A DNA stretch of 64,000 nt from the NCBI RefSeq assembly GCF_016862935.1, contig NZ_BONX01000003.1, forward strand, positions 248,001 through 312,000. The letters run 5' to 3'. The notes beneath the pieces were generated by a model, which saw only the letters and a program-made list of their open reading frames with translations, did not search any database and was not told where the DNA came from. Shown here one piece after another: positions 1 through 64,000 of the stretch; the stretch's first letter is position 1, and every line of letters starts with the position of its first letter. Position numbers and translations under genes: made by a program. The DNA is from Plantactinospora mayteni (GTDB lineage Bacteria > Actinomycetota > Actinomycetes > Mycobacteriales > Micromonosporaceae).

Positions 1-82
1 GGCTCACGCAGGTCGGCCGGCTCAGTCAGGTCGGCCGGCTCAGTCAGGTCGGCCGGCTCACGCAAGTCGGCCGGCTCACGCT
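1..82. repeat. 18-bp tandem repeat, four and a half copies
   Basis: Copies begin at 1, 19, 37, 55 and 73 (last partial). The unit is GGCTCACGCAGGTCGGCC; copies 2 and 3 read GGCTCAGTCAGGTCGGCC. The period is a multiple of three, and the plus strand stays open in frame 1 to a stop at 197-199. The array could therefore be the 3' part of a gene that starts before the window, but nothing recognisable is encoded. There are no spacers, so it is not a CRISPR array. Confidence 0.8.
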
Positions 83-555
83 GCCCGGACCATGCCGCGC
101 GGCGGGCCGCTGCCCGGGTCCACCCGCGCACCGGCATGGCGAGGCCGGAACTCCGGCTCGCGGTTGCCGACGACTCGGGCCTCATAGTTCTCCCCGGTTA
201 GCGGTTGGCGAAGTGCCGGCCGTGGTGAGTGGCGAGCCGGCACCGCCGACGAGAGTGCCGGTCCGGCGCATCGTCCGGGCATCGACCCGATATCGAGTAC
301 GTGCGGCCGGGTGCCGACGCCGCGCTCCGGTCGGGTAGCCGTCGAAGATCCGGTCGGGTACCGGACCGTACGGAGACAGGCCGGATTTTCCCGAGTGGAC
401 TGGGACACCGGTCCCGGGCCTGCGGGACGTACGACGGGACAGAATGCTGAGCCGACGGACCGTTCCGCGCCCGTTGGACACCGGGCCTAGGCTGCGGGAG
501 GAAACCGTCGCCACCAGCGCGAAGACCGTCGAGATTGGATTACGAGGGGAGTGTC
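83..555. other. intergenic stretch, no confident gene
   Basis: Several overlapping frames are open on both strands, as expected at this GC content. None has a convincing start signal or a recognisable product. It probably holds the promoter of the gene at 556. Nothing more specific is visible. Confidence 0.5.
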
Positions 556-1053
556 ATGACCGCTAAGCCGATTCGTCCGGTTCGCCCGACGGAGATCGAA
601 CCGATCGTCATCGCCAGCGACAACAGCTTCGCGCACGCCTACGGCAGTGTCGCGGAGATGCTGAGCGAGAAGGACATCGGCGCCAAGGCCCAGGGCGGCC
701 TGGAGTTCTTCGACAAGGCGGGCCGTCGACTCGCGCCGGTACTCAGCCACTCGTGGGAGCTGGAGGGGCTGGTGCCGACGCTCGAGGACCCGGACCCGGA
801 GCTGATCCAGGGCCGGTTGCAGGCCGTCGTCCAGCACGTCGGGGACTACATCCGCCGGCACCCGGAGATCGTCGTCGACTCCGGGCTGACCGCGGACGAG
901 GCGATCGCCGCCCTGCCGCAGCTCGGCGGCGGCACGCTGACCGAAGATGCCGCGCACTTCCCGGGCGGCGACTCCCCGGCGGGAGGCGTCCGGCTGATGG
1001 ATCGGGGCGGCTGGTTCCACAACTCACTGCACGCCGCCGGCTGGACACACTGA
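556..1053 (+). CDS. hypothetical protein, 165 aa
   Basis: The ATG at 556 follows a purine-rich GAGGGGA at 544-550 with normal spacing; an upstream in-frame TTG at 535 lacks this. The protein is soluble, mixed-charge, with no signal peptide or membrane segment. The first two thirds look folded (IEPIVIASDNSFAHAYGS..., then an acidic helix-rich part). The last 45 residues are Gly/Pro-rich and end in GGWFHNSLHAAGWTH. No family recognised. It sits 27 bp before the histidine kinase on the same strand and may be co-transcribed, but no functional link can be shown. Confidence 0.75.
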   Translation: MTAKPIRPVRPTEIEPIVIASDNSFAHAYGSVAEMLSEKDIGAKAQGGLEFFDKAGRRLAPVLSHSWELEGLVPTLEDPDPELIQGRLQAVVQHVGDYIRRHPEIVVDSGLTADEAIAALPQLGGGTLTEDAAHFPGGDSPAGGVRLMDRGGWFHNSLHAAGWTH

Positions 1054-1080
1054 GAACTTGATCGGACAGGGGTAGCAGGG

Positions 1081-3333
1081 GTGACGTCCACCGAGGACAC
1101 CAGACGATGGCCCACACGCAGGGTCGCCGCGCTGGTCGGGGCAGCCATCGTCGTCGCGCTCGTGGTGGTCGGGCAGTACGTCAGTGACCGCGGGCTCTGG
1201 GTCGAACAGACCGGCGAGACCGCGGTGATCGCGGTCGCGTTCACCGTGCTGGGCGTACTGGTACTGATCGGGATGCCCGGGCATCTCGTGGGCCGGCTCA
1301 TGCTCGCCGCCGGGGGGGCGGCGAGCGTGGCCGTGCTCGCGGAGAGTTGGGGAACCTGGCTGCCACTCGCCTGGCTGAGCCAGTGGACGTGGTGGGTCCC
1401 GTACGGGCTGATCTTCCTCACCCTGCTGGTCTTCCCGGACGGGCGACTGCCCTCGCGGCGCTGGCGTCCGGTCGCCGTGGTGATCATCGGCGGGACGATC
1501 GTCGCCGCCCTCGCCTACGCGACCGCCGCCCTGGACGACCCCTACAGCCTGGTCAGCGACCCGGAGCCGGCGCCGACGCAGCGGGCTCGGACGCTCGTAC
1601 TGGTCGCACTCCTCGCCATCGGGGTGACCGTACTCGGGCTGATCACGACCCTGGTCTCGCTGGTGTTGCGCTGGCGGCGGGCCGACGGTGAGACCCGGGC
1701 CCAGCTCGCCTGCCTGCTGGCGTCGGCGGTCCTGCTGCTCCTCGGGCTCGTGCTGGAGGTCATCAACCTGCCCGGAGCCTGGGTGATCATGGTGGTGGCG
1801 ATACCCATCGGGCTGGCCGTCGCGGTACTTCGCTACCGGCTGTACGACCTCGACCAGGTGATCAACCGGACCATCGTCTGGCTGGTGATGAGCCTGCTGG
1901 TGATCGCCGCCTTCGTCGGGCTGATCACCCTGCTGCGGGACCTGCTGATGGCGGGCAGCACCTCGAACGCCTCGCTGGTCGCGACCGGGCTGATCGCGGT
2001 TGCCTTCGAGCCGGCCCGGGGTCGGGTGCAGCGGGGGGTCAACCGGCTGCTCTACGGCGACCGGGACGACCCGTACCAGGTGATGGCGCGGCTCGGCGAG
2101 CTGCTCGGCCGTACCGTCGAACCGGGTGCGGTGCTGCCGCTGCTGACCGACACCATCGCGCGGTCGCTGCGGGTGCCGCACGTCGCGGTCGAGGTCGAGG
2201 GGCGGGACGGGCCGCGCGTCCTCGCCGCGCACGGTGTCGCGAACACTCCGGTCGAGGCGTTCGACATGGTGACCCGGGGGGAACGGGTCGGCCGGCTGCT
2301 CGTCGCGAACCGGAGCGCGGCGAGCCGGTTCACCCCGGTCGAACGCCGGCTGCTGGGCGACCTGGCGGTGCACGCGGCGGTGGCGGCCGAGGCCGTCCGG
2401 CTCATCCACGACCTACAGGAGTCCCGGGAGCGGCTGATCACCGCCCGCGAGGAGGAACGCCGCCGACTCCGCCGGGACCTGCACGACGGGCTCGGCCCGA
2501 CGCTGGCCGGAATGGCCATGCAGGTCCGGGCGGCGCACAAGCTCGTCGCCGGGCAGCCCCGGACCGGCCGGATCCTCGACGCGCTCACCACGGACCTACA
2601 GACCTGCACCGCCGAGGTACGCCAGCTCGTCGACCAGCTCCGACCACCGGCGCTGGACCGGGGGCTCGCCGCCGCGCTACGCAACGAGTGCGGCCGGTTC
2701 GACGGCCCGAGCCTCTCGGTCCGGTTGCAGGTCGACGGGAACCTCCAGGGGCTGCCGGCGGCGATCGAGGTGGCCGCGTACCGGATCGTCGCGGAGGCGC
2801 TGAACAACGTGACCCGGCACTCGCAGGCGAGCACCTGCCGGGTGAACGTGCACCGGGACCGGGCGCTGACGGTGGAGATCGTGGACGACGGGGTGGGACT
2901 CGGCCCGCGCCGGCCCGGTGGTGTCGGCCTCGACTCGATGCGGGAACGGGCCACCGAACTCGGCGGCGAATTCGACATCGCCCCGACGAGTCCACATGGT
3001 ACGTCCATCCAGGTGCGTTTGCCGTTCCAGCCGACCGTACCCGACCAGGCGACGGGTACGGCGACGCAGGACAGCCCAGCCACCCTCGGCCGGGAGGCCA
3101 CCGACCCACCGGCCGGAGATGCCGCCACCACCGGCCGTACGGAGGGCGACACCAGGACCGATCCCGGGACCGGCAACCCGGACGGCCGCTGGGGGGTGAC
3201 CCACCGATCCGTCGACGCCGGCCCGGAGTCGGGGTTGCCGCAGCCGCGCGGCGGGCCGGCACAGCCCGCCAGTACGGCCCCGCCGGTCACCGGCAGCCAG
3301 AGTCCGGACAGCGACGCCGGCCGGATCGGCTAG
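1081..3333 (+). CDS. membrane histidine kinase, NarL-type (HisKA_3)
   Basis: Sensor kinase of a two-component pair with the regulator at 3438. About seven or eight hydrophobic helices fill residues 20-250, then a GAF-like region (about 330-440). Next comes a HisKA_3 dimerisation motif, EEERRRLRRDLHDGLGPT, with phospho-accepting His468. A HATPase_c domain follows: N-box EALNN around 571-576, then DDGVGLG from 602. The start is a GTG at 1081. The final 100 residues (651-750) are Pro/Thr/Gly/Asp-rich and appear disordered, an unusually long tail. The transmembrane part resembles the sensor of many actinobacterial orphan NarL systems. The ligand cannot be told. Confidence 0.93.
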   Translation: MTSTEDTRRWPTRRVAALVGAAIVVALVVVGQYVSDRGLWVEQTGETAVIAVAFTVLGVLVLIGMPGHLVGRLMLAAGGAASVAVLAESWGTWLPLAWLSQWTWWVPYGLIFLTLLVFPDGRLPSRRWRPVAVVIIGGTIVAALAYATAALDDPYSLVSDPEPAPTQRARTLVLVALLAIGVTVLGLITTLVSLVLRWRRADGETRAQLACLLASAVLLLLGLVLEVINLPGAWVIMVVAIPIGLAVAVLRYRLYDLDQVINRTIVWLVMSLLVIAAFVGLITLLRDLLMAGSTSNASLVATGLIAVAFEPARGRVQRGVNRLLYGDRDDPYQVMARLGELLGRTVEPGAVLPLLTDTIARSLRVPHVAVEVEGRDGPRVLAAHGVANTPVEAFDMVTRGERVGRLLVANRSAASRFTPVERRLLGDLAVHAAVAAEAVRLIHDLQESRERLITAREEERRRLRRDLHDGLGPTLAGMAMQVRAAHKLVAGQPRTGRILDALTTDLQTCTAEVRQLVDQLRPPALDRGLAAALRNECGRFDGPSLSVRLQVDGNLQGLPAAIEVAAYRIVAEALNNVTRHSQASTCRVNVHRDRALTVEIVDDGVGLGPRRPGGVGLDSMRERATELGGEFDIAPTSPHGTSIQVRLPFQPTVPDQATGTATQDSPATLGREATDPPAGDAATTGRTEGDTRTDPGTGNPDGRWGVTHRSVDAGPESGLPQPRGGPAQPASTAPPVTGSQSPDSDAGRIG

Positions 3334-3437
3334 CCCGCTACGCTGAACCCGCGATGCGCAGCCCTGCCCCGCGATGCCTTTCTGCCGGTCACTGGCTGCG
3401 CACAGAATGCGATGTGCGGGCAGAGGCGGCGACGAGC

Positions 3438-4085
3438 ATGGTGCACGGTGGACGGATCCTCATCGTCGACGACCACCCGGTGGTGCGCCGAGGGCTGCGC
3501 ACCATGCTCGAAGGCGAGCCGTGGGTGAGCGAGGTGTTCGAGGCCGCGACCACCGCCGAGGCGATCAGCACCGCGGTCAGCGAGCGGGTCGAGGTGATCG
3601 CGATGGACGTGACGCTGCCGGACGGTGACGGTGTCGACGCCACCGCCCGGATCATCCAGTCCCGCCCGGAGACCAAGGTGCTGATGCTGACCATGGCCAA
3701 CGACGAGGAGATCGTGGCCCGGGCACTGCGGGCCGGCGCCCGGGGGTACGTGCTCAAGGACACCGATCCGGACGCCGTGATCGACGCGCTGCGTACGGTC
3801 GCGCAGGGCGGGGTGGTGCTGGGGCCGGGGATCGGGCCGTCGGTGCTGACCGCGCTCAACCGGGGGCCGGTCGAGCTGCCCGCCCCGTTCAACCAGCTCA
3901 CCGCCAGGGAACGGGACATCCTCGGCCGGCTCGCCTTCGGCGACACCAACGCCAAGATCGCACGGCACTTCGGACTCAGCGAGAAGACCGTACGCAACCA
4001 GCTCTCCGCGATCTTCGCCAAGCTGGGTGTCGCAGACCGGGTCCAGGCGGCCCTGCTCGCCCGCGACGTCGGGCTCGGCACCTGA
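3438..4085 (+). CDS. LuxR/NarL-family response regulator
   Basis: Receiver domain at residues 5-120 with acidic pair Asp11/Asp12, phospho-acceptor Asp57 (VIAMDVTLP), Thr85 and Lys107 (YVLKD), all expected positions. A GerE/LuxR helix-turn-helix follows at about 150-200 (LTARERDILGRLA...KIARHFGLSEKTVRNQL). The ATG at 3438 puts the receiver fold at the N-terminus; an in-frame ATG at 3354 would add 28 residues unlike this family. It lies 104 bp after the kinase gene and is surely its partner. A strong hairpin follows the gene. Confidence 0.94.
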   Translation: MVHGGRILIVDDHPVVRRGLRTMLEGEPWVSEVFEAATTAEAISTAVSERVEVIAMDVTLPDGDGVDATARIIQSRPETKVLMLTMANDEEIVARALRAGARGYVLKDTDPDAVIDALRTVAQGGVVLGPGIGPSVLTALNRGPVELPAPFNQLTARERDILGRLAFGDTNAKIARHFGLSEKTVRNQLSAIFAKLGVADRVQAALLARDVGLGT

Positions 4086-4126
4086 GCCGTCCAGCTACTC
4101 ACCCACCCACAGGTCGACACGGGTCA

Positions 4127-4170
4127 CCGTGTGCTGTTACTCCCCTTGGAGGGGGAGTAACAGCACACGG
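4127..4170 (+). terminator. 19-bp perfect hairpin terminator
   Basis: Left arm 4127-4145 (CCGTGTGCTGTTACTCCCC), 6-nt loop, and an exactly complementary right arm 4152-4170. No U-tract follows, as is common in high-GC Actinobacteria. It separates the response regulator from the DinB gene, 42 bp after the regulator stop. Confidence 0.85.
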
Positions 4171-4198
4171 ACGTCCGATGGGCAGCGCCGTCGGTCGC

Positions 4199-4210
4199 TA
4201 CAGTGACCGC
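4199..4210 (+). promoter_or_regulatory. -10 element of a leaderless promoter
   Basis: TACAGT at 4199-4204 lies exactly 6 nt before the ATG at 4211, so transcription would start at or next to the start codon. No Shine-Dalgarno is present. This supports ATG 4211 over the in-frame ATG at 4178. Confidence 0.55.
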
Positions 4211-4723
4211 ATGATCGATCCGCCGCTCGCGCCCGAGGAACAGGTTGCCACCGCTGGTGAACGGGCGGTCTGGGAGGCGTTCCTCGACTGCCAGCGGCGG
4301 GAACTCGCGGAGAAGATCGCCGAGGTGTCGGACCAGGATGCCCGGCGTCGGCTCGTACCCTCGCTGACCACGCTCGGCGGGCTACTCAAGCACCTGTCCG
4401 TGGTCGAGCGGAGCTGGTTCCAGCGCCGGCTGGCCCAGCGGGAGCCGGTCGAGATCGCCGGTTGGGTGGACGGCGGCGACCCGAGCTGGACCCTCGACCC
4501 CGACGACACGGTCGAGAGCCTGCTCGCCGAGTACGCCGAGGCGTGCGCGGAGTCGCGTCGGGTCGCCGCCCGGTTCGCCCTCGACGACACCGCGCCGCAC
4601 GCCCGGCTGGGCCGGGTCTCGCTGCGCTGGATCTACGCCCACATGATCGAGGAGACCGCCCGGCACGCCGGGCACGCCGACATCCTCCGCGAACAGCTCG
4701 ACACCGCCCGCCCGACGGTCTGA
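4211..4723 (+). CDS. DinB-superfamily protein (DUF664-like)
   Basis: 170 residues, predicted four-helix DinB/YfiT fold. Recognisable parts are the N-terminal WEAFLDCQRRELAEKI helix, TLGGLLKHLSVVERSWF with the first metal-ligand type His, and the C-terminal WIYAHMIEETARHAGHADILRE with the His-x3/His-x2 pattern of the family. Members bind a divalent metal, and some are mycothiol- or bacillithiol-dependent transferases. No substrate can be assigned. Single-gene unit bounded upstream by the 4127-4170 hairpin. Confidence 0.85.
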   Translation: MIDPPLAPEEQVATAGERAVWEAFLDCQRRELAEKIAEVSDQDARRRLVPSLTTLGGLLKHLSVVERSWFQRRLAQREPVEIAGWVDGGDPSWTLDPDDTVESLLAEYAEACAESRRVAARFALDDTAPHARLGRVSLRWIYAHMIEETARHAGHADILREQLDTARPTV

Positions 4724-4880
4724 GCCGTCGACCGACCGCCGAGGAGTCCGCGCCGTCGACCGGCCCCGGCGGCCCGGGACGACCTCGATCGGGCCGGGCC
4801 GCCGACCTCGACCGGCCAGTCGGCTCCGAGCCGACCCGGTCGGCGACCAGCCGACCCGAGCCGCTCCGGGCCGGTGCCGG
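4724..4880. other. convergent intergenic region
   Basis: About 157 bp of GC-rich sequence between the stops of the DinB gene and the Clp_N gene, with imperfect CCGTCGACCGG/CGACCGGCC repeats. Probably untranslated 3' sequence. No clear hairpin or reading frame. Confidence 0.4.
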
Positions 4881-5465
4881 TCAGGCGGCCGTGCGGAAGG
4901 AGTCTAGGGTCCGGCGGCGTAGCTCGGCGAGGTCCACCCCGGCCTCGGTCAGCACCAGGGCGGCCAGCCCGTTCCCCTCGCGGAGCAGTCCGAGCAGGAT
5001 GTGCTCGGCGCCGATCTCCCGGTGCCGGAGCTGGACCGCCTCGCGCAGCGCCAGCTCCAGCACCTTCTTGGCCCGGGCGGAGAACCGGTTGGAGAAGTCC
5101 CAGCCGCCGAGGAGACCCCGCCGGGCCGACCGGGCCGGTGGCGCTTCCAGGGCACCCTCGCCGAACGACTCCTCGAGCTTGGAGCGCACCGCCGACAGGT
5201 CGATCCCGATCGAGCGGAGCGCCTCCGCGTCGCGGTCGCCGAACTCCTCGGTGCCACGGCCGACCTTCCGGTCGATCGCCTCGGTCACCCGTGCGGCGTC
5301 CACGCCGGCCTGGTTGAGCAGCCCGGCGACCGGGCTCTTCTCCCCGTTGAGCAGGGCGAGCAACAGGTGCTCGGTGCCGACGTTGCGGTGCCCCAGCCGC
5401 TCGCGCGCCGCCACGGCCCCCCGGACCACGTCCCGGGCCTGCACCGTGAACCGCTCGAACATCAT
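4881..5465 (-). CDS. Clp N-terminal domain protein (tandem Clp_N)
   Basis: 194 residues with two Clp_N repeats, about 1-70 (MFERFTVQARDVVRGA...GTEHLLLALL) and 120-190 (FSARAKKVLELALREA...GAEHILLGLL). There is no AAA+ domain, unlike full-length ClpC/ClpA (over 800 residues). Stand-alone double Clp_N proteins are thought to bind substrates or adaptors of Clp ATPases. The ATG overlaps the stop of the upstream HTH gene (ATGA, 5462-5465), so translation is coupled. Control probably comes from the twin palindromes at 5701-5746. Confidence 0.92.
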   Translation of the reverse strand: MMFERFTVQARDVVRGAVAARERLGHRNVGTEHLLLALLNGEKSPVAGLLNQAGVDAARVTEAIDRKVGRGTEEFGDRDAEALRSIGIDLSAVRSKLEESFGEGALEAPPARSARRGLLGGWDFSNRFSARAKKVLELALREAVQLRHREIGAEHILLGLLREGNGLAALVLTEAGVDLAELRRRTLDSFRTAA

Positions 5466-5698
5466 GCCCCTCCCTGGGTACGCGCCGACCCGCGGCCGGC
5501 GTGCTTCTTGTGTACTCCCTGCCTGCTGACCTCGAGTGCGTCGGCGATCTCCTGCCAGGACCAGCCCTGGCGCCGGGCGTTGTCGACCTGGACGACCTCC
5601 AGGCGTTCCAACAACCGGCGCAGGGCCAGCACGGCACGCAACCCGACCCGTGGATCGGTGCTGCCGGCCGCCGCCGCCAGATCCGTTGCCTGACTCAT
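5462..5698 (-). CDS. small helix-turn-helix regulator, 78 aa
   Basis: A helix-turn-helix occupies residues 45-66 (GWSWQEIADALEVSRQGVHKKH), preceded by one long helix that may dimerise. It is the first gene of a two-gene operon with the Clp_N protein. The ATG lies 2 bp from an 18-bp palindrome and no Shine-Dalgarno fits upstream, indicating a leaderless message. Autorepression through the two palindromes is the simplest reading. The pairing of a short HTH gene with a Clp_N gene recurs in Actinobacteria and may sense protein damage, but that is inference. Confidence 0.88.
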   Translation of the reverse strand: MSQATDLAAAAGSTDPRVGLRAVLALRRLLERLEVVQVDNARRQGWSWQEIADALEVSRQGVHKKHAGRGSARTQGGA

Positions 5699-5734
5699 AG
5701 TGTCAACTTAGGTTGACAGCGCCATCTCTGTCAA
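5699..5734 (-). promoter_or_regulatory. leaderless promoter of the HTH/Clp_N operon
   Basis: On the minus strand TTGACA (5729-5734) is followed by an 18-nt spacer and TAAGTT (5705-5710), then 6 nt to the ATG at 5698. The predicted start site is therefore the A of the start codon. The -35 lies inside the distal palindrome and the -10 inside the proximal one. Confidence 0.75.
5701..5718. promoter_or_regulatory. operator 1, TGTCAAC-N4-GTTGACA
   Basis: Perfect 7-bp inverted repeat with a 4-bp centre, TGTCAACTTAGGTTGACA, overlapping the -10 of the HTH/Clp_N promoter. It shares both arms with operator 2. Confidence 0.85.
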
Positions 5735-5746
5735 CCCCAGTTGACA
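5729..5746. promoter_or_regulatory. operator 2, TGTCAAC-N4-GTTGACA
   Basis: Second copy, TGTCAACCCCAGTTGACA, starting 28 bp from the first. It covers the -35 hexamer. The two sites have identical arms and different centres, which indicates selection for protein binding. Confidence 0.85.
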
Positions 5747-5794
5747 CGATCGGCACGAGGAGCCCTCACCGGCACACCGCTGTGTCGCGCCCGG

Positions 5795-6412
5795 TCAGGA
5801 GACGGCGGCGCGGAACGCGGTGGCCCGCAGCCGCAGTGCGGCCAGGTCACCGCCCTGGGGCGCCGTACCGAGCAGGGACTCGGAGGCGCCGACCGCGACG
5901 GCGCCCGCCGACAGGTATTCCGGAGCCGACTCGACGTCCACCCCACCGAACGGCACGAACGGGACGTCCGGAAACGGCTCCCGGAGCGCCCGGAGATAGG
6001 CCGGGCCACCCAACGACGCGGGAAAGAGCTTCACGGCCGCCGCCCCGGCCAGGCTGGCCGCGACCACCTCGGTCGGGGTCAGCGCGCCGACCAGGACGGG
6101 CAGCCCGAGCCGGACCGCCTCGGCGACCGCCGGCACCAGTCCCGGGGTCACCACGAACGACGCACCGGCCTGCTCCGCCTGCACCACGTCGGCCTCGGTG
6201 AGCACCGTACCGGCGCCCAGCGGCGCGTCCGGGCCCAACGCCGCCCGGGCCCGGACCAGTACCCCGACCTCGTCCCGGGAGGTCAGCGACACCTCGACCA
6301 GGGCGATCCCGGCCTCCGCCAAGGCCAGTACGCTGGCCAGCGCCGCGTCGGGATCGTCGCCCCGCACGACGGCGAGCAGCCGGTACCGGCGCAGCACGTC
6401 GGGCAGGTTCAC
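5795..6412 (-). CDS. eda: KDPG/KHG aldolase
   Basis: 2-dehydro-3-deoxy-phosphogluconate aldolase of the Entner-Doudoroff pathway (KDPG to pyruvate plus glyceraldehyde-3-phosphate). From the GTG at 6412, preceded by GAGGATGGAG, the protein is 205 residues, the usual family length. An upstream in-frame start at 6556 would add a Cys/Arg-rich, unfamily-like 48 residues. Visible active-site elements are Glu40 (LVEVSLTS), the Schiff-base Lys128 in AVKLFPAS, Arg17, and the phosphate-binding GGV loop. No edd gene is adjacent; the IlvD/Edd gene at 45358 is far away and different in context. Confidence 0.9.
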   Translation of the reverse strand: MNLPDVLRRYRLLAVVRGDDPDAALASVLALAEAGIALVEVSLTSRDEVGVLVRARAALGPDAPLGAGTVLTEADVVQAEQAGASFVVTPGLVPAVAEAVRLGLPVLVGALTPTEVVAASLAGAAAVKLFPASLGGPAYLRALREPFPDVPFVPFGGVDVESAPEYLSAGAVAVGASESLLGTAPQGGDLAALRLRATAFRAAVS

Positions 6413-6541
6413 CGCTCCATCCTCGCAGTCGAGTCCGCCCCGCGCGGCGCAACGGGACCGGGCCGAGCCGGCACAGAACCGGCAGCAGCGGAGATTTGCG
6501 AGGATTCGCATATACCGCCCGGGCCGGTAGGCAAATCCTGC

Positions 6542-6554
6542 TAACCTCCCCGCC
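6542..6554 (+). promoter_or_regulatory. -10 element of a probable leaderless promoter
   Basis: TAACCT at 6542-6547 ends 7 nt before the ATG at 6555, with no ribosome-binding site in between. The -35 is not clear. Confidence 0.4.
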
Positions 6555-7544
6555 ATGCACCGAAGCCCTCTGACGGGTCCGGACCGGATGCCCGCCGAGG
6601 GCGACGTCAGCCGCTCGTACCCGCTCGCCGGCCACCGGCTCAGCGTCGCCGGGGGCAGCCGGGTCGGCCAGCGCTACTCGGCGAACTTCGACGTACTGCA
6701 CGTCGACCCGGTGCTCCCGTTCCTGGCGGTCGCCGACGGGATGGGCGACGGCCGGGGCAGCACGATCGCCGGTGGCACCACCATGGAGACCATGGTCGCC
6801 GGGGTACGCGCGGCGGCTCCCGACATCGGCCCGGGTCAGCTCCGCGCCGCGATGGCCCGGGCACAGTCCCGGGTACGGGCGGCCGGCAGCGGGCTGGACG
6901 AGCTGACCGGCTGCACCTTCACCGGCCTGGTCGTCGTGCCACCAGCCACCGGACCGGGTGACGCCGGCTCGACTCCGACGCTCGGCCACGCCGGCTCGAC
7001 TCCGACGCTCGGCGGCACGGTCACCGAGGTGCCGTTCCCCGCCGAGCCGGGCGTCGCCGACCAGGGATCACGGCGTACCGCGCCGGTCGCCCGCTCGGCG
7101 CCGGGCGGTGCGGCACCGGGCCCGGCCGGGGCGGCCGAACTCTCCGGCTGGATCGTGCAGATCGGCGACTCCCGGGCGTACCGGCTCCGGGACGGGCTGC
7201 TCGAACTACTCACCGTCGACCACACGGCCGCCTGGCTGGGTGCCGTGTACGGCTGGTATCCGGCGGACTCCCCGGCCGCCGCCACCGCCCGATACCAGCT
7301 CACCCGCTATGTGGGCCACCCCGCCATGCCCGAGCCGGACCTGCTCAACGTCGCGCTGCGGCCCGGCGACGTCTACTGCCTCTGCACCGACGGGGTCGCC
7401 GAACAGCTCGACTACCAGCGGCTGGCCGACCGGCTCGGCGCGACCGGCAGCCTCGCCGAGACGGTCCGGGGCATCCTCGCCGACACGCTGGTCGCGGGCG
7501 GTCGGGACAACGCCACGATGGCCGTACTGCGGGTCGAGCACTGA
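6555..7544 (+). CDS. PP2C-family serine/threonine phosphatase
   Basis: 329 residues. PP2C motifs in order: SRVGQRYSANFD near 36-46, AVADGMGDGRG with metal-binding Asp61, a GCTFTGLVV strand, IGDSRAYRLRDGLLELLTVDHT, CTDGVAEQL, and C-terminal GGRDNATMAVL. These aspartates bind the Mn/Mg pair. Residues about 135-195 form an insert not part of the core, beginning with a duplicated GSTPTLG and then Ala/Pro-rich. There is no membrane segment, and no kinase or FHA gene nearby, so its target is unknown. Divergent from the aldolase gene. Confidence 0.92.
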   Translation: MHRSPLTGPDRMPAEGDVSRSYPLAGHRLSVAGGSRVGQRYSANFDVLHVDPVLPFLAVADGMGDGRGSTIAGGTTMETMVAGVRAAAPDIGPGQLRAAMARAQSRVRAAGSGLDELTGCTFTGLVVVPPATGPGDAGSTPTLGHAGSTPTLGGTVTEVPFPAEPGVADQGSRRTAPVARSAPGGAAPGPAGAAELSGWIVQIGDSRAYRLRDGLLELLTVDHTAAWLGAVYGWYPADSPAAATARYQLTRYVGHPAMPEPDLLNVALRPGDVYCLCTDGVAEQLDYQRLADRLGATGSLAETVRGILADTLVAGGRDNATMAVLRVEH

Positions 7545-7679
7545 TCGAACGATCCACCGCGCGGGCGTACTGGCCGAATCCGGCGACGGCCGCCGCAGCG
7601 CCCGGATACTCTCGGCTGGTGCAGAAGACACGTCACGTAGTCGGTGGCGGGCCGGTGGCCGAGTGACCGCGGGGCGACG

Positions 7680-8525
7680 GTGAGCGCGCCGCAGGACGCG
7701 CTGGTCGTGGTCGGGGTCGACGACTCCCGGCTGAGTATGGCGGCGGTCCGGCTGGCGGCCCGCGAGGCGGCGCTGCACTCCCGCCCGCTGCGCGTCGTGC
7801 ACGCGTTCAACTGGGTGGCGGACCCGTCCGAACCGATTCCGGAGGAGCCCCGCCGCCCCGCCGAGGAACTGCTGCGCCGGGCGACCGAAACCGCGGCCGG
7901 GGCGCAGCCCGGGGTCGAGGTCTCCTGCGCGCTCATCGAGGGACCGGTGATCACCACCCTGCTCCGGGAGTCGGGTTCCGCCGCGCTGCTGGTGATCGGC
8001 GACGGCGGGCTCTCCGTGGACCCCGACGTGCCGGCGGCCTCCGACGCCACCGCCGTACAGCTCGCGGCCCGGGCCGGTTGCAGCGTGCTGGTTGCCCGGG
8101 AACAACTGCCGTCGACCGGGCCGGTGCTGGTCGGGGTGGACGGCTCGGCCAGCTCGCTGAGCGCCCTCGACTACGCCTTCGACACCGCCGCGCGGCACTC
8201 GACCGACCTGGTCGTGGTGCAGGTCTGCGACCCGGACGGTACGGACGGCGCCCCGCCGCCCGAGGTCGTCGAGCAGCTCGCCGAGGCGGTCGCGCCGTGG
8301 CAGCGGAAGTACCCCTCGGTCCAGGTCGACCAGCAGGTCCGGACCGGCGACCCGGAGTCGGCGCTGGCCCACGAGACGCGCCGGGCCGAACTCGTGGTGG
8401 TCAGCGCGCGCGGCGACGAACCGTGGCGCGGCATGCTCGGCTCGGTCAGCCAGGCGATGCTCTACCACTCGGCCTCGCCGGTCGTGGTGGTACGCAGCGC
8501 GCACGGCGTGTACATCCAGGAGTGA
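7680..8525 (+). CDS. universal stress protein, two UspA domains
   Basis: 281 residues from GTG 7680. Two tandem Usp folds: residues about 7-145 ([22 protein letters not shown] ... CSVLVARE) and 150-281 ([20 protein letters not shown] ... SPVVVVRS). The second ends in the G-x2-G-x9-G-type nucleotide loop ([21 protein letters not shown]), suggesting ATP binding. It stops 10 bp before the phosphoketolase gene and is probably in its operon, linking stress or hypoxia adaptation to carbon flux. A longer start at 7644 is possible but less family-like. Confidence 0.9.
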
Positions 8526-8535
8526 GCGCCCCGGG

Positions 8536-10956
8536 ATGGCCGTTCCGGTCGCGGGTCGGCCCGAGCCGGGGCAGGCTCGGGTGATGGAGACCGTGCTGGA
8601 CCCGCAGTCCCGGCTCACCGACGAGGAACTGGGCCGGATCGACGCGTACTGGCGGGCCGCCAACTATCTGAGCGTCGGGCAGATCTATCTGCTGGCCAAC
8701 CCGCTGCTACGCGAGCCGCTGCGGCCGGAGCACGTCAAGCCGCGCCTGCTGGGCCACTGGGGTACGGACCCGGGGCTGAACCTGGTCTACGTACACCTGA
8801 ACCGGTTGATCGTGGCCCGCGACCTGGACGCGATGCTGGTGACCGGCCCGGGGCACGGCGCTCCGGCGATCGTCGCGAACACCTGGCTGGAGGGGACCTT
8901 CACCGAGCTGTACCCGTCGGTGGGCCGGGACGAGGCCGGGATGGCCCGGCTGTTCCGGCAGTTCTCCTTCCCCGGCGGGATTCCGAGCCACGTGGCGGCG
9001 GAGGTGCCGGGGTCGATCCACGAGGGCGGCGAGCTGGGCTACTCGCTCGCGCACGCCTACGGGGCCGCGTTCGACAACCCCGACCTGCTGGTGGCATGCG
9101 TGGTCGGGGACGGCGAGGCGGAGACCGGTCCGCTGGCCGCGAGCTGGCTCTCCACCATGTTCCTCGATCCGGCCCGGGACGGCGCGGTGCTGCCGATCCT
9201 GCACCTCAACGGCTACAAGATCGCCAACCCGACGGTGCTGGCCCGGCTGCCCCAGGAGGACCTGCTCGGCATGCTGCGCGGCTACGGCTACCGGCCGTAC
9301 CTGGTGGCCGGGGACGAGCCGGGCCGGGTGCACCGGGAACTGGCGGCCTGCCTGGACCGGGCGCTGGCCGAGATCGCCGAGATCCAGCGGCGGGCCCGCC
9401 GGGGCGGGCCGGTCGAGCGACCCCGCTGGCCGATGCTGGTGCTACGCACTCCGAAGGGCTGGACCGGGCCGGGCGAGGTGGACGGCGAGCAGGTCGCCGG
9501 GACGTGGCGGGCCCACCAGGTCCCGCTGGAGGGGGTACGCGACGACCCCGGGCACCTGGCCCAGTTGGAGCGCTGGCTGCGGTCGTACCGGCCGGAGGAG
9601 CTCTTCGACGCGACCGGCGCGCCCGTTCCGGCGCTGGCCGACCTGGCGCCGCGCGGCAACCGGCGGATGAGCGCGAACCCGCACACCAACGGCGGCGTCG
9701 TACTCCGCGACCTGGTCCTGCCCGACTTCCGGCGGTACGCCGTCGAGGTGAACCGGCCCGGCAGCCCCTCCACCGGGGCGACCGGGGTGCTCGGCGGCTG
9801 GCTCCGGGACGTCATCGCGGCCAACCCGGACCGGTTCCGGCTCTTCGGCGCGGACGAGGTGGAGTCGAACGGGCTCGCCTCGGTCTTCGAGGTCACCGAC
9901 CGGGTGTTCGTCGGCGCGACCGAGCCGGCCGACGACCACCTCTCCCCCGGCGGGCGGGTAATGGAGGTGCTCTCCGAACACCTCTGCCAGGGCTGGCTGG
10001 AGGGCTATCTGCTGACCGGCCGGCACGGCCTCTTCACCAGCTACGAGGCGTTCATCCACATCGTCGACTCGATGCTCAACCAGCACGCCAAGTGGCTCAA
10101 GGTCACCCGGGACATCCCGTGGCGCCGCCCGGTCGCCTCGCTCAACTACCTGCTCTCCAGCCACGTCTGGCGGCAGGACCACAACGGCTTCTCGCACCAG
10201 GATCCGGGCTTCATCGACCACGTCACCAACAAGAAGGCCGAGATCGTCCGGGTCTACCTGCCGCCGGACGGCAACACGCTGCTCTGCACCATGGACCACT
10301 GCCTGCGCAGCCGGCACTACATCAACGTGGTGATCTCCGGCAAGCAGACCGCGCCGAACTGGCTGCCGATGGCGCAGGCGGAGCTGCACTGCCGGCGCGG
10401 GCTCGGAATCTGGGACTGGGCCAGTACCGACGCCGGGGCCGAGCCGGACGTGGTGCTCGGGTGTGCCGGCGACGTACCGACGCTGGAGACGCTGGCCGCC
10501 GCCGACCTGCTCCGCCGGCACCTGCCCGAGCTGAGGGTCCGGGTGGTCAACGTCGTGGACCTGATGCGGCTGCAACCCGCCAGCCTGCACCCGCACGGGC
10601 TGGCCGACCCGCAGTTCGACACCCTGTTCACCCGGGGCCGGCCGGTCGTCTTCGCCTACCACGGCTATCCCTGGCTGATCCACCGGCTCACCTACCGCCG
10701 GACGAACCACGTCAACCTGCACGTCCGGGGTTACCAGGAGGAGGGCACCACCACCACGCCGTTCGACATGGTGATGCTGAACGACCTGGACCGGTTCCAC
10801 CTGGTCATGGACGTGATCGACCGGGTACCCGGGCTGGACACCCGGGCCGCCCACCTGCGTCAGGCGATGGTCGACGCCCGACAGGAGTGCCGCGACCACA
10901 CCCGACGGTACGGCGAGGACCACCCGATGGTCGCCCGGTGGCAGTGGCCGGGCTGA
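8536..10956 (+). CDS. xfp: xylulose-5-P/fructose-6-P phosphoketolase
   Basis: 806 residues, full family length. This thiamine-diphosphate enzyme splits xylulose-5-phosphate or fructose-6-phosphate with phosphate to give acetyl-phosphate. Seen: the N-terminal [33 protein letters not shown], the ThDP-binding [11 protein letters not shown], the strictly conserved [13 protein letters not shown], and [22 protein letters not shown] near the C-terminus. ATG 8536 has GGG-rich sequence upstream; GTG 8581 and ATG 8584 are alternative starts closer to the conserved LTDEEL. Follows the stress protein gene by 10 bp. Confidence 0.96.
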
Positions 10957-11104
10957 GCCGGAGTGGGGCCGACCCGCTCCGGGCCGGCGGTCCGCCCCCG
11001 ACAGGACCCGCCGAATTGGGGACTGCCCGGGAGCGGCTGGACCTGGTTATCTGGTGACACCGGTTGTCACGCCCCGTGCCGACACCGGCACCGAGGAGGC
11101 AGAG

Positions 11105-11548
11105 ATGCCACTACCCGAGCACGACGTCGCAGTCGGCCACTCGTTCGCCCTCGACCTGGACGGGACGGTGATCTCGCAGATCACCGAGGTCTCCGGCCTG
11201 CGACTCGGCCAGGACGTCGTCGAGTTCAAGTCGAACACCCCGGACGGCAAGTACGTGATCCACACCGTGCCCGGCCGGCCGCACGACGGCGAACTGACCC
11301 TGGTCCGGCCGCGACGCGACGGCAACAGCTTCGAGGGGTGGATCGCGGACATCCGCGCCGGCCAGGGCGGCGAGGGCGGATCCGCCGCCGCCGTGCTCGT
11401 GCTCGACGCCACGGGTACGCCGGTCAAGCGCTACAGACTCGTGGGCGTGAGCCCGAAGCGCCTGGAGGTCAGTACGATCACCAGCGGCGGCACCGGCGTG
11501 TTGACCGAGAAGCTGGTGCTGACGTACGAGGCGGTGGAGGTGGAGTAG
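11105..11548 (+). CDS. phage tail tube-like protein (T4 gp19 family)
   Basis: 147 residues from ATG 11105, with a strong GAGGAGG at 11092-11098. The pattern H-x-FALDLDGTVISQITEVSGL, then EFKSNTPDGKYVIHTVPGRPHDGELTLVRP and the C-terminal EKLVLTYEAVEVE, matches the tail-tube/Hcp-like beta-barrel proteins of contractile tails and extracellular contractile injection systems. No sheath, baseplate, spike or ATPase gene is near, so it is an orphan. Its gene runs 4 bp ahead of a Nudix hydrolase gene on the same strand. Confidence 0.82.
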   Translation: MPLPEHDVAVGHSFALDLDGTVISQITEVSGLRLGQDVVEFKSNTPDGKYVIHTVPGRPHDGELTLVRPRRDGNSFEGWIADIRAGQGGEGGSAAAVLVLDATGTPVKRYRLVGVSPKRLEVSTITSGGTGVLTEKLVLTYEAVEVE

Positions 11549-11552
11549 TCCC

Positions 11553-12089
11553 GTGGCACGATCGGCGGACGAGATCCTGGACATCGTCGACGAGCGGGAC
11601 CGGGTGGTCGGGCAGGCCCCACGCGGCGAGGCGTACGCCCGCCGGCTCCGGCACCGGGCCGTCTTCGTGTTGGCCCGCGACCCGTCGGGGCGGATCTTCG
11701 TGCATCGGCGTACCGCGCAGAAGCTCGTCTTCCCGTCCCGCTACGACATGTTCGTCGGCGGGGTCGTCGGCACCGGTGAGACGTACGACGAGGCGGCCCG
11801 GCGCGAGGCCGAGGAGGAGTTGGGTGTCACCGGCCTGCCCGCGCCGACGCCGCTGTTCAGGTTCCTCTACGAGACTCCCGAGCACACCTGGTGGTCCGCC
11901 GTCTACGAGGTGCGCTGCGCGACTCCGGTCGACCCGCAGGTCGAGGAGGTCGCCTGGCACGCGTTCCTGACCGACGAGGAGTTGGCGCGGCGGCTGGCCG
12001 AGTGGGCGTGGGTACCGGACGGGCTGGCCGCGTACCACCGGCTGCTCGGCTGGCGCCGGGACCGCGAGAACTCACCTCAACCCGGATAG
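11553..12089 (+). CDS. Nudix hydrolase (YfcD-like)
   Basis: 178 residues. The Nudix box G-x5-E-x7-REUxEExGU is complete at about 70-92 (GVVGTGETYDEAARREAEEE). The N-terminal ILDIVDERDRVVGQAPRG matches the YfcD/isopentenyl-diphosphate-isomerase-like branch, which hydrolyses nucleoside- or terpenoid-type diphosphates. The substrate is not predictable. GTG start 4 bp after the tail-tube gene, so the two are probably an operon. Its last codons lie inside a three-copy repeat shared with the convergent gene. Confidence 0.9.
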   Translation: MARSADEILDIVDERDRVVGQAPRGEAYARRLRHRAVFVLARDPSGRIFVHRRTAQKLVFPSRYDMFVGGVVGTGETYDEAARREAEEELGVTGLPAPTPLFRFLYETPEHTWWSAVYEVRCATPVDPQVEEVAWHAFLTDEELARRLAEWAWVPDGLAAYHRLLGWRRDRENSPQPG

Positions 12090-12136
12090 TCGAGCCTCAA
12101 CCTGGGGATAGTCGAGCCTCAACCCGGATAGTCGAG
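12075..12136. repeat. three tandem copies spanning both stop codons of convergent genes
   Basis: Copies at 12075-12094, 12095-12116 and 12117-12136, unit CCTCAACCCGGATAGTCGAG; the middle copy has 2 extra bases. The Nudix gene stops (TAG) in copy 1 and the convergent gene stops (TGA) in copy 3. Each copy therefore carries both stops. Confidence 0.9.
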
Positions 12137-12742
12137 CTGCGGCTCGGCGTGCGGGGCACCTTTCAGCTCGTGGAAGCCCGGCACGCCGGCCACCAGCAGC
12201 GTGCCGTCCCAGAGCCGGCCGGCCTGCTCGCCGGTGGGGATCCGGGAGATGACCGGGCCGAAGAAGGCGATCCGGCGGCCGTCGGTACCGGTCACCGCGA
12301 TGATCGGGGTGCCGACGTGCTCGCCGACCAGCGCGATCGCCTCGGCGTGCGAGGCGCGCACCGCGTCGTCGTACCCGGTCGACATGCCGGCCTCGACCAG
12401 CTCGCGCGGCAGGCCGGCGGCGTCCAGCGCGGTGTGCAGGTCGCCGAGCCAGTCCCCGTCGCCCCGCGCGGTGGTCCACATCGCGGTGTAGAGCCGGGCC
12501 AGCGCCTCCGGACCGTGCTTCTGGCGCACCGCCGCGCAGATCCGCACCGGCACCCAGAGGTAGCCCTCGGGGTCGCCCTCCGGATCGTCGTCCCGCCCCT
12601 CGTTCAGCACCGACAGGCTCATCAGGTGCCAGCGCGGCTCGACCGGCCGGACCTTCGCCACCTCCAGCAGCCAGCGCGAGGTCGTCCAGGTGTACGGGCA
12701 GGAGGGGTCGAACCAGAAGTCCGCCACCGTCGTCGCCGGCAT
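12119..12742 (-). CDS. DsbA-fold mycothiol-dependent nitroreductase (Rv2466c family)
   Basis: 207 residues. The N-terminal ADFWFDPSCPYTWTTSRWLLEVAKVR is diagnostic for the Rv2466c group of thioredoxin-fold proteins. Cys15 is the single reactive cysteine (CPYT instead of CPxC), consistent with a mycothiol-coupled one-cysteine mechanism. The family reduces nitro compounds and responds to oxidative stress in mycobacteria. ATG 12742 has GGAAGGAG 6 nt upstream. Implies a mycothiol-producing actinomycete. Confidence 0.88.
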   Translation of the reverse strand: MPATTVADFWFDPSCPYTWTTSRWLLEVAKVRPVEPRWHLMSLSVLNEGRDDDPEGDPEGYLWVPVRICAAVRQKHGPEALARLYTAMWTTARGDGDWLGDLHTALDAAGLPRELVEAGMSTGYDDAVRASHAEAIALVGEHVGTPIIAVTGTDGRRIAFFGPVISRIPTGEQAGRLWDGTLLVAGVPGFHELKGAPHAEPQLDYPG

Positions 12743-12852
12743 CCCCACTCCTTCCACGTCTCCTGGGAGCCTAGGCGGAGGCGCTCCGTCACGCCGACCC
12801 GGCAGGGGCGGTCGGTCGCCGGGGCGGTCTGGATGCCGCACCCGTCGGCGGG

Positions 12853-13902
12853 TCAGCGCCCGTCGAGGCGGGTGGCGTTCGGCCCGACCAGCCACTCGGT
12901 CTCTTCGCAGCTCGCGATGAAGTCGGCCGGAAAGCCGGCGGTGAACTCGACCGCCGCCGACAGCCGCCGCACCGCCTCGGCCGGCAGCGCCACGTCCACC
13001 GCGCCGACGTTCTCCTTGAGCTGCGCGACGGTGGTCGCCCCGAAGATCGGGTGTACCGCCCGGGATCCCGCCCTGGTCCAGGCGATCGCCACCTGCGCGG
13101 GCGTCACGCCCAGTTCGTCGGCGATCTCCTGTACCGCCGTCGTCGCCGCCTGCTCCCGGCCGCTGAGTGCCTCGAATCCCTCGCCGGCCCGATCGCCGGC
13201 ACTGCCGCCCGCCCGGTTTCCGGCACTGCCGCCGGCCCGGGTGTGCCGGCCGGAGAGCAGGCCGTGCGCCAGCGGCGACCAGCTCGCCACGGTCATCCCG
13301 AACGCCTCCGCCATCGGCAGCAACTCCCGCTCGATGTCCCGTTCCAGCAGGTTGTACGGCACCTGGAGGCCCACGAACGGCGCCCAGCCGCGCCACTGCG
13401 CGAGGGTGTTCGCCCGGCTGACCACCCAGGCCGGCGCGTCGGAGATGCCGAGGTAGAGGATCTTGCCGGCCTGCACGGCGTCGTCCAGCGCCCGCATCGT
13501 CTCCTCGATCGGCGTGTGCCGGTCCCACACGTGCACCCAGTACAGGTCGATGTGGTCGGTACGCAGCCGCCGCAGGCTGGTCTCCAGGGAGAGCCGGAGG
13601 TTCTTCCGGTGGTTGCCGTACCCGTTCGGGTCGGTGCTGTCCCGCGACGCGGTGTACTTGGTGGCCAGCACCACCCGGTCCCGCCGCCCGACCAGCAGCT
13701 CACCGAGGATCCGTTCGCTCTCCCCACCGCCGTAGTTGACCGCCGTGTCGACGACGTTGCCGCCCGCGTCCAGGTACGCGTCGAGGACGTCGCGGGCGAC
13801 CGGCAACGGAGCGCCCACCCCGCCCTGTGTACCGAAGCCCATCGTGCCGAGGAACAGCTCGGAGACGCGCAGACCGCTCTGGCCCAGTAGTCGATACCGC
13901 AA
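12853..13902 (-). CDS. aldo/keto reductase
   Basis: 349 residues. The AKR tetrad is present as Asp52 and Tyr57 (VDTAVNYGGGESE), Lys82 (ATKY) and His124 (YWVHVWD). YLGISDAPAWVV and the late GATTVAQLKENVGAVDVAL complete the NADPH-binding barrel. The best start is TTG 13902 with GGGAG six bases upstream. An in-frame TTG at 13926 is an alternative. Residues about 228-250 carry an imperfect coding repeat (RAGGSAGN/RAGGSAGD/RAGEG), an unusual insertion in a surface loop. Substrate unknown. Confidence 0.92.
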   Translation of the reverse strand: MRYRLLGQSGLRVSELFLGTMGFGTQGGVGAPLPVARDVLDAYLDAGGNVVDTAVNYGGGESERILGELLVGRRDRVVLATKYTASRDSTDPNGYGNHRKNLRLSLETSLRRLRTDHIDLYWVHVWDRHTPIEETMRALDDAVQAGKILYLGISDAPAWVVSRANTLAQWRGWAPFVGLQVPYNLLERDIERELLPMAEAFGMTVASWSPLAHGLLSGRHTRAGGSAGNRAGGSAGDRAGEGFEALSGREQAATTAVQEIADELGVTPAQVAIAWTRAGSRAVHPIFGATTVAQLKENVGAVDVALPAEAVRRLSAAVEFTAGFPADFIASCEETEWLVGPNATRLDGR

Positions 13903-14044
13903 GAGAACTCCCTGTCGTCGCAACAAATCGCAACCACCACTGTGCCGACCTGGGCCACCGGATGGGAGGCTCCGGGAAGGCTAGCCCTGGCGGGGCCAGC
14001 CTGCCACCGGACCGGTCCACGCACACCGCCGATCGCCGACGGGC

Positions 14045-14058
14045 TAGGCTGCCCCGCC
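14045..14058 (+). promoter_or_regulatory. -10 element, probable leaderless start
   Basis: TAGGCT at 14045-14050 lies 8 nt before ATG 14059, with no Shine-Dalgarno between. Supports this ATG over upstream in-frame starts. Confidence 0.4.
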
Positions 14059-14643
14059 ATGACCTCGGAAAACGTCGCGACGGGCGGATCGACGCTGCAC
14101 TACACCCTCACCACCGACGACCTGCTCGACGGTCTCGCCGCACAGTCCCGCAACTTCCACACCCCCTGGTACCTGCGCTGGCCGACCACCCTGGTGGCCC
14201 CGCTGGCCGTCGCGACCGTCGTCGTGGAGTCCGTGCTGGCCGGGGAGTTCTCGACGGTCGTGGCACTGGCGGTCGGCGCCCTGCTGGTCGTACTGATGCC
14301 GGTCGTGATGGGGGTCGACTTCCTGTTGCGTCGGTTTCTCCGCAACCCCCGGCTGATCTACCGCCTGCATCTGTGGCTGCTCGTCCGGGCGAACCCGGCG
14401 CTGACCCAGCCGATGACCGCCACGGTCAGCGAGGCCGGCGTACGGGTGTGGAACGTCAGTGGGGAGATGAGCAGCGGCTGGTCGATGCACCCGCTGCACG
14501 TCGAGACGGGCCGGTCGTTCGTACTGCTCGCGTCGCGGCGCCGGGGCGCGGCCATGCTGGTACTGCCGAAGCGCGGCCTGGACGGGGCCGATCCGGCACC
14601 GCTGCGGGCGCTCCTCGCCGCGCACAGCGGCCGGCTCGGCTGA
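14059..14643 (+). CDS. YcxB-like membrane protein
   Basis: 194 residues. Two hydrophobic helices at about 47-95 (TTLVAPLAVATVVVES and VVALAVGALLVVLMPVVMG) follow a cytoplasmic N-terminus starting LHYTLTTDDL. The C-terminal half is a small beta domain (ATVSEAGVRVWNVSGEMSSGWSMHPLHVETGRSFVLLASRRRGAAMLVLPKRG), the YcxB-like arrangement. Function of the family is unknown. Stands alone. Confidence 0.8.
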   Translation: MTSENVATGGSTLHYTLTTDDLLDGLAAQSRNFHTPWYLRWPTTLVAPLAVATVVVESVLAGEFSTVVALAVGALLVVLMPVVMGVDFLLRRFLRNPRLIYRLHLWLLVRANPALTQPMTATVSEAGVRVWNVSGEMSSGWSMHPLHVETGRSFVLLASRRRGAAMLVLPKRGLDGADPAPLRALLAAHSGRLG

Positions 14644-15016
14644 CCCGCGCGCCCGCAAATAAGAATCGATCCGGATAAATTACCCTACTCCCACCCCATC
14701 GATCCGGACTGATCCGCCCGAGGTGTTGACGCGGCCGTAGCACGTCTGCAACATTACGACGACACCACGCAAGTTTCGGGTCAGAGGTTGCTCAATAGCT
14801 TTCTACATCCCGGAATTTCTGGACAGGCGTTCTCTGTGCTCCTTCCCCGGCTGCCTCGGGGATCGGCCCTCGGCGGGGTCGCGGCGGCGGTGGACAGGTC
14901 GGACGGACGGCGCCACCGCTCGCTTCGGCGGCGGGCGGCAGCCGGGCCAGCCGCCGACCAGGCCCGGCCGCTCGCAGCACCTCCCAGTCGGTTCCGACGA
15001 GCGCCAAGGGAACACG
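14644..15016 (+). promoter_or_regulatory. upstream region of the glucanase gene
   Basis: 373 bp without a gene, AT-richer than its surroundings from about 14655 to 14830. It holds an 11-bp direct repeat ATCGATCCGGA (14665-14675 and 14698-14708, 33 bp apart). A possible promoter is TTGACG (14726-14731), 17 nt, CAACAT (14749-14754). The remaining 250 nt would be a long GC-rich leader. Confidence 0.45.
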
Positions 15017-18000
15017 ATGAGACAGCTAGCACCGAGACCGCGCCTGATCGCGGCGACGCTCGCCACCGGACTACTCGTGGCCGCCGGATCGCTCTTCCCG
15101 ACCCCGGCCTCCGCCCGCCCCGACGACGCCCCCCAGCGGGCCGAGGTCGCGGTCGCCGCCAGCCTCGGCGCCAGCAGCTCGCATCCGGAGTATCCGGTGG
15201 GCAACGCGGGCGACGGCAACCAGGCGACCTACTGGGAGAGCGCGAACAACGCGTTTCCACAGTGGATCCAGGCGGACCTGGGCTCCGCCGCCGACGTGAA
15301 CCGGCTCGTACTCAAACTGCCGACCGGCTGGGGCACCCGTACCCAGACCCTCTCCGTGCAGAACAGCAACAACGGCAGCACCTTCAGCACCCTCGTCGCC
15401 GCCACCGGCTACACCTTCAACCCGGCCAGCGGCAACACCGTCACCGTCAACCTGCCGACCACCAACACCCGCTACCTGCGGCTGCACATCACCGCCAACA
15501 CCGGCTGGCCGGCCGGTCAGCTCTCCGAACTGGAGGTGCACGGCCCGACCGGCGGCCCGGACAACCAGGCCCCGACCGCGCCGACCAACCTGGCCTACAC
15601 CCAGCCGGCCAGCGGGCAGATCCGGCTGACCTGGAACGCCGCCAGCGACAACGTCGGCGTCGTCGGGTACGACGTCTACGCCAACGGCGCGCTGCGGGCC
15701 AACCTCGGCAACGTGCTGACGTACACCGACAACCAGCCGGAGAGCGCGACGGTCTCGTACTACGTACGGGCCCGGGACACCGCCGGGAACGTGTCGGGCA
15801 ACAGCAACACGGTGACCCGGAACGGCACCGGCAACCCGCCGGCCGGGACGAACCTGGCGGTCGGCAAGCCGATCACCGCCTCGTCGACCGTGCACACCTT
15901 CGTCGCCACCAACGCCAACGACGACAACGTGGCGACGTACTGGGAGGGGGCCGGCGGGGCGTACCCGAGCGTGCTCACCGTGCAGCTCGGCGCGAACGCC
16001 ACGGTCAGCTCGGTGGTGGTCCGGCTGAACCCGGACCCGGCCTGGGGCCCGCGCACCCAGACCATCCAGGTGCTCGGCCGCGAGCAGAGCAGCTCGTCGT
16101 TCACCAGCCTGTCGGCGGCGACGCTCCACACCTTCAACCCGGGCAGCGGCAACAGCGTCACCATCCCGGTCAGCGGCAACGTCGCCGACGTCCGGCTGTC
16201 GATCACCACGAACAGCGGGGCGCCGGCCGGCCAGGTCGCCGAGTTCCAGGTCTTCGGGGTGCCGGCGCCGAACCCGGACCTGACCGTCACCGCCGCCACC
16301 TGGAGCCCGGCCGCGCCGGTCGAGACCACCCCGATCACCGTCTCGGCCACCGTCCGCAACGCTGGCACCGCCGCCTCCGGCGCCACCAACGTCAACTTCT
16401 ACCTGGGTACGACCCTGGTCGGCACCACCGCCGTCGGTGGACTCGCGGCCGGGGCCAGCAGCACCGTCAGCGCGGACGCGGGACCCCGCAACGCCGGCAC
16501 CTACCAGTTGACCGCCAAGGTCGACGAGTCCAACAGTGTCGTCGAGCAGAGCGAGACCAACAACAGCTTCACCAACCCGTCCTCGCTGACCGTCGCCCCG
16601 GTGGCCAGCTCGGACCTGGTCGCCATCCCGAGCTGGTCGCCGAGTACCCCGGCGAACGGCCAGACGGTCACCTTCTCGGTGGCGATCCGCAACCAGGGCA
16701 CCATCGCCTCGGCCGGTGGGGCACACGGCATCACGGTGACCGTGCTGAACGCCAGCGGCACGGCGGTACGCACGCTGACCGGCTCGTACACCGGCACCAT
16801 CGCGGCCGGGGCCAGCACCTCGCCGGTGAACCTCGGCACCTGGACCGCGGCCAACGGCCGGTACACGGTCCGGACCGTACTGGCGGCGGACGCCAACGAA
16901 CTGCCGGTGAAGCAGGGCAACAACACCAGTGACACCCCGTTCTTCGTCGGACGCGGCGCCAACATGCCCTACGAGATGTACGAGGCCGAGGACGGCGTAC
17001 TCGGCGGCGGCGCGGCGGTCGTCGGGCCGAACCGGACCGTCGGCGACCTCGCGGGTGAGGCGTCGGGCCGGCGCGCGGTGACCCTGAACAGCAACGGCGC
17101 GTACGTCGAGTGGACCACCCGGGCCCCGACCAACACCCTGGTCACCCGCTTCTCCATGCCGGACGCCCCGGGCGGCGGCGGTGCCAACTCGACGCTGAAC
17201 ATCTACGTCGACGGCACGTTCCACAAGGCCATCGACCTGACCAGCCGGTACGCCTGGCTCTACGGGGCCGAGGCGAGCCCGACCAACTCGCCCGGCTCGG
17301 GCGGACCCCGGCACGTCTACGACGAGGCGAACGTCATGCTCAACTCGTCGATCCCGGCCGGCAGCCGGATCAGGCTCCAGAAGGATCCGGCCAACAGCCT
17401 CACGTACGCGATCGACTTCATCAACCTGGAGCAGGTCTCGCCGCGGGCGAACCCGGACCCGGCCCGCTACACCACGCCGACCGGGACCGGTCAGCAGGAC
17501 GTGCAGAACGCGCTGGACCGGGTCCGGATGGACACCACCGGCAACCTGGTCGGCGTCTACCTGCCCGCCGGCACCTACAGCACCTCGAACAAGGTCCAGG
17601 TGTACGGCAAGGCGGTAAAGGTGGTCGGCGCCGGCATGTGGTACACCCGGTTCCAGACCCCACCCGGCCAGGAGAACACCGACGCCGGTTTCCGGGTCGA
17701 GAGTTCGGCGAACGGCTCGACGTTCGAGCACCTCGCCTTCTTCGGCAACTACACATCCCGGATCGACGGCCCCGGCAAGGTGTGGGGCGAGTTGTCGAAC
17801 GTCTCCAACCTGACCTTCGACAACGTCTGGGTCGAGCACACCGTCTGCATGTTCTGGGGCGTGCACGTCAGCAACATCACCATCAAGAACTCGCGGATCC
17901 GCAACACCTTCGCCGACGCGATCAACATGACCAACGGCAGTACGAACAACCTGGTCAGCAACGTCGAGGGGCGCGGCAACGGCGACGACGCGTTCGCGCT

Positions 18001-18634
18001 CTTCTCCGCGACCGACGCCGGTGGCGGGGCGAACACCGGCAACGTCTTCGAGAACCTGACCGCGACGTTGACCTGGCGGGCGGCCGGGGTCGCGGTGTAC
18101 GGCGGGCAGGACAACACCTTCCGCAACATGTACATCGCCGACCAGCTCGTCTACTCCGGGATCACCATCAGCTCGCTCGACTTCGGATATCCGTTCGTCG
18201 GGTTCGGGCCGGGGCTGACCCGGGTGGAGAACGCCTCGATAGTCCGGTCCGGCGGCCACTTCTGGGGCGCGCAGACCTTCCCCGGAATATGGGTCTTCTC
18301 CGCGTCTAAGGAGATGCGCGGAATACGGGTCAGTGACATCGACATCGTGGACCCGACCTATCACGGCATCATGTTCCAGACGAACTACGTGGGCGGTCAG
18401 CCACAGTTCTCGGTCACCGACACCATATTCACCAGCATCTCCATCAGTGGCGCGCAGCGCAGCGGTGACGCGTACGACGCCAAGTCCGGGTTCGGCATCT
18501 GGGCGAACGAGCTGCCCGAGGCCGGTCAGGGCCCGGCGCGCGGTACGGCGGTCTTCAACAACCTCCGGCTGAGCAACAACTACCAGAACATCCGGAACAC
18601 CACGTCCACCTTCACCATCACCGTCAACCCGTAG
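15017..18634 (+). CDS. secreted GH87-type alpha-1,3-glucanase, multi-domain
   Basis: 1205 residues with a Sec signal peptide (about 1-35, ending PASARP). Domains in order: discoidin/F5-8C (about 45-178), fibronectin III (182-275), second discoidin (278-415), two CARDB domains (about 418-645), a CBM35/CBM6-like module (650-795, YEAEDGVLGG), then a right-handed beta-helix (805-1205). In the helix Asp967 (FADAINM) and the pair Asp990-Asp991 (GNGDDAFAL) have the 23/24-residue spacing I recall for catalytic aspartates of GH87 mutanases. Predicted to hydrolyse alpha-1,3-glucan outside the cell, e.g. fungal wall or biofilm glucan. A perfect hairpin terminates the gene. Confidence 0.85.
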   Translation: MRQLAPRPRLIAATLATGLLVAAGSLFPTPASARPDDAPQRAEVAVAASLGASSSHPEYPVGNAGDGNQATYWESANNAFPQWIQADLGSAADVNRLVLKLPTGWGTRTQTLSVQNSNNGSTFSTLVAATGYTFNPASGNTVTVNLPTTNTRYLRLHITANTGWPAGQLSELEVHGPTGGPDNQAPTAPTNLAYTQPASGQIRLTWNAASDNVGVVGYDVYANGALRANLGNVLTYTDNQPESATVSYYVRARDTAGNVSGNSNTVTRNGTGNPPAGTNLAVGKPITASSTVHTFVATNANDDNVATYWEGAGGAYPSVLTVQLGANATVSSVVVRLNPDPAWGPRTQTIQVLGREQSSSSFTSLSAATLHTFNPGSGNSVTIPVSGNVADVRLSITTNSGAPAGQVAEFQVFGVPAPNPDLTVTAATWSPAAPVETTPITVSATVRNAGTAASGATNVNFYLGTTLVGTTAVGGLAAGASSTVSADAGPRNAGTYQLTAKVDESNSVVEQSETNNSFTNPSSLTVAPVASSDLVAIPSWSPSTPANGQTVTFSVAIRNQGTIASAGGAHGITVTVLNASGTAVRTLTGSYTGTIAAGASTSPVNLGTWTAANGRYTVRTVLAADANELPVKQGNNTSDTPFFVGRGANMPYEMYEAEDGVLGGGAAVVGPNRTVGDLAGEASGRRAVTLNSNGAYVEWTTRAPTNTLVTRFSMPDAPGGGGANSTLNIYVDGTFHKAIDLTSRYAWLYGAEASPTNSPGSGGPRHVYDEANVMLNSSIPAGSRIRLQKDPANSLTYAIDFINLEQVSPRANPDPARYTTPTGTGQQDVQNALDRVRMDTTGNLVGVYLPAGTYSTSNKVQVYGKAVKVVGAGMWYTRFQTPPGQENTDAGFRVESSANGSTFEHLAFFGNYTSRIDGPGKVWGELSNVSNLTFDNVWVEHTVCMFWGVHVSNITIKNSRIRNTFADAINMTNGSTNNLVSNVEGRGNGDDAFALFSATDAGGGANTGNVFENLTATLTWRAAGVAVYGGQDNTFRNMYIADQLVYSGITISSLDFGYPFVGFGPGLTRVENASIVRSGGHFWGAQTFPGIWVFSASKEMRGIRVSDIDIVDPTYHGIMFQTNYVGGQPQFSVTDTIFTSISISGAQRSGDAYDAKSGFGIWANELPEAGQGPARGTAVFNNLRLSNNYQNIRNTTSTFTITVNP

Positions 18635-18646
18635 TACCGCCGAAAG

Positions 18647-18691
18647 TGCGGGGTGTCACCGGAAGCGGCCACTTCCGGTGACACCCCGTAC
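18647..18691 (+). terminator. 17-bp perfect hairpin terminator
   Basis: Left arm 18649-18665 (CGGGGTGTCACCGGAAG), loop of 6, right arm 18672-18688, with further pairs outside the perfect stem. It starts 15 bp after the glucanase stop. No U-tract. Confidence 0.85.
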
Positions 18692-18846
18692 GTCGTCGTG
18701 CCAGTCGAAACCGACCCCACGCCGAAACGGCGATCTGATCGCTATCCGTCGATAGGTTGCCACCGCAGGCAGCGGCGGTAGAGTTTCCGGCACTGGCCAC
18801 GGACGGGACAGCGCTGTCTACGCAAGACGGAGCGAGGAGTGTGTCA

Positions 18847-20676
18847 GTGGTGGACCGTGTCGCGCCCCAGCCGAGCCTCCCCCACCATCGCCTGCCCCGG
18901 GAACACCTCGACGCGCTCTGCACCGGCGACGGCGGCCCCGACCTGGTCCGGCAACTCTGGCACACCCAGCGCAGCCGACGACTCCTGCTGCTGCACGCGG
19001 TGGTCGAGGCGGCCCGCGCCGAACCACGGCTGCTCGGCCCGCTGCCGCCGGCCGACACCGCCCGGGAGGTGCTGATCCGCGCCGAGAAGGCGGCACCGGA
19101 GGCGTTCACGGAACTGCTGCTGCACCCGCAGGTCGGCAACTGGGCCGCGTACGCGCTGCGGCGCCATCGGGGCGGTGCGCGGGCGGGGGCGCCGATCTGG
19201 GTCGACTTCGGCGCACTGCACGCGGTGGCGCTGGTGGCCGCCGCCCGAGCCGGCCTGTCCTGGCGTACCCGGCTGCCCGTGCGCGCCGGTCGGGTCATGC
19301 TGCCGTCGCTCGGAATGGCGGTGCTCGCCGACCCGACCGGATGGCGCCAGGTGACGGCGGAATGCGCCGACGGTGTGCTCCGGATCGGTGCCCCAGGTGA
19401 CGGGCCGACGGTCCGGCTCAGTTCACCCGAGGAAGAGATCCCGGGCTGGTGGAGCCTGCGGCGGCTGACGGTCGGCCCCGATCCCCGGCTACGCGTCCTG
19501 CTCGACGACGTCGACCCGTACCGCGAACTCGCCGACCCGGTCGAGCCGGACCGGCTCGACGCGGCGGCCGTGGCGCACTGGACGGAGCTGCTGGCCGGGG
19601 CCTGGCGGCTGCTCCACGACCAGCGGCCGGACGGCGCCGAGGCGATCGCGGCGGCCGTGGTGTCCCTGGTGCCGTTGCCCAGTACCGACGATTCGGAGAC
19701 GCGCAGCGCGTCGACCGGCGAGGCGTTCGGCAGCGTGATGGTCTCGACCCCGCCGGACGAGGTGACCCTGGCGGTGGCGCTGGTGCACGAGTTCCAGCAC
19801 ATCAAACTCGGCGGTCTGATGCACCTCGTACCGCTCACCGCCGGCCCCGACGAGCAGGTGCGGTACGCCCCCTGGCGCGACGACCCACGCCCGATGAGCG
19901 GCCTGTTGCAGGGGATCTACGCCTTCGTCGGCATCGCCGGGTTCTGGCGCGAATACCGGCTCACCCGCACCGGACCGCACCGGCGCAGCGCGGACCTGGA
20001 GTACGCGTACGCCCGGGCGCAGGTCCGCGAGGCGCTCCGGGGCGTCCGGCAGCCGGGCGCCGGGCTGACCGGCTGGGGCGAGCGGCTCGTCGCCGGGCTG
20101 ACCGAGCGGGTCGAGCCCTGGCTGGCGGATCCGCTACCGCCCGGCGTGGTACGGGGCGCCGAGCTCGTCGCCGCCGGTCACCGCGCCGGATGGCGGATCC
20201 GTCACCTGCACCCGCCGCCGGCCGACGTCCACCTGCTCACCCGTGCGTGGGTCCGCGACCAGCGGGTGGAACTCGACGCCTACCGGCCCGGCCTCAGCGC
20301 GCATCCGCAGCGGCGCTGGTCATCCGGAACGCTGCTGCTCGTCCGCCGGCACATCGCCGGACACCCGCTCCGGCTCGGTCCCCGGCTGCGCTCGCTCGAC
20401 TTCACCGAGGCCGACGTCGCCCTCGTCCGGGACGACCCCGAGGCCGCCCGGGCCGGCTACCGCGCGCGCCTGGTGGCGAACGCAAACGACCTGAACGCCT
20501 GGGTCGGACTCGGGCTCAGCACGCTCGGCCCCGATCTCGACTCCGGTTCCGCGCTGCTGCACCGCCCGGAACTCGTCCGCGCGGTCTACCTGCACGCCAC
20601 CGAGCAGGGCCACCGGCCCGATCCCGTCCGGCTCACCGACTGGCTGGACGAGGTGACCGCGGCGCTAACCGCCTGA
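18847..20676 (+). CDS. HExxH-motif peptide-modification protein
   Basis: 609 residues from GTG 18847, which has AGGAG 7 nt upstream; earlier in-frame starts lack spacing. The core motif is VHEFQHIKL with His314-Glu315-x-x-His318. Together with flanking SVMVSTPP...DEVTLAVALVHEFQH and GIAGFWREYR it fits the HExxH domain family that accompanies FxSxx-COOH peptides and radical SAM FxsB. That family was later described as 2-oxoglutarate-type peptide beta-hydroxylases. Here the protein is stand-alone and no radical SAM gene is in the window. A precursor-like peptide gene lies 1.6 kb away at 22271. Family assignment confident; peptide hydroxylation inferred. Confidence 0.85.
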   Translation: MVDRVAPQPSLPHHRLPREHLDALCTGDGGPDLVRQLWHTQRSRRLLLLHAVVEAARAEPRLLGPLPPADTAREVLIRAEKAAPEAFTELLLHPQVGNWAAYALRRHRGGARAGAPIWVDFGALHAVALVAAARAGLSWRTRLPVRAGRVMLPSLGMAVLADPTGWRQVTAECADGVLRIGAPGDGPTVRLSSPEEEIPGWWSLRRLTVGPDPRLRVLLDDVDPYRELADPVEPDRLDAAAVAHWTELLAGAWRLLHDQRPDGAEAIAAAVVSLVPLPSTDDSETRSASTGEAFGSVMVSTPPDEVTLAVALVHEFQHIKLGGLMHLVPLTAGPDEQVRYAPWRDDPRPMSGLLQGIYAFVGIAGFWREYRLTRTGPHRRSADLEYAYARAQVREALRGVRQPGAGLTGWGERLVAGLTERVEPWLADPLPPGVVRGAELVAAGHRAGWRIRHLHPPPADVHLLTRAWVRDQRVELDAYRPGLSAHPQRRWSSGTLLLVRRHIAGHPLRLGPRLRSLDFTEADVALVRDDPEAARAGYRARLVANANDLNAWVGLGLSTLGPDLDSGSALLHRPELVRAVYLHATEQGHRPDPVRLTDWLDEVTAALTA

Positions 20677-20753
20677 CCGCTCCTGACCACGGCCGAGCGA
20701 CCGCAGCGCCAACCGCGCGCTGACCGCCTGACGGCTGCCGAGCGCCCGCGGCG

Positions 20754-21977
20754 CTAGCCGGCTGACCAGTGCCGCTCGACGATCCCGTTGATCCGCCGGT
20801 ATTCCGGGTCGTCCGCCCCGAAGGTCAGCCGGAGCGCGTCGAGCAGGGCCTCCCGGCCGCCGGGATAGTGCTCGCAGGTCCGCACCAGCCCGACGACGTG
20901 CAACCTGCCGAGCACGCTGTCCGGGACCGCCGTCCGGATGTGCTCGGGCAACAGGGCGATGACCGCCCGCCGCTGGTAGTCGTCGCGCATCGCGGGGACG
21001 CTCAACAGCGCGTCGACGACCGTCTGGAGACCATTCGCCGCCGGTCCGGCAGGTCGCCGGTCGTCCGGCCCGAACGGCGCGGCCTCGGCCAGCAGCGCGC
21101 GGACGTACGCCGCTGCGGCCAGCGCCGCGTACGGATGCCAGACGTCGTTCTTCGTCCGATTGTCGCAGTAGTCGGCGACGCCACGGACCATGAACCACTG
21201 CCGCTCGTGCAGGTCGGCGGCGACCGCCACCCCGGAGCCCTCCATCTCCACGGCCCGGATCCGGTGGCGGCCCGCCAACGCGTCCCGGCGGGCCGCGTCG
21301 CGCAGCAACCGGTCCGCGCTGCCCACCGCGCCGCGGTGTACCCGGGGTGAGCCGACCGGCCACTCCGGTCGGATGTCCGGCCGGCTTTCGACACTCTCCT
21401 GTGGACGAAGCGGATCCGTCTCCTCGGCCGGTCGGCGGAACCCTGCCGTCCTGCCCTGCGCCGTGCCGAGCAGCGCCGCCCAGGGCAGCTCGCCGGTCAG
21501 CTCCCTCATCTCCAGTTCCCGATCCGCCCGGATCAGCGCCTTCGACGGCTGTTGCACCGATCGGCGCAGCGTGTCGCTGCCGTCCACCGTCCAGACGTGG
21601 TCGTAGTCGACGACGCCCTTCGTCGCCACCACGATGTCGCCGAGCCGCACGTCCCGGTCGGGCTGGTGCAGCGCGGGTACGCCGCCGGCTATCCCGCACA
21701 TCACGAACGTCCCCAGTCCGGGAAAGCTCCGCGCCATGTCCGCACAGATCGCCGCCGCGTTACGGGTGCCGTCCTCGGCCTGCACTGCGGTGACGACCCG
21801 GTGCGGGCGCTCCGGATCCCGGCTCGGCAGCACCCCGGCACGGTAGTGATTGGGGTCGCCGGGAACTCGAAGCTCCGCCAGCTCGTCGACCATCATCCGC
21901 AGCGCCACGCATTCCACCGGTAATGCGGTGACGATGCCGACTTCGACGTCGGAGGACGCGCCAAAGGATCTCGACAT
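20754..21977 (-). CDS. nucleoside phosphorylase-fold protein with C-terminal EAD2-like domain
   Basis: 407 residues from ATG 21977 (AAAAGG six bases upstream); an in-frame ATG at 22070 would add 31 residues. Residues about 10-300 are an MTA/SAH-nucleosidase-type fold: VEVGIVTALPVE, VMCGIAGGVP, LGDIVVATKGVVDYDH, VEMEGSG with its base/ribose-binding Glu, and RGVADYCD, with a Pro/Arg-rich insertion in the middle. Residues about 318-405 resemble effector-associated domain 2 (RLHVVGLVRTC...PGGREALLDALRL). The EAD points to an effector recruited by a signalling protein. Cleavage of a nucleotide such as ATP or NAD is inference from related immune effectors. Confidence 0.85.
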   Translation of the reverse strand: MSRSFGASSDVEVGIVTALPVECVALRMMVDELAELRVPGDPNHYRAGVLPSRDPERPHRVVTAVQAEDGTRNAAAICADMARSFPGLGTFVMCGIAGGVPALHQPDRDVRLGDIVVATKGVVDYDHVWTVDGSDTLRRSVQQPSKALIRADRELEMRELTGELPWAALLGTAQGRTAGFRRPAEETDPLRPQESVESRPDIRPEWPVGSPRVHRGAVGSADRLLRDAARRDALAGRHRIRAVEMEGSGVAVAADLHERQWFMVRGVADYCDNRTKNDVWHPYAALAAAAYVRALLAEAAPFGPDDRRPAGPAANGLQTVVDALLSVPAMRDDYQRRAVIALLPEHIRTAVPDSVLGRLHVVGLVRTCEHYPGGREALLDALRLTFGADDPEYRRINGIVERHWSAG

Positions 21978-22026
21978 TGAACCTTTTCCCACCTGGACCG
22001 CGCGGCCCTCACGCACCGCGTCCGAT

Positions 22027-22049
22027 CCTGCGGTCCGCCGGACCGCAGG
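22027..22049. repeat. 10-bp perfect hairpin in the effector leader
   Basis: CCTGCGGTCC, loop GCC, GGACCGCAGG, 50 bp upstream of the effector ATG. A wider inverted repeat (TGAACCTTTT at 21978-21987 and AAAAGGTTCA at 22060-22069) brackets it. May be a regulatory leader structure or operator. Confidence 0.5.
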
Positions 22050-22270
22050 GGGAGGTTGAAAAAGGTTCATTGGATGCCCCCAGGAGATTCAGCATCCCAC
22101 CGGCCGCCGGCAAAAAACAGAGATGAATCACGACCGAGTTGCCCGAGGCGTGTGGGAAACTGGTGAAACCGCAGGGCAACGGACCGGACACTCCCCGCCA
22201 CCGATGTCGGCCGGGTCAGCGCACGCTCGCGGGTGATGAGACGGCGTCCCCCAGAGGAAGGAACCGGCGA

Positions 22271-22450
22271 GTGGAAAGCTCCTTCTCCCGAGACGTCGAG
22301 ACGGAACTGGTCGACCTCAGCAACGACTCCCTCGCCACGTTGGCCGGCCGCGACCAGGAGTTGCTGGCTCGGCCCCTCCAACGGGTCATGGACCAGGTGG
22401 AACGGCCGCGCAGCAACATCGGCAGCGGACCTCCCGGGCGGGTGGACTGA
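22271..22450 (+). CDS. FxSxx-type precursor-like peptide, 59 aa
   Basis: GTG 22271 is preceded by AGAGGAAGGA (22253-22262), a strong ribosome-binding site 8 nt away. The central ELVDLSNDSLATLAG...ELLARPLQRVMDQ resembles the conserved region of FxSxx-COOH peptides (xVDLSxLxLxxL...LxxALRRxL). True members end in Phe-x-Ser-x-x. This one ends NIGSGPPGRVD: Ile50 replaces Phe, IGSGP mimics the motif, and five residues follow. It is flanked by the EAD2-nucleosidase and STAND genes and close to the HExxH gene. Possibly a divergent substrate of the HExxH protein; a non-peptide adaptor role is also possible. Confidence 0.65.
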   Translation: MESSFSRDVETELVDLSNDSLATLAGRDQELLARPLQRVMDQVERPRSNIGSGPPGRVD

Positions 22451-22472
22451 CCGGCCCGGCCGCCGCGAGCGG

Positions 22473-22529
22473 GAGCCGGCGCCGAGCCGCCGCCACCCCG
22501 GGACGGGCGGCGAGGCGGCGCCCCGGCTC
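22473..22529. terminator. bidirectional hairpin between convergent genes
   Basis: GAGCCGGCGCC at 22473-22483 pairs with GGCGCCCCGGCTC at 22517-22529 with a two-base bulge; further GC-rich pairing lies inside. It sits between the stop of the small peptide gene and that of the STAND gene. Confidence 0.5.
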
Positions 22530-25500
22530 ACAGGGGCATCGGGTCCACGTCGCAGTCCGCCCGTACGCTCTGGATCGCGTTCAGCGTCGCCGGATGCCGT
22601 TCCCCGAGCACCCGTCGGAGCCGAGCCATCGTGTCGGAGAGGATCTTGTCTGCCTCGTTCACCCGCCCCAGCGCCCGCAGATCCAGCGCCAGGTTGACGC
22701 TACAGGCGAGAGTCGACGGGTGCTCCACCCCGAGGACCCGTTCCGACCGGGCCAGGGTGTCGGTGTCGTGTTCGTAGGCGGTCTGTAGGCTGCCGAGCGC
22801 GTAGAGGTCACTGGCCAGGTTCGTGGCGCAGGTCAGCGTCACCGGATGGTCGTTACCCAGGGTGGATCGCAGCGCCGCCAACGCCTCGCTGTCGTGCCGG
22901 TACGCGGCCTCGGCGTCACCTTGCAGTCGCAGCACGATCGCGTGGTTCGTCCGGGCCGCCAGCAGGTAGGGGTGCCTCGGGCCGAACATCCGGTCGTAGC
23001 GCTCGAGGGTGGCCTCGCCGAGATCCAGTGCTGCGGACAGGTCGCCGGCATGCCGCAGGTCGATCCCGAATCCCACCGCCGTGGCGATGGTCTCCGGATA
23101 GTCGTCGTCGTAGCGGCGGCGGTATTTGTCGAGGGTCTTCTCGGCCAGGTCACGAGCACCGGGATGGTCACCGGCCTTCCGCCGGGCGACCGCCAGCGTA
23201 CGGCTGGCCTTCAACGTGGCCGGAGCCTCGGGGCCGAACGCCGCCAGGTGCCGAACGTAGAGGTCCTCCTGTTGCCGGCGGGCCTGGAGATAGCTGCCGG
23301 ACTCGCGGATGTCGAGCAGTAGGTTGGTGAGGCTGTTCAGGGTCGCCTCGTCGTCCGGCCCGAGGATGGTCGCCCGGCGATCCGCGGTGTCCCGGTCGAG
23401 TTCGGCGGCCCGCTTGAACTCGCCGTTGAGTCGCAGGCTCACTCCGAGGCTGTTCGCGCAGATCAACGTCGCGGGATCGTCCTCACCGAACTCGCGCCGG
23501 GCAACCGCGAGCGCCCGTTCGTCGAGGTCGCGGGCGGCGACGAACTCCCCACCGGTACGCAGGTCGATCGAGACCATGTACATGGCGTCGATGGTGCCCT
23601 CGTCCTCGTCGCCGAGCGTCTGACGGTAGAGCTCGAGCGTGTGCCGGTTCAGCTCCCGGGCCTTGCGGTATTTCCCGTTGATCCAGCGCGTCCAGCCGAG
23701 CCACTTGGCCAGCCGGAGCGTCTGCGGGTCCGCCTCACCGCGGTTACCCACCCACAGGCCGTGCGCCTCCTCGGCCAGTTCCTCGCTGCCGGTGTGGTCG
23801 CCCCAGTGATAGAGGAACTGCACGATCCCGAAGACCAGGTCCTCGACTCGGGGATCGGTGGATTCCACCGCCCGGGAAACGGTCACGTGCGGCCGGAGCG
23901 CCTGGTAGTTGTCCCACTGGTCCCGCCGGCTCGGGTTGTTGGGGTTGCCATTCGCCAGCAGCGTGTGCGCGCCCCGGCGCATCAGCGTCCGCTCCTCGTC
24001 GTCCATCCCGCCGACCAGCACCGCCTGGATGAGCCGGTGGATCTGAAGCGTGTTGCGCCGATGGTCGATCCGGGCGAGCGCGTACCGCTGGATGTCGCGG
24101 ATCGCCCGACTGAGCCGGAACTTGTCGCTGAGGGTCGCGTCGAGAGCGGGCGTGATCGGCGCCGTCGGCGAGCCGGCGAACAGATCCCGCGAGATCGGCT
24201 CGGGAGCGAAGAAGGAACAGATCTGCAACAACTGGAAGGCGCCCTCGTTGACGTCCCGCAGTTTCTCCAGCGAGAGCTTCCAGGCCGCCGCCACCGACCG
24301 CTTGTAGTCCGGCGATGGTGAGGCGTCCAGCAACTCGATCCGCTTGTCCTCCAACAACGCGAGATATTCGTCCACCGGCATGCCGGTGGCCGCACGCCAG
24401 GCCGCGGCCTGCTCGATGGCGAGCGGCAGGTCCCCCAGGGCCTCCGCGAGCCGGTCGGTGTCGGCGTCGGACAGCTCGGGGTTGCGTTTCCGCAGGAACG
24501 TCCGGCTCTCCTCACGGGTGAAGACGTCGACCTCGATCGCCTGGCTGACCCGGGCCCAGTCGAGGTCGCGGGAGGTGACGAGGATCTTGCCGGCGCCGCC
24601 GGTGGGGAAATACCGCTGCACCTCCTCCGGCGCCTCGGCGTTGTCGAAGACGAGCAGCCAGCTGTCGTACGGCACCTGGCCGGTGCTCAGCGCCTCCCGT
24701 ACGGCGGGAACGGCGCTGTTCGCCTCGGGACTCACGTCGAGATCCAGTCGCTGGGCGAGTTTGGTAAGCGACGCCAGGATCTGACCGTCCTGTTCGGATG
24801 GTACCCACCAGATCAGGTCGTAGTCGCTGCTGTGCTGGTGCACGTACTCGATGGCGACCTGCGACTTGCCGACGCCGCCCATGCCGTGCAGCGCCTGCGG
24901 CAGCACCGCGGTCTCCCGGGAGGCCCGCAGCTCGTTGTGCAGGTGTTCGAGGAGTTCCTTGCGGCCGGTGAAGTTCGGATTTCGCTGCGGCACGTCGCCC
25001 CAGACCTGCGGCAGCTTGGCGGTGGACCGCTGGGTGGGGGCGACGGGAGGCATCGGATCTCCTCGCAGTAGGCCCGCCTCGCTCTCGGTTGGCACGGGCA
25101 CGTCGACGACGTCGGTCAGTCCAATCTCTGCCAGCTCATCCGATTCGTCCGGATCGGCTGCAAGGATCGTAGCAATTTGTCCGGTATCCGCTGACCCCTC
25201 GCCATCGTCGCCGCCGACCTCCGCCGGCGGGTCGGCCGGGTGGTGCGGGGCCGACGGCCCCTCCGGGTCGACGGTCGGTACCGCCACCGCGCCCGCCCCG
25301 TCGACCGGGCCATCGGGTGGTCGGCGGAGTGCCCGGAACTCGTCGAGCACCTCGAGGCGCTCGGCCTGCCCCTCCGCCCAGTTCGACAACTCGACCGCGA
25401 TCGGACCGTCGAGCTGGGCCGCGACATCGTTGACCAAGACCAACGCCGCCGGCAGCCGGTGCCGGCCGTGCGCCTGGGTGGCGAGGTGATCGAACGCCGT

Positions 25501-25956
25501 TGTCAGGTTCTTGACCGTGCCCGGCAGGTGCGGAACCGATGCGTTCGTCGCTCGTCGCCACCAGCCCGGCTCGGGCCGCCCTTCCTCCGCTCTGCGGAGC
25601 AGTTCGTGCACCCGCTTGACCTCGCTGTCCGGCAACAGGTTGAGCAACGCGGCCGATTCGATCAACTGGGTCGCGCGTTTCGTGCCGGGCGCGTCAGGTG
25701 CCATCGTCGCCAGCGCGGCGACCAGCGCCCGGAGCCCGCCGGGATTACCCAGGCACGCCAACACGATCTCCACGACGTGCAGCCTGGCCTCCGAACGCTC
25801 CTGGACATCGGGAAAGTTGATGACGTCACGCCTGACCAGATTTATGAGCAGGCGCCGGTCCGGAAGCGCATTCATAAATTGCACGTCGATCAGCGCAGAA
25901 ATGAGCGCGTCCCGCAGCTCGGCGGCGGGATCTTTCTTGATCGAGCCCTGCGCCAC
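22528..25956 (-). CDS. STAND NTPase: EAD-like, NB-ARC, TPR (FxSxx-system TPR type)
   Basis: 1142 residues from GTG 25956 (GGGGGAAG upstream). Residues 10-105 form an EAD2-like module (RLHVVEIVLACLGNPGGLRALVAALA). Residues about 115-205 are helical and recall the VMAP-M0 module. An acidic linker follows to 318. The NB-ARC ATPase starts at PNFTGRKELLEHL, with Walker A GMGGVGKSQ (358-366) and Walker B LLVFDNA near 434-440. About 450 C-terminal residues are tetratricopeptide repeats of the ...LGxxHPxTLxxxxNLA kind. This is the architecture of the TPR protein of FxSxx-COOH systems and of NLR-like sensors: TPR senses, NB-ARC oligomerises, EAD recruits an effector, here probably the neighbour at 20754. 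Confidence 0.9.
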   Translation of the reverse strand: MAQGSIKKDPAAELRDALISALIDVQFMNALPDRRLLINLVRRDVINFPDVQERSEARLHVVEIVLACLGNPGGLRALVAALATMAPDAPGTKRATQLIESAALLNLLPDSEVKRVHELLRRAEEGRPEPGWWRRATNASVPHLPGTVKNLTTAFDHLATQAHGRHRLPAALVLVNDVAAQLDGPIAVELSNWAEGQAERLEVLDEFRALRRPPDGPVDGAGAVAVPTVDPEGPSAPHHPADPPAEVGGDDGEGSADTGQIATILAADPDESDELAEIGLTDVVDVPVPTESEAGLLRGDPMPPVAPTQRSTAKLPQVWGDVPQRNPNFTGRKELLEHLHNELRASRETAVLPQALHGMGGVGKSQVAIEYVHQHSSDYDLIWWVPSEQDGQILASLTKLAQRLDLDVSPEANSAVPAVREALSTGQVPYDSWLLVFDNAEAPEEVQRYFPTGGAGKILVTSRDLDWARVSQAIEVDVFTREESRTFLRKRNPELSDADTDRLAEALGDLPLAIEQAAAWRAATGMPVDEYLALLEDKRIELLDASPSPDYKRSVAAAWKLSLEKLRDVNEGAFQLLQICSFFAPEPISRDLFAGSPTAPITPALDATLSDKFRLSRAIRDIQRYALARIDHRRNTLQIHRLIQAVLVGGMDDEERTLMRRGAHTLLANGNPNNPSRRDQWDNYQALRPHVTVSRAVESTDPRVEDLVFGIVQFLYHWGDHTGSEELAEEAHGLWVGNRGEADPQTLRLAKWLGWTRWINGKYRKARELNRHTLELYRQTLGDEDEGTIDAMYMVSIDLRTGGEFVAARDLDERALAVARREFGEDDPATLICANSLGVSLRLNGEFKRAAELDRDTADRRATILGPDDEATLNSLTNLLLDIRESGSYLQARRQQEDLYVRHLAAFGPEAPATLKASRTLAVARRKAGDHPGARDLAEKTLDKYRRRYDDDYPETIATAVGFGIDLRHAGDLSAALDLGEATLERYDRMFGPRHPYLLAARTNHAIVLRLQGDAEAAYRHDSEALAALRSTLGNDHPVTLTCATNLASDLYALGSLQTAYEHDTDTLARSERVLGVEHPSTLACSVNLALDLRALGRVNEADKILSDTMARLRRVLGERHPATLNAIQSVRADCDVDPMPL

Positions 25957-26464
25957 GCTCTTCCCCCATCACCTGCTCGATACGCCGGGACCGGTTAGCC
26001 CATGATGCACCGCCCGAAGAGCCGAGGGCAATTGCCGAGTGTCGCATGCACAACCCGCGCGCAAGGAGCCTATGGGCCGACGCTCCGAAGGTCCAGACGT
26101 CACCGTCGCGATCTCATATGCCGGAGCGATCACGCGCTTTGCCGTCGCCGGGCAGCGCACCGAGCCGTTCACATATGACCAGGCCAACCGCGAGCCAGCG
26201 AGGATGGCGCGGGAGCGCGAGCGATCCGGATACCCGAGTGGTGGAGGTGGCGGTCCACGGTGGCCTTCGGGTCGGGCGGGCGGCGATCACCGGGGCTGCC
26301 CCTTCGACCTCCCCTGCGGTCCGTCGTGGCCGTCGGCGCCGGGGCGTCCGGGTCGAGAAAGGTTCGGTGGTGCCGGACCGCCGCCTGGTCCGCGCGCCCG
26401 GCGGGTCCGGACCAGCGAGCCGGAGGCCGCCGCTCGCCCGGCCCGAACCCGCCGGGCGGCGGGG
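25957..26464. other. intergenic region, 508 bp
   Basis: Separates two minus-strand genes. The first 200 bp are less GC-rich and should contain the STAND gene promoter. An ATG at 26072 on the plus strand has AAGGAG only 3 nt away and opens a frame with the plausible start MGRRSEGPDVTVAISYAG, which soon becomes Gly/Pro/Arg-rich. No confident gene. Confidence 0.4.
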
Positions 26465-26854
26465 TCATTCGCCGACCGGCCCGAGGCAGAGGATGAAACC
26501 CTTCGCGAACCGCCGTCCGTCCTCGAAGAAGGACGCCTCGGTCTCCGGGTGGGCCGCACACGCGGCGTCGTTGTGATCGGCCTCGGTCTTACCCTCCAAC
26601 CGGGCCAGCACCTTCCATTGCGCGGCACCGTCGGCGCAGTCGACCGTACGCAGTTCGGAGACCGTCTGACCGGCCATGCAGTCGCCCGCCTCGGCCTGGT
26701 TTGGCTCGTCGAGTCCCAGATAGATCGCGAACGGCGCCACCAGCACCGCGATGCCGAAGAGGACGACCCGGAACTTGCTGATCGGCCGAAGGCCACGGAA
26801 CCAGGTGACTATCGACTTCTTCGGCCGCTGTTCCGCCCCCGTCACGTTGGACAT
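26465..26854 (-). CDS. LppU/SCO3897-like membrane protein
   Basis: 129 residues: a basic cytoplasmic N-terminus, one transmembrane helix (FRVVLFGIAVLVAPFAIYLGL, about 28-48) and an extracellular domain with GDCMAG, VDCADGAAQWKVLARLEG, DAACAAH and FILCLG. The four cysteines are spaced as in the LppU/SCO3897 group and probably form two disulfides. Function of that group is unknown. The ATG at 26854 has AAAGGGAAAGA-type purines upstream. Confidence 0.78.
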   Translation of the reverse strand: MSNVTGAEQRPKKSIVTWFRGLRPISKFRVVLFGIAVLVAPFAIYLGLDEPNQAEAGDCMAGQTVSELRTVDCADGAAQWKVLARLEGKTEADHNDAACAAHPETEASFFEDGRRFAKGFILCLGPVGE

Positions 26855-26987
26855 GCTCGGTCTTTCCCTTTCTCATGATCGAATGGACCGGCAGAGAATA
26901 GCGAGCACGACGGGCCGACGGAAGCCGTACCGGATCGGATTCCGGGAGAAGGGCGACAGCGATTTCGGCGGCGTTTCCGTTACACCG

Positions 26988-27989
26988 CTACCGTGGCGGC
27001 TCGTTCCGGTTGGCGTAGGCGATGTCCCGCCAGGTGGCGAAGCGCCCGGCCGGGTCGCTGCCGCTGGAGTAGTACCACGGCCACTCGGTCACGTTGTCGC
27101 CGATCGCGTCGAAGACGGCTGCCGCCGCCGGGTAGTCCTCGGCGAAGGAGAAGGCGAGCGCGAACGAGTTGAACGGGCTGGGCCAGCCCGGCCGGCGCCG
27201 GTACTCCGGGTGCCAGATCGACTGCTCGGCCGCCGCCCGCAGTTCGGCGCGTACCGGCGCACTCATGATGTACGGGTCCTTCTCCTCGCTGGGCAGGTCG
27301 AGCCAGTGCTCGATGTGCGCCACCACGACCAGCTCGGGCAGCATGCTCCCGGCCGGCGCATTCGCCGCCGCCGTACGCGCGAAGTCGAACATCTCCTCCG
27401 TGCTGCCGAACCACTTCCGGCAGAGGAACTGGAGCATCTGCTGATGCGCGATGAGATGCGTGGGATGCCGGCGGATCACCTCCGCGAAGCGGTGCGTCGC
27501 CTCCTCCCGGCCGACCTGGCGGCCCCGGGCGGCGGTCACCAGGAAGGTCCACGCGGTCGTGTCCTCGGGGTCGCGGTCCACCACCTCGTCGAGGCAGTTC
27601 TCGGCCATCCGCAGCCGGTCGAAGAAACCGCTGAACTGGCTCTGGCTGGTGTTCTCGGCGGTGGCGCCACCGCGCGCCTCCCAGGCCCAGTAGACGCCGT
27701 GGCAGCCGCGTACCAGCATCGGGAGGGTGGAGTGCGGCTCGGCCGCGATCCAGTCCTCGATCCAGTCCTGCACACCCTCGACGTCCGCGCAGACACCGAG
27801 ATAGAACGCCCGGTCGTCGGGATGCTCGACCGAGCCGAGGAAGTCACGGACGGCCGTCCAGTTCCGCTGGCGGAGCGCGGACCGCAGCCACGCCGCCCCC
27901 GGGTCGCCCTTGGCCTTGTCGATCGGCGGCGCGGTACTGGCCGGACGCTCCGGCGACACCTCGATCCGCTTCTTACGGAACGGCCACAT
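26988..27989 (-). CDS. uncharacterised helical-repeat protein, 333 aa
   Basis: ATG 27989 (MWPFRKKRIEVSPE) has GGGAAGGGGAG 7 nt upstream; a longer in-frame start at 28082 adds an Arg-rich stretch and is rejected. Mostly alpha-helical, with TPR-like pairs (AWLRSALRQRNWTAVRDFLGSV, AENCLDEVVDRDPEDTTAWTFLVTAARGRQVG, HRFAEVIRRHPTHLIAHQQMLQ). Rich in Trp, with PMLVRGCHGVYWAWEARG. No catalytic motif. Resembles actinobacterial DUF4034-type proteins, but I do not recognise it firmly. Confidence 0.75.
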   Translation of the reverse strand: MWPFRKKRIEVSPERPASTAPPIDKAKGDPGAAWLRSALRQRNWTAVRDFLGSVEHPDDRAFYLGVCADVEGVQDWIEDWIAAEPHSTLPMLVRGCHGVYWAWEARGGATAENTSQSQFSGFFDRLRMAENCLDEVVDRDPEDTTAWTFLVTAARGRQVGREEATHRFAEVIRRHPTHLIAHQQMLQFLCRKWFGSTEEMFDFARTAAANAPAGSMLPELVVVAHIEHWLDLPSEEKDPYIMSAPVRAELRAAAEQSIWHPEYRRRPGWPSPFNSFALAFSFAEDYPAAAAVFDAIGDNVTEWPWYYSSGSDPAGRFATWRDIAYANRNEPPR

Positions 27990-28525
27990 CACGGTCTCCC
28001 CTTCCCCGATGTCGACGCGCATCCCGCGCCTTCTCGACGCCCTCCGCACCAGGTCCGACCCGCGCGAGACCAGGGCGGACATCCCGACAGTCCGTTGCCG
28101 GAGCGCAGAGGTTACCGGGCGTCGGGTCGGGCGCTGGCAGGGGCCGCGCCCGGAGTCGCCGGGATACGCTGCACATCGCGACCGGCGACGTACGCACCGT
28201 GGCCATCCGGCGGGCGCTCGGCAGGAGTGGGTGCGAACTCGCCGGCAGTAGCGCCGGAGGACGCGATCGCGTTACCGGAACTCGCCGTGCCGGCTGGCGG
28301 AGATATGTCACTCGTTCCGAGACGGCCACGACTTGCCTAGGGACTCGGCCCGCACCTAGCGTGGGGCGGCGATCACGTGGACGGGGGACGACCGGTGCGG
28401 ATCGGGATCCGACGACAACGCACGGTACGACGAGACGCTGCGGAGAGCGCTCCGGTATCCCGTCATCATGTCCGGACGGCACCCCGGGCGGACGGGACCG
28501 GGGCGACCCGTAACGGAGTCGAGCC
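27990..28525. other. divergent intergenic region, 536 bp
   Basis: Promoter-bearing spacer between the helical-repeat gene and the sigma factor gene. A candidate rightward promoter is at 28333-28362. The remaining sequence is GC-rich with no convincing reading frame. Confidence 0.5.
28333..28362 (+). promoter_or_regulatory. promoter candidate for the ECF sigma operon
   Basis: TTGCCT (28333-28338), 18-nt spacer, TAGCGT (28357-28362): a reasonable housekeeping-type actinobacterial promoter, 163 bp before the sigma factor GTG. Confidence 0.5.
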
Positions 28526-29176
28526 GTGCCGACCGAGCTGACCGCCCTGGTCCGGTCGGCGCAGCAGGGCGACGAGTACGCGTTCCGGATGCTCTATCGG
28601 GAACTCCAGCCCGGACTGCTGCGCTACCTGGCCGTGCTGGTCGGGCCGGAGGCCGAGGACGTGGCGTCGGAGACCTGGTTGCAGATCGCCCGCGACCTGG
28701 GAACCTTCGCCGGCGGGCCGGGCTTCCGGGCCTGGGCCACCCGGGTCGCCCGTAACCGGGCGCTGGACCACCTCCGCCACCAGCGCCGTCGGCCGACCGT
28801 GCCGGTACCGGTCGAGGCGCTCTCCGAGCTGGCGGGCGCCGAGGACACCGCCGCGAGTGCCGACGAAGGGCTGGGCACCGACACCGCCGTCGCACTGATC
28901 GCCACCCTGCCGCGTACCGAGGCCGAGGCGGTGCTGCTGCGTACCGTGATCGGGTTGGACGCCGAGAGCACCGCGCGGGTACTCGGCAAGCGACCGGGAG
29001 CGGTACGCACCGCCGCCCATCGCGGGCTGCGTCGGCTGGCCCGCATCCTGGCGCAGAACGGGCGGGACGCGGTGGAGCCGGTTAGCGGCGGACCGACGGT
29101 CGGGCGGTCCGCCGACGCACGGGCCGCCGACGTACGGGCCGGCGAGGATGTCGAGGCTGCACAGGGATGGCGCTGA
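28526..29176 (+). CDS. ECF-family RNA polymerase sigma factor
   Basis: 216 residues. Region 2 spans about 5-75 (ALVRSAQQGDEYAFRMLYREL..., then AEDVASETWLQIARDL and FRAWATRVARNRALDHLRHQRRRP). Region 4 spans about 120-175 (ALIATLPRTEAEAVLLRTVIGLDAESTARVLGKRPGAVRTAAHRGLRRLA). The 40-residue C-terminal extension is Ala/Gly-rich. Start GTG 28526 with GGAG upstream. Its stop overlaps the next gene by 10 bp, the usual layout of a sigma/anti-sigma pair. Target promoters unknown. Confidence 0.93.
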   Translation: MPTELTALVRSAQQGDEYAFRMLYRELQPGLLRYLAVLVGPEAEDVASETWLQIARDLGTFAGGPGFRAWATRVARNRALDHLRHQRRRPTVPVPVEALSELAGAEDTAASADEGLGTDTAVALIATLPRTEAEAVLLRTVIGLDAESTARVLGKRPGAVRTAAHRGLRRLARILAQNGRDAVEPVSGGPTVGRSADARAADVRAGEDVEAAQGWR

Positions 29177-29985
29177 GGAAGATGAGCATGGGTTTCCGCC
29201 GACGCGGTCGGCCCGATCCGGAAGCGGCGGAGCGGCTGCTCGACGCCGTCGCGGCGGGCGGCACCGAGGCCCGGCAGGCACACGGCGGCGTCCAGGACCC
29301 GCTCGCGAACCTGCTCGCCGTCGCGGCGGCGCCGGCCCGGCCCGGTGAACTCGACGGCGAGGACGCCGCGGTGGCGGCGTTCCGGGCGGCTCGCGACGCC
29401 CGGAGCAGGGCCGACCCGGCGCCGACACCCCGGACGACGGAGGCCCGGGGCGCCCTGGCCGGTGCGTCCGCCCGACCACCTGCCGGGCGGGGCCGGCTGA
29501 CCGCCGGCGCGTTCGGCTGGGTCGCGGTGGTGGTGGCCACGCTCACCGCCGGGGTGGCGCTGGCGGCGGAGATCCCCGCGCTGCGTCCCGCCGGGCCACC
29601 CCGCAGCACACCGAGCGTCGACGTGGGACCGACGTCGGTGCCGACGACCGCACCGACGACGACCGCACCGACGACGACCGGACCGACGGGGCCGTCCACC
29701 GGACCCGGCAGCAAGCCGCCAACGACCGGGCCCGGCCGGACTCACCCACCCCAGTCGCTGGTGGCACAGTGTCACGCCTTCCTGACCAAGGGTCGCCCCG
29801 ACTCCGGTCACCCACCCACCCCGCTGGTGCGGGCGGCCGGCGGTCGGGCCGAGGTCGAGGAGTACTGCCGACGCCTGCTGGCCATCGATCCGAAGCCCGG
29901 CCGGGACGACCCGAACGGGCCCCGCGACAAGGACGCGCCGGTCGAACCGCCCGGCCGGTCGCCCGGCGGCAACGGGTCCGGCTGA
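29167..29985 (+). CDS. single-pass membrane protein, candidate anti-sigma partner
   Basis: 272 residues. Residues 1-110 are cytoplasmic (PEAAERLLDAVAAGG...DPLANLLAVAAAPARPGELDGEDAAVAAFRAAR), followed by one helix (GAFGWVAVVVATLTAGVALAAEI). Outside is a Thr/Pro-rich linker (TTAPTTTAPTTTGPTG) and a small domain with two cysteines (AQCHAFL, EYCRRLLAIDP). It lacks the zinc-binding HxxxCxxC of ZAS anti-sigma factors, so the role rests on position and topology. The same sigma/membrane-protein pair is common in Actinobacteria. Confidence 0.85.
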   Translation: MALRKMSMGFRRRGRPDPEAAERLLDAVAAGGTEARQAHGGVQDPLANLLAVAAAPARPGELDGEDAAVAAFRAARDARSRADPAPTPRTTEARGALAGASARPPAGRGRLTAGAFGWVAVVVATLTAGVALAAEIPALRPAGPPRSTPSVDVGPTSVPTTAPTTTAPTTTGPTGPSTGPGSKPPTTGPGRTHPPQSLVAQCHAFLTKGRPDSGHPPTPLVRAAGGRAEVEEYCRRLLAIDPKPGRDDPNGPRDKDAPVEPPGRSPGGNGSG

Positions 29986-30013
29986 GCCGGGCGGCAACGG
30001 GTCCGGCTGAGCC
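29965..30013. repeat. 25-bp tandem duplication across a stop codon
   Basis: GGCGGCAACGGGTCCGGCTG + AGCC occurs at 29965-29988 and again at 29990-30013. The first copy contains the stop of the membrane protein gene (TGA, 29983-29985). Confidence 0.9.
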
Positions 30014-30064
30014 GCCGCCTCTCCGGCAGCCGCGGCCGTCCTCGACCCCGCCGTCGTGGGCCGG

Positions 30065-31036
30065 CTATCGCCGACCGCTGCCCGGGCCGTCGTCCGGGTG
30101 CCGGTCGACCCAGCCGGGCAGCGCCTCGCGGGCGGCCAGCCAGGTCGCCGGCACGCCGACCGCGTCGGGGCGGTCGCCGATCCCGGTGTACGCGGCCAGC
30201 ACGCCGCCGACGATCGCCCCGGTGGTGTCGACGTCCCCACCAGCGGCCACACAGGCGGTGATCGCGGCCGGATAGTCGCCGAGATGGGTCGCGGCGACCC
30301 AGAGTGTGAACGGGACGGTGTCCTGGGCGGTCACCCGTGAGCCGTTGCCCAACTCGTACGCCGCCTCCTCGACGGTCACCGCCGTTCCGGTGAGCAGTCG
30401 ACGGGCCCGCTCGACGCCCCGACGCACCTGCCCGTCGATCAGGTACGGCTCCAGCCGGTCGAGGAACTCGGGCGCGGTCGGGCGTACCCCGGTGAGCCGG
30501 GCCTGTCCGGCGTACGCGGCGGCGACCGCGACCAGCACGGCCCCGGCGATCCCCTCGGGGTGCGCGTGGGTCACCTCGGCGGACCGGATCGCCTGCTCGG
30601 CGGCCCGACGCGGCCGGTCGGCGTGGTAGGCGCCGAGCGGAGCGACCCGCATCGCGGCGCCGTTGCCGCAGGAGCCCTCTCCGCCGAACGCGTCGCGGGC
30701 CGCCTCCCGCCATGGCACACCGTCCCGGATCCGGTGCAGGATCACCACCGCGCCCGCCCCGTAGCCCCGGTACGGCTCGCAGCGCTCCGCGAACGCGACG
30801 GCCAGCCGGTCCGACCCGATCTCGCCGTACGCCCCGAGTTCGGCAACCACCGAGCAGGCCATCTCGGTGTCGTCGGTCCACTCCCAGGGGCCGGCCGGCG
30901 GTCGACCCGCCGCCAGCTCGGCCGGTGACCGGTCGGCCATGAAGAACTGTGCGCCGAGCGCGTCACCGACGGACAACCCGTGCAGGCTGTCGTAGCAGAG
31001 GTCGAGCCGGGCCGGCTCGGGCAGGACGACGGACAT
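30065..31036 (-). CDS. ADP-ribosylglycohydrolase (DraG/ARH family)
   Basis: 323 residues. ARH metal-site motifs: GLSVGDALGAQF near 20-31, WTDDTEMA (Thr54-Asp55-Asp56), GNGAAMRVAPLGAYH, and C-terminal GGDVDTTGAIVGGVLAAYTG. These bind the two Mg ions used to remove ADP-ribose from protein or to hydrolyse ADP-ribosyl derivatives. No ADP-ribosyltransferase or nitrogenase gene is nearby, so the substrate is open. Confidence 0.93.
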   Translation of the reverse strand: MSVVLPEPARLDLCYDSLHGLSVGDALGAQFFMADRSPAELAAGRPPAGPWEWTDDTEMACSVVAELGAYGEIGSDRLAVAFAERCEPYRGYGAGAVVILHRIRDGVPWREAARDAFGGEGSCGNGAAMRVAPLGAYHADRPRRAAEQAIRSAEVTHAHPEGIAGAVLVAVAAAYAGQARLTGVRPTAPEFLDRLEPYLIDGQVRRGVERARRLLTGTAVTVEEAAYELGNGSRVTAQDTVPFTLWVAATHLGDYPAAITACVAAGGDVDTTGAIVGGVLAAYTGIGDRPDAVGVPATWLAAREALPGWVDRHPDDGPGSGRR

Positions 31037-31098
31037 CGCCTCCGATCATGCCCCAGTCGGGTCCGGATCCGCCCGCCCCGGTCCGCCGGCCCAATGGA

Positions 31099-32130
31099 TC
31101 AGTCGGTCAGCGGTCGGATCGACTCGGCGACCAGGGCCGGCAGCGTCGGGTCACCGCTGCGGGCGTACGTGTCGATCGCGGTGTCGACGAACTTGATCGC
31201 GTGCTCGTCACCGGAGTACACCGCCCGGCTCCACACCTCGTCGAACCGCTGGTCCGGCCGCACCGCCGGATCCGGGCGCGGCTCGGCCGGCGCGTAGGCG
31301 GCGGTGACGGCGGCCGTGGCGGCCCAGGCGGCGGCGAGACTCGGCGGCCAGAGTTCCGCCGGCAGCACGGGCAGGGTACGCAGCACCGCGTTCGGGGCGG
31401 TCGCGGCGTGCACCAGCATGATCGGGCTGGCGTAGCCGTGGCTGCCGTACCGGACGACGGCGGCGTCGACGATGGCCGCCAGCCGGGCCGGGACGGTCGC
31501 GCCACGGTCCCCGGGGACCGCCCCGGCGACGGCCGGCCACTCGGCCGAGCCGGCGAGTTGGGCGAGCCGGGCCCGGATCCCGAACCGCTGGTCGGGCACC
31601 CGGGGCACCCGGTCGAGCGCGGTCCTCGGATCGACGGCCGGGTATGGCGCGCTGCCGGGTGGGGCGAGCGGCTGCCACCGGGCGGCCCAGTAGGCGAGTC
31701 CCGCACCGAGTTCGGCGATCCGGAACGGCGTCTCGGCGTCGCGCAGTGCGCGTACGGCGTGTCCGACCCGGATCACCCCGTGGGTGGCGCCGGCGGCGAT
31801 CCCGGGCAGCAGGCGGGGCCACCAGCGGACCAGCACCGCCGGCCAGGACTCGCCGGCCAGTTCCCGGGCGAAGTAGTCCAGCCAGTCGCCGGCCCGGGTC
31901 GGGTCACCGAGCGGGTCCCGCCATTCCTCCACCGGGATCGGCGAGATTCCCCGGGGTCGCTCCGTCAACCGGTCCGCGTAGCGGTCCAGCCAGCGGTGGA
32001 CCCGGGCCCCGTCCCCGTGCCGGGCCAGGGCTTCCGCCGCCATCGGGGCATGGTTCGACAGCCAGCCGTCACGCTCGGGACCGGTGTTCCGGAGCCGCTC
32101 GTACGCCTCGTCGATGGTGAAGTCTGCCAT
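31099..32130 (-). CDS. questin oxidase-like protein (DUF4243)
   Basis: 343 residues from ATG 32130 (MADFTIDEAYERLRNTGPERDGWLSNHAPMAAEALARHG). A GTG two codons earlier (32136) is the alternative. The N-terminal SNHAPMAAEAL, the later HGVIRVGHAVRAL, AYWAARW and the C-terminal HAIKFVDTAID are hallmarks of questin oxidase-like proteins. Fungal members do a cofactor-light Baeyer-Villiger oxidation of anthraquinones; bacterial members are uncharacterised. Expression is probably controlled by a MerR-type promoter (32138-32168), suggesting induction by a small molecule or redox signal. Confidence 0.85.
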   Translation of the reverse strand: MADFTIDEAYERLRNTGPERDGWLSNHAPMAAEALARHGDGARVHRWLDRYADRLTERPRGISPIPVEEWRDPLGDPTRAGDWLDYFARELAGESWPAVLVRWWPRLLPGIAAGATHGVIRVGHAVRALRDAETPFRIAELGAGLAYWAARWQPLAPPGSAPYPAVDPRTALDRVPRVPDQRFGIRARLAQLAGSAEWPAVAGAVPGDRGATVPARLAAIVDAAVVRYGSHGYASPIMLVHAATAPNAVLRTLPVLPAELWPPSLAAAWAATAAVTAAYAPAEPRPDPAVRPDQRFDEVWSRAVYSGDEHAIKFVDTAIDTYARSGDPTLPALVAESIRPLTD

Positions 32131-32137
32131 GGTCACC

Positions 32138-32168
32138 AGGTTGCAGGTTCAACCTCGCTTGAAGTCAA
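32138..32168 (-). promoter_or_regulatory. MerR-type promoter
   Basis: Minus strand: TTGACT (32163-32168), a 19-nt spacer, CAACCT (32138-32143), then 7 nt to ATG 32130. Inside the over-long spacer lies the inverted repeat TTCAA-N6-TTGAA (32148-32163). A second palindromic pair, AGGTTG/CAACCT, spans 32138-32155. A 19-bp spacer with a central palindrome is the signature of MerR-family activation. No merR gene is in the window. Confidence 0.65.
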
Positions 32169-32204
32169 CTCGCTGGCACCGCAGGTCGGTGTGCGGGTAC
32201 CGGA

Positions 32205-32840
32205 TCACCGTTGACAGGCCCTCAGCGAGGTACTGGTCCGGGCGTTCCGGGTCGAGCCGTCCGTGAACTTCGCCGTCGCGGTGATGGCGATGGTGCCGCC
32301 CGCCGAGTTGCGCGGTTCGGCCCGGAACGGACCCAGGCTGGCCAGCCAGGTCCCCCGGTCGTTGCCGATGGTCCGGGCGGATCCGCTGCCGTCGAACGCG
32401 ACCACGGTGTTCACCCGGTAGCGGAACGACACCGACGAGACGTTGCCGGCCGTACCCACCCGGACCTGCACCAGCCCGAAGCTGGGGTTACCACAGCCCT
32501 CCTGGTGCAGGCCGGTGAAGTTCTGCGGCTGGCCGAACCCGCCGGTCACCCGGACCGTCACCGTCGTCTGCTCGCCCATCGTGCGGGCGCGGCGGGGCGG
32601 CGTGGTGCTGGCCGGCGGCCGGGTGGTGCGGGTCGCCGTGGGCCTCGGCGTGGGGGTCGGGCTCGCGGCGGTCGGGGTGGGCGCGACCGACGAGGAGCCG
32701 GCGGCCGGCACCCCGTCCGACCACTGTGGAGGCTGGGCGCCCTGGCCCGCGCAGGCCGCCGTGAGGGACAGGGCCGCCGCGCACGCCACGGCGAGCACGA
32801 CACCTGATCGGGTACGCCGAAAGTTGAGGACAGTCACCAT
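32205..32840 (-). CDS. lipoprotein with Pro/Thr linker, hypothetical
   Basis: 211 residues from ATG 32840. Lipobox LTAAC near residue 30 after a hydrophobic h-region (GVVLAVACAAALSLTAAC). Residues 45-100 are a Ser/Thr/Pro/Arg linker. The folded part (about 105-211) has two cysteines (EGCGNPSF, LRACQR) and beta-strand patterns (VTVRVTGGFG, VSFRYRVNTVVAF, TIAITATAKFTDG), likely an immunoglobulin-like extracellular domain. No family recognised. Confidence 0.78.
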   Translation of the reverse strand: MVTVLNFRRTRSGVVLAVACAAALSLTAACAGQGAQPPQWSDGVPAAGSSSVAPTPTAASPTPTPRPTATRTTRPPASTTPPRRARTMGEQTTVTVRVTGGFGQPQNFTGLHQEGCGNPSFGLVQVRVGTAGNVSSVSFRYRVNTVVAFDGSGSARTIGNDRGTWLASLGPFRAEPRNSAGGTIAITATAKFTDGSTRNARTSTSLRACQR

Positions 32841-32994
32841 GATCCCGTCGGTCGTGTTGGCCCCATTTCGCGGCATCAGCCGGCGTTGACCGTAGTCCTA
32901 TCCCTCGATGTCGCCAAATCCACCCCGGATAGCGGGACAAGTCCGCACTTCGGTGTGGTTGAGGTCGACGGGCCGGGCCGGGGAGAATGGCCGG

Positions 32995-33417
32995 ATGCCG
33001 AAGACCGCTCCGACCGAGGTGTCGGTGGACGACTTCCTCGCCGCCCTACCCGACGAACAGCGCCGGGCGGACGCCGACCGGCTCCGGGCCCTGCTCCGCG
33101 ACGTCACCGGCGAGGAGCCGGTGATGTGGGGGCCGAGCATCGTCGGCTTCGGCCGCTACCACTACCGCTATCCGAGCGGCCACCAGGGCGACGCCCCGCT
33201 GGTCGGCTTCTCCCCCCGTCGCCAGCACCTGGTGGTGTATCTGGTCGGCGGCTTCGAGCAGCGGTACGCCGCGACGCTGGCCCGGCTCGGGCCGCACAAG
33301 ACCGGCAAGGGCTGCCTCTATCTCAAGAGCCTGGCCGGAGTGGACGAGACGGCGCTGCGCGAGTTGGTCGACCGTACGGCACGGGTGCACCGGGGCGTCG
33401 ACACCGCCACCGGGTAG
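32995..33417 (+). CDS. DUF1801-family protein
   Basis: 140 residues from ATG 32995. The pattern SVDDFLAALPDEQRRADADRLRALLRDVTGEEPVMWGPSIVGFGRYHYRYPSGHQGDAPLVGFSPRRQHLVVYLVGGF and C-terminal KGCLYLKSLAGVDETALREL is the DUF1801 (YdhG/Yiim-like) fold. Function unknown. Single gene. Confidence 0.88.
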   Translation: MPKTAPTEVSVDDFLAALPDEQRRADADRLRALLRDVTGEEPVMWGPSIVGFGRYHYRYPSGHQGDAPLVGFSPRRQHLVVYLVGGFEQRYAATLARLGPHKTGKGCLYLKSLAGVDETALRELVDRTARVHRGVDTATG

Positions 33418-33470
33418 GGCCGACCACGGCCGGCCCGACCGCCGCCGACCGGCGCTGGGCCGGCCGACGG

Positions 33471-35402
33471 TCAGTGCCCGAGATCGGGGTCGGCGGGCAG
33501 CGGCCCGACGTGGAACGGCAGCATCATCTCGTCGTCCTCGTGCTCCAGGATGTGGCAGTGCCAGGTATACCGGCCGGCGGTGTCGAACCGCGCCTTCACC
33601 CGGGTGACGTGGCCGGGCAGCACCACCACGGTGTCCTTGAACCCGCGCTCCGCGTCGTCCGGCGGCCGTAGGCCGTCCCGTCCCCGCCCGATCACCTGGA
33701 ACTGCACCTGGTGCATGTGCATGGCATGGGCGTCCGGGGTGAAGTTGTGGAACTCCCAGACCTCCGTCGCGCCGAGCCTCGGGGTCTCGGTGACCGGGCT
33801 GTGGAACCGGTGCGGCAGACCACGGCCGTCCGGGCCGACCGTGCCGAGGAGCTGCACCCGGCGGGCCGCCGGACCGGACGGATCCGCCTGGCGGATGTTC
33901 AGGGACAGCCGCCGGGTGAGGGTGGCCGGACCGAGCGGGGTGATCGGGGGCAGCCGGAGCTGTTCCGGCGGCACACTGAGGTCCGGCCCGCTGGCGGCGC
34001 CGACGACGAACTTCAACACCTGACCGGTGCTGTACGGATCCGCCGCCTCGAAGTCCACCCCCGGTTCGCCGCCCCGGTAGCCGCCGTCCGGCCCCTCGTT
34101 GACCAGGTAGAGCACGGTGCCCTCGGCAAGTCCGGTGAAGTCGACGACCACGTCCATCCGTTCGGCGGTGCCGAGCAGCAACCGCTGCCGTGGCACCGGC
34201 GCGGGCAGGAATCCACCGTCGCTGCCGACCTGCCAGAACGGCAGCACCGCCGAGGCCGGCCGGGCGGTAGGGCTGGCCGCGATCGTGAGCAACAGGAAGC
34301 GTGAGTTGCAACCGTTGAGCAGTCGGAGCCGATAGCGGCGTGGCTCGACCGGGAGTACCGGCCAGGTCCGGCCGTTGACCACCATGGTCTCGCCGAAGAA
34401 GAGGTGCCCGCCGCCCGACGACGCGTCGCCGCCCGGCGAGTGCGGGTCGCCGTGCTCGGCGCCGTACGCCGGGTCGGGGTACGACAGTTCGCCGTCCGGG
34501 GTGAACGACCGGTCCTGGATCAGCAGCGGGATCTCGTACGGCCGGGTGTCGGTCGGGTCGCCGAGCTGCGGTGCGGGCCCGGGCAGCACCCCGGGGGGCA
34601 GGTCCGTCGGACCACCCCGGAGCAGGTAGAACCCGGCCGGGCCGGCGTAGACGTTGAGCCGGGTCAGCCCCATCGTGTGGTCGTGGTACCAGAGCGTGGC
34701 CGCCCGCTGGTCGTTCGGATACTGGAAGACGGCCGCCCCGGCCGGCCAACCGAGCTCGTGCCGTTCCCCGAACGACCGGGCGAACGCCGGGTACGCGGAG
34801 CCGTGCCGGGCGAAGCCGTCCGGGATGTTCCGGGCGTCCGGCAGGTACCACGCCTCGGGATAGCCGTCGCTGTCGTCGGTGGTGTGCCCGCCATGCAGAT
34901 GCGTGATGATCGGGACCGGCCCGGCGTACCGCCCGGAGCCGTGCTGCCCGAGCATCCCGCCGCCGGGGTCGGCCCAGTCGATGGTGGGGTCGACGGCGAA
35001 CAGGTGCGGCAGGAAGTCGCCATCGGCGTCGACCAGCTCGTTGACCCAGGTGACCCGGACCGGACGATCGACCCGGGCCTCCACGGTGTGTGCCGGGTAG
35101 CCGAAGGTCTCCGGTTGGTGGGGAGCGCCGTACCCCCAGACGGTGGTGGCCGGCAGGCCGGGTGGCAGGACCTGCTGGCGGAACTGCCGGACTCCGATCA
35201 CGTACTCGTCGAAGGGGCACTCCGCACTGCCCGGCAGCGGCGGCATCGGCGCCGGGATCCGCAGCTCGGTGACGTACTTCGGAATCCCGGCCGCCCCGGT
35301 CGACGGTGCCGGACCGTCCGCGCGGACCCGCCGGGCCGGCGGCAGCAGCAGCCCGGCTCCCCCGGCGACGCCGGCCACGATCAGCTTTCTGCGTGACACC
35401 AT
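33471..35402 (-). CDS. Tat-exported multicopper oxidase
   Basis: 643 residues from ATG 35402 (GGTGGAGAG upstream). The N-terminus MVSRRKLIVAGVAGGAGLLLPP is a twin-arginine signal. Copper ligands are visible as HLHGGHT, LWYHDHTMG, HAMHMHQVQFQ and the C-terminal HCHILEHEDDEM, giving the type 1 and trinuclear sites. It resembles bilirubin oxidase/phenoxazinone synthase-type laccases, three cupredoxin domains. Oxidises phenolic or metal substrates with O2 outside the membrane. It may belong functionally to the aromatic/methoxy catabolic block next door, but that is inference. Confidence 0.93.
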   Translation of the reverse strand: MVSRRKLIVAGVAGGAGLLLPPARRVRADGPAPSTGAAGIPKYVTELRIPAPMPPLPGSAECPFDEYVIGVRQFRQQVLPPGLPATTVWGYGAPHQPETFGYPAHTVEARVDRPVRVTWVNELVDADGDFLPHLFAVDPTIDWADPGGGMLGQHGSGRYAGPVPIITHLHGGHTTDDSDGYPEAWYLPDARNIPDGFARHGSAYPAFARSFGERHELGWPAGAAVFQYPNDQRAATLWYHDHTMGLTRLNVYAGPAGFYLLRGGPTDLPPGVLPGPAPQLGDPTDTRPYEIPLLIQDRSFTPDGELSYPDPAYGAEHGDPHSPGGDASSGGGHLFFGETMVVNGRTWPVLPVEPRRYRLRLLNGCNSRFLLLTIAASPTARPASAVLPFWQVGSDGGFLPAPVPRQRLLLGTAERMDVVVDFTGLAEGTVLYLVNEGPDGGYRGGEPGVDFEAADPYSTGQVLKFVVGAASGPDLSVPPEQLRLPPITPLGPATLTRRLSLNIRQADPSGPAARRVQLLGTVGPDGRGLPHRFHSPVTETPRLGATEVWEFHNFTPDAHAMHMHQVQFQVIGRGRDGLRPPDDAERGFKDTVVVLPGHVTRVKARFDTAGRYTWHCHILEHEDDEMMLPFHVGPLPADPDLGH

Positions 35403-35574
35403 GCCGCTCTCCACCCCCGGCGCCCGTCAGGCGAGTCGAATCATGCTCACCTTCCCGCCGCTGTCGGGACGAGATGCGGGATACCGGCGAAAATCACCGG
35501 ACCGGGGTGGATCGGCCCACCTTTCTCGCGGCGGATCTCGGCGGGATCGTGGTCCAGCGCGACCGGCGGTTCGG

Positions 35575-36402
35575 CTACTCGGCCCCGGGGTCCCGGCGGC
35601 CCGGGCGGACGGCCGGCAGGGCGGGGGCGCGCAGCGCCCGGGAGATCCCCCGGGCGGCGGCCTGGACCACCGGGATCAGTCCGGCGCGCTGCGGGCGCGG
35701 TGCCCGGACCACGACCGAGACCGCGGCCACCACGTCGCCGGTCGGGCCGTACACCGGGGCGCCGATCGACAGCGCGTCCATGGTCACCTGCCGGTCGCTG
35801 ATCGCGATCCCGGTCCGTCTGACCTCCGCGAGCAACCGACGCAGTTCCCGGGCGGAGGTGATGGTCCGTTCGGTGAAGCGCTGCAACGGCGCGTCGAGCA
35901 CCGCCTCCTGCACCTCGGCCGGGGCGTGCGCCAGCAGCACCAGCCCGACACCGGTAGGCGGCATCGCGAACCGCCCGCCGACCCGGGTCAGCACCGGCAC
36001 CGCGCTGTGCCCGGCGATCCGCTCGACGTACACCACCTCGAGGCCCTCCCGGACGGCGAGCTGGACGTTCTCCTGGGTCACCTGGAACAGGTCCTCCAGG
36101 AACGGCAGTGCCGCCTCGCGGAGCCCGAGCCCGCGCGGTGCGAGCGAGGCGATCTCCCACAGCCGCAGCCCGATCCGGTAGCGACCGTCGGCGTCCCGTT
36201 CCAGCGCGCCCCAGCCGGCGAGGTCGTTGACCAGCCGATGGGTGGTGGTGAGCGGCAACCCGGCCCGGCCGGCCAGTTCGGTGAGGGTCAGCTCGCGGCG
36301 GTCCGGGGTGAACGCCTCGAGCAGCCGCAGCGCCCGCACGGTCACCGACCCTGTCCCCGACGGCGTCCCGCCCGGCACCGCCACCCCCAGCCCTCCCGCC
36401 AC
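35575..36402 (-). CDS. IclR-family transcriptional regulator
   Basis: 275 residues. The N-terminal winged helix (VRALRLLEAFTPDRRELTLTELAGRAGLPLTTTHRLVNDLAGWGALERD) is followed by the IclR effector domain (about 95-255: VQLAVREGLEVVYVERI, PPTGVGLVLLAHAP, GIAISDRQVTMDALSIGAPVYGP). IclR proteins usually sense an intermediate of the pathway they flank. It is transcribed in the same direction as, and 144 bp after, the Rieske/flavin oxygenase genes, so it is the likeliest local regulator. GTG start. Confidence 0.92.
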   Translation of the reverse strand: MAGGLGVAVPGGTPSGTGSVTVRALRLLEAFTPDRRELTLTELAGRAGLPLTTTHRLVNDLAGWGALERDADGRYRIGLRLWEIASLAPRGLGLREAALPFLEDLFQVTQENVQLAVREGLEVVYVERIAGHSAVPVLTRVGGRFAMPPTGVGLVLLAHAPAEVQEAVLDAPLQRFTERTITSARELRRLLAEVRRTGIAISDRQVTMDALSIGAPVYGPTGDVVAAVSVVVRAPRPQRAGLIPVVQAAARGISRALRAPALPAVRPGRRDPGAE

Positions 36403-36546
36403 CCGCCGACCACCAGCATATTTGCCCGTCGCGGCGACGAGACCCGCTGTCCCGCCGACGCGTCCCGCTCCGGCACCGCGCCGCCGCCACGACCCGCCGC
36501 CATGGAACCGCCGCCGTGGCTGGCCGTCCCGGCCGGGTCCGGGTGG

Positions 36547-37587
36547 TCAGAGGTCGAGCACGAGTTTCGGGGTACGGGACCGGGACACGCAGATCATCAT
36601 GGTGTCGTTGGCCGCCTGCTCCTCGTCGGTCAGCAGCGAGTCCCGGTGCTCCGGGATCCCGGCGAGCACCGGTGTCTCGCAGGTGCCGCAGGTCCCCTCC
36701 TGGCAGGAGGAGAGCACCGGGATCCCGGCCTCCTCGACGGTCTGGAGGATGGACCGGTCCGGTGGCACCGCCAGGGTCCGGCCGGACTGGGCGAGTTCCA
36801 CCTCGAACGACTCCCGGCGGACCGGTTCGGCGAAGGTCTTCGGCGCGAAGCGCTCGACCCGGAGCGTGCCGGCGGGCCAGTGCCGGCAGTTCGCCTCGAC
36901 CGCACCGAGCAGGGGTTCCGGGCCGCAGCAGTAGACCAGCCGGCCCGGGTCGGGCTCGGCGAGCAGCGCCGGCAGGTCGAGCAGCCCGGTCTCGTCCTGC
37001 GGCTGGATCGAGACCCGGTCGCCGTACCGGTCCCGCAGTTCGGTGCGGAACGCCATCGAGGTCCGGGACCGGCCGCCGTACACCAGCCGCCAGTCGGCAC
37101 CGGACGCCTGTGCGGCGGCCACCATCGGGACGATCGGGGTGATCCCGATCCCGCCGGCGATGAACAGGTACCGCTGCGCGGGGAGCAGCGCGAAGTGGTT
37201 GCGGGGCCCTCGGACGCGTACGGTCGCGCCCACCGGCAACCCGTCGTGCACGTACGCCGAGCCACCTCGACCGGCGCTCTCCCGCAGTACCGCGACCCGC
37301 AGCTCGGTACGGTCCGCCGGGTCGCCGCAGAGCGAGTACTGCCGGACGAGGTCGGGCCGGAGCAGCAGGTCGAGATGGGCACCCGGCTCCCAGGACGGCA
37401 GCGGTACTCCGCCGGGATGCCGCAGGTGGAGTACGACGACACCGTCGGCCGCCACGGTCTTCGCGGTCAGCAGCAGGTCGAGTTCGCCCTCACCGTCGGC
37501 GGGCGCGGCTGAGCCGTCGGCGGATTCGGCGCCGCCGTCGGCGGGGGTGGTCCGGGGGTTGGAATCGAGCTCGGTGTCGGTGGGCAT
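36547..37587 (-). CDS. phthalate-dioxygenase-reductase-type electron transfer protein
   Basis: 346 residues. A 35-residue acidic N-terminal extension precedes the FMN/NAD reductase module (RQYSLCGDPADR; GGIGITPIVPMV; VYCCGPEPLL). A C-terminal plant-type [2Fe-2S] ferredoxin domain follows, with CQEGTCGTC then a fourth Cys in MMICVSRS. This FMN-NAD-ferredoxin order is that of VanB/PDR reductases, which feed electrons from NAD(P)H to a Rieske oxygenase; here surely the enzyme at 37977. Confidence 0.93.
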   Translation of the reverse strand: MPTDTELDSNPRTTPADGGAESADGSAAPADGEGELDLLLTAKTVAADGVVVLHLRHPGGVPLPSWEPGAHLDLLLRPDLVRQYSLCGDPADRTELRVAVLRESAGRGGSAYVHDGLPVGATVRVRGPRNHFALLPAQRYLFIAGGIGITPIVPMVAAAQASGADWRLVYGGRSRTSMAFRTELRDRYGDRVSIQPQDETGLLDLPALLAEPDPGRLVYCCGPEPLLGAVEANCRHWPAGTLRVERFAPKTFAEPVRRESFEVELAQSGRTLAVPPDRSILQTVEEAGIPVLSSCQEGTCGTCETPVLAGIPEHRDSLLTDEEQAANDTMMICVSRSRTPKLVLDL

Positions 37588-37719
37588 CGGTCGGCCATTC
37601 GGTCGGGGGCGGGCTCACGGCTGCCGGAGCGGGCACGACTGCCGGCGGTGGTCGGCAGGGCTGCCGGCGGTCGACAAGGCCCGGCGCGGCGGGGCGGCGG
37701 CGACCGTGCGGCGCCCGGC

Positions 37720-37980
37720 TCAGGCGGGGACGGGTTGGCGGTCCGGGACCGCTCCGGTCGGTTCGTCGACCGGAGCGGGGTGCGCCGGGCGGTCCCCGCC
37801 ATGGCTGTCGGGGTGCGCGAGCAACCAGGCCCAGAGCGCGATCGGGTCCTCGGCGTCGTGCGAGTTACCGCAGAAGCAGAAGCCGCGCAGCCGGTCGGTG
37901 CCGAGCACCCACTCGACCCGGTAGACCCGGGGGCCGGTCAGCATCCGGCTGGGCGCACCGGTGCCGCTCCGGCCGGTCAC
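37720..37980 (-). CDS. small protein coupled to the Rieske oxygenase, 86 aa
   Basis: The GTG at 37980 overlaps the oxygenase stop (GTGA, 37977-37980), so translation is coupled. The folded part is short: MLTGPRVYRVEWVLGTDRLRGFCFCGNSHDAEDPIALWAWLLAHPDSHG, with a CxC pair and a His, then a Pro-rich tail. No known family. The position suggests an accessory factor of the oxygenase, e.g. iron or substrate handling, but this is inference. Confidence 0.7.
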   Translation of the reverse strand: MTGRSGTGAPSRMLTGPRVYRVEWVLGTDRLRGFCFCGNSHDAEDPIALWAWLLAHPDSHGGDRPAHPAPVDEPTGAVPDRQPVPA

Positions 37981-39029
37981 GACGTCACCGCGCCCTCCGG
38001 CCGGCTCCGCTCGGCCATCCGCTTGAGGATGCGGCGCGCCGCCAGGCCACCGGTGTCGATGTTGATGCTGAGTTCCTGGTAGCCGTCCGCCTCCTTGACG
38101 AGTACCTGTTCGAGGAGGTTGAGTGCGGTCACGTCCTGCATCACCACGGTGTGGTTGTTGGAGTGCAGGAACCGGGAGACCTCCTCGTCGTCGAGCGCGA
38201 AGTCCCGGGCGACGGCCCAGAAGTCGTACGTGGTGTTCTCGGTGGACGGGGTGATCGCGTACACCACCTCGACGTGGAACGCCTGGTCGTCCGGGCCCTC
38301 GGCCGGCGGGTGGACGCCCTGCGGCGCGATCCGGCTGTGCAGCAGGTAGAGGCACGGCGGGTGGTACTCGATGTCCTGCCAGCGGGTGATCCGGCCCTCG
38401 ATCCCGGTCGACTTGGCGTAGAACGGCGGGCAGGCGGCGTCGTCCATGTGCCGGCTCACGTAGACGATCCCGGAGTCCTCGTCGACCTCGGTCTGGATCG
38501 GCGTCTCGGCGACCTCGGGCGTGCCGATGTAGCCGCCGTGCAGGTAGGTCTCGTGGGAGAGGTCCATCAGGTTGTCGACCAGCAGCATGTACCGGGCGTT
38601 CAACGGCTCCATCCCGGAGACCGTGGTGTAGGCCGGGTCGGCCAGCCAGGGCGCCCGGGGAATCAACGCCGGGTCGGCCTTGGCCTTCTCGCCGATCCAC
38701 ACCCAGACGAACGAGTCCTGCTCCACCACCGGGTACGCCGCCACCCTGGCGGTACGCGGAATCCGCTGCTGGCCGGGGACGAAGACACAGGAACCGCCGC
38801 GGTCGTAGGTGAAGCCGTGGTAGCCGCAGACGATCGAGTCGCCGTCGAGCCGGCTCTCCGAGAGCGGGAAGCGCCGGTGTACGCACCTGTCGGCCAGTCC
38901 GACCGCCTCGCCGCCCTCGGTCCGGTAGAAGACGATCGGCTCGCCGAGGATCGTGCGGCCGAGCAGTTCCCGCCCGACCTCCCTGCTGTATGCGGCGACA
39001 TACCACTGGTCGCGTACGAAAGCCGTCAT
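37977..39029 (-). CDS. Rieske non-heme iron oxygenase (VanA-like)
   Basis: 350 residues from ATG 39029 (AAGGAG upstream). Rieske centre ligands: CVHRRFP and CGYHGFTYD (C-x-H, C-x2-H). Mononuclear iron site: the DNLMDLSHETYLHGG stretch (bridging Asp, then His-x4-His). This is the single-component-type oxygenase of vanillate/dicamba O-demethylases, which remove methyl groups from methoxylated acids or hydroxylate aromatic or sulfonated rings. Electrons come from the reductase at 36547. The true substrate is unknown. Confidence 0.92.
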   Translation of the reverse strand: MTAFVRDQWYVAAYSREVGRELLGRTILGEPIVFYRTEGGEAVGLADRCVHRRFPLSESRLDGDSIVCGYHGFTYDRGGSCVFVPGQQRIPRTARVAAYPVVEQDSFVWVWIGEKAKADPALIPRAPWLADPAYTTVSGMEPLNARYMLLVDNLMDLSHETYLHGGYIGTPEVAETPIQTEVDEDSGIVYVSRHMDDAACPPFYAKSTGIEGRITRWQDIEYHPPCLYLLHSRIAPQGVHPPAEGPDDQAFHVEVVYAITPSTENTTYDFWAVARDFALDDEEVSRFLHSNNHTVVMQDVTALNLLEQVLVKEADGYQELSINIDTGGLAARRILKRMAERSRPEGAVTS

Positions 39030-39147
39030 GGCGACTCCTTGGAGAAGCGGCGGATCTTCTCCTCGGAGCATGTCGAGCGCTCCGCCGGCCGGGAAGTACG
39101 TCTTCCGGATAACGGAAGGGCGACTGCCGGTCGAGGTCACCGGGTGA

Positions 39148-40398
39148 CTACTCGTCCACGACGACCGGGGTCGGCGGGCGGCGGGCGAACGGCGGCGCGT
39201 GCTCGGGGCGTACGCCGATGCCGATCAGGTAGGCCGGGCCGAGGGACGCGAACGGGAACCGCCGGAGCAGGGCCAGTATCGGCCGGGGCGGTCCGGCCCG
39301 ACGCCGGTCGAGGATCGGTGCGACCAGGCCCCGGTGCATGAGCCGCTGCAACCGCTGCACCAGGATCGTCGGCAGCAGCCGTCGGGCGCGGACGCCCGCC
39401 AGTTCGGCGTCGGTCACCGTGCCGCGCCGGAGCGGCTCGGCGAGCAGGGTCGCGGCGGCCACCGCGTCCTGCACGGCGAGGTTGATCCCGACCCCGCCGA
39501 TCGGTGACATCGCGTGCGCGGCGTCGCCGAGGCAGAGCAGCCCGGGCACGTGCCAGCGGTCGAGCCGGTTCAGCCGTACGTCGAGATGCTTGACGTCGTC
39601 CATCGAGGCGATCGCGCCGACCCGGTCGGCGAAGCCGGGAGCCAGTTCGGCGATGTCCCGGCGGAACTGCTCGATCCCCCGGGCCCGGAGCCGCGCGTCG
39701 CTGCCCTTCCGGGCGATGTAGGCGATCTGGAGGTAACCCTCCCGGGGGATGACCACGGCGAACCGGCCCGGGCCGACCCGGGGGGTGAGCCCGGCCGGAT
39801 CGTCGTGCGGGTCGCGGGGCAGCCGGAACCACCAGGCGTCGATCGGCACCGGAAACTCCCGGACCGGCAGGCGGGCCTGGTCCCGGGCCAGCGACCACCG
39901 GCCGTCGCAGGCGACGGTCAGTTCGGCGCGCAGCTCACCGGTCTCGCCGTCCGGCCCCCGGTAGCGCACGCCCCGGACCCGGCCGTCCGACCGGATCAGC
40001 TCGGTCACCTCGGTCCGCATCCGCAGCGTGAACGAGGGCTCGGCGGCGCCGGCCTCGGCGAGCAGGTTGAGCAGGTCCCACTGCGGCACCATCGCGACGT
40101 ACGGATACCGGGTCTTCAGCCGGCGGAAGTCGGCGACGACGATCTGCCGCCCCGGCGCCAGCGGAAAGGCGACCTCGTCCAGCCGGCTCTGCGGCAGGGC
40201 GGCGAACCGCTCTCCGAGGCCCAGTTCGTCGAGGAGTTGCAGGGTGGACGGGTGCACCGTGTCGCCCCGGAAGTCACGCAGGAAGTCGCCGTGTTTCTCC
40301 AGCACCGTCACGTCGACGCCGGCCCGGGCCAGCAGCAGCCCGAGCACCATCCCGGCCGGTCCACCGCCGACGACGACGCAGGTCGTGTGCCCGTCCAT
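39148..40398 (-). CDS. FAD-dependent monooxygenase (PHBH/UbiH type)
   Basis: 416 residues from ATG 40398, which has AAGGTGA six bases upstream. An in-frame ATG at 40416 lies inside a palindrome and has no ribosome site. Motifs: GGGPAGMVLGLLLARAGVDVTVLEKH (dinucleotide fold), the mid-protein CDGRWSLARD, and CLGDAAHAMSPIGGVGINLAVQDAV. Group A flavoprotein hydroxylases act on phenols and related rings using NAD(P)H. Together with the Rieske system it suggests an aromatic or quinoid intermediate. Confidence 0.92.
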   Translation of the reverse strand: MDGHTTCVVVGGGPAGMVLGLLLARAGVDVTVLEKHGDFLRDFRGDTVHPSTLQLLDELGLGERFAALPQSRLDEVAFPLAPGRQIVVADFRRLKTRYPYVAMVPQWDLLNLLAEAGAAEPSFTLRMRTEVTELIRSDGRVRGVRYRGPDGETGELRAELTVACDGRWSLARDQARLPVREFPVPIDAWWFRLPRDPHDDPAGLTPRVGPGRFAVVIPREGYLQIAYIARKGSDARLRARGIEQFRRDIAELAPGFADRVGAIASMDDVKHLDVRLNRLDRWHVPGLLCLGDAAHAMSPIGGVGINLAVQDAVAAATLLAEPLRRGTVTDAELAGVRARRLLPTILVQRLQRLMHRGLVAPILDRRRAGPPRPILALLRRFPFASLGPAYLIGIGVRPEHAPPFARRPPTPVVVDE

Positions 40399-40410
40399 CG
40401 CGATCACCTT

Positions 40411-40428
40411 ATTCATCAGACGATGAAT
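40411..40428. promoter_or_regulatory. operator-like palindrome ATTCATC-N4-GATGAAT
   Basis: Perfect 7-bp arms, 13 bp upstream of the monooxygenase ATG at 40398. AT-rich against the background and in the gap between the UGSC-partner gene and the oxygenase genes. Likely regulator binding site. Confidence 0.6.
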
Positions 40429-40528
40429 TACGCGTCCACGCTACGCCCGGGACAACGATGATCGCAACTGTCCGGACACCGGCACGGCAGCTCCGCGCCG
40501 CGCGGGTCAGGTTGCCGGAGGTCCGGGG

Positions 40529-41671
40529 TCAACCTCCCGGAACGGGTACGACGCAGGGGCTGTCGCCCCTCGGCCCAAAGGTCTCCACCACGGCGGATAC
40601 GCCCGAGTTCGACGCCCCGGCGACCACCACCAGGACGGTCTCCGGCGACCTCAGCACGTGCACCCGACCATCGCCGACGGTCGAGTCGGGATCGATCTCC
40701 GCCTCGCGGTCCGGTACGGCATCCGGATGGTCGGCCGGTACCCGCCACCGGGACTTCCGGGAGACGCTCCCCTTGCCCACCCGGTCCAGTCCGGCCCGGC
40801 TGCGTACCGCCGCGCCGTGCACGAACTCGCGGATCCGGGGCTTGTCCCAGCCGGCCCCGGCGAGCAGGTGGGCGTGCTCCGGGCTGAGTACCAGGCAGGC
40901 ACTGATCGTCTCGTGCAGCAGCGCCCCGGTCCGGGCCACCGTGTCGGCGAAGTCCCGGAGCAACTGTTCCGGTACCCCGGTGTGCCGGGCCTCGACGTGC
41001 ACCACCGACCGGATCGTCATCGCGGTCACCGTGCTCTCCCCGGCCGCGAAGCCGTACTCCGCCGGCAGCGGCGCCCAGGGGCTCTCCTCCTCGTTCTCGG
41101 CGACGCAGAGGGTGTACTTCGCCGGCGTACCCTGGGTCGCCTGGTCGAGTTCCCGGGGGCGCAGGCCGAACGCGTTCAGCGCGGTGAGCCGGAGCGCCCG
41201 GCCGATCGTCGCGTTGGCCCGGAACCCCGGCCCGAAGACGTTCCCCCGGCTGTTCAGCCCGATCCGCTCCCGTACCGGGCCGTTCACCACCAGCATCGGG
41301 GCGGTACCGGTGGTGCTCTGCCAGATCCCCTTCGCGAGGTAGCCCTCGGCGGCCAGCGAGTCCCAGGCCGCCAGCACCACCGGAAAGTACTCCGGGCGGC
41401 AGCCGGCCATCGCGGCGTTCAGCGCGGCCAGCCGTACCGTGCAGTGCCGGTTGAGGTGCGGCATCGCGAACACCACGTCGTCCGGGCCGCGATCCGTCTG
41501 CGCCAGGAACCGGTCGAGCAGCGCCTGGTCACAGGGGACCACCGGCAGCCCGTCCGTCCAGCCGCGTTCGTAGCAGTACTCGATCGCGTCCTGCACGGCG
41601 GCGGGGTCCGGCACCCCGCCGCCGTCGGACCCGACCGGCACACCGGTCGTCGTCACTCCTCCGCCCGTCAC
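40529..41671 (-). CDS. UGSC-associated conserved protein
   Basis: 380 residues from GTG 41671, which overlaps the UGSC stop (GTGA). A second GTG at 41656 is also possible; both follow GGAGGA. The first residues are Gly/Val-rich, then conserved blocks: GWTDGLPVVPCDQ, AALNAAMAGCRPEYFPVVLAA, GTAPMLVVNGPVRERIGLNSRGNVFGPGFRANATIGRALRL, ATQGTPAKYTLCVAENEEESPWAPL. I recall this family beside UGSC (seleno)proteins, sometimes in one chain. Cysteines in VVPCDQ, MAGCRPEY and YTLCVAEN are candidates for redox or metal roles. Catalysis unknown. Confidence 0.8.
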   Translation of the reverse strand: MTGGGVTTTGVPVGSDGGGVPDPAAVQDAIEYCYERGWTDGLPVVPCDQALLDRFLAQTDRGPDDVVFAMPHLNRHCTVRLAALNAAMAGCRPEYFPVVLAAWDSLAAEGYLAKGIWQSTTGTAPMLVVNGPVRERIGLNSRGNVFGPGFRANATIGRALRLTALNAFGLRPRELDQATQGTPAKYTLCVAENEEESPWAPLPAEYGFAAGESTVTAMTIRSVVHVEARHTGVPEQLLRDFADTVARTGALLHETISACLVLSPEHAHLLAGAGWDKPRIREFVHGAAVRSRAGLDRVGKGSVSRKSRWRVPADHPDAVPDREAEIDPDSTVGDGRVHVLRSPETVLVVVAGASNSGVSAVVETFGPRGDSPCVVPVPGG

Positions 41672-42210
41672 TCCTCCACCCCCAGGATCTCCAGGATGCG
41701 CGGCGTCATCTGGACCACCCGCTCCCGAACCTCCACCAGGGTGAGGCTGGCGACCGGGTGCGGGGTCAGCAGATATTGGAAACCGGGGAAGCCGTAGGCC
41801 CTGGCCATGGCGTCGGCCGGAATCTTGAACGGCTCGGTGCAGATTGAGACCGCTGGGATGCCGCCACGTTCCAGCAGAATTCCGTCGGCCAAACTGGCCG
41901 CGCTGCACGAGCCTCAATCACCGATGGCGGCGATGGCGAAGTCACACTCCTGCACGATCCGCTCGGTCAGGGTCTGGTCCACCGGCGTGCCGAAGTACGA
42001 CTTGGTGTACATCACCACCTCGCGGACGCCGTACCGGTCGCGCAGGTGGTCGCCGATCTCGCCGAGCAGCACCGAACCGTTCGGCTTGCCGTTGTCCAAC
42101 AGGCCCAGGGTGGCGCCCCGCAGGCTGCCCAGCCGGGGCGCCAGGGTGGTGTCCGCACCCCGGTCCGCGTCACCGGTCGGGTCGAGGATCACCCCCGCCC
42201 AGTCAGTCAT
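41668..42210 (-). CDS. UGSC-family selenoprotein, in-frame UGA (Sec99)
   Basis: 180 residues if UGA at 41914-41916 is read as selenocysteine: ...ECDFAIAAIGD-U-GSCSAASLADGILLERGG... The part before UGA (LGLLDNGKPNGSVLLGEIGDHLRDRYG) and the part after it (IPAVSICTEPF, PHPVASLTLVEVRERV) are both typical of the family, in the same frame. The U-G-S-C motif gives the family its name; other members have Cys. A SECIS-like hairpin follows the UGA. ATG 42210 overlaps the stop of the upstream gene (ATGA), with GGAGGG upstream. A normal gene caller will split or truncate this. Role probably redox; substrate unknown. Confidence 0.88.
41874..41916 (-). promoter_or_regulatory. bacterial SECIS-like element after UGA
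   Basis: On the minus strand the UGA (41914-41916) is followed by 13 nt, then a stem CGGCC-AGUUU-GGCCG (41886-41900). The apical loop has G at its second position, 20 nt after the UGA. A lower helix GCAG/CUGC (41903-41906 with 41874-41877) is also possible. Stem length, early loop G and 16-37 nt distance agree with the published bacterial SECIS consensus. Confidence 0.65.
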
Positions 42211-42686
42211 GGTTTCCCTCCGTCCAGTCGCTGCCGCGGCACGGCACCGGTCTGCGGCCGGCCGCCCCTGGTCACCACGACCAGGCCGTTGTCGGCGTCG
42301 ACGCATACCCAGTCGCCGGTCTCGATCACGTCCAGCGGGTCCTGGTCGAGGTCGGTGACCGCCGGTACCCGGGTCACCACCACGCCGAGCGCGATCTTGG
42401 TGTTCATGTAGTTGAAGATCATCGCCTTCGGTGCCGACCCGGCCAGCCGCGACATGTGGAACATGCCGGACCAGCCGGAGGAGCCCTTCGCGCCGGGGAA
42501 GACCAGGATCCGGTCCCGGAACGACTGGCCGGCGAGTTCGTGCCGGGACTCGATGATCCGGCCGCCGGTCGGCTCGATGCCGCCCCAGCCGGAGATGCTG
42601 TCCCGGGTCACCAGCGCCTCGCCCTCGGCCACCCCGCCGACCAGCCCCCGGCCGTGCAGCGTGATGGTGCTGCCCGTCGCCGTCAT
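42207..42686 (-). CDS. aconitase X small (swivel) subunit, DUF126
   Basis: 159 residues. LHGRGLVGGVAEGEALVTRDSISGWGGIEPTGGRIIESRHELAGQSFRDRILVFPGAKGSSGWSGMFH is the swivelling domain typical of split AcnX enzymes. It pairs with the catalytic subunit encoded just upstream, overlapping it by 4 nt (ATGA at 42683-42686). AcnX enzymes are iron-sulfur dehydratases (cis-3-hydroxy-L-proline dehydratase, mevalonate-5-phosphate dehydratase). This context suggests another hydroxy-acid. Confidence 0.92.
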   Translation of the reverse strand: MTATGSTITLHGRGLVGGVAEGEALVTRDSISGWGGIEPTGGRIIESRHELAGQSFRDRILVFPGAKGSSGWSGMFHMSRLAGSAPKAMIFNYMNTKIALGVVVTRVPAVTDLDQDPLDVIETGDWVCVDADNGLVVVTRGGRPQTGAVPRQRLDGGKP

Positions 42687-43960
42687 CGCAGCTCCCCCTG
42701 CCAGCGGCCGGTCAGCGCCGACTCCACACACTCCGTGGTACTGCCGAACCAGCCCTGCACCTTCATGATCGCCGGCAGGTAGTGCACCTGCTTGGCCGAG
42801 TCGGTGGCGATCACCCGGGTTCCCTTCGGCAGGAACTGCCCGATCGCCGGGCAGGTGTCGCTCATCAGCAGCGCACCGGCGTCCCGGAGGATCTGGGCGT
42901 AGCCGTTCTGCTCGGCGACCTGCCGGATGGCGCGCGGGGTGAAGACCCAGAGCGCGCTGTCCGCGTGCACCTTCCGGCCCTGGACCAGCCGGCAGACGTC
43001 CCGGATCTGGCTCAGTGTCGCGTGTGGACACCCGATCATCACCAGGTCGACGTCGGTGTCCCGGGCGGTGTGGTTCAACTGCTCGTACGTCTGCCGCCGC
43101 TCGCGCTCCCCGTACCGGAGGGTCTGCACCGGCCGGCGCGGGCCGAACGCCTCCTCGACACTCCTGGCCTCCACGGTGGTGCCGGGGATGTGATACATCT
43201 CGACCCCGCCCGAGGAGGCGGCAGCGGCGCCGAAGTGCTTGAGCTTGACCAGGTTCGGCACCTCGGTGATGCCGTCCAGCACCGGCACCCCCTCCTGGAC
43301 CAGCTCACCCACGTAGTAGCCGAGCAGTCCCCAGTCCAGGCTGCTGCGCACCGGCTCGGCCACCTCGACCAGGTGGCTGCCGAACCGGTTCTCGGCCAGG
43401 TGATAGCCCCAGTACGGGATCCTGCCGGTCAGCATCGCCGCCGCCGCGCTCTCCCGACCCTCCACATTGGTCCGGGCGCCGAGCACCGAGTTGACGTAGA
43501 CCACCGCCGAGGACTCCATCCAGGCGCAGTGCTCCCCCTTCACCGGCACGTTCCCGACCTGGTACGGCGTGCAGGTGTTCATCAGGTGGATGCCGTGCCG
43601 GGCGCTGTACGACTCGGACTCCTCGATCGCGTCGTGCGCCTCCTGGCTGAGCCCCTGCACCTGCCAGTGCTGGGTGTCCATCGGCCCGATGAGCTGATAG
43701 CTCTGCGCCCGCATCGGAGTGATCTCCACCGGTTTCGGGCTGTCCAGGCTGAACTCCGAGAAGACCGCGTCCGGGCCGGCGTGCCCGCAGAGCTGCATCT
43801 GCCGGGGGCCGAAGATGTTGGCCCCGCAGACGTTGTCGGTCTCCACCAGGCGTTCGGCGCCGAGCACCTCGCCGTACCGGATCAGCAGGTCCATCGCGGC
43901 CTGGACGGCCTCGCCCTGCTCGCCGTCGCGCATCCGCCGCTCGTCGTCGGTCAACCGCAT
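42683..43960 (-). CDS. aconitase X catalytic subunit
   Basis: 425 residues from ATG 43960. AcnX signatures: LTDDERRMRDGEQGEAVQAAMDLLIRYGEVLGAERLV, VCGANIFG, NTCTPYQVGNVPVKGEHCAWMESSAVVYVNSVLGARTN, MIGCPHATLSQI, MSDTCPAIGQ. The conserved cysteines in these blocks hold the Fe-S cluster. It forms a dehydratase with the 42207 subunit. Type-I/II assignment and substrate cannot be told. Located between an FAD oxidoreductase and the UGSC selenoprotein in one transcription unit. Confidence 0.93.
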   Translation of the reverse strand: MRLTDDERRMRDGEQGEAVQAAMDLLIRYGEVLGAERLVETDNVCGANIFGPRQMQLCGHAGPDAVFSEFSLDSPKPVEITPMRAQSYQLIGPMDTQHWQVQGLSQEAHDAIEESESYSARHGIHLMNTCTPYQVGNVPVKGEHCAWMESSAVVYVNSVLGARTNVEGRESAAAAMLTGRIPYWGYHLAENRFGSHLVEVAEPVRSSLDWGLLGYYVGELVQEGVPVLDGITEVPNLVKLKHFGAAAASSGGVEMYHIPGTTVEARSVEEAFGPRRPVQTLRYGERERRQTYEQLNHTARDTDVDLVMIGCPHATLSQIRDVCRLVQGRKVHADSALWVFTPRAIRQVAEQNGYAQILRDAGALLMSDTCPAIGQFLPKGTRVIATDSAKQVHYLPAIMKVQGWFGSTTECVESALTGRWQGELR

Positions 43961-44002
43961 CGACCCGTCACCTCCTCCGCTCGGCCGGCCCGACACCGGC
44001 GC

Positions 44003-45361
44003 TCACCACGACGTCCCCAGGTACGCCCCGTCCTCGGTCAGCCGCTTCTGCAACCGCGCGACGTCGACCTCGCCGCCGGCCACCCCGGCGCCGAGCGCCA
44101 GGTCCGCCGCCGTACCGGCCGCCTGGCCCATCGCGAAACACGGGCCGGTGACCCGGGCCGACGACTGCCCGTCGTGGGTCATCGAGGCGCACCGGCCGGC
44201 GACGTAGAGGTTGGCCAGTCGCTGCGGCACGATCATCCGGAACGGGAGCTGGTTGAAGCCGCGCGGGTCGTCGCCGTTCGGCCAGCGGATCACCACGTCC
44301 CCGGCCACGTGCGCCTCCACCGGCCAGCCGTTCACCCCGATGGTGTCCGGGAAGTCGACACAGTCCAGGATGTCGTCGCTGGTGAGCTGGTACGGGCCGA
44401 CGATCCGCCGGGTCTCCCGGATCCCGATCGACGGGGCGATGTCGACCACGTACGAGTCGGCGAAGCCGGGGACCTGCTCCCGGAAGAACGGGAACTGGTC
44501 CCGGATCTGCCGCCGGCCCTGCAACTCGCCGAGGCTGAGCTGCTCCACGTCGGTGCCGTCGATCGCGCTGCCGTCCGGGTTGCTGAGCTGGGTCATGTTG
44601 GCCCGCCACTCCAGCGGGTTACGCTGCGGGCGCACGATCGGCTTCTTCCGGGCGAACCGGAACGTGCCGGCCCGCTCGGCGGCGTCCATCAGCTCGGGCA
44701 GCCGCTCCCGCTCCCGGATCGCCGTCTCGGCGTCCACCCCGTTGATCCGGAACATCAGCGACGGATACATCATCCCGGCGTCGGCCGGGGTCTTCTCGTA
44801 GGGCGCACCGGCCCAGGCGGCCAGGTCGGCGTCGCCGGAGCAGTCGACGAAGAACCGCCCGACGATCGCACCCCGGCCGGACTTCGACTCGACCAGTACG
44901 GCGTGCACGGTGTCGTCGGCGCCCATCAGCACCCCGACGGCGAGGGCATGGAAGAGCACCTTCGCCCCCGACTCCACCACCAGGTCGTCGGTGGCGATCT
45001 TGTACGCCGAGATGTCGTACGCCTGGGCCAGGATCCGGTTCTCGAAGGAGAGGTGTGCCGGATTCAGCCCGTCCAGCGCTGCCATCCGGGCCAGCAGGTC
45101 GTCGGCGAGCCCGTGGATCACCTGACGGTGCTCGCCGTGCACGTTGGCGTGCAGCCCGCAGAAGGTGCTCAGCCCACCGGCGCTGCCGGCCCCGCCGAGA
45201 TAGCCGTACCGCTCGATCAGGATGGTGGACCGGCCGGTCCGGGCTGCGGCGGCTGCCGCCATCACCCCGGCCGGTCCGCCGCCGAGCACCACCACGTCGT
45301 ACTCGCCGAGCACCGGGGTACGCCGCCCCGGCTCGACCAGTTCCCCGCTGCCGGACGTCAT
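44003..45361 (-). CDS. FAD-dependent oxidoreductase (FAD_oxidored family)
   Basis: 452 residues. Dinucleotide fold YDVVVLGGGPAGVMAAAAAARTGRSTILIERYGYLGGAGSAG. Mid part IVGRFFVDCSGDADLAAWAGAP, and C-terminal LYVAGRCASMTHDGQSSARVTGPCFAMGQAAGTAADLAL. Members oxidise hydroxy-acids or sugar derivatives, and several act beside dehydratases. ATG overlaps the stop of the IlvD/Edd gene (ATGA, 45358-45361), so the two are translated together. The conserved Cys in CSGDAD and GPCFAMG may be structural. Confidence 0.9.
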   Translation of the reverse strand: MTSGSGELVEPGRRTPVLGEYDVVVLGGGPAGVMAAAAAARTGRSTILIERYGYLGGAGSAGGLSTFCGLHANVHGEHRQVIHGLADDLLARMAALDGLNPAHLSFENRILAQAYDISAYKIATDDLVVESGAKVLFHALAVGVLMGADDTVHAVLVESKSGRGAIVGRFFVDCSGDADLAAWAGAPYEKTPADAGMMYPSLMFRINGVDAETAIRERERLPELMDAAERAGTFRFARKKPIVRPQRNPLEWRANMTQLSNPDGSAIDGTDVEQLSLGELQGRRQIRDQFPFFREQVPGFADSYVVDIAPSIGIRETRRIVGPYQLTSDDILDCVDFPDTIGVNGWPVEAHVAGDVVIRWPNGDDPRGFNQLPFRMIVPQRLANLYVAGRCASMTHDGQSSARVTGPCFAMGQAAGTAADLALGAGVAGGEVDVARLQKRLTEDGAYLGTSW

Positions 45362-47040
45362 CCCTTGTTCCCTTCTTCGGTCAGCACGGCACCCTCGGCC
45401 ACCGGGGTGACCAGTCGCTCGTAGATGGCGAGCCAGCCCTGCTCGCCGGAGTCCGGTCGGGGCCGGAACCGCTCGCGGCGCTCCGCGAGCACCTCGGCCG
45501 GGACCAGCAGGTCGACCGTGCGGGCGGCGACGTCGATCGCGATCGGGTCGCCCGCCTCGACCAGTCCCAGCGGTCCGCCGACGGCCGCCTCCGGGGAGAC
45601 CTCGGCGACCACGATCCCGGTGTTAACCAGCCCGGACATCTGCCCGTCGGTGACCACCGCGACCTGGTCGCCCAGCCCCGCCCCGTCCAGGGCGAAGACC
45701 ACCGCCGAGGCCATCCCCATCCCCGGGCCGCCCTTCGGGCCGAGTCCGGCCACCACCACCACGTGGCCGGGCCGGATCTGACCGGCGGCCAGCCCGGCCA
45801 GGGCGGCGTCCCGGCTGGGGTAGACGATCGCCCGGCCCTCGAACCGGGTCGGCCCCCGGTCGTCGACCGGTCGCTTCACCGCCGCACCGTCCGGGGCCAG
45901 CGAGCCGCGTACCACCACGATGCCGGGGCGGCGGCCGAGCGGGCGGTCGACCGGTCGGATGATCTCCTCGTCCGCGACCGTGACGCCGGCCAGCACCTCG
46001 CCGAGGGTCTGGCCGGTCACCGTACGGGCCGACAGGTGCAGTTGGCCGGCGAGCTGCTTCAGCACCGCCAGGGCACCACCGGCCGCCTCGAACTCCTCGA
46101 TGAAGTGCGGCCCGTTCGGCCGGATCGCGGCGAGCAGCGGCACCGCGTCGGCGTACCGCTCGAACAGCGCCGGGACGTCGACGGCGCGGCGCGCCTCGAC
46201 GGCGACCGCCTGGAGGTGTTTGATCGTGTTGACCGAGCCGCTCACCGCCAGCAGCACGGTCACCGCGTTCTCGAACGCCTCGACGGTGAGGATGTCGCTC
46301 GGCTTGAGCCCCTCCGCCACCATCGCGACGATCCGCTCGCCGGCCCGGCGCACGTCCGCCCACATCCGGGGGCTGTTCGCCAGCACCGGGGTACTGCCCG
46401 GCAGGGTCATCCCGAGCGCCTCGCTGGCGATGTGCATCGAGTTGGCGGTACCCATCCCGGCGCACACCCCCGGCCCCCGGATCGCGTTGTCGCTCATCTC
46501 GGTCAGGTCCGGCAGCGAGAGGTGCCCGGCCGCCACGTGACCGGCGGCGAGGAAGACCTCCTCGATGTCGACGTGCTCGCCCCGGAACCGGCCGCTCGGC
46601 TGGTAGCCGCAGCCGACCACGATGGTCGGGATGTCCAGCCGGGCCGCCGCCATCAACTGGCCGGGCGCGGTCTTGTCGCAGGAGGCCAGGCAGACCATCC
46701 CGTCCAGCAGCGCACCCTCGACCGCGACCTCGATGTCGTTCACGATCAGGTCCCGGCTGGGCAGGATGTACCGGCCGTCCCGGCCGGCGCTGGTGATGAA
46801 GTCGCTGGGCGCGGCGGTACGCACCTCGAACGGCACCCCGCCGGCGGCCCGGATCGCCTCCTTCAGCGGCGGCACGATGTCGTCCAGGTGGCTGAAGCAG
46901 ATCGCCAGGTTCGACGAGGAGTTGACGATCGCGATCTTCGGTTTCGTCATCTCCTCGTCGGTCAGCCCGAGGGCCCGCCACTGGGCCCGCCGGACGGCCC
47001 AGCGGGAACTGCCGACCGCGAGGTTGCTGCGCAGGGTCAT
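45358..47040 (-). CDS. IlvD/Edd-family dehydratase
   Basis: 560 residues. Fe-S dehydratase of the dihydroxy-acid/6-phosphogluconate/sugar-acid group: cluster cysteines in LAICFSHLDDI, CLASCDKTAPGQL and GPGVCAGMGTANSM; C-terminal GPKGGPGMGMASAVVFALDGAGLGDQVAVVTDGQMSG. ilvD for branched-chain synthesis would lie with ilv genes; here it is in a catabolic operon, so a sugar- or hydroxy-acid dehydratase is more likely. 24 bp after the SDR gene. Confidence 0.93.
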   Translation of the reverse strand: MTLRSNLAVGSSRWAVRRAQWRALGLTDEEMTKPKIAIVNSSSNLAICFSHLDDIVPPLKEAIRAAGGVPFEVRTAAPSDFITSAGRDGRYILPSRDLIVNDIEVAVEGALLDGMVCLASCDKTAPGQLMAAARLDIPTIVVGCGYQPSGRFRGEHVDIEEVFLAAGHVAAGHLSLPDLTEMSDNAIRGPGVCAGMGTANSMHIASEALGMTLPGSTPVLANSPRMWADVRRAGERIVAMVAEGLKPSDILTVEAFENAVTVLLAVSGSVNTIKHLQAVAVEARRAVDVPALFERYADAVPLLAAIRPNGPHFIEEFEAAGGALAVLKQLAGQLHLSARTVTGQTLGEVLAGVTVADEEIIRPVDRPLGRRPGIVVVRGSLAPDGAAVKRPVDDRGPTRFEGRAIVYPSRDAALAGLAAGQIRPGHVVVVAGLGPKGGPGMGMASAVVFALDGAGLGDQVAVVTDGQMSGLVNTGIVVAEVSPEAAVGGPLGLVEAGDPIAIDVAARTVDLLVPAEVLAERRERFRPRPDSGEQGWLAIYERLVTPVAEGAVLTEEGNKG

Positions 47041-47064
47041 CGGAGATCTCCTCGGGACGACGGG

Positions 47065-47835
47065 TCACGCGTTCAGCGCCCCGTCGATCAGGTGGGTGGC
47101 GCCGGAGACGTAGCTCGCCTCGTCGGAGAGGAGCCAGGTCGCCAGGTGCGCCACCTCCTCGGCGGTGCCATACCTGGCCAGCGGCACCCGGGCCGCCGCC
47201 CGGTCGTACGCGCCCTGCGGGTCGTCCGGGGCCACCTGCACGGTCAGGTCCCGGGCCATCCGGGTGTCGATGTGCCCCGGCGCGACGGTGTTGACCCGGA
47301 TCCCGTACGGCGCACCCTCCAGCGCGGCACACCGGGTCAGCCCGATCACCCCGTGCTTCGACGCCACGTACGGGCTGAACGTCGCGCTGCCCCGGATCCC
47401 GGCCATCGAGGCGGTGTTCACGATCGCACCGCCGCGCTGCGCCTTCATCACCCGGAGCACCTCCCGCAGTCCCAGGAAGACGCCGCGCAGGTTCACCGCG
47501 ATCACCCGGTCGAAGTCGTCGACGCCGAGTTCGGTGATCGGGGCCATCCGCCCCTCGATGCCGGCGTTGTTGAAGAACGCGTCGATCCGGCCGTACGCCG
47601 CCACCGCCTCGGCGACGTACCCGGCGACCTCGGCCTCCTGGCTGACGTCCGCCCGGATCGCCCGGACCGGTCCGGTGCCGCCCAGCTCGGCGGCGGTGCC
47701 GGCCAGCGCCTCGGCGTCCCGGTCCACCAGCACCACCCGGGCGCCGTCGGCCAGCAGCCGCTGCCCCACCGCCCGGCCGAAGCCAGCCGCGCCGCCGGTG
47801 ACGACCGCCACCCGACCCTCGAATCTGCCTGCCAT
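47065..47835 (-). CDS. short-chain dehydrogenase/reductase
   Basis: 256 residues, classical SDR: VAVVTGGAAGFGRAVGQRL (NAD(P) binding), NNAG (as FNNAGIEG), catalytic Ser in NTASMAG, Tyr-x3-Lys as YVASKHG, C-terminal SDEASYVSGATHLIDGALNA. The acidic residue after the second strand (VLVDRDAEAL) favours NAD. Five bp after the next SDR gene. Likely oxidises an alcohol intermediate. Confidence 0.92.
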   Translation of the reverse strand: MAGRFEGRVAVVTGGAAGFGRAVGQRLLADGARVVLVDRDAEALAGTAAELGGTGPVRAIRADVSQEAEVAGYVAEAVAAYGRIDAFFNNAGIEGRMAPITELGVDDFDRVIAVNLRGVFLGLREVLRVMKAQRGGAIVNTASMAGIRGSATFSPYVASKHGVIGLTRCAALEGAPYGIRVNTVAPGHIDTRMARDLTVQVAPDDPQGAYDRAAARVPLARYGTAEEVAHLATWLLSDEASYVSGATHLIDGALNA

Positions 47836-47840
47836 CGCGT

Positions 47841-48755
47841 TCAGCTCGCCTTTCCGTTGACCGTCGGAGGATTCGTCCGCGCGACCGGGGGCACGCGATC
47901 GAGGACCGGGTTGGCCCGATCGAGAACCGGATTGGCCCGATCGAGGATGTTGCCGGCCCGCTCCCGGATCCGGTCGTCCCAGTCGGCGTCGGTCAGCGCG
48001 TACAACCGGTCTGCGCGGATCGCCGCGACCAGGTGTTCCGCGACCTCGGCCGGGGACATCCCCTCGGCCAGCCGGGCGTGCATCAGCTCCCGCTTGGACC
48101 GGCCGGCCACCGCACCCGGAGTCTCGGTCTCGTTGCGCAGCTCGCTCGGCCGGTTACGGCTGCCGAGGAAGAGGTTCGTCGCGATGGTCCCCGGGCAGAG
48201 CGCGGTGACCCCCACCGGTACGCCCCGGGTGCGCAGGTCGGCGTAGAGGGTCTCGGTCAGCGCCAGTACGGCGTGTTTGGTGATGCCGTACATGTTGGAC
48301 GGACGGGTCACCGCGGTCATCGAGGCGGTGTTCACCACGTGCCCGCCCTCGCCGTGCGACAGGATCAGCGGGAGGAAGGTCCGCACCCCGTAGACCACGC
48401 TCCAGAAGTTGACCCCGACGGTCCAGGTCCAGTCCCGGTCGGTCGCCTCCCAGATCGCCCCGTCGAGATAGCCCTCGACTCCGGCGTTGTTGCAGATCAC
48501 GTGCACCTTGCCGAACGCCTCGACCGCCCGGTCGGCGAGGTCGCGCACGGCCGCCGGGTCGGAGACGTCGGTGCGTACCCCGACGACCTGGTGGCCGTCG
48601 GCGGTCAGCTCGGCGACCGCCCGGTCCAGCGCGTCCGCCTGGACGTCGGCCGCGACGACCCGCATGCCCTCCTCGGCGAAGCGCTGCGCGAAGGCCCGGC
48701 CCATCCCACTGCCGGCGCCGGTCACCACGGCGACCCTGTCCCGGAACTCCCTCAC
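47841..48755 (-). CDS. short-chain dehydrogenase with repeat-bearing C-terminus
   Basis: 304 residues from GTG 48755 (GAGGGAG upstream); longer in-frame extensions run through intergenic repeats and are rejected. SDR motifs: VAVVTGAGSGMGRAFAQRF, CNNAGVEGYL, NTASMTAV, Tyr-x3-Lys as YGITKHA. The tail continues about 40 residues beyond the SDR core and holds a tandem repeat, DRANPVLDRANPVLDRVPP, caused by a short duplication in the DNA (about 47893-47945). Confidence 0.9.
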   Translation of the reverse strand: MREFRDRVAVVTGAGSGMGRAFAQRFAEEGMRVVAADVQADALDRAVAELTADGHQVVGVRTDVSDPAAVRDLADRAVEAFGKVHVICNNAGVEGYLDGAIWEATDRDWTWTVGVNFWSVVYGVRTFLPLILSHGEGGHVVNTASMTAVTRPSNMYGITKHAVLALTETLYADLRTRGVPVGVTALCPGTIATNLFLGSRNRPSELRNETETPGAVAGRSKRELMHARLAEGMSPAEVAEHLVAAIRADRLYALTDADWDDRIRERAGNILDRANPVLDRANPVLDRVPPVARTNPPTVNGKAS

Positions 48756-48812
48756 CTGACTCCCTCCCGCTCCCCGCCCACGCCCGGCCGCCGGCCGGGC
48801 ACGCTCTCGACC

Positions 48813-48953
48813 CCGCCGCCGGTCATGGCCGTCCACCGACCAGGCACACTCCCGATCCCGCCGCCGGTCACGGCCCTCCACCGACCAGGCACACCCTCGA
48901 CCCGTCGCCGCCGCCGACCAGTCACGCCCGCGCCCCCGCCGCCGGTCACGGCC
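48813..48953. repeat. 45-bp repeat reaching a gene stop codon
   Basis: Units start at 48813 and 48858 (CCGCCGCCGG...), with a diverged piece and the original block at 48936. The block contains the stop codon of the alcohol dehydrogenase gene (complement, 48946-48948). So the 3' end of that gene has been copied into the gap before the SDR gene. Confidence 0.85.
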
Positions 48954-49947
48954 GCACCAGGACCCGGACCAGGTCGCCCGGGTGGCGCAGCCGGACCAGG
49001 GTCTCCGGTACCTCCGCCAGCGAGACCCGCTCGCTGACCAGCGCCGCCCCGTCGACCCGGCCGGCCAGCAGGTGCGCCACCGCCTGTGCGTAGTCGTCGG
49101 CGTCGAAGGCGCAACTGCCGACCACGGTCAGTCCCCGGCCGACCAGCCCCCGGGCGTCCAGCGACTCCGGCGCGGAGTTCAACGCGACCTGCACGGCCAC
49201 TCCGCCGGGTGCGAGTACCGCCACCGTCTCGGCCAGCGCACCGACCGCCGCCGAACACTCGTAGCCGGAGCCGAAGGCCAGCCCGTGCTCCGCCGCGTGC
49301 CGGGCCAGCGAGGTGACCCGGCTGTCCAGTACCACGTCCGCGCCGAGCGCCTCGGCGGCGGCCCGACGTCCGGCGGAACGGCCGACCGCGACGATCGGGC
49401 CGGCGCCGGCCAGCCGCAACGCCAGGATCACGTTCAGCCCGACGCTGCCGACCCCGTAGACCACGGCTGGTTCGCCGGGCTCGGGCCGGCCGAGGCGTAC
49501 CGCCCGGAGCGCCACCGCCAGCGGTTCGGCGTGCGCACCGAGTTCCGGCTCGACCTCGTCCGGCAGCGCCACGAGCTGCGCCTGCGGCACGGCGACGTAC
49601 TCCGCGTACGCCCCCGGGGCGGTCAGCCCGAGGTTGGGCAGGGCCGGGCAGCGGAACGGCAGGTGGCGCCGGCAGGACTGGCAGGTCCCGCAGCCGCCGA
49701 GCGGGTTCACCGCGACCGGCTGCCCGATCCGCCACCGGTCGGCATCCCGGCCCCGCTCGGCGATCCGCCCGGCGAACTCGTGCCCGAGCACGTGTCCGGG
49801 TACGGCCCGGCCGTGCTCGACCATGTGCACGTCGGAGCCGCACAGCCCGCAGGCGTCGACCGCGACGACCACGCCGTCCGGGGTGGGCACCGGATCCGGC
49901 AGTTCGGCCAGTTCGGTGCCGCCCGGCACACAGACGACGGCGCGCAT
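48946..49947 (-). CDS. zinc-dependent alcohol dehydrogenase (MDR family)
   Basis: 333 residues. Catalytic zinc site ACGLCGSDVH and GHEFAGRI. Structural zinc Cys cluster NPLGGCGTCQSCRRHLPFRC. Rossmann loop VYGVGSVGLNVIL. The threonine/sorbitol-dehydrogenase-like branch oxidises polyols or hydroxy-acids with NAD. Starts 3 bp after the transketolase C-subunit stop. Its 3' end is part of a repeat. Confidence 0.93.
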   Translation of the reverse strand: MRAVVCVPGGTELAELPDPVPTPDGVVVAVDACGLCGSDVHMVEHGRAVPGHVLGHEFAGRIAERGRDADRWRIGQPVAVNPLGGCGTCQSCRRHLPFRCPALPNLGLTAPGAYAEYVAVPQAQLVALPDEVEPELGAHAEPLAVALRAVRLGRPEPGEPAVVYGVGSVGLNVILALRLAGAGPIVAVGRSAGRRAAAEALGADVVLDSRVTSLARHAAEHGLAFGSGYECSAAVGALAETVAVLAPGGVAVQVALNSAPESLDARGLVGRGLTVVGSCAFDADDYAQAVAHLLAGRVDGAALVSERVSLAEVPETLVRLRHPGDLVRVLVRP

Positions 49948-49950
49948 CGC

Positions 49951-50982
49951 TCAGGCCCCGACCAGCGCCCGGGCTCGCCGGGCCACGCCGTCCGGGGTGA
50001 GGCCGTAGTGCGCGTGCAGCGTGGCCGGCACCCCGACCTCCAGGTCGACGTCGGGCAGCGCCAGGGTGTCGAGATCCGCCGGTACCCGGTGCCGGCCCAG
50101 CACCTCGGCGACGATCGAGCCGAGCCCGCCGATCTCGTTGTGCTCCTCGACGGTGAGCAGTTTGCCGGTGCGCTGGGCCGCCGCCAGCAGGGCTTCCCGG
50201 TCGAACGGCTTGAGGTAGACCGCGTCGAGTACCGCCGCCTCGATTCCCTCGGCCGCCAGGGTCTCGGCGGCGGCCAGCGCGAGACCGACCCCGATGCCGT
50301 ACCCGATGATGGTCAGGTCGTCACCGGGGCGGACCTGGACCCACTTGCCGTAGTCGAAGGTCGGCGGCTCCGGATAGACCGGCAGGGTGCCCTCGCTGAT
50401 CCGGTAGAAGACCGGGCCGTCATGCTCCACAGTAGAGCGGAGCAGTCCGACGGTGGCGTTGCTGTCCGCCGGCGCCACCACGGTCAGGTTGGTCAGGGTA
50501 CGCGCGATCGCCACGTCCTCGACCGCGTGGTGGCTGGTGCCGAAGAACCCCATCGCCAGCCCGGAGAGCCGGGCCACGAACCGCACCGGCAGATGGTTGT
50601 ACGCCACGTCGGTGCGCAACTGCTCGGCACACTTGATCGCCCCGAACGGCGCCATCGACAGCACGTACGGCCGCAGCCCACTCGCCGCCATCCCGGCCGC
50701 CGCCGAGATGGTGTTGGTCTCGGCGATGCCGAACTCGAAGTACCGCTCCGGATGCCGGGCCCGCAGGTCGGCCAGCACCGCGCTCATGTCGGCGGAGAGC
50801 GCCACCACCCGTTCGTCGGCGTCGGCGAGTCGGGCGATCTCCACACCCACCGGATTGGTCTTCACCTGGGTGTGGCCCTTGTCGTCGGCGAAGACGTCGA
50901 CCATCTTCTCCCGCGCCTCCGGGGCCTTCTCCTGTCCGGGCGGCATCGGGTCTGTCGCGGGTGGGGCCTGGGTCTCGGTCAT
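49951..50982 (-). CDS. transketolase C-terminal subunit
   Basis: 343 residues. Pyrimidine-binding and C-terminal domains of transketolase: VVALSADMSAVLADLRARHPERYFEFGIAETNTISAAAGMAASG, TSHHAVEDVAIARTLTNLTVVAPADS, GPVFYRISEG, then the transketolase_C fold (GDDLTIIGYGIGVGLALAAAETL). Needs the N-subunit encoded upstream, which it overlaps by 4 nt. Split transketolases often act on specialised substrates rather than the pentose pathway. Confidence 0.93.
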   Translation of the reverse strand: MTETQAPPATDPMPPGQEKAPEAREKMVDVFADDKGHTQVKTNPVGVEIARLADADERVVALSADMSAVLADLRARHPERYFEFGIAETNTISAAAGMAASGLRPYVLSMAPFGAIKCAEQLRTDVAYNHLPVRFVARLSGLAMGFFGTSHHAVEDVAIARTLTNLTVVAPADSNATVGLLRSTVEHDGPVFYRISEGTLPVYPEPPTFDYGKWVQVRPGDDLTIIGYGIGVGLALAAAETLAAEGIEAAVLDAVYLKPFDREALLAAAQRTGKLLTVEEHNEIGGLGSIVAEVLGRHRVPADLDTLALPDVDLEVGVPATLHAHYGLTPDGVARRARALVGA

Positions 50983-51872
50983 CGCATCCTCGCTTCGATC
51001 TCGGCGCGAGCCCGGTCGCGCTGTTCCGGGGTCAGATGGCCGAGGTGCCAGGACTGCGGCGACTCCTCCATCATCGCCAGGCCCTTGCCCTTGCGGGTCC
51101 GGGCGACCACGCAGACCGGCCGCCCCTCGCCGACCGGGGGCAGCGCGTCGAAGGTCGCGCAGAGCGCCGCCACGTCGTGCCCGTCCACCTCGACCGCCTG
51201 CCAGCCGAACGCGGTGAAGCGGTCGGCGACCGACTCGATGTCGATGGCGTCGGAGGTCGGCCCGTGCCCGGAAAAGCCGTTCGCGTCGACGATCGCGACC
51301 AACCCGCCGCCGAGCCGGTAGTGGCCGGCAGCCATGATCGCCTCCCAGACCTGCCCCTCCTGGATCTCGCCGTCGCCGGTGAGTACGAAGGTGCGGTAGT
51401 CCCGCCCGGTCAGCCGGCCGGCCAGGCTCATGCCCAGCCCGACCGAGAGGTTGTGGCCGAGCGACCCGGAGCTGAAGTCGACACCGGGGGCGAGCCGCAT
51501 GTTCGGGTGGTCGTTGAGCGGGCTGCCGAGCTGGCCGAACGTCTCCAGCCACTCCGCCGGGTAGTAGCCGAGGTCGGCGTAGACCGGCCAGAGCCCGGTC
51601 GCGACGTGTCCCTTGCCGAGCAGGAACCGGTCCCGGTCCGGCCAGTCCGGCCGGCCCGGGCGCAGCCGCAGGGTGTGGTAGTAGAGCACCGAGAAGATCT
51701 CCGCGCAGGAGAAGGTGCTGGAGTAGTGGCCGAGGCCGGCCTGGTCGATCAGGTCTATCGTGCGCAGCCGGATCCAGTCCGCCCGCCGGGCCAGTTCGGC
51801 GTGGCCGACCGGCCGCCCCCGCTCCAGTTCCTTTGTCGTCCCGCTGCCGGGTATCTCCGCCGTTGCTGTCAT
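50979..51872 (-). CDS. transketolase N-terminal subunit
   Basis: 297 residues. Thiamine-diphosphate module: ...[61 protein letters not shown] and [35 protein letters not shown]-type ThDP/Mg motif (as GDGEIQEG...DANGFSGHG). Transfers a two-carbon ketol unit. ATG overlaps the aldehyde dehydrogenase stop (ATGA). Confidence 0.93.
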   Translation of the reverse strand: [297 protein letters not shown]

Positions 51873-53362
51873 CGCCCCATCCCTGTCGTCCGCGCACCGC
51901 GAACTTCTCGCGCCGGCTCGCCGGCGGTCACGTACATCGACTTGACGTTCTGGTAGGAGGCGATCGCCTCGGGGCCGTTCTCCCGGCCCAGCCCGCTGGC
52001 CTTGTAGCCGCCGAACGGGGCGGTGACATCGGGCGCGTAGCCGTTGATCCCGATCGTGCCGGTCTGGATCCGGCGGGCGACCGCCAGCCCGTGTTCGAGA
52101 TCGCCGGTGAAGACGCTGCCGCCCAACCCGTACGCCGAGTCGTTGGCGAGCGCGACCGCCTGCTCCTCCCCGTCGTACGGCAGTACGCAGACCACCGGTC
52201 CGAAGATCTCCTCCTGGGCGATCCGGGACCGGTTGTCGACGTCGGCGAAGACCGTCGGGGTGAAGTAGAAGCCCCGGTCCCGCCCGGCCGGTCGGCTCCC
52301 GCCGGTGACCAGCCGAGCGCCCTGGTCGAGCCCGTTCGCGACGTACTCGGCGACCCGGTCCCGCTGCCGGGCGCTGACCAGCGGACCCATCGTGGTGCGC
52401 TCGTCCAGCGGGTCGCCGAGGACGAACCGGTCGGCGACCTCGCGCAGCGCGTCGACCAGCTCGGCGTACCGGGAGCGGGGGGCGAGCACCCGGGAGAGCA
52501 GGAAGCAGGTCTGCCCGGCGTTGCCGAACGAGCCGATCGTCAACTGCCCGGTCACGGTGTCGAGGTCGGCGTCCGGCAGCACGATCGCGGCCGACTTGCC
52601 GCCCAACTCCAGCGACACCGGCCGGAGCAGTTCGCCGCAGATCGCGCCGATGGCCCGGCCGGCCGCGGTCGAACCGGTGAAGGCGATCTTGTCCACTCCC
52701 GGGTGCCGGACCAGCAGCTCCCCGGTGTCCCGGCCGCCCGGCACCAGGTTGAGCACCCCGGCCGGCAGCTCCGCCGCCTCGGCGGCCTCGGCCAGTAGGT
52801 AGGCGTCGAGCGAGGTCTCCGCCGCCGGCTTGATCACCACCGCGCAGCCCGCGGCGAGGGCCGGGGCGAGCTTGGCCATGGTGAGCGCCTGCGGATAGTT
52901 CCACGGCACGATCAGCCCGACCACCCCGACCGGCTCGTGGCGTACCACGGTGTGGCCGGGGCGCATCGCCGCCGGGCGTACCTGCTCGGTCGCCCCTTGC
53001 CGGGTCAGCTCGGCGTAGTAGCGCAGTACGCCCACCGGCCGCAGCACGCTGTAACGGCGGGAGACCGCGAGCGGCTGCCCGATCTCCCGACTCACCAGCC
53101 GGGCCAGCTCGTCGGCACGGGCCTCGATCGCGTCGGCGAGCCGCTCCATGGCCTCGGCCCGCTCGGTCGCCGTACTCCGGCCCCACTCCCCGGCGTCGAC
53201 GGCCTGGCGGGCCGCGCGTACCGCCGCGTCGACGTCCCGCGCGTCACCCCAGGGCGCCGAGCCCAACGGCTGCTCGGTGCTGGGGTCGACCAGGGTGACC
53301 GTCCGGTCGGACGCCGGTGGCTGCCAGGTGCCGGCCCGGAAGACGGCGGTCCTGGTCAGCAT
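51869..53362 (-). CDS. NAD(P)-dependent aldehyde dehydrogenase
   Basis: 497 residues from ATG 53362. Motifs: PWNYPQALTMAKLAPALAAG, FTGSTAAGRAIG, catalytic Glu in LELGGKSA, catalytic Cys in GNAGQTCFLLSR, C-terminal EIFGPVVCVLPYD and PFGGYKASGLGRENG. Oxidises an aldehyde to acid. First gene of the leftward operon running to 40529, preceded by a strong palindrome at 53431. Confidence 0.94.
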   Translation of the reverse strand: MLTRTAVFRAGTWQPPASDRTVTLVDPSTEQPLGSAPWGDARDVDAAVRAARQAVDAGEWGRSTATERAEAMERLADAIEARADELARLVSREIGQPLAVSRRYSVLRPVGVLRYYAELTRQGATEQVRPAAMRPGHTVVRHEPVGVVGLIVPWNYPQALTMAKLAPALAAGCAVVIKPAAETSLDAYLLAEAAEAAELPAGVLNLVPGGRDTGELLVRHPGVDKIAFTGSTAAGRAIGAICGELLRPVSLELGGKSAAIVLPDADLDTVTGQLTIGSFGNAGQTCFLLSRVLAPRSRYAELVDALREVADRFVLGDPLDERTTMGPLVSARQRDRVAEYVANGLDQGARLVTGGSRPAGRDRGFYFTPTVFADVDNRSRIAQEEIFGPVVCVLPYDGEEQAVALANDSAYGLGGSVFTGDLEHGLAVARRIQTGTIGINGYAPDVTAPFGGYKASGLGRENGPEAIASYQNVKSMYVTAGEPAREVRGARTTGMGR

Positions 53363-53430
53363 CGGGTCCGCTCTCGAAGCGGAGTTCCCACTGTTCTCCT
53401 CTCCATCGGCCCGCCGCCGGCCCGGCTCCA

Positions 53431-53462
53431 CCGGTCCTGACTGACTGGTCAGTCAGGACCGG
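53431..53462. promoter_or_regulatory. 14-bp perfect palindrome, operator or terminator
   Basis: CCGGTCCTGACTGA (53431-53444), loop CTGG, exact complement 53449-53462. It lies between the ABC permease stop and the aldehyde dehydrogenase start, 69 bp from the latter. The core TGACTGAC...TCAGTCA looks like TetR-family operators; a terminator role for the transporter operon is equally possible. Confidence 0.6.
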
Positions 53463-53548
53463 CTGGTCGGGAGGGCGGCCTGGTCCGGTGCCCTGGCCTG
53501 TCCGCCGTACGGCGGCTTGTCGCGGGTTCGGGTGGCGTGTGCGGGGTA

Positions 53549-54334
53549 CTACTGCTTGGCGACGGAGTCGTGCCAGGGGATGACGAGTCGTTTCGCGGTG
53601 GTGACCGCGAGATACAACAGGGAACCGAGGACGGCGAGGATCACGATCACCGCGAACAGGGTCGGCGCGTCCAACGAGTTCAGACTCGACACGACGAGAT
53701 AACCCAGTCCCTCACTGCCGCCGAGGAACTCGCCGACGATCGCGCCGATCACCGCGAACACGATCCCGACCTCCGCCCCAGCGAAGATGTACGGCAACGT
53801 ACTGGGCAGTTCGAGGTCCCGGAACGTGGCCCACCGCGACGCACCCAGGCCGCGCATCACGTCCCGATGTCCCCGATCCACCGACCGGACCCCCAGCAGG
53901 ACGTTCAGCATGATCGGGAAGAACGCCAGGATCACCGCCATCACGATCTTCGACGTCATCCCGAACCCGAACCAGATCACGAAGATCGGCACCAGCGCCA
54001 CCTTCGGCACCACCTGGAACGCCACCATCGCCGGCTGCACTGCCCGTTCCAACCACACCATCCGGCCCAACACCGCCCCCAACGCGGTCCCGACCAGCAG
54101 CGCGATCGCGAACCCGAGCAGCACCTCGAACAGGGTCACCCGGACATGCGCCCAGGTGGCCGGGTCATCCAACATCCCGACCAGCGACTCACCGACCTTC
54201 ACCGGCGCCGGCAGGATGAACTCCGACACCCCCACCACCGACACCGCGAACTGCCACACCCCGAGGAACAACAGCAGCAGGATCGGGGAACTGATCCACG
54301 GCAGCAGCCGGCCGACACCCTCACGCTCACCCAT
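53549..54334 (-). CDS. ABC transporter permease (NitT/TauT type)
   Basis: 261 residues, about six transmembrane helices, with the EAA-type cytoplasmic loop (DVMRGLGASRWATFRDLELPSTLPYIFAGAEVG). Matches SsuC/TauC-like permeases that import sulfonates, nitrate, aromatic acids or pyrimidine precursors. ATG overlaps the ATPase stop (TGATG). Confidence 0.93.
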   Translation of the reverse strand: MGEREGVGRLLPWISSPILLLLFLGVWQFAVSVVGVSEFILPAPVKVGESLVGMLDDPATWAHVRVTLFEVLLGFAIALLVGTALGAVLGRMVWLERAVQPAMVAFQVVPKVALVPIFVIWFGFGMTSKIVMAVILAFFPIMLNVLLGVRSVDRGHRDVMRGLGASRWATFRDLELPSTLPYIFAGAEVGIVFAVIGAIVGEFLGGSEGLGYLVVSSLNSLDAPTLFAVIVILAVLGSLLYLAVTTAKRLVIPWHDSVAKQ

Positions 54335-55227
54335 CAGGACTCCTCGTCCAGTTCCACCCGCAGTCCTCGCACGATCTGCTGAAACTCCGCCGACGCCTCG
54401 GTGTCCGCCGACCTCGGCCGATCCAGCGACACCGAGGTCACCGACCGGATCCGGCCCGGACGTGGCGTCAACAACACCACCCGGTCGGCCAGGAACACCG
54501 CCTCCGAAATCGAGTGCGTCACGAACACCACCGTCGCCCCCGTCGCCGCGTGAATGCTCTGTAGTTCGAGGTTCATCTTGTCCCGGGTCAACGCGTCGAG
54601 GGCTCCGAACGGCTCGTCCATCAGCAGGATCGACGGCCGCGCACTCAACGCCCGCGCGATCGCCGCCCGCTGCCGCATACCCCCGGACAACTCCCGCGGA
54701 TACGCCCCCTCGAACCCCCGCAACCCGACCAGGTCACACAGCTCCTCCGCCCGCTCCGCCCGGGCCTTGCGGTCCACCCCCCGCAACTTCAACGGCAACC
54801 CGATGTTCTCGGCGATCGTGAACCACGGAAACAGGTTCGCCTCCTGGAACACCAACCCGACCTGCTTGAGCGCCTCGTCGTTGCGGGACGCACCCCGCCA
54901 GATCGACTGCCCGTTCGCCGTCACCGACCCCGACGACGGCGGCAACAGCCCCGACAGAATCCGCAACAACGTCGTCTTCCCACACCCCGACCGACCCACC
55001 AACGACACGAACTCACCCCGCCGAATCGACAGGTTCACGTCCCGCAACGCCTCAACCCGACCCCGCCGCGCCTGGTAAACCTTGTTCACCCCGGCGAGCT
55101 CAAGCTCCACCGACCCCAACTCGGGCCGGGAGGAATCCGCCACAGCCTGAGCGTCCGGGAGTTCACCCCGGGGCGCCGCGGCGTCACCAGTACCGTCCTG
55201 CACCGTTGTCTTCTGTGTCATCTCCAT
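54334..55227 (-). CDS. ABC transporter ATP-binding protein (NitT/TauT type)
   Basis: 297 residues. A 40-residue variable N-terminus, then Walker A GRSGCGKTTL, Q-loop VFQEANLFPW, signature LSGGMRQRAAIARAL, Walker B ILLMDEPFGALD, and switch His VFVTHSISEA. Energises the permease at 53549. ATG 55227 chosen; an in-frame ATG two codons on is possible. Confidence 0.94.
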   Translation of the reverse strand: MEMTQKTTVQDGTGDAAAPRGELPDAQAVADSSRPELGSVELELAGVNKVYQARRGRVEALRDVNLSIRRGEFVSLVGRSGCGKTTLLRILSGLLPPSSGSVTANGQSIWRGASRNDEALKQVGLVFQEANLFPWFTIAENIGLPLKLRGVDRKARAERAEELCDLVGLRGFEGAYPRELSGGMRQRAAIARALSARPSILLMDEPFGALDALTRDKMNLELQSIHAATGATVVFVTHSISEAVFLADRVVLLTPRPGRIRSVTSVSLDRPRSADTEASAEFQQIVRGLRVELDEES

Positions 55228-55315
55228 CGATCCCTGGATGTTTCGCCGGCCACCGGCAGGTGGCGAGATGGGTCGGAGTGCCGCGCGCCGAGGCGGGCGG
55301 CGGTCCGCTGGGCGG

Positions 55316-56404
55316 TCAGGCGGCGGTGGGAGCGAACTTGTCGGTCAGCCATGCCGACGGGTCCTTCCCGCCCGCGACGAGCTGGGACTTCACCATCTCG
55401 TCGTAGGTGGCCTGCCAACTCTGGGGGTTCGTCTGGACGATCTTGTCCGGTCCGTCCACGGTCCACGACTTGACGAAGAGCTTCAGCGCCTCGACCGCGA
55501 CCGCCTGGTCCTTGAAAGACGGGACGTCGTACTTCGTCCCGATCAGCCGCATGGTCTCCTTGAAGCCGTTCTTCTCGTCGTCGACCATGAACTTGATCGA
55601 GTCGGCGATCGCCTGGAGGAAGCGCCGGAACTGGTCCTGGTTGCCGGGGTCCTCGCTCTGCTGCTTCGACGTCGCGTAGAGCTGCACGCCGGCCGAGACC
55701 ACCGAACTGGGCGCGAAGGCCACCGCGTCCGGCTGCTGGGCGAGTACCGACAGCGAAGTGTCCAGCGAGACGATGTAACCGTCGATCCGACCCGACTTCA
55801 CCAACTCGAACACACCCGGCGCCAGCCCGACCACCTGCCGCTTAACGGAGTCCTTCGGAATACCCGCCGAAGCCAGCACCAGATCGAGGGTCTTCTCACT
55901 CGTCCCACCCGTCGACGGCAACCCCATCGTCACGCCCCGGAAGTCCTCCGGCTTCGTCAGCGGCTTCCGCTTGCTCGACATGAACCGCAGCAGGCCCTGC
56001 TTCTCCACCCCACCCAGATTCACCAACGGAGCGTTCTTGTCCGAGATCGCGGTGATCGTCTCGATGTCACCGATCTTCGTCAGCAGGGCCGAGCCGGCCA
56101 GAACGGTCTGGATCGCCGGTGGGGAGCCCTGGGTCACCTGGAGCTTGACGTTCAGGCCGTGCCGCTTGAAGTGACCGCCGGTGTCCGCGAGCAGTTCCGG
56201 AGACATCGAGATGCTGGCCACCGGAATGATGCTGAGGAACGTGACGTCCGTCGTCCCGCCACCGTCGCCGCCGGCGCCCGCCGAGTCGTCCCCACAGGCG
56301 GAGAGCACCGTCGCCCCGACCCCGAGGGCCACCGCACCGAGGAATCCACGTCGGGTCCGCAGCGCGAAGGGGGTACCCCGGGTCTCGTGAACCGAACTGG
56401 TCAT
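55316..56404 (-). CDS. ABC substrate-binding lipoprotein (NMT1/SsuA type), copy 1
   Basis: 362 residues. Twin-arginine-like signal RTRRGFLGAVALGVGATVLSACG with lipobox LSAC, so a Tat-exported lipoprotein. The binding fold runs VTFLSIIPVASISMSPELLADTGGHFKRHGLNVKL... to C-terminal GGKDPSAWLTDKFAPT. First gene of the transporter operon. Close homologue of the protein at 60255 (shared ISDKNA, KRKPLT/RRNPIT, GRIDGY/GRLDGY, GGKDPS). Confidence 0.93.
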   Translation of the reverse strand: MTSSVHETRGTPFALRTRRGFLGAVALGVGATVLSACGDDSAGAGGDGGGTTDVTFLSIIPVASISMSPELLADTGGHFKRHGLNVKLQVTQGSPPAIQTVLAGSALLTKIGDIETITAISDKNAPLVNLGGVEKQGLLRFMSSKRKPLTKPEDFRGVTMGLPSTGGTSEKTLDLVLASAGIPKDSVKRQVVGLAPGVFELVKSGRIDGYIVSLDTSLSVLAQQPDAVAFAPSSVVSAGVQLYATSKQQSEDPGNQDQFRRFLQAIADSIKFMVDDEKNGFKETMRLIGTKYDVPSFKDQAVAVEALKLFVKSWTVDGPDKIVQTNPQSWQATYDEMVKSQLVAGGKDPSAWLTDKFAPTAA

Positions 56405-56964
56405 GCCGTCTCCTATTGAGTAGCTCCGATATCACGCAGGCTCTCCGGCCGATTACGGCAGGGACGCGTAGGCTCGGCCCCGAGGTGACCGACCGTCACC
56501 AAACTCAGTTGTGCGGCATCCGAACGACTGTGCTCGTATCGGACGTGTTACGGACGTTATCTGCGTCACGACATGTCGTCAACGGTTCATCTGGCCGTCT
56601 CGCCTGCTGGCCGAACGTTCGAGGTGGCCAGATACCGGTCACGCTCCGCTCACCCCGCGTTCACCGTGATCATGCTGCTCGATGGCTCGGGGTCGAAGAT
56701 CCGTCGCGGTACGAGCCGGGTCTGTTCGGATCCGGGCCGGCGGGGGTACGGTGCGCCGACGCCCCGATCCGCCGTCGAGCCGGGGCGGATCGGCGATCAC
56801 GCGGGTGCCCGGAGCGGTTCCGGGCGCCGTCCCGCGCGGAGCGGCCGAGCAGCGAACCCGACCACACACACCCGCCCTGCCGACCGGGCCCGGCCTGCCG
56901 TCCCGGGTACGTCGGCGGGGCTTCGGCAACGAATTTCAGCAGGTCAGCGAGTGAGGAGCCAGCC
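56405..56964. promoter_or_regulatory. divergent regulatory region, 560 bp
   Basis: Separates the leftward transporter operon from the rightward SDR gene. The part from about 56500 to 56600 is markedly AT-richer and holds the perfect palindrome ACGACATGTCGT (56568-56579). No believable gene; the rest is high-GC. Confidence 0.5.
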
Positions 56965-57810
56965 GTGACAGCAGACGACCACGCGACCGGACCGGGCAGC
57001 CGGGAGGCGTACCTCGGGCGGGTCTTCGACATCCGGGACCGGCACGTGCTGGTCACCGGGGCGGCCAGCGGCCTCGGGCAGGCCATCGCGGAGGCGATGG
57101 TCGACGCCGGGGCGGCGGTCACCCTGGTCGACCGGGATGCCGACGCGCTGCGCCAACTGGCCGACGCGCTCGCCGCCCGGAACGCCACCGTGGCGCACCT
57201 GGTCTGCGACGTGGCGGACGCGGCGGCCGTCCAGGCGACGGTCGAGGCCGCGACGACCCGGTTCGGCACCCTCGACGTGGCGTTCGTGAACGCCGGCATC
57301 GCCGGGGCACCGCGTACCGACGCCGAGTCCCGGCGGCTGGAACGGGTCCAGCTCGACGACTGGGACCGGGTGCTGGGGGTGAACCTGACCGGCGCGCTGA
57401 ACACGATGCGGGCCGCCGCCTCGGTGATGCGCCCCCGGCGGTCCGGGTGCATCGTCGTCACCGCGTCCACCGCCGGGCTGCGGGCGGACCCGATGGTCGG
57501 CTACCCGTACGTCGCCTCGAAGGCCGCGATCGTCAACGTCGTCCGGCAGGCCGCGCTCGACCTGGCCCCGGACCAGATCCGGGTGAACGCCATCGCGCCG
57601 GGGCCCTTCCGCACCAACATCGGCGGCAAGCGCCCCCGATCCGCCGAGGCGGAGGCGGCCTGGGCCAGCACGATCCCGCTCGGCCGGATGGCCGATCCGG
57701 AGGAGATCAAGGGGCTGGCGCTGCTGCTCGCCTCGCCCGCGTCGAGCTTCATGACCGGCGCGGTCTTCCCGGTCGACGGTGGTGCGCTCGCGCTCTCCCA
57801 CGCGATCTGA
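56965..57810 (+). CDS. short-chain dehydrogenase/reductase
   Basis: 281 residues from GTG 56965 (GAGGAG upstream). SDR motifs HVLVTGAASGLGQAIAEAM, VNAGIAG (as AFVNAGIAG), Ser in VTASTAG, Tyr-x3-Lys YVASKAA, and DPEEIKGLALLLASPASSFMTGAVFPVDGG. Related to 2-deoxygluconate/gluconate 5-dehydrogenases. Heads the rightward gene set of CoA-transferase, binding protein and enolase-superfamily enzymes. Confidence 0.92.
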   Translation: MTADDHATGPGSREAYLGRVFDIRDRHVLVTGAASGLGQAIAEAMVDAGAAVTLVDRDADALRQLADALAARNATVAHLVCDVADAAAVQATVEAATTRFGTLDVAFVNAGIAGAPRTDAESRRLERVQLDDWDRVLGVNLTGALNTMRAAASVMRPRRSGCIVVTASTAGLRADPMVGYPYVASKAAIVNVVRQAALDLAPDQIRVNAIAPGPFRTNIGGKRPRSAEAEAAWASTIPLGRMADPEEIKGLALLLASPASSFMTGAVFPVDGGALALSHAI

Positions 57811-57924
57811 CGGAGGCGGAGCCGGGTACCCGGATCGACGGCCAGCGGGCGGCGGACCTGGCCGGACGGCCGAATCGGCACGGCCACGACGGCGCCGGAA
57901 AATCCCGTGGCCGTGCCGGCGGCG

Positions 57925-57986
57925 TTGACGGGGCCGGATCCGTCACGCTACGTTCGTTCTCAGAACAGGCGTACGCCAAACGAACG
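57925..57986 (+). promoter_or_regulatory. promoter plus downstream operator for the CoA-transferase genes
   Basis: TTGACG (57925-57930), 18-nt spacer, TACGTT (57949-57954). Overlapping the start site are the inverted repeat CGTTCGTT (57951-57958)/AACGAACG (57979-57986) and the small palindrome GTTCTCAGAAC (57956-57966). A repressor bound here would block the start site; TetR-type control is likely. The first gene begins at 58052. Confidence 0.65.
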
Positions 57987-58051
57987 AATGCGCTCCGTCT
58001 GCCGTCACCGCTCGGCAGGGCGACGACGCGCGATCAGGAGACTGGGGACGG

Positions 58052-58870
58052 ATGGCTGAGATCGTCTCGTTGGCCGAAGGTGTGGCCGAGTTGGTCAACG
58101 ACGGTGACACGGTGGCGCTGGAGGGATTCACCCACCTGATTCCGTTCGCCGCCGGCCACGAGATCGTCCGGCAGCGACGGCGCGACCTGGAGTTGGTCCG
58201 GATGACCCCGGACGTCGTCTACGACCAGCTCATCGGGATGGGCTGCGCCCGCCGGCTGGTCTTCTCCTGGGGCGGCAACCCGGGCGTCGGCTCGCTGCAC
58301 CGGTTCCGGGACGCGGTGGAGCGCGGCTGGCCCACCCCGCTGGAGATCGAGGAGCACAGCCACGCCGGGATGGCGAACCGCTACGTGGCCGGCGCGTCCG
58401 GGCTGCCGTTCGCGGTGCTGCGCGGCTACACCGGCACCGACCTGCCCCGGCACACCCCCACCATCAAGCCCATCACCTGCCCGTTCACCGGCGAGGTGCT
58501 CACCGCCGTGCCGGCGTTGAACCCCGACGTCACGATCGTGCACGCCCAGCGGGCCGACCGGACCGGCAACGTACAGATGTGGGGCATCACCGGCGTGCAG
58601 AAGGAGGCGGTACTGGCCGCCAAGCGGTCGCTGGTCACCGTCGAGGAGATCGTCGACTCCCTGGAGCCGATGCCCACCCAGGTGGTCCTGCCGACCTGGG
58701 CGGTCAGCGCGGTCGCGCTCGCGCCCGGTGGCTCGCACCCGTCCTACGCACAGGGCTACTCGGTCCGGGACAACGACTTCTACCAGGCGTGGGACGCGAT
58801 CAGCCGGGACCGGGACACGTTCACCACCTGGATGCGGGAGCACGTCCTCGACGCCCGGAGGGACGCATGA
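58052..58870 (+). CDS. CoA-transferase subunit A (IpdA-like)
   Basis: 272 residues. Class I CoA-transferase alpha-type fold: LAEGVAELVNDGDTVALEGFTHLIPFAAGHEIVRQ, MTPDVVYDQLIGMGCARRLVFSWGGNPGVGSLHRFRDAVE, and PFTGEVLTAVPALNPDVTIVHAQRADRTGNVQMWG. Closest in pattern to the glutaconate CoA-transferase/IpdA group, in which IpdAB open a CoA-linked ring in steroid breakdown. Partner subunit at 59104. Confidence 0.92.
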   Translation: MAEIVSLAEGVAELVNDGDTVALEGFTHLIPFAAGHEIVRQRRRDLELVRMTPDVVYDQLIGMGCARRLVFSWGGNPGVGSLHRFRDAVERGWPTPLEIEEHSHAGMANRYVAGASGLPFAVLRGYTGTDLPRHTPTIKPITCPFTGEVLTAVPALNPDVTIVHAQRADRTGNVQMWGITGVQKEAVLAAKRSLVTVEEIVDSLEPMPTQVVLPTWAVSAVALAPGGSHPSYAQGYSVRDNDFYQAWDAISRDRDTFTTWMREHVLDARRDA

Positions 58871-59103
58871 ACGAACGCGGCGAGGGACGCATCAACGAGC
58901 CCGGCGAGGGGCGCATGGACGAACGCGACCAGCCAGGCGAGACGAACGAGCGCGAGCAGCCAGGCGGGCAGGCGAGACGAGCGAGCGCGAGCGGGCAGAC
59001 GAGATGAGCGAGTGCGGGCAGGCGGGCGGGCAGGCGAGATGAGCGAGCGCGGGCAGGGTGGCGGGATGAGCGAGCGGAGCGAGCGGCCGGGAGGGTGGCG
59101 GCG
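58868..59103. repeat. degenerate GAGCGAGCG-type repeats between CoA-transferase genes
   Basis: About 235 bp of short, imperfect repeats (GACGAACGCG, GGCGGGCAGGCGAGA, ATGAGCGAGCG) separating two subunit genes that are normally fused or overlapping. A 46-residue Arg/Glu-rich frame starting ATGA at 58867 is open but is only the translated repeat. Similar GAGCGAGCG tracts are common between genes in Micromonosporaceae. Confidence 0.8.
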
Positions 59104-59886
59104 ATGAGCGCGGAGTGGACCGCCGACGAGATGATGACCGTCGCCGCCGCCCGGCAACTGCGGGACGACACGGCGTGCTTCGTCGGGATCGGCCTGCCGA
59201 GTACCGCCGCCAACCTCGCCCGGGCGACCCACGCCCCCCGGCTCGTGCTCATCTACGAGTCCGGGTGCCTCGGGGCCAAGCCCGACCGGCTGCCGCTCTC
59301 GATCGGCGACGGCATCCTCGCCGACACCGCCGATGCGGTGGTCAGCGTGCCGGAGGTCTTCAACTACTGGCTCCAGCCGGGCAACATCGACGTCGGGTTC
59401 CTCGGCGGCGCCCAACTCGACCGGTACGGCAACATCAACACCACCACCATCGGCGGGGACTACCGCGATCCCAAGGTACGGCTGCCCGGGGCCGGTGGGG
59501 CACCCGAGATCGCCGCCTCCTGCCGCGAGGTCATCGTCATCATGCGGCAGAGTCCGCGTACGTTCGTCGAGCGGGTCGACTTCGTCACCTCGTTCGGGTA
59601 CGGCACCGGCTCCGGTGACCGGGAGCGGCTCGGGTTGCGCGGTGCCGGGCCACAGGTGGTGATCACCGACCTCGGCATACTCCGACCCGAACCGTCCAGC
59701 CGGGAACTGGTGCTGACCGAACTGCACCCGGGCGCCACGGTCGAGCAGGCCCGCGCGGCGACCGGCTGGCAGTTGCGGGTCGCCGACGACCTGCGTACCG
59801 GTGAGCCGCCGACCGGGTCGGAACTCTCGGTGCTGCGCGCGCTCAAGGCCGCCACCGGCGGCAACCGCTCCGCGTCCAACGCCTGA
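59104..59886 (+). CDS. CoA-transferase subunit B (IpdB-like)
   Basis: 260 residues from ATG 59104. Beta-type fold: DEMMTVAAARQLRDDTACFVGIGLPSTAANLARATHAPRLVLIYESGCLGAKPDRLPLSIGD. The Glu of YESGCLG sits where the catalytic Glu of this class lies. Then VGFLGGAQLDRYGNINTTTIG and ELHPGATVEQARAATGWQLRVADDL. Works with subunit A to move CoA or hydrolyse a cyclic CoA ester. Confidence 0.92.
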   Translation: MSAEWTADEMMTVAAARQLRDDTACFVGIGLPSTAANLARATHAPRLVLIYESGCLGAKPDRLPLSIGDGILADTADAVVSVPEVFNYWLQPGNIDVGFLGGAQLDRYGNINTTTIGGDYRDPKVRLPGAGGAPEIAASCREVIVIMRQSPRTFVERVDFVTSFGYGTGSGDRERLGLRGAGPQVVITDLGILRPEPSSRELVLTELHPGATVEQARAATGWQLRVADDLRTGEPPTGSELSVLRALKAATGGNRSASNA

Positions 59887-60254
59887 GCCGCCCGTCCAGC
59901 ATCCGCGCCGCCCGTCCAGCGCCCGAGCCGCCCCGTTGGACGAGGCGCGGATTCGGGACCCCGTGATCCGTTCGGGCTGTCCTGCGCCACGCGCCGCGAG
60001 CCCGGCGTGCGTCCCAGAGCCCGGCGTGCGCCGAAGGCCCGCCGGGAGCGCCCCGCGCGCCGAGGGCGGGGGGTGTGCCGCATACCGGAACCGCGGCTTG
60101 TCGGCGTCGGACCCGACTGCGAGCGTGCTCGGCAAGCACCATCGGGCTCGGGCCGAAACACCACGTTCATCCACCGGACATCCCTTGCCGGTACGCGCGG
60201 CGAGTCACCGCCGCACGCGGAGCCGGTGTCCGGACATCCGTCCTAGGAGATCTC
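59887..60254. other. intergenic region, 368 bp, with 20-bp repeats
   Basis: GCCGCCCGTCCAGC recurs at 59887 and 59907, with a truncated third copy at 59927, directly after the CoA-transferase stop. A GTGCT/AGCAC hairpin is at 60125-60139. The rest should hold the binding-protein promoter, but no clear hexamers are seen. Confidence 0.6.
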
Positions 60255-61340
60255 ATGCGCAGCAACCCGATTTTCTCCGGTGAGACCAGATCGCGGCGTC
60301 GACCCGGCACCCGGGCCGCCCTGGCCCTGCTGCTCAGTACGAGCCTCGCGCTGTCGGCCTGCGGCGGCGGATCGGAGCCGAGCCAGGCGGGCGGCGAACT
60401 CAAGAAGGTGACCTACCTGAACACGCTGCCGCTGGAGAGCCTGACCTACGCCCCGGAACTCGTCGCCGACACCAACGGCTACTTCAAGGCCGAGGGACTC
60501 GACGTCGACTTCCAGTACATCAACGGCACCCCGCCGGCCGTCGCGGCCGTGATGTCCGGCAAGGGGCTGCTCACCCGGGCCGGCGACACCGACATCATGC
60601 GCAGCATCTCCGACAAGAACGCCCAGATCGTCAACGTCGGCGCCGTGCAGAAGGGCGGCACCACGATCCGGATCATCTCCAGCAGGCGCAACCCGATCAC
60701 CAACGCCGCCGACCTGCGTGGCAAGACCATCGGGCAGTCCGCGCTGGGCGGCACCACCGAGGGCATCCTGGTGCTGGTCCTCGCCTCGCAGGGGATGAAG
60801 CTGACCGACGTGAAGCAGCAGGTGGCAGCGCTCAGCGCCGGCACCTTCAACCTGGTGCGCAACGGGCGCCTCGACGGCTACATGACCTCGCTGGACACCG
60901 CCTTGCAGGTGCAGGCGGACCACCCGGACGACGCGGTGCTGCTCGACCCGTCGCAGTACACGGCGGCCGGCACGCAGGCGTACGTCACCTCGGTCGAGCA
61001 GGCGAAGGACCCGGCCCGGCAGGACGAGATCCAGCGGTACCTGCGGGCCATCAAGTCGGCGGTGCGGTTCATCGCCGAGGACCGGGCCGACGGTTACGCG
61101 GACACGATCAAGCTGATCAGCGGCAAGTACAAGGTGCCGTCGTTCGCCAACCCGGAGGTCGCCAGGGCGGCCCTGGACACGTACGTCGCCACCTGGACCG
61201 CCGGCGGGGTCGAGACGGCGGTGCAGACCGACCGGTCCCGGTGGTCCTCGACCTACCAGGAGCTGGTCTCGGCGGGGCTGCTCGGCGGCGGAAAGGATCC
61301 GTCGCAGTGGATCGACGACCGCAACGCCCCGAAGTCCTGA
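60255..61340 (+). CDS. ABC substrate-binding lipoprotein (NMT1/SsuA type), copy 2
   Basis: 361 residues from ATG 60255 (TAGGAG upstream). Sec-type lipoprotein signal with LSACGGG. Binding fold VTYLNTLPLESLTYAPELVADTNGYFKAEGLDVDFQYINGTPPAVAAVMSG, ending GGKDPSQWIDDRNAPKS. Paralogue of the 55316 protein but with a different export signal (Sec, not Tat-like) and no permease or ATPase beside it, so it may share the 53549/54334 membrane unit with a second ligand. Confidence 0.93.
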   Translation: MRSNPIFSGETRSRRRPGTRAALALLLSTSLALSACGGGSEPSQAGGELKKVTYLNTLPLESLTYAPELVADTNGYFKAEGLDVDFQYINGTPPAVAAVMSGKGLLTRAGDTDIMRSISDKNAQIVNVGAVQKGGTTIRIISSRRNPITNAADLRGKTIGQSALGGTTEGILVLVLASQGMKLTDVKQQVAALSAGTFNLVRNGRLDGYMTSLDTALQVQADHPDDAVLLDPSQYTAAGTQAYVTSVEQAKDPARQDEIQRYLRAIKSAVRFIAEDRADGYADTIKLISGKYKVPSFANPEVARAALDTYVATWTAGGVETAVQTDRSRWSSTYQELVSAGLLGGGKDPSQWIDDRNAPKS

Positions 61341-61378
61341 CCGCGCCGCAGCCCTGACCGCCACAGAGTCCTGACCGC
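61336..61378. repeat. 17-bp-period repeat across a stop codon
   Basis: CCTGACCGC at 61336, 61353 and 61370, exactly 17 bp apart. The TGA in the first copy is the stop of the binding-protein gene. Confidence 0.85.
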
Positions 61379-61418
61379 CGCCTGAGGACGGTCGACGCCG
61401 AGACGAGGAGCCGCAGCC

Positions 61419-62594
61419 GTGCGGATTACCGCGCTGGAGAGCCTGCACTGTGCCGCCGGCACGCGGGTCTGGTCGTTCCTGAAGCTGTCCACCGACTCCG
61501 GCGTCACCGGCTGGGCGGAGTACACCGACAACCAGTTGGGCAGTGTCGCGCTGGCCGAGGTGATCGCCGGGCTCGGCCGGCGGGTCGTCGGCACTGACCC
61601 GCGCCGGCTCCGGCTGCTGGAGGCGACGTTGCGGTCCGCCGTCCGGGAGGCGGCCGGCGGGCTGGCCCAGCGCGCCGTCGGCGCCATCCTCAACGCCGCG
61701 CTGGACGTCACGGCGCGGGCGCTGGACGTACCGGTGCACGCGCTCTTCGGCGGTCCGGTCCGGGACCGGATCCCGCTCTACTGGTCGCACTGCGGGCTCG
61801 GCCGGATCCGGATGTCCGAGGCGCTCGGCACCGCACCGCTGCGCGACCTCGACGACGTCCGGGCGCTCGGCGCGGAGGTCCGGGCCCGCGGCTTCCGCGC
61901 CCTCAAGACAAACCTCATGGTGTACGACGGCAGCCGCATCGCCCTGCGCCTGCCCGCCTGGGGTGACGAGGGCTTTCCCGGGCTGGAGCCGACCCCGAGG
62001 TTCGTCGCGGACGTGGCCGAGGTGGTCGCCGCCTTCCGGGCGGGCGCCGGCCCGGACGTCGAGGTGCTGCTGGACGTCAACTTCAACGTCAAGGGCGAGG
62101 GGATCGGCCGGCTGGCCCGGGCGGTCGAACCGTCGGACCTGTCCTGGCTGGAGGTGGACACCTTCGAGCCGCTGGCGCTGGTGCACGCCCGCCGGCACAC
62201 CCCGGTACGGATCGCCTCCGGCGAGGCGCTCTACGGCGCCCGGGCGTACCGGCCGTTCCTCGACTCCGGTGCGCTGGACGTGCCGGTCGTCGACGTGGCC
62301 TGGAACGGCTTCCCGGAAGCGGTCCGGATCGCCGAGCTGGCCGACTCGTACGACCTGAACATCGCGCCGCACAACTATGCCGGTCACCTGCTCACCTTCA
62401 TGAGCGCCCAGCTCGCGGCGGTGGTGCCGAACCTCGCCGTGCTGGAGTACGACGTCGACGGGGTGCCGTGGCGCGACGAGGTCTTCACCGAGATACCGCG
62501 GATCGTCGACGGCGACCTGCTGCTGCCCGCCGGCCCCGGCTGGGGCTGCGTACCCGACGAGGACGCCGTCCGGGCCCACCCGGTCGACCGCTGA
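61419..62594 (+). CDS. mandelate racemase/muconate lactonizing enzyme family protein 1
   Basis: 391 residues, GTG 61419 with ACGAGGAG upstream. Enolase superfamily: Lys163 in RALKTNLMV, metal ligands in LLDVNFN, SWLEVDTFEP and ASGEALYG, and a late His in PHNYAGHL. The second-strand motif is KTN rather than the KxK of mandelate racemase, so the reaction is probably acid-sugar dehydration or an unassigned epimerisation. Sits in tandem with a second family member. Confidence 0.9.
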   Translation: MRITALESLHCAAGTRVWSFLKLSTDSGVTGWAEYTDNQLGSVALAEVIAGLGRRVVGTDPRRLRLLEATLRSAVREAAGGLAQRAVGAILNAALDVTARALDVPVHALFGGPVRDRIPLYWSHCGLGRIRMSEALGTAPLRDLDDVRALGAEVRARGFRALKTNLMVYDGSRIALRLPAWGDEGFPGLEPTPRFVADVAEVVAAFRAGAGPDVEVLLDVNFNVKGEGIGRLARAVEPSDLSWLEVDTFEPLALVHARRHTPVRIASGEALYGARAYRPFLDSGALDVPVVDVAWNGFPEAVRIAELADSYDLNIAPHNYAGHLLTFMSAQLAAVVPNLAVLEYDVDGVPWRDEVFTEIPRIVDGDLLLPAGPGWGCVPDEDAVRAHPVDR

Positions 62595-62606
62595 CCGCTG
62601 ACCGCT
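62586..62606. repeat. 7-bp triplet repeat across a stop codon
   Basis: GACCGCT at 62586, 62593 and 62600. The stop of the first enolase-superfamily gene (TGA, 62592-62594) is formed at the junction of copies 1 and 2. Confidence 0.85.
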
Positions 62607-62636
62607 GCCGACCGAACCAGTTAGCAAGGAGATCGC

Positions 62637-63782
62637 GTGCCCCGTATCACCGCACTCGACGCCCGCGTCGTGAGCTACGGATTCGACCACCGGCCCCGAC
62701 CGCTCAGCCTCGGCAGCGCGCTGCGCCGCGACGTCGTACTGGTCAGGGTGGTCTGCGCGGACGGGACGGTCGGCTACGGCGAGTCCTTCCACGGGCACGC
62801 CGGTACGGCCGTCGCCGAGATCGTCAACAGCACCATGCGGGAGGTGGTGCTCGGCCGGGAGCCGTCCGAGACGGCCGACGTCAACCGGGAGGTGTTCGCG
62901 CGCTTCGTCCTCTCCGCCGGGATGTCCGGTGGCTTCCTGCTCGCACTCAGCGGGATCGACATCGCGATGTGGGACGCCTGGGGAAAGATCCAGGGCGAGC
63001 CGGTGCACCGGCTGCTCGGCGGCTCGGTCACCGACTTCGCGCTGTACGGCGGCGGCTTCACCCTCGGCTTCCAGCCACCGGACGAGCTGGCCGAGGAGGT
63101 ACGGCGGATGCGGGAGCAGTCGGGCTGGCAGGCGGTGAAGCTGCGGATCGGCGACTCGCCCGAACGGGACCTGGCTCGGATCCGGCACGTCCGAGAGGTC
63201 TTCGGCGACGAACTGTCCATAATGGTCGACGCCAATCTCGGCCACCGGTACGACGTGGCCCGGGTGGCGCCGGCCCTGGCCGAGCTGGGGGTGGACTGGC
63301 TGGAGGAGCCGTACCCACCCGGCAGCCCGGCCCGGTTCGTGGCGCTGCGTTCCCGCGGCCTGGTGCCGGTCGCGGCCGGCGAGAACCTCGGCGGCGCGCA
63401 CGAGTTCGCGGACTGGATCGACCGGGGTGCCCTGGACGTGGTGCAGCCGGACGTGAGCCGGGTGGGTGGGATCACCGAGGCGCTCCGGATCGCGGCGCTG
63501 GCCCGGGCCGCCGGCCTGCGGTTCGCCCCGCACATCTCGCACAGCGCCCTCAACCACGCGGCGACCCTGCACCTGCTCTCGGCGGCCGGCGGCGAGGGCA
63601 TCTTCGAGGCGGACGGCACGGTCGAGAACCCGTTCCGGGACGGCGTCATCAGCGGCGGGCCGGTACTGGCGAACGGCCGGGCCAGCCTGCCGACCGGTCC
63701 GGGTCTCGGCGTGACCGTCGACGAGGAGGCGCTCGGCCGGTACCCCGGCGAACGCGGCTCGCCGTTCCCCCGGCCCCGCTGA
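62637..63782 (+). CDS. mandelate racemase/muconate lactonizing enzyme family protein 2
   Basis: 381 residues, GTG 62637 with AAGGAG upstream. Motifs: QAVKLRIGD (K-x-R), metal ligands in MVDANLGH, DWLEEPYPP and AAGENLGGAHEF, then VVQPDVSRVGGITEALRI and a C-terminal His in PHISHSALNHA. The Lys/His pair supports an alpha-proton abstraction and dehydration typical of galactarate/rhamnonate-type acid-sugar dehydratases. Diverged from the protein at 61419, so the two likely act on successive or different acids. Confidence 0.92.
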   Translation: MPRITALDARVVSYGFDHRPRPLSLGSALRRDVVLVRVVCADGTVGYGESFHGHAGTAVAEIVNSTMREVVLGREPSETADVNREVFARFVLSAGMSGGFLLALSGIDIAMWDAWGKIQGEPVHRLLGGSVTDFALYGGGFTLGFQPPDELAEEVRRMREQSGWQAVKLRIGDSPERDLARIRHVREVFGDELSIMVDANLGHRYDVARVAPALAELGVDWLEEPYPPGSPARFVALRSRGLVPVAAGENLGGAHEFADWIDRGALDVVQPDVSRVGGITEALRIAALARAAGLRFAPHISHSALNHAATLHLLSAAGGEGIFEADGTVENPFRDGVISGGPVLANGRASLPTGPGLGVTVDEEALGRYPGERGSPFPRPR

Positions 63783-64000
63783 CCCGGATAACTCGGTTGA
63801 GTGGGCACTGAGGTTCCACTCGTTGAGTAGTGGAAAGGGATGTGATTTGCAAGCCCGAGGATCTCGGAGTTGCCTCGCCGACCTCCGGGAGTCTGCCCCC
63901 GTGACTTGTCTCGGCCGGGCAACCGCTCCAGCGCGTCCTGCGCCGGTCTGGCCAGGTTGAACGTCACCCGCTTCGTCCACCTGGGTCACGGGTCACGAGC
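63783..64000. other. 3' region with possible hairpin, no confident gene
   Basis: TTCCACT (63814-63820) pairs with AGTGGAA (63829-63835) over an 8-nt loop, a weak terminator candidate after the last gene. The remaining 160 bp, to the window edge, show no convincing frame on either strand, although a minus-strand frame (MTFNLARPAQDALERLPG from 63967) is open and could be part of a gene cut by the boundary. Confidence 0.4.

Follow-up and report, generated by a model that had tools for sequence, protein, structure and literature searches.

The minus strand of the window (the whole 64-kb stretch of DNA that was analyzed) carries at 41668..42210 a gene of 180 codons plus a stop codon, which begins at ATG 42210-42208, ends at TGA 41670-41668, and is crossed at codon 99 (41916-41914) by an in-frame UGA that is followed by 81 codons. 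The UGA codon encodes U99 of a G-D-U-G-S-C motif and aligns with the Cys of homologues. Translation with TGA read as U reproduced exactly the coordinates, the codon count, and the placement of the UGA within U-G-S-C of the original prediction, which had given no strand. A single PF24696 match spans the UGA (residues 8 to 177, E value of 6.7e-60, 202.6 bits with a cut-off of 25), and the protein scores 150.7 bits with NF041046 (cut-off of 125). In an alignment of 39 members (U shown as C), U99-G-S-C102 occupies the conserved motif site, column 102 being invariant and column 99 >90% conserved; this alignment was made without the eight partial or weak hits that have loci, all hits without a locus, and the UGA loci L050, L055, L058, L059, and L065, which are part of the hairpin and covariation sets. 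As had been anticipated, standard ORF calling breaks the gene into two pieces, 41914..42306 (130 amino acids [aa]) and 41668..41892 (74 aa).

This gene is an unremarkable new member of an already known selenoprotein family, described as PF24696, as NF041046 ("UGSC family (seleno)protein"), and as the "UGSC-containing protein" of PMC2398784, with which, in the accessible portions of that paper, it shares the sequence, the UxxC motif, the alternation of selenocysteine (Sec) and Cys, the SECIS element, and the domain fusion (Unknown_1). UGSC stands fifth (255 selenoprotein genes) in Table 2 of that 2008 marine survey, and the available text of a 2026 review describes the functions of such families as largely uncharacterized (PMC13188914). 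The window gene differs from the family as described in its position within an aconitase X operon and in the presence of two Sec paralogues in one genome; nothing takes it outside the family.

All of its neighbors lie on the minus strand. Upstream are genes for two short-chain dehydrogenases (SDRs; 47841..48881, PF00106, and 47065..47835, PF13561), an IlvD/Edd-type dehydratase (45358..47040; PF00920, 334 bits), an FAD-dependent oxidoreductase (44003..45361; PF12831, 362.4 bits), and the large (42683..43996; PF04412, 390.6 bits) and swivel, or small (42207..42686; PF01989, 87.0 bits with a cut-off of 27), subunits of aconitase X. The stop codon of the small-subunit gene overlaps the UGSC start as ATGA, and GGAGG lies just 5′ of the UGSC gene. 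Downstream follow a partner protein of ~375 aa (40529..41671), an FAD-dependent hydroxylase (39148..40416; PF01494, 218.5 bits), a Rieske oxygenase with a VanA C-terminal domain (37977..39140; PF00355 and PF19112), and an oxygenase reductase with ferredoxin and NAD-binding domains (36547..37587; PF00111 and PF00175). From their spacing, the genes from 48881 to 36547 are probably cotranscribed as one operon, next to which lies the gene for an IclR-type regulator (35575..36402; PF01614, 117.3 bits). The FAD-dependent oxidoreductase and the IlvD/Edd-type dehydratase are also found at a second UGSC locus of the same genome.

Selenocysteine machinery and purifying selection

The source assembly (9.84 Mb, 99.97% complete), in which the window occupies C3:248001-312000, contains the full set of selA, selB, selC, and selD, whose absence the original prediction had named as evidence against itself. 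tRNA-Sec (74.6 bits, anticodon TCA) is encoded at C22:33956-34047, and selA (392.1 bits), selB (300.7 bits), and selD (393.0 bits), all above their NCBIfam cut-offs, lie together on contig C9; by inspection, SelD is of the Cys type. The 64-kb window itself holds no tRNA, and searching all of it with Rfam at the gathering threshold gave no match; around the UGSC gene, a search at an E value of 1 returned just two chance-level hits. In the 8 stretches of the genome that matched formate dehydrogenases, no TGA stood in frame.

Among 300 genomes of the host's bacterial family, 13 had a UGSC protein scoring above the cut-off, as did 27 of 396 genomes of the phylum, one in-frame TGA being present in 36 of the 46 rows listed. 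Of the 26 genomes that have a UGSC row with one TGA, 25 have a tRNA-Sec of >55 bits, compared to 7 of the 12 without such a row (11 Cys, one TCC; P value of 0.008); the 55-bit threshold was chosen after tRNA-Ser had been seen to score up to about 50, and the table does not include the weak UGSC hits of G435, G115, G495, and G569. The single exception, G025, is 80% complete and has a UGA-form UGSC gene with no tRNA-Sec of >55 bits. The description of Sec use as patchy in Actinobacteria fits this case only in part, because the Rfam tRNA-Sec cut-off was reached in 250 of 300 genomes of the host's bacterial family, a count that is an upper bound since some tRNA-Ser pass.

A second TGA-bearing UGSC gene of the source genome (C7:58258-58767) is 70% identical to the window gene. 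Among six other genomes drawn from the genus, two (G058 and G092) contain UGSC and four gave no UGSC match. Both orthologues of the window gene are intact, 92% identical to it, and keep the TGA; the decay that the original prediction had proposed looking for in close relatives turned up in the other paralogue alone, at locus L087 of G092, where two UGSC fragments and a split FAD oxidoreductase remain and the partner is gone. Among the three genus orthologues, dN/dS was 0.13 to 0.19 upstream of the UGA and 0.13 to 0.30 downstream, values that indicate purifying selection on both sides of the codon. For the second-paralogue pair, dN/dS was 0.05 upstream and 0.15 downstream; in this pair, dS is 0.73 upstream of the UGA and 0.28 downstream, a drop that does not occur among the three window-gene orthologues. 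Less favorable to the selenoprotein reading is the comparison with the distant G025 gene, with crude dN/dS values of 0.51 to 0.89 upstream and 0.30 to 0.64 downstream. The reading of the UGA as a real stop in an interrupted or decaying gene, which could appeal to the split by standard ORF calling and to the decayed G092 paralogue, we consider highly improbable in view of the TGA kept by the orthologues and the paralogue, the dN/dS downstream of it, the conserved SECIS element, and the presence of the Sec machinery.

The SECIS hairpin and the Sec codon

The region 41884..41902 (minus strand) can form the hairpin CGGCCA-GUU-UGGCCG, with an AGU-U apical motif, the loop GUU 19 nucleotides (nt) past the UGA, and the core stem CGGCC/GGCCG at 41900-41886. 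The stem-loop that had been predicted right after the UGA was borne out by position, motif, and covariation; by itself, it has no greater stability than shuffled sequences. Folding of a 43-nt piece gave a z score of −0.26 (74 of 200 shuffles as good), and folding of a 62-nt piece gave +0.83 (161 of 200 as good). What makes the hairpin significant is its position, its motif, and its covariation among relatives, not its single-sequence stability.

In a first set of loci, the loop of the best hairpin lay 18 to 19 nt after the UGA in 26 of 27 UGA genes. Covariation was scored in 26 of these 27 genes (25 distinct; L068 was dropped). The 8-bp stem was formed in 91.5% of cells, compared to a shuffle mean of 79.1 (0 of 500 as high), and the covariation score was 0.287, compared to a shuffle mean of 0.075 (0 of 500 as high) and 0.144 for the best slid control. 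Changes on both sides occurred in four stem pairs, a less decisive result, as 37 of 500 shuffles reached four; two of these pairs rest on six sequences each, all from the Micromonosporaceae clade, and most double changes in the stem come from one clade.

In a set of 80 partner loci, the Sec site was readable in 79 (all but L168) and read TGA in 61, TGC in 17, and TAG in 1. An [A/G]GTnT loop was present in 55 of the 61 TGA genes and in none of the 17 TGC genes (Fisher P value of 1.6e-12, related genes not being independent), so that the comparison with Cys homologues that the original prediction had called for also set the UGA forms apart by this motif. Six UGA genes lack the strict motif: those at L150, L154, L160, and L171 have loop variants, and that at L122 and one copy at L152 have no AGU. 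At the seventh codon past Sec, 78 of 84 UGA/UAG forms (20 of 22 plus 58 of 62) and no Cys form have AGT (Ser); ten genes of the operon use AGT for only 8 of their 176 Ser codons. The fixed loop position and the motif were selected after the first set had been seen and replaced raw hairpin energy, which had discriminated between UGA and Cys genes in the first set (27 versus 16; P value of 2.7e-4) and failed to do so in the second (61 versus 17; one-sided P value of 0.91). The two sets have one contig in common, that of L104 (the same as G025:C393), and a check for further overlap found none. On these comparative grounds, we identify the hairpin after the UGA as a SECIS element.

In Geodermatophilus ruber (L106), the Sec codon is TAG, followed by the same hairpin, and the only RF01852 match of >50 bits in that genome scores 66.6 and has the anticodon CTA. 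The joint change of codon and tRNA-Sec anticodon provides strong independent support for Sec at the UGSC site. Many bacteria leak at UGA, and a near-cognate or suppressor tRNA could in principle read the codon as Trp or Cys without selenium. Such readthrough would account neither for this joint change nor for a fixed AGU loop motif that occurs in UGA/UAG genes and that the tested Cys genes all lack, and we give it hardly any credence. The UAG/CUA pairing for UGSC in Geodermatophilaceae is itself already known: the available text of PMC5330540 reports, citing Mukai 2016, a CUA tRNA-Sec together with UGSC-motif selenoproteins in that family.

A tree of 116 UGSC rows was built with the Sec column masked and with L104 and the short L107 left out; it comes from a quick search, and several long branches are unsure. 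The window gene falls in a ten-row all-Sec clade (starred, support of 98) with Geodermatophilus and Pseudonocardia genes, and Cys genes of Microbacterium, Nonomuraea, and Agromyces lie just outside it. Within the clade, the window gene and G. ruber L106 share one five-row fork (support of 94); the two have the same SECIS hairpin, but the G. ruber gene uses UAG/CUA whereas the window gene uses UGA/UCA. The tree requires at least nine Sec/Cys changes in either direction (10 with the TCC row), compared to a shuffled mean of ~30, and the starred branches force 6.

The PF24696 and NF041046 matches across the UGA, the Sec machinery, the selection, and the SECIS motif together support the identification as a UGSC-family selenoprotein with an in-frame UGA. 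From this sequence evidence, minus-strand 42210..41668 is very probably an intact selenoprotein gene whose UGA is decoded as Sec, under SECIS direction, by the genome's own tRNA-Sec(UCA), SelA, SelB, and SelD.

An adjacent partner protein

The gene immediately downstream (40529..41671) could start at GTG 41671, which would overlap the UGSC stop codon as GTGA, or at GTG 41656. Its domain of ~340 residues matched no Pfam or NCBIfam family, and 20 members searched at an E value of 1 gave scattered hits only. The partner lies beside UGSC in 21 of 22 UGSC loci, the exception being the decayed L087. Conversely, in the best 80 partner loci of at least 577 relatives (among at least 589 pattern matches), a UGSC match was found within the stretch covered in 77 and lay within 1.5 kb in 75; none was found within that stretch at L112, L162, and L178, and UGSC lies ~5 kb away at L163 and L167. 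On sequence evidence, UGSC and this adjacent partner form a conserved pair.

Other neighbors vary. By tblastn, the best 80 partner loci included 6 with the FAD oxidoreductase, 6 with IlvD, and 2 with aconitase X. Among 73 neighboring ORFs scanned (hand-picked from 121, all in L104 to L135), 13 were zinc alcohol dehydrogenases, 7 SDRs, and 5 luciferase-like proteins. Since the neighbors vary, the constant unit is UGSC plus the partner. These counts also bear on the idea that UGSC is an accessory of aconitase X or IlvD-type dehydratases, acting in metal or cluster maintenance or in selenide handling. Its gene does overlap that of the aconitase X small subunit, and the FAD oxidoreductase and IlvD are common to both UGSC loci of the genome, but aconitase X and IlvD are rare at partner loci compared to UGSC, and an accessory role appears improbable.

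At L100, a Cys-form UGSC and the partner are fused in one ORF, and a UGSC/Unknown_1 fusion is reported in the accessible text on the Global Ocean Sampling (GOS) selenoproteome (PMC2398784); from the L100 fusion, it is plausible that the partner is the GOS domain Unknown_1. The partners at L093, L096, and L098 have an N-terminal CxxC domain with weak Pfam hits, mostly thioredoxin (Trx)-like (E values of 0.016 to 0.15, below the cut-offs). We also considered the partner as a PF09338 pyruvoyl subunit and rejected this at a profile probability of 0.2%. Foldseek searches with its predicted fold (pLDDT of 81.3) gave a best E value of 5.4e-5 (fumarate hydratase, TM-score of 0.26), and the best Z score was 6.8 over 87 residues.

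Predicted fold, GrdB/PrdB kinship, and possible function

An AlphaFold2 model of UGSC with Cys in place of Sec (pLDDT of 91.7) forms a five-stranded alternating alpha/beta domain in which Sec99 follows strand 91-97 and precedes helix 100-115. The closest solved folds listed were a designed protein, AerR (B12-binding), PIWI, receiver, and TIR (Z scores of 8 to 10.5); among the Foldseek rows listed, no query-normalized TM-score reached 0.5. The predicted fold thus resembles that of receiver and flavodoxin domains, which is widespread and does not in itself indicate a function. No Trx-like row appeared among the matches listed, and PDB sequence searches with the UGSC protein, the UGSC alignment, and a GrdB-like alignment returned chance-level rows only.

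Profile comparison aligned the Sec half of UGSC with short Sec-containing GrdB/PrdB-like proteins at a score of 47.8 and a probability of 91% (44.8 and 88% in another run). With UxxC masked, the score was 46.2, and shuffles reached at most 24.1. GRDB genes adjoining PF09338 (two partial rows of twelve left out of the profile) gave a score of 37.8, a probability of 71%, and a masked score of 35.3, with shuffles at or below 27.6. Yardstick profile pairs scored 12.6 to 27.0; E values of such pairwise comparisons are not database E values, and the homology spans 61 to 79 columns. The alignment places Sec on Sec; next come an E-x-G-I-P-strand pattern and a P-x-P turn. At these profile scores, the Sec region of UGSC is remotely homologous to GrdB/PrdB, a distant kinship. 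UGSC had no match at an E value of 0.01 with PF07355, the family of the Sec subunits of glycine, betaine, and D-proline reductases, and PF07355 was absent from the 14 families hit by the 39 members at an E value of 10; the pyruvoyl subunit PF09338 had no match in the source genome, and the partner is unrelated to it. Because UGSC does not match the PF07355 model and the pyruvoyl partner is lacking, we do not file UGSC in the GrdB/PrdB family itself. The accessible portions of the open-license PMC literature yielded no statement of a UGSC-GrdB link, nor any of the partner beyond the Unknown_1 fusion.

According to the available text of PMC13188914, GrdB is the subunit that binds the substrate and releases NH3, and PrdB is its homologue. 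We tentatively suggest that UGSC, with its partner, plays the part that the Sec subunit has in GrdB/PrdB-type reductases. Sec99, at the strand/helix junction of the receiver-like alpha/beta domain, would attack a substrate held together with the partner and so cleave or reduce a carbon-heteroatom bond; it would then form a selenenylsulfide with Cys102, to be reduced by a Trx-type donor, such as the Trx-like domain that three relatives appear to carry as a fusion to the partner. GrdB and PrdB function in anaerobes and the source actinomycete is presumably aerobic, which counts against this mechanism.

UGSC might instead be a general thiol/selenol oxidoreductase, or a peroxide or disulfide reductase, with no specific substrate, a role that we regard as rather doubtful. 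Its UxxC motif would suit such a role, as would the apparent Trx-like fusions at three partner loci, and UGSC is named with Trx-like selenoproteins in the available text of PMC2398784 ("likely Trx-like fold," 2008) and of PMC13188914. However, the nearest listed folds of the model are receiver, B12-binding, TIR, PIWI-like, and designed proteins, the profile kinship points to GrdB/PrdB, and the near-constant partner and catabolic-type neighbors suggest a specific substrate.

If UGSC does act as a GrdB/PrdB-like reductase, the pair might, more conjecturally, serve one step of a catabolic operon that includes aconitase X, the IlvD-like dehydratase, two SDRs, and the Rieske and FAD oxygenases. Put more broadly, and as tentatively as the mechanism itself, UGSC and its partner could be a new two-component Se-dependent reductase, a minimal GrdB/PrdB branch with no pyruvoyl subunit and a different substrate-activating partner, which would have spread among Actinomycetota, Pseudomonadota, and Chloroflexota as a mobile unit that lets catabolic operons cleave bonds reductively.

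The gene is thus a selenoprotein of a cataloged family that plain ORF calling splits. What it adds on UGSC are two new clues, the usual adjacent partner and the distant kinship to amino acid reductases of anaerobes. The function of UGSC becomes testable through the near-constant partner, the remote kinship to enzymes whose chemistry is known, and the recognizable dehydratases and oxygenases of the operon.

Selenoprotein genes of the source genome

None of the eight stretches matched by formate dehydrogenase alpha in the source genome (G000) contained an in-frame TGA, and the two UGSC genes are therefore the only selenoprotein genes identified there, in a search narrower than a full selenoproteome survey. 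The second UGSC gene lies on contig C7 (G000:C7:58258-58767; L021:7759-8277), at a locus that also encodes the partner protein, an FAD oxidoreductase, IlvD, and an 83-amino-acid protein with Cys. In one relative from the same genus (G092), the second UGSC locus (L087, contig C8) is decayed: UGSC is reduced to fragments, the FAD oxidoreductase gene is split, and the partner is absent.

Sec codons and gene pairing in the UGSC family

The Sec-site codon of the Geodermatophilus ruber UGSC gene is UAG (L106:7765-7767), and this species encodes a tRNA-Sec with anticodon CUA (L184:1501-1596), which ARAGORN labels tRNA-Pyl. UAG/CUA decoding of Sec is already known in this family, according to PMC5330540. 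Another UGSC gene (L122:2693) has UGA and lacks the SECIS motif; in the UGSC tree it is sister to a 17-row group whose members all carry Cys. Decay, a very recent change, or a sequencing error are alternative explanations for this UGA. UGSC was not found in the stretches examined around the partner genes of L112, L162, and L178, the first of which holds a tandem pair of partner genes.

Short GrdB/PrdB-like selenoproteins

Nine Actinomycetota genomes encode short GrdB/PrdB-like selenoproteins with the motif U-P-x-C (L072-L083), and the site codon is UGA in 11 of these 12 genes. The PF09338 pyruvoyl subunit was matched in 15 of 396 genomes listed, none of them among these nine.

Genes around the UGSC gene in the window

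Gene callers could be misled by a spurious 462-amino-acid ORF with a TTG start (40529..41917, minus strand), which extends from around the UGA into the gene for the partner. Upstream of the operon, genes for an aldehyde dehydrogenase, an NMT1-type ABC transporter, and a CoA-transferase pair (51869..59886) possibly provide uptake and downstream steps.
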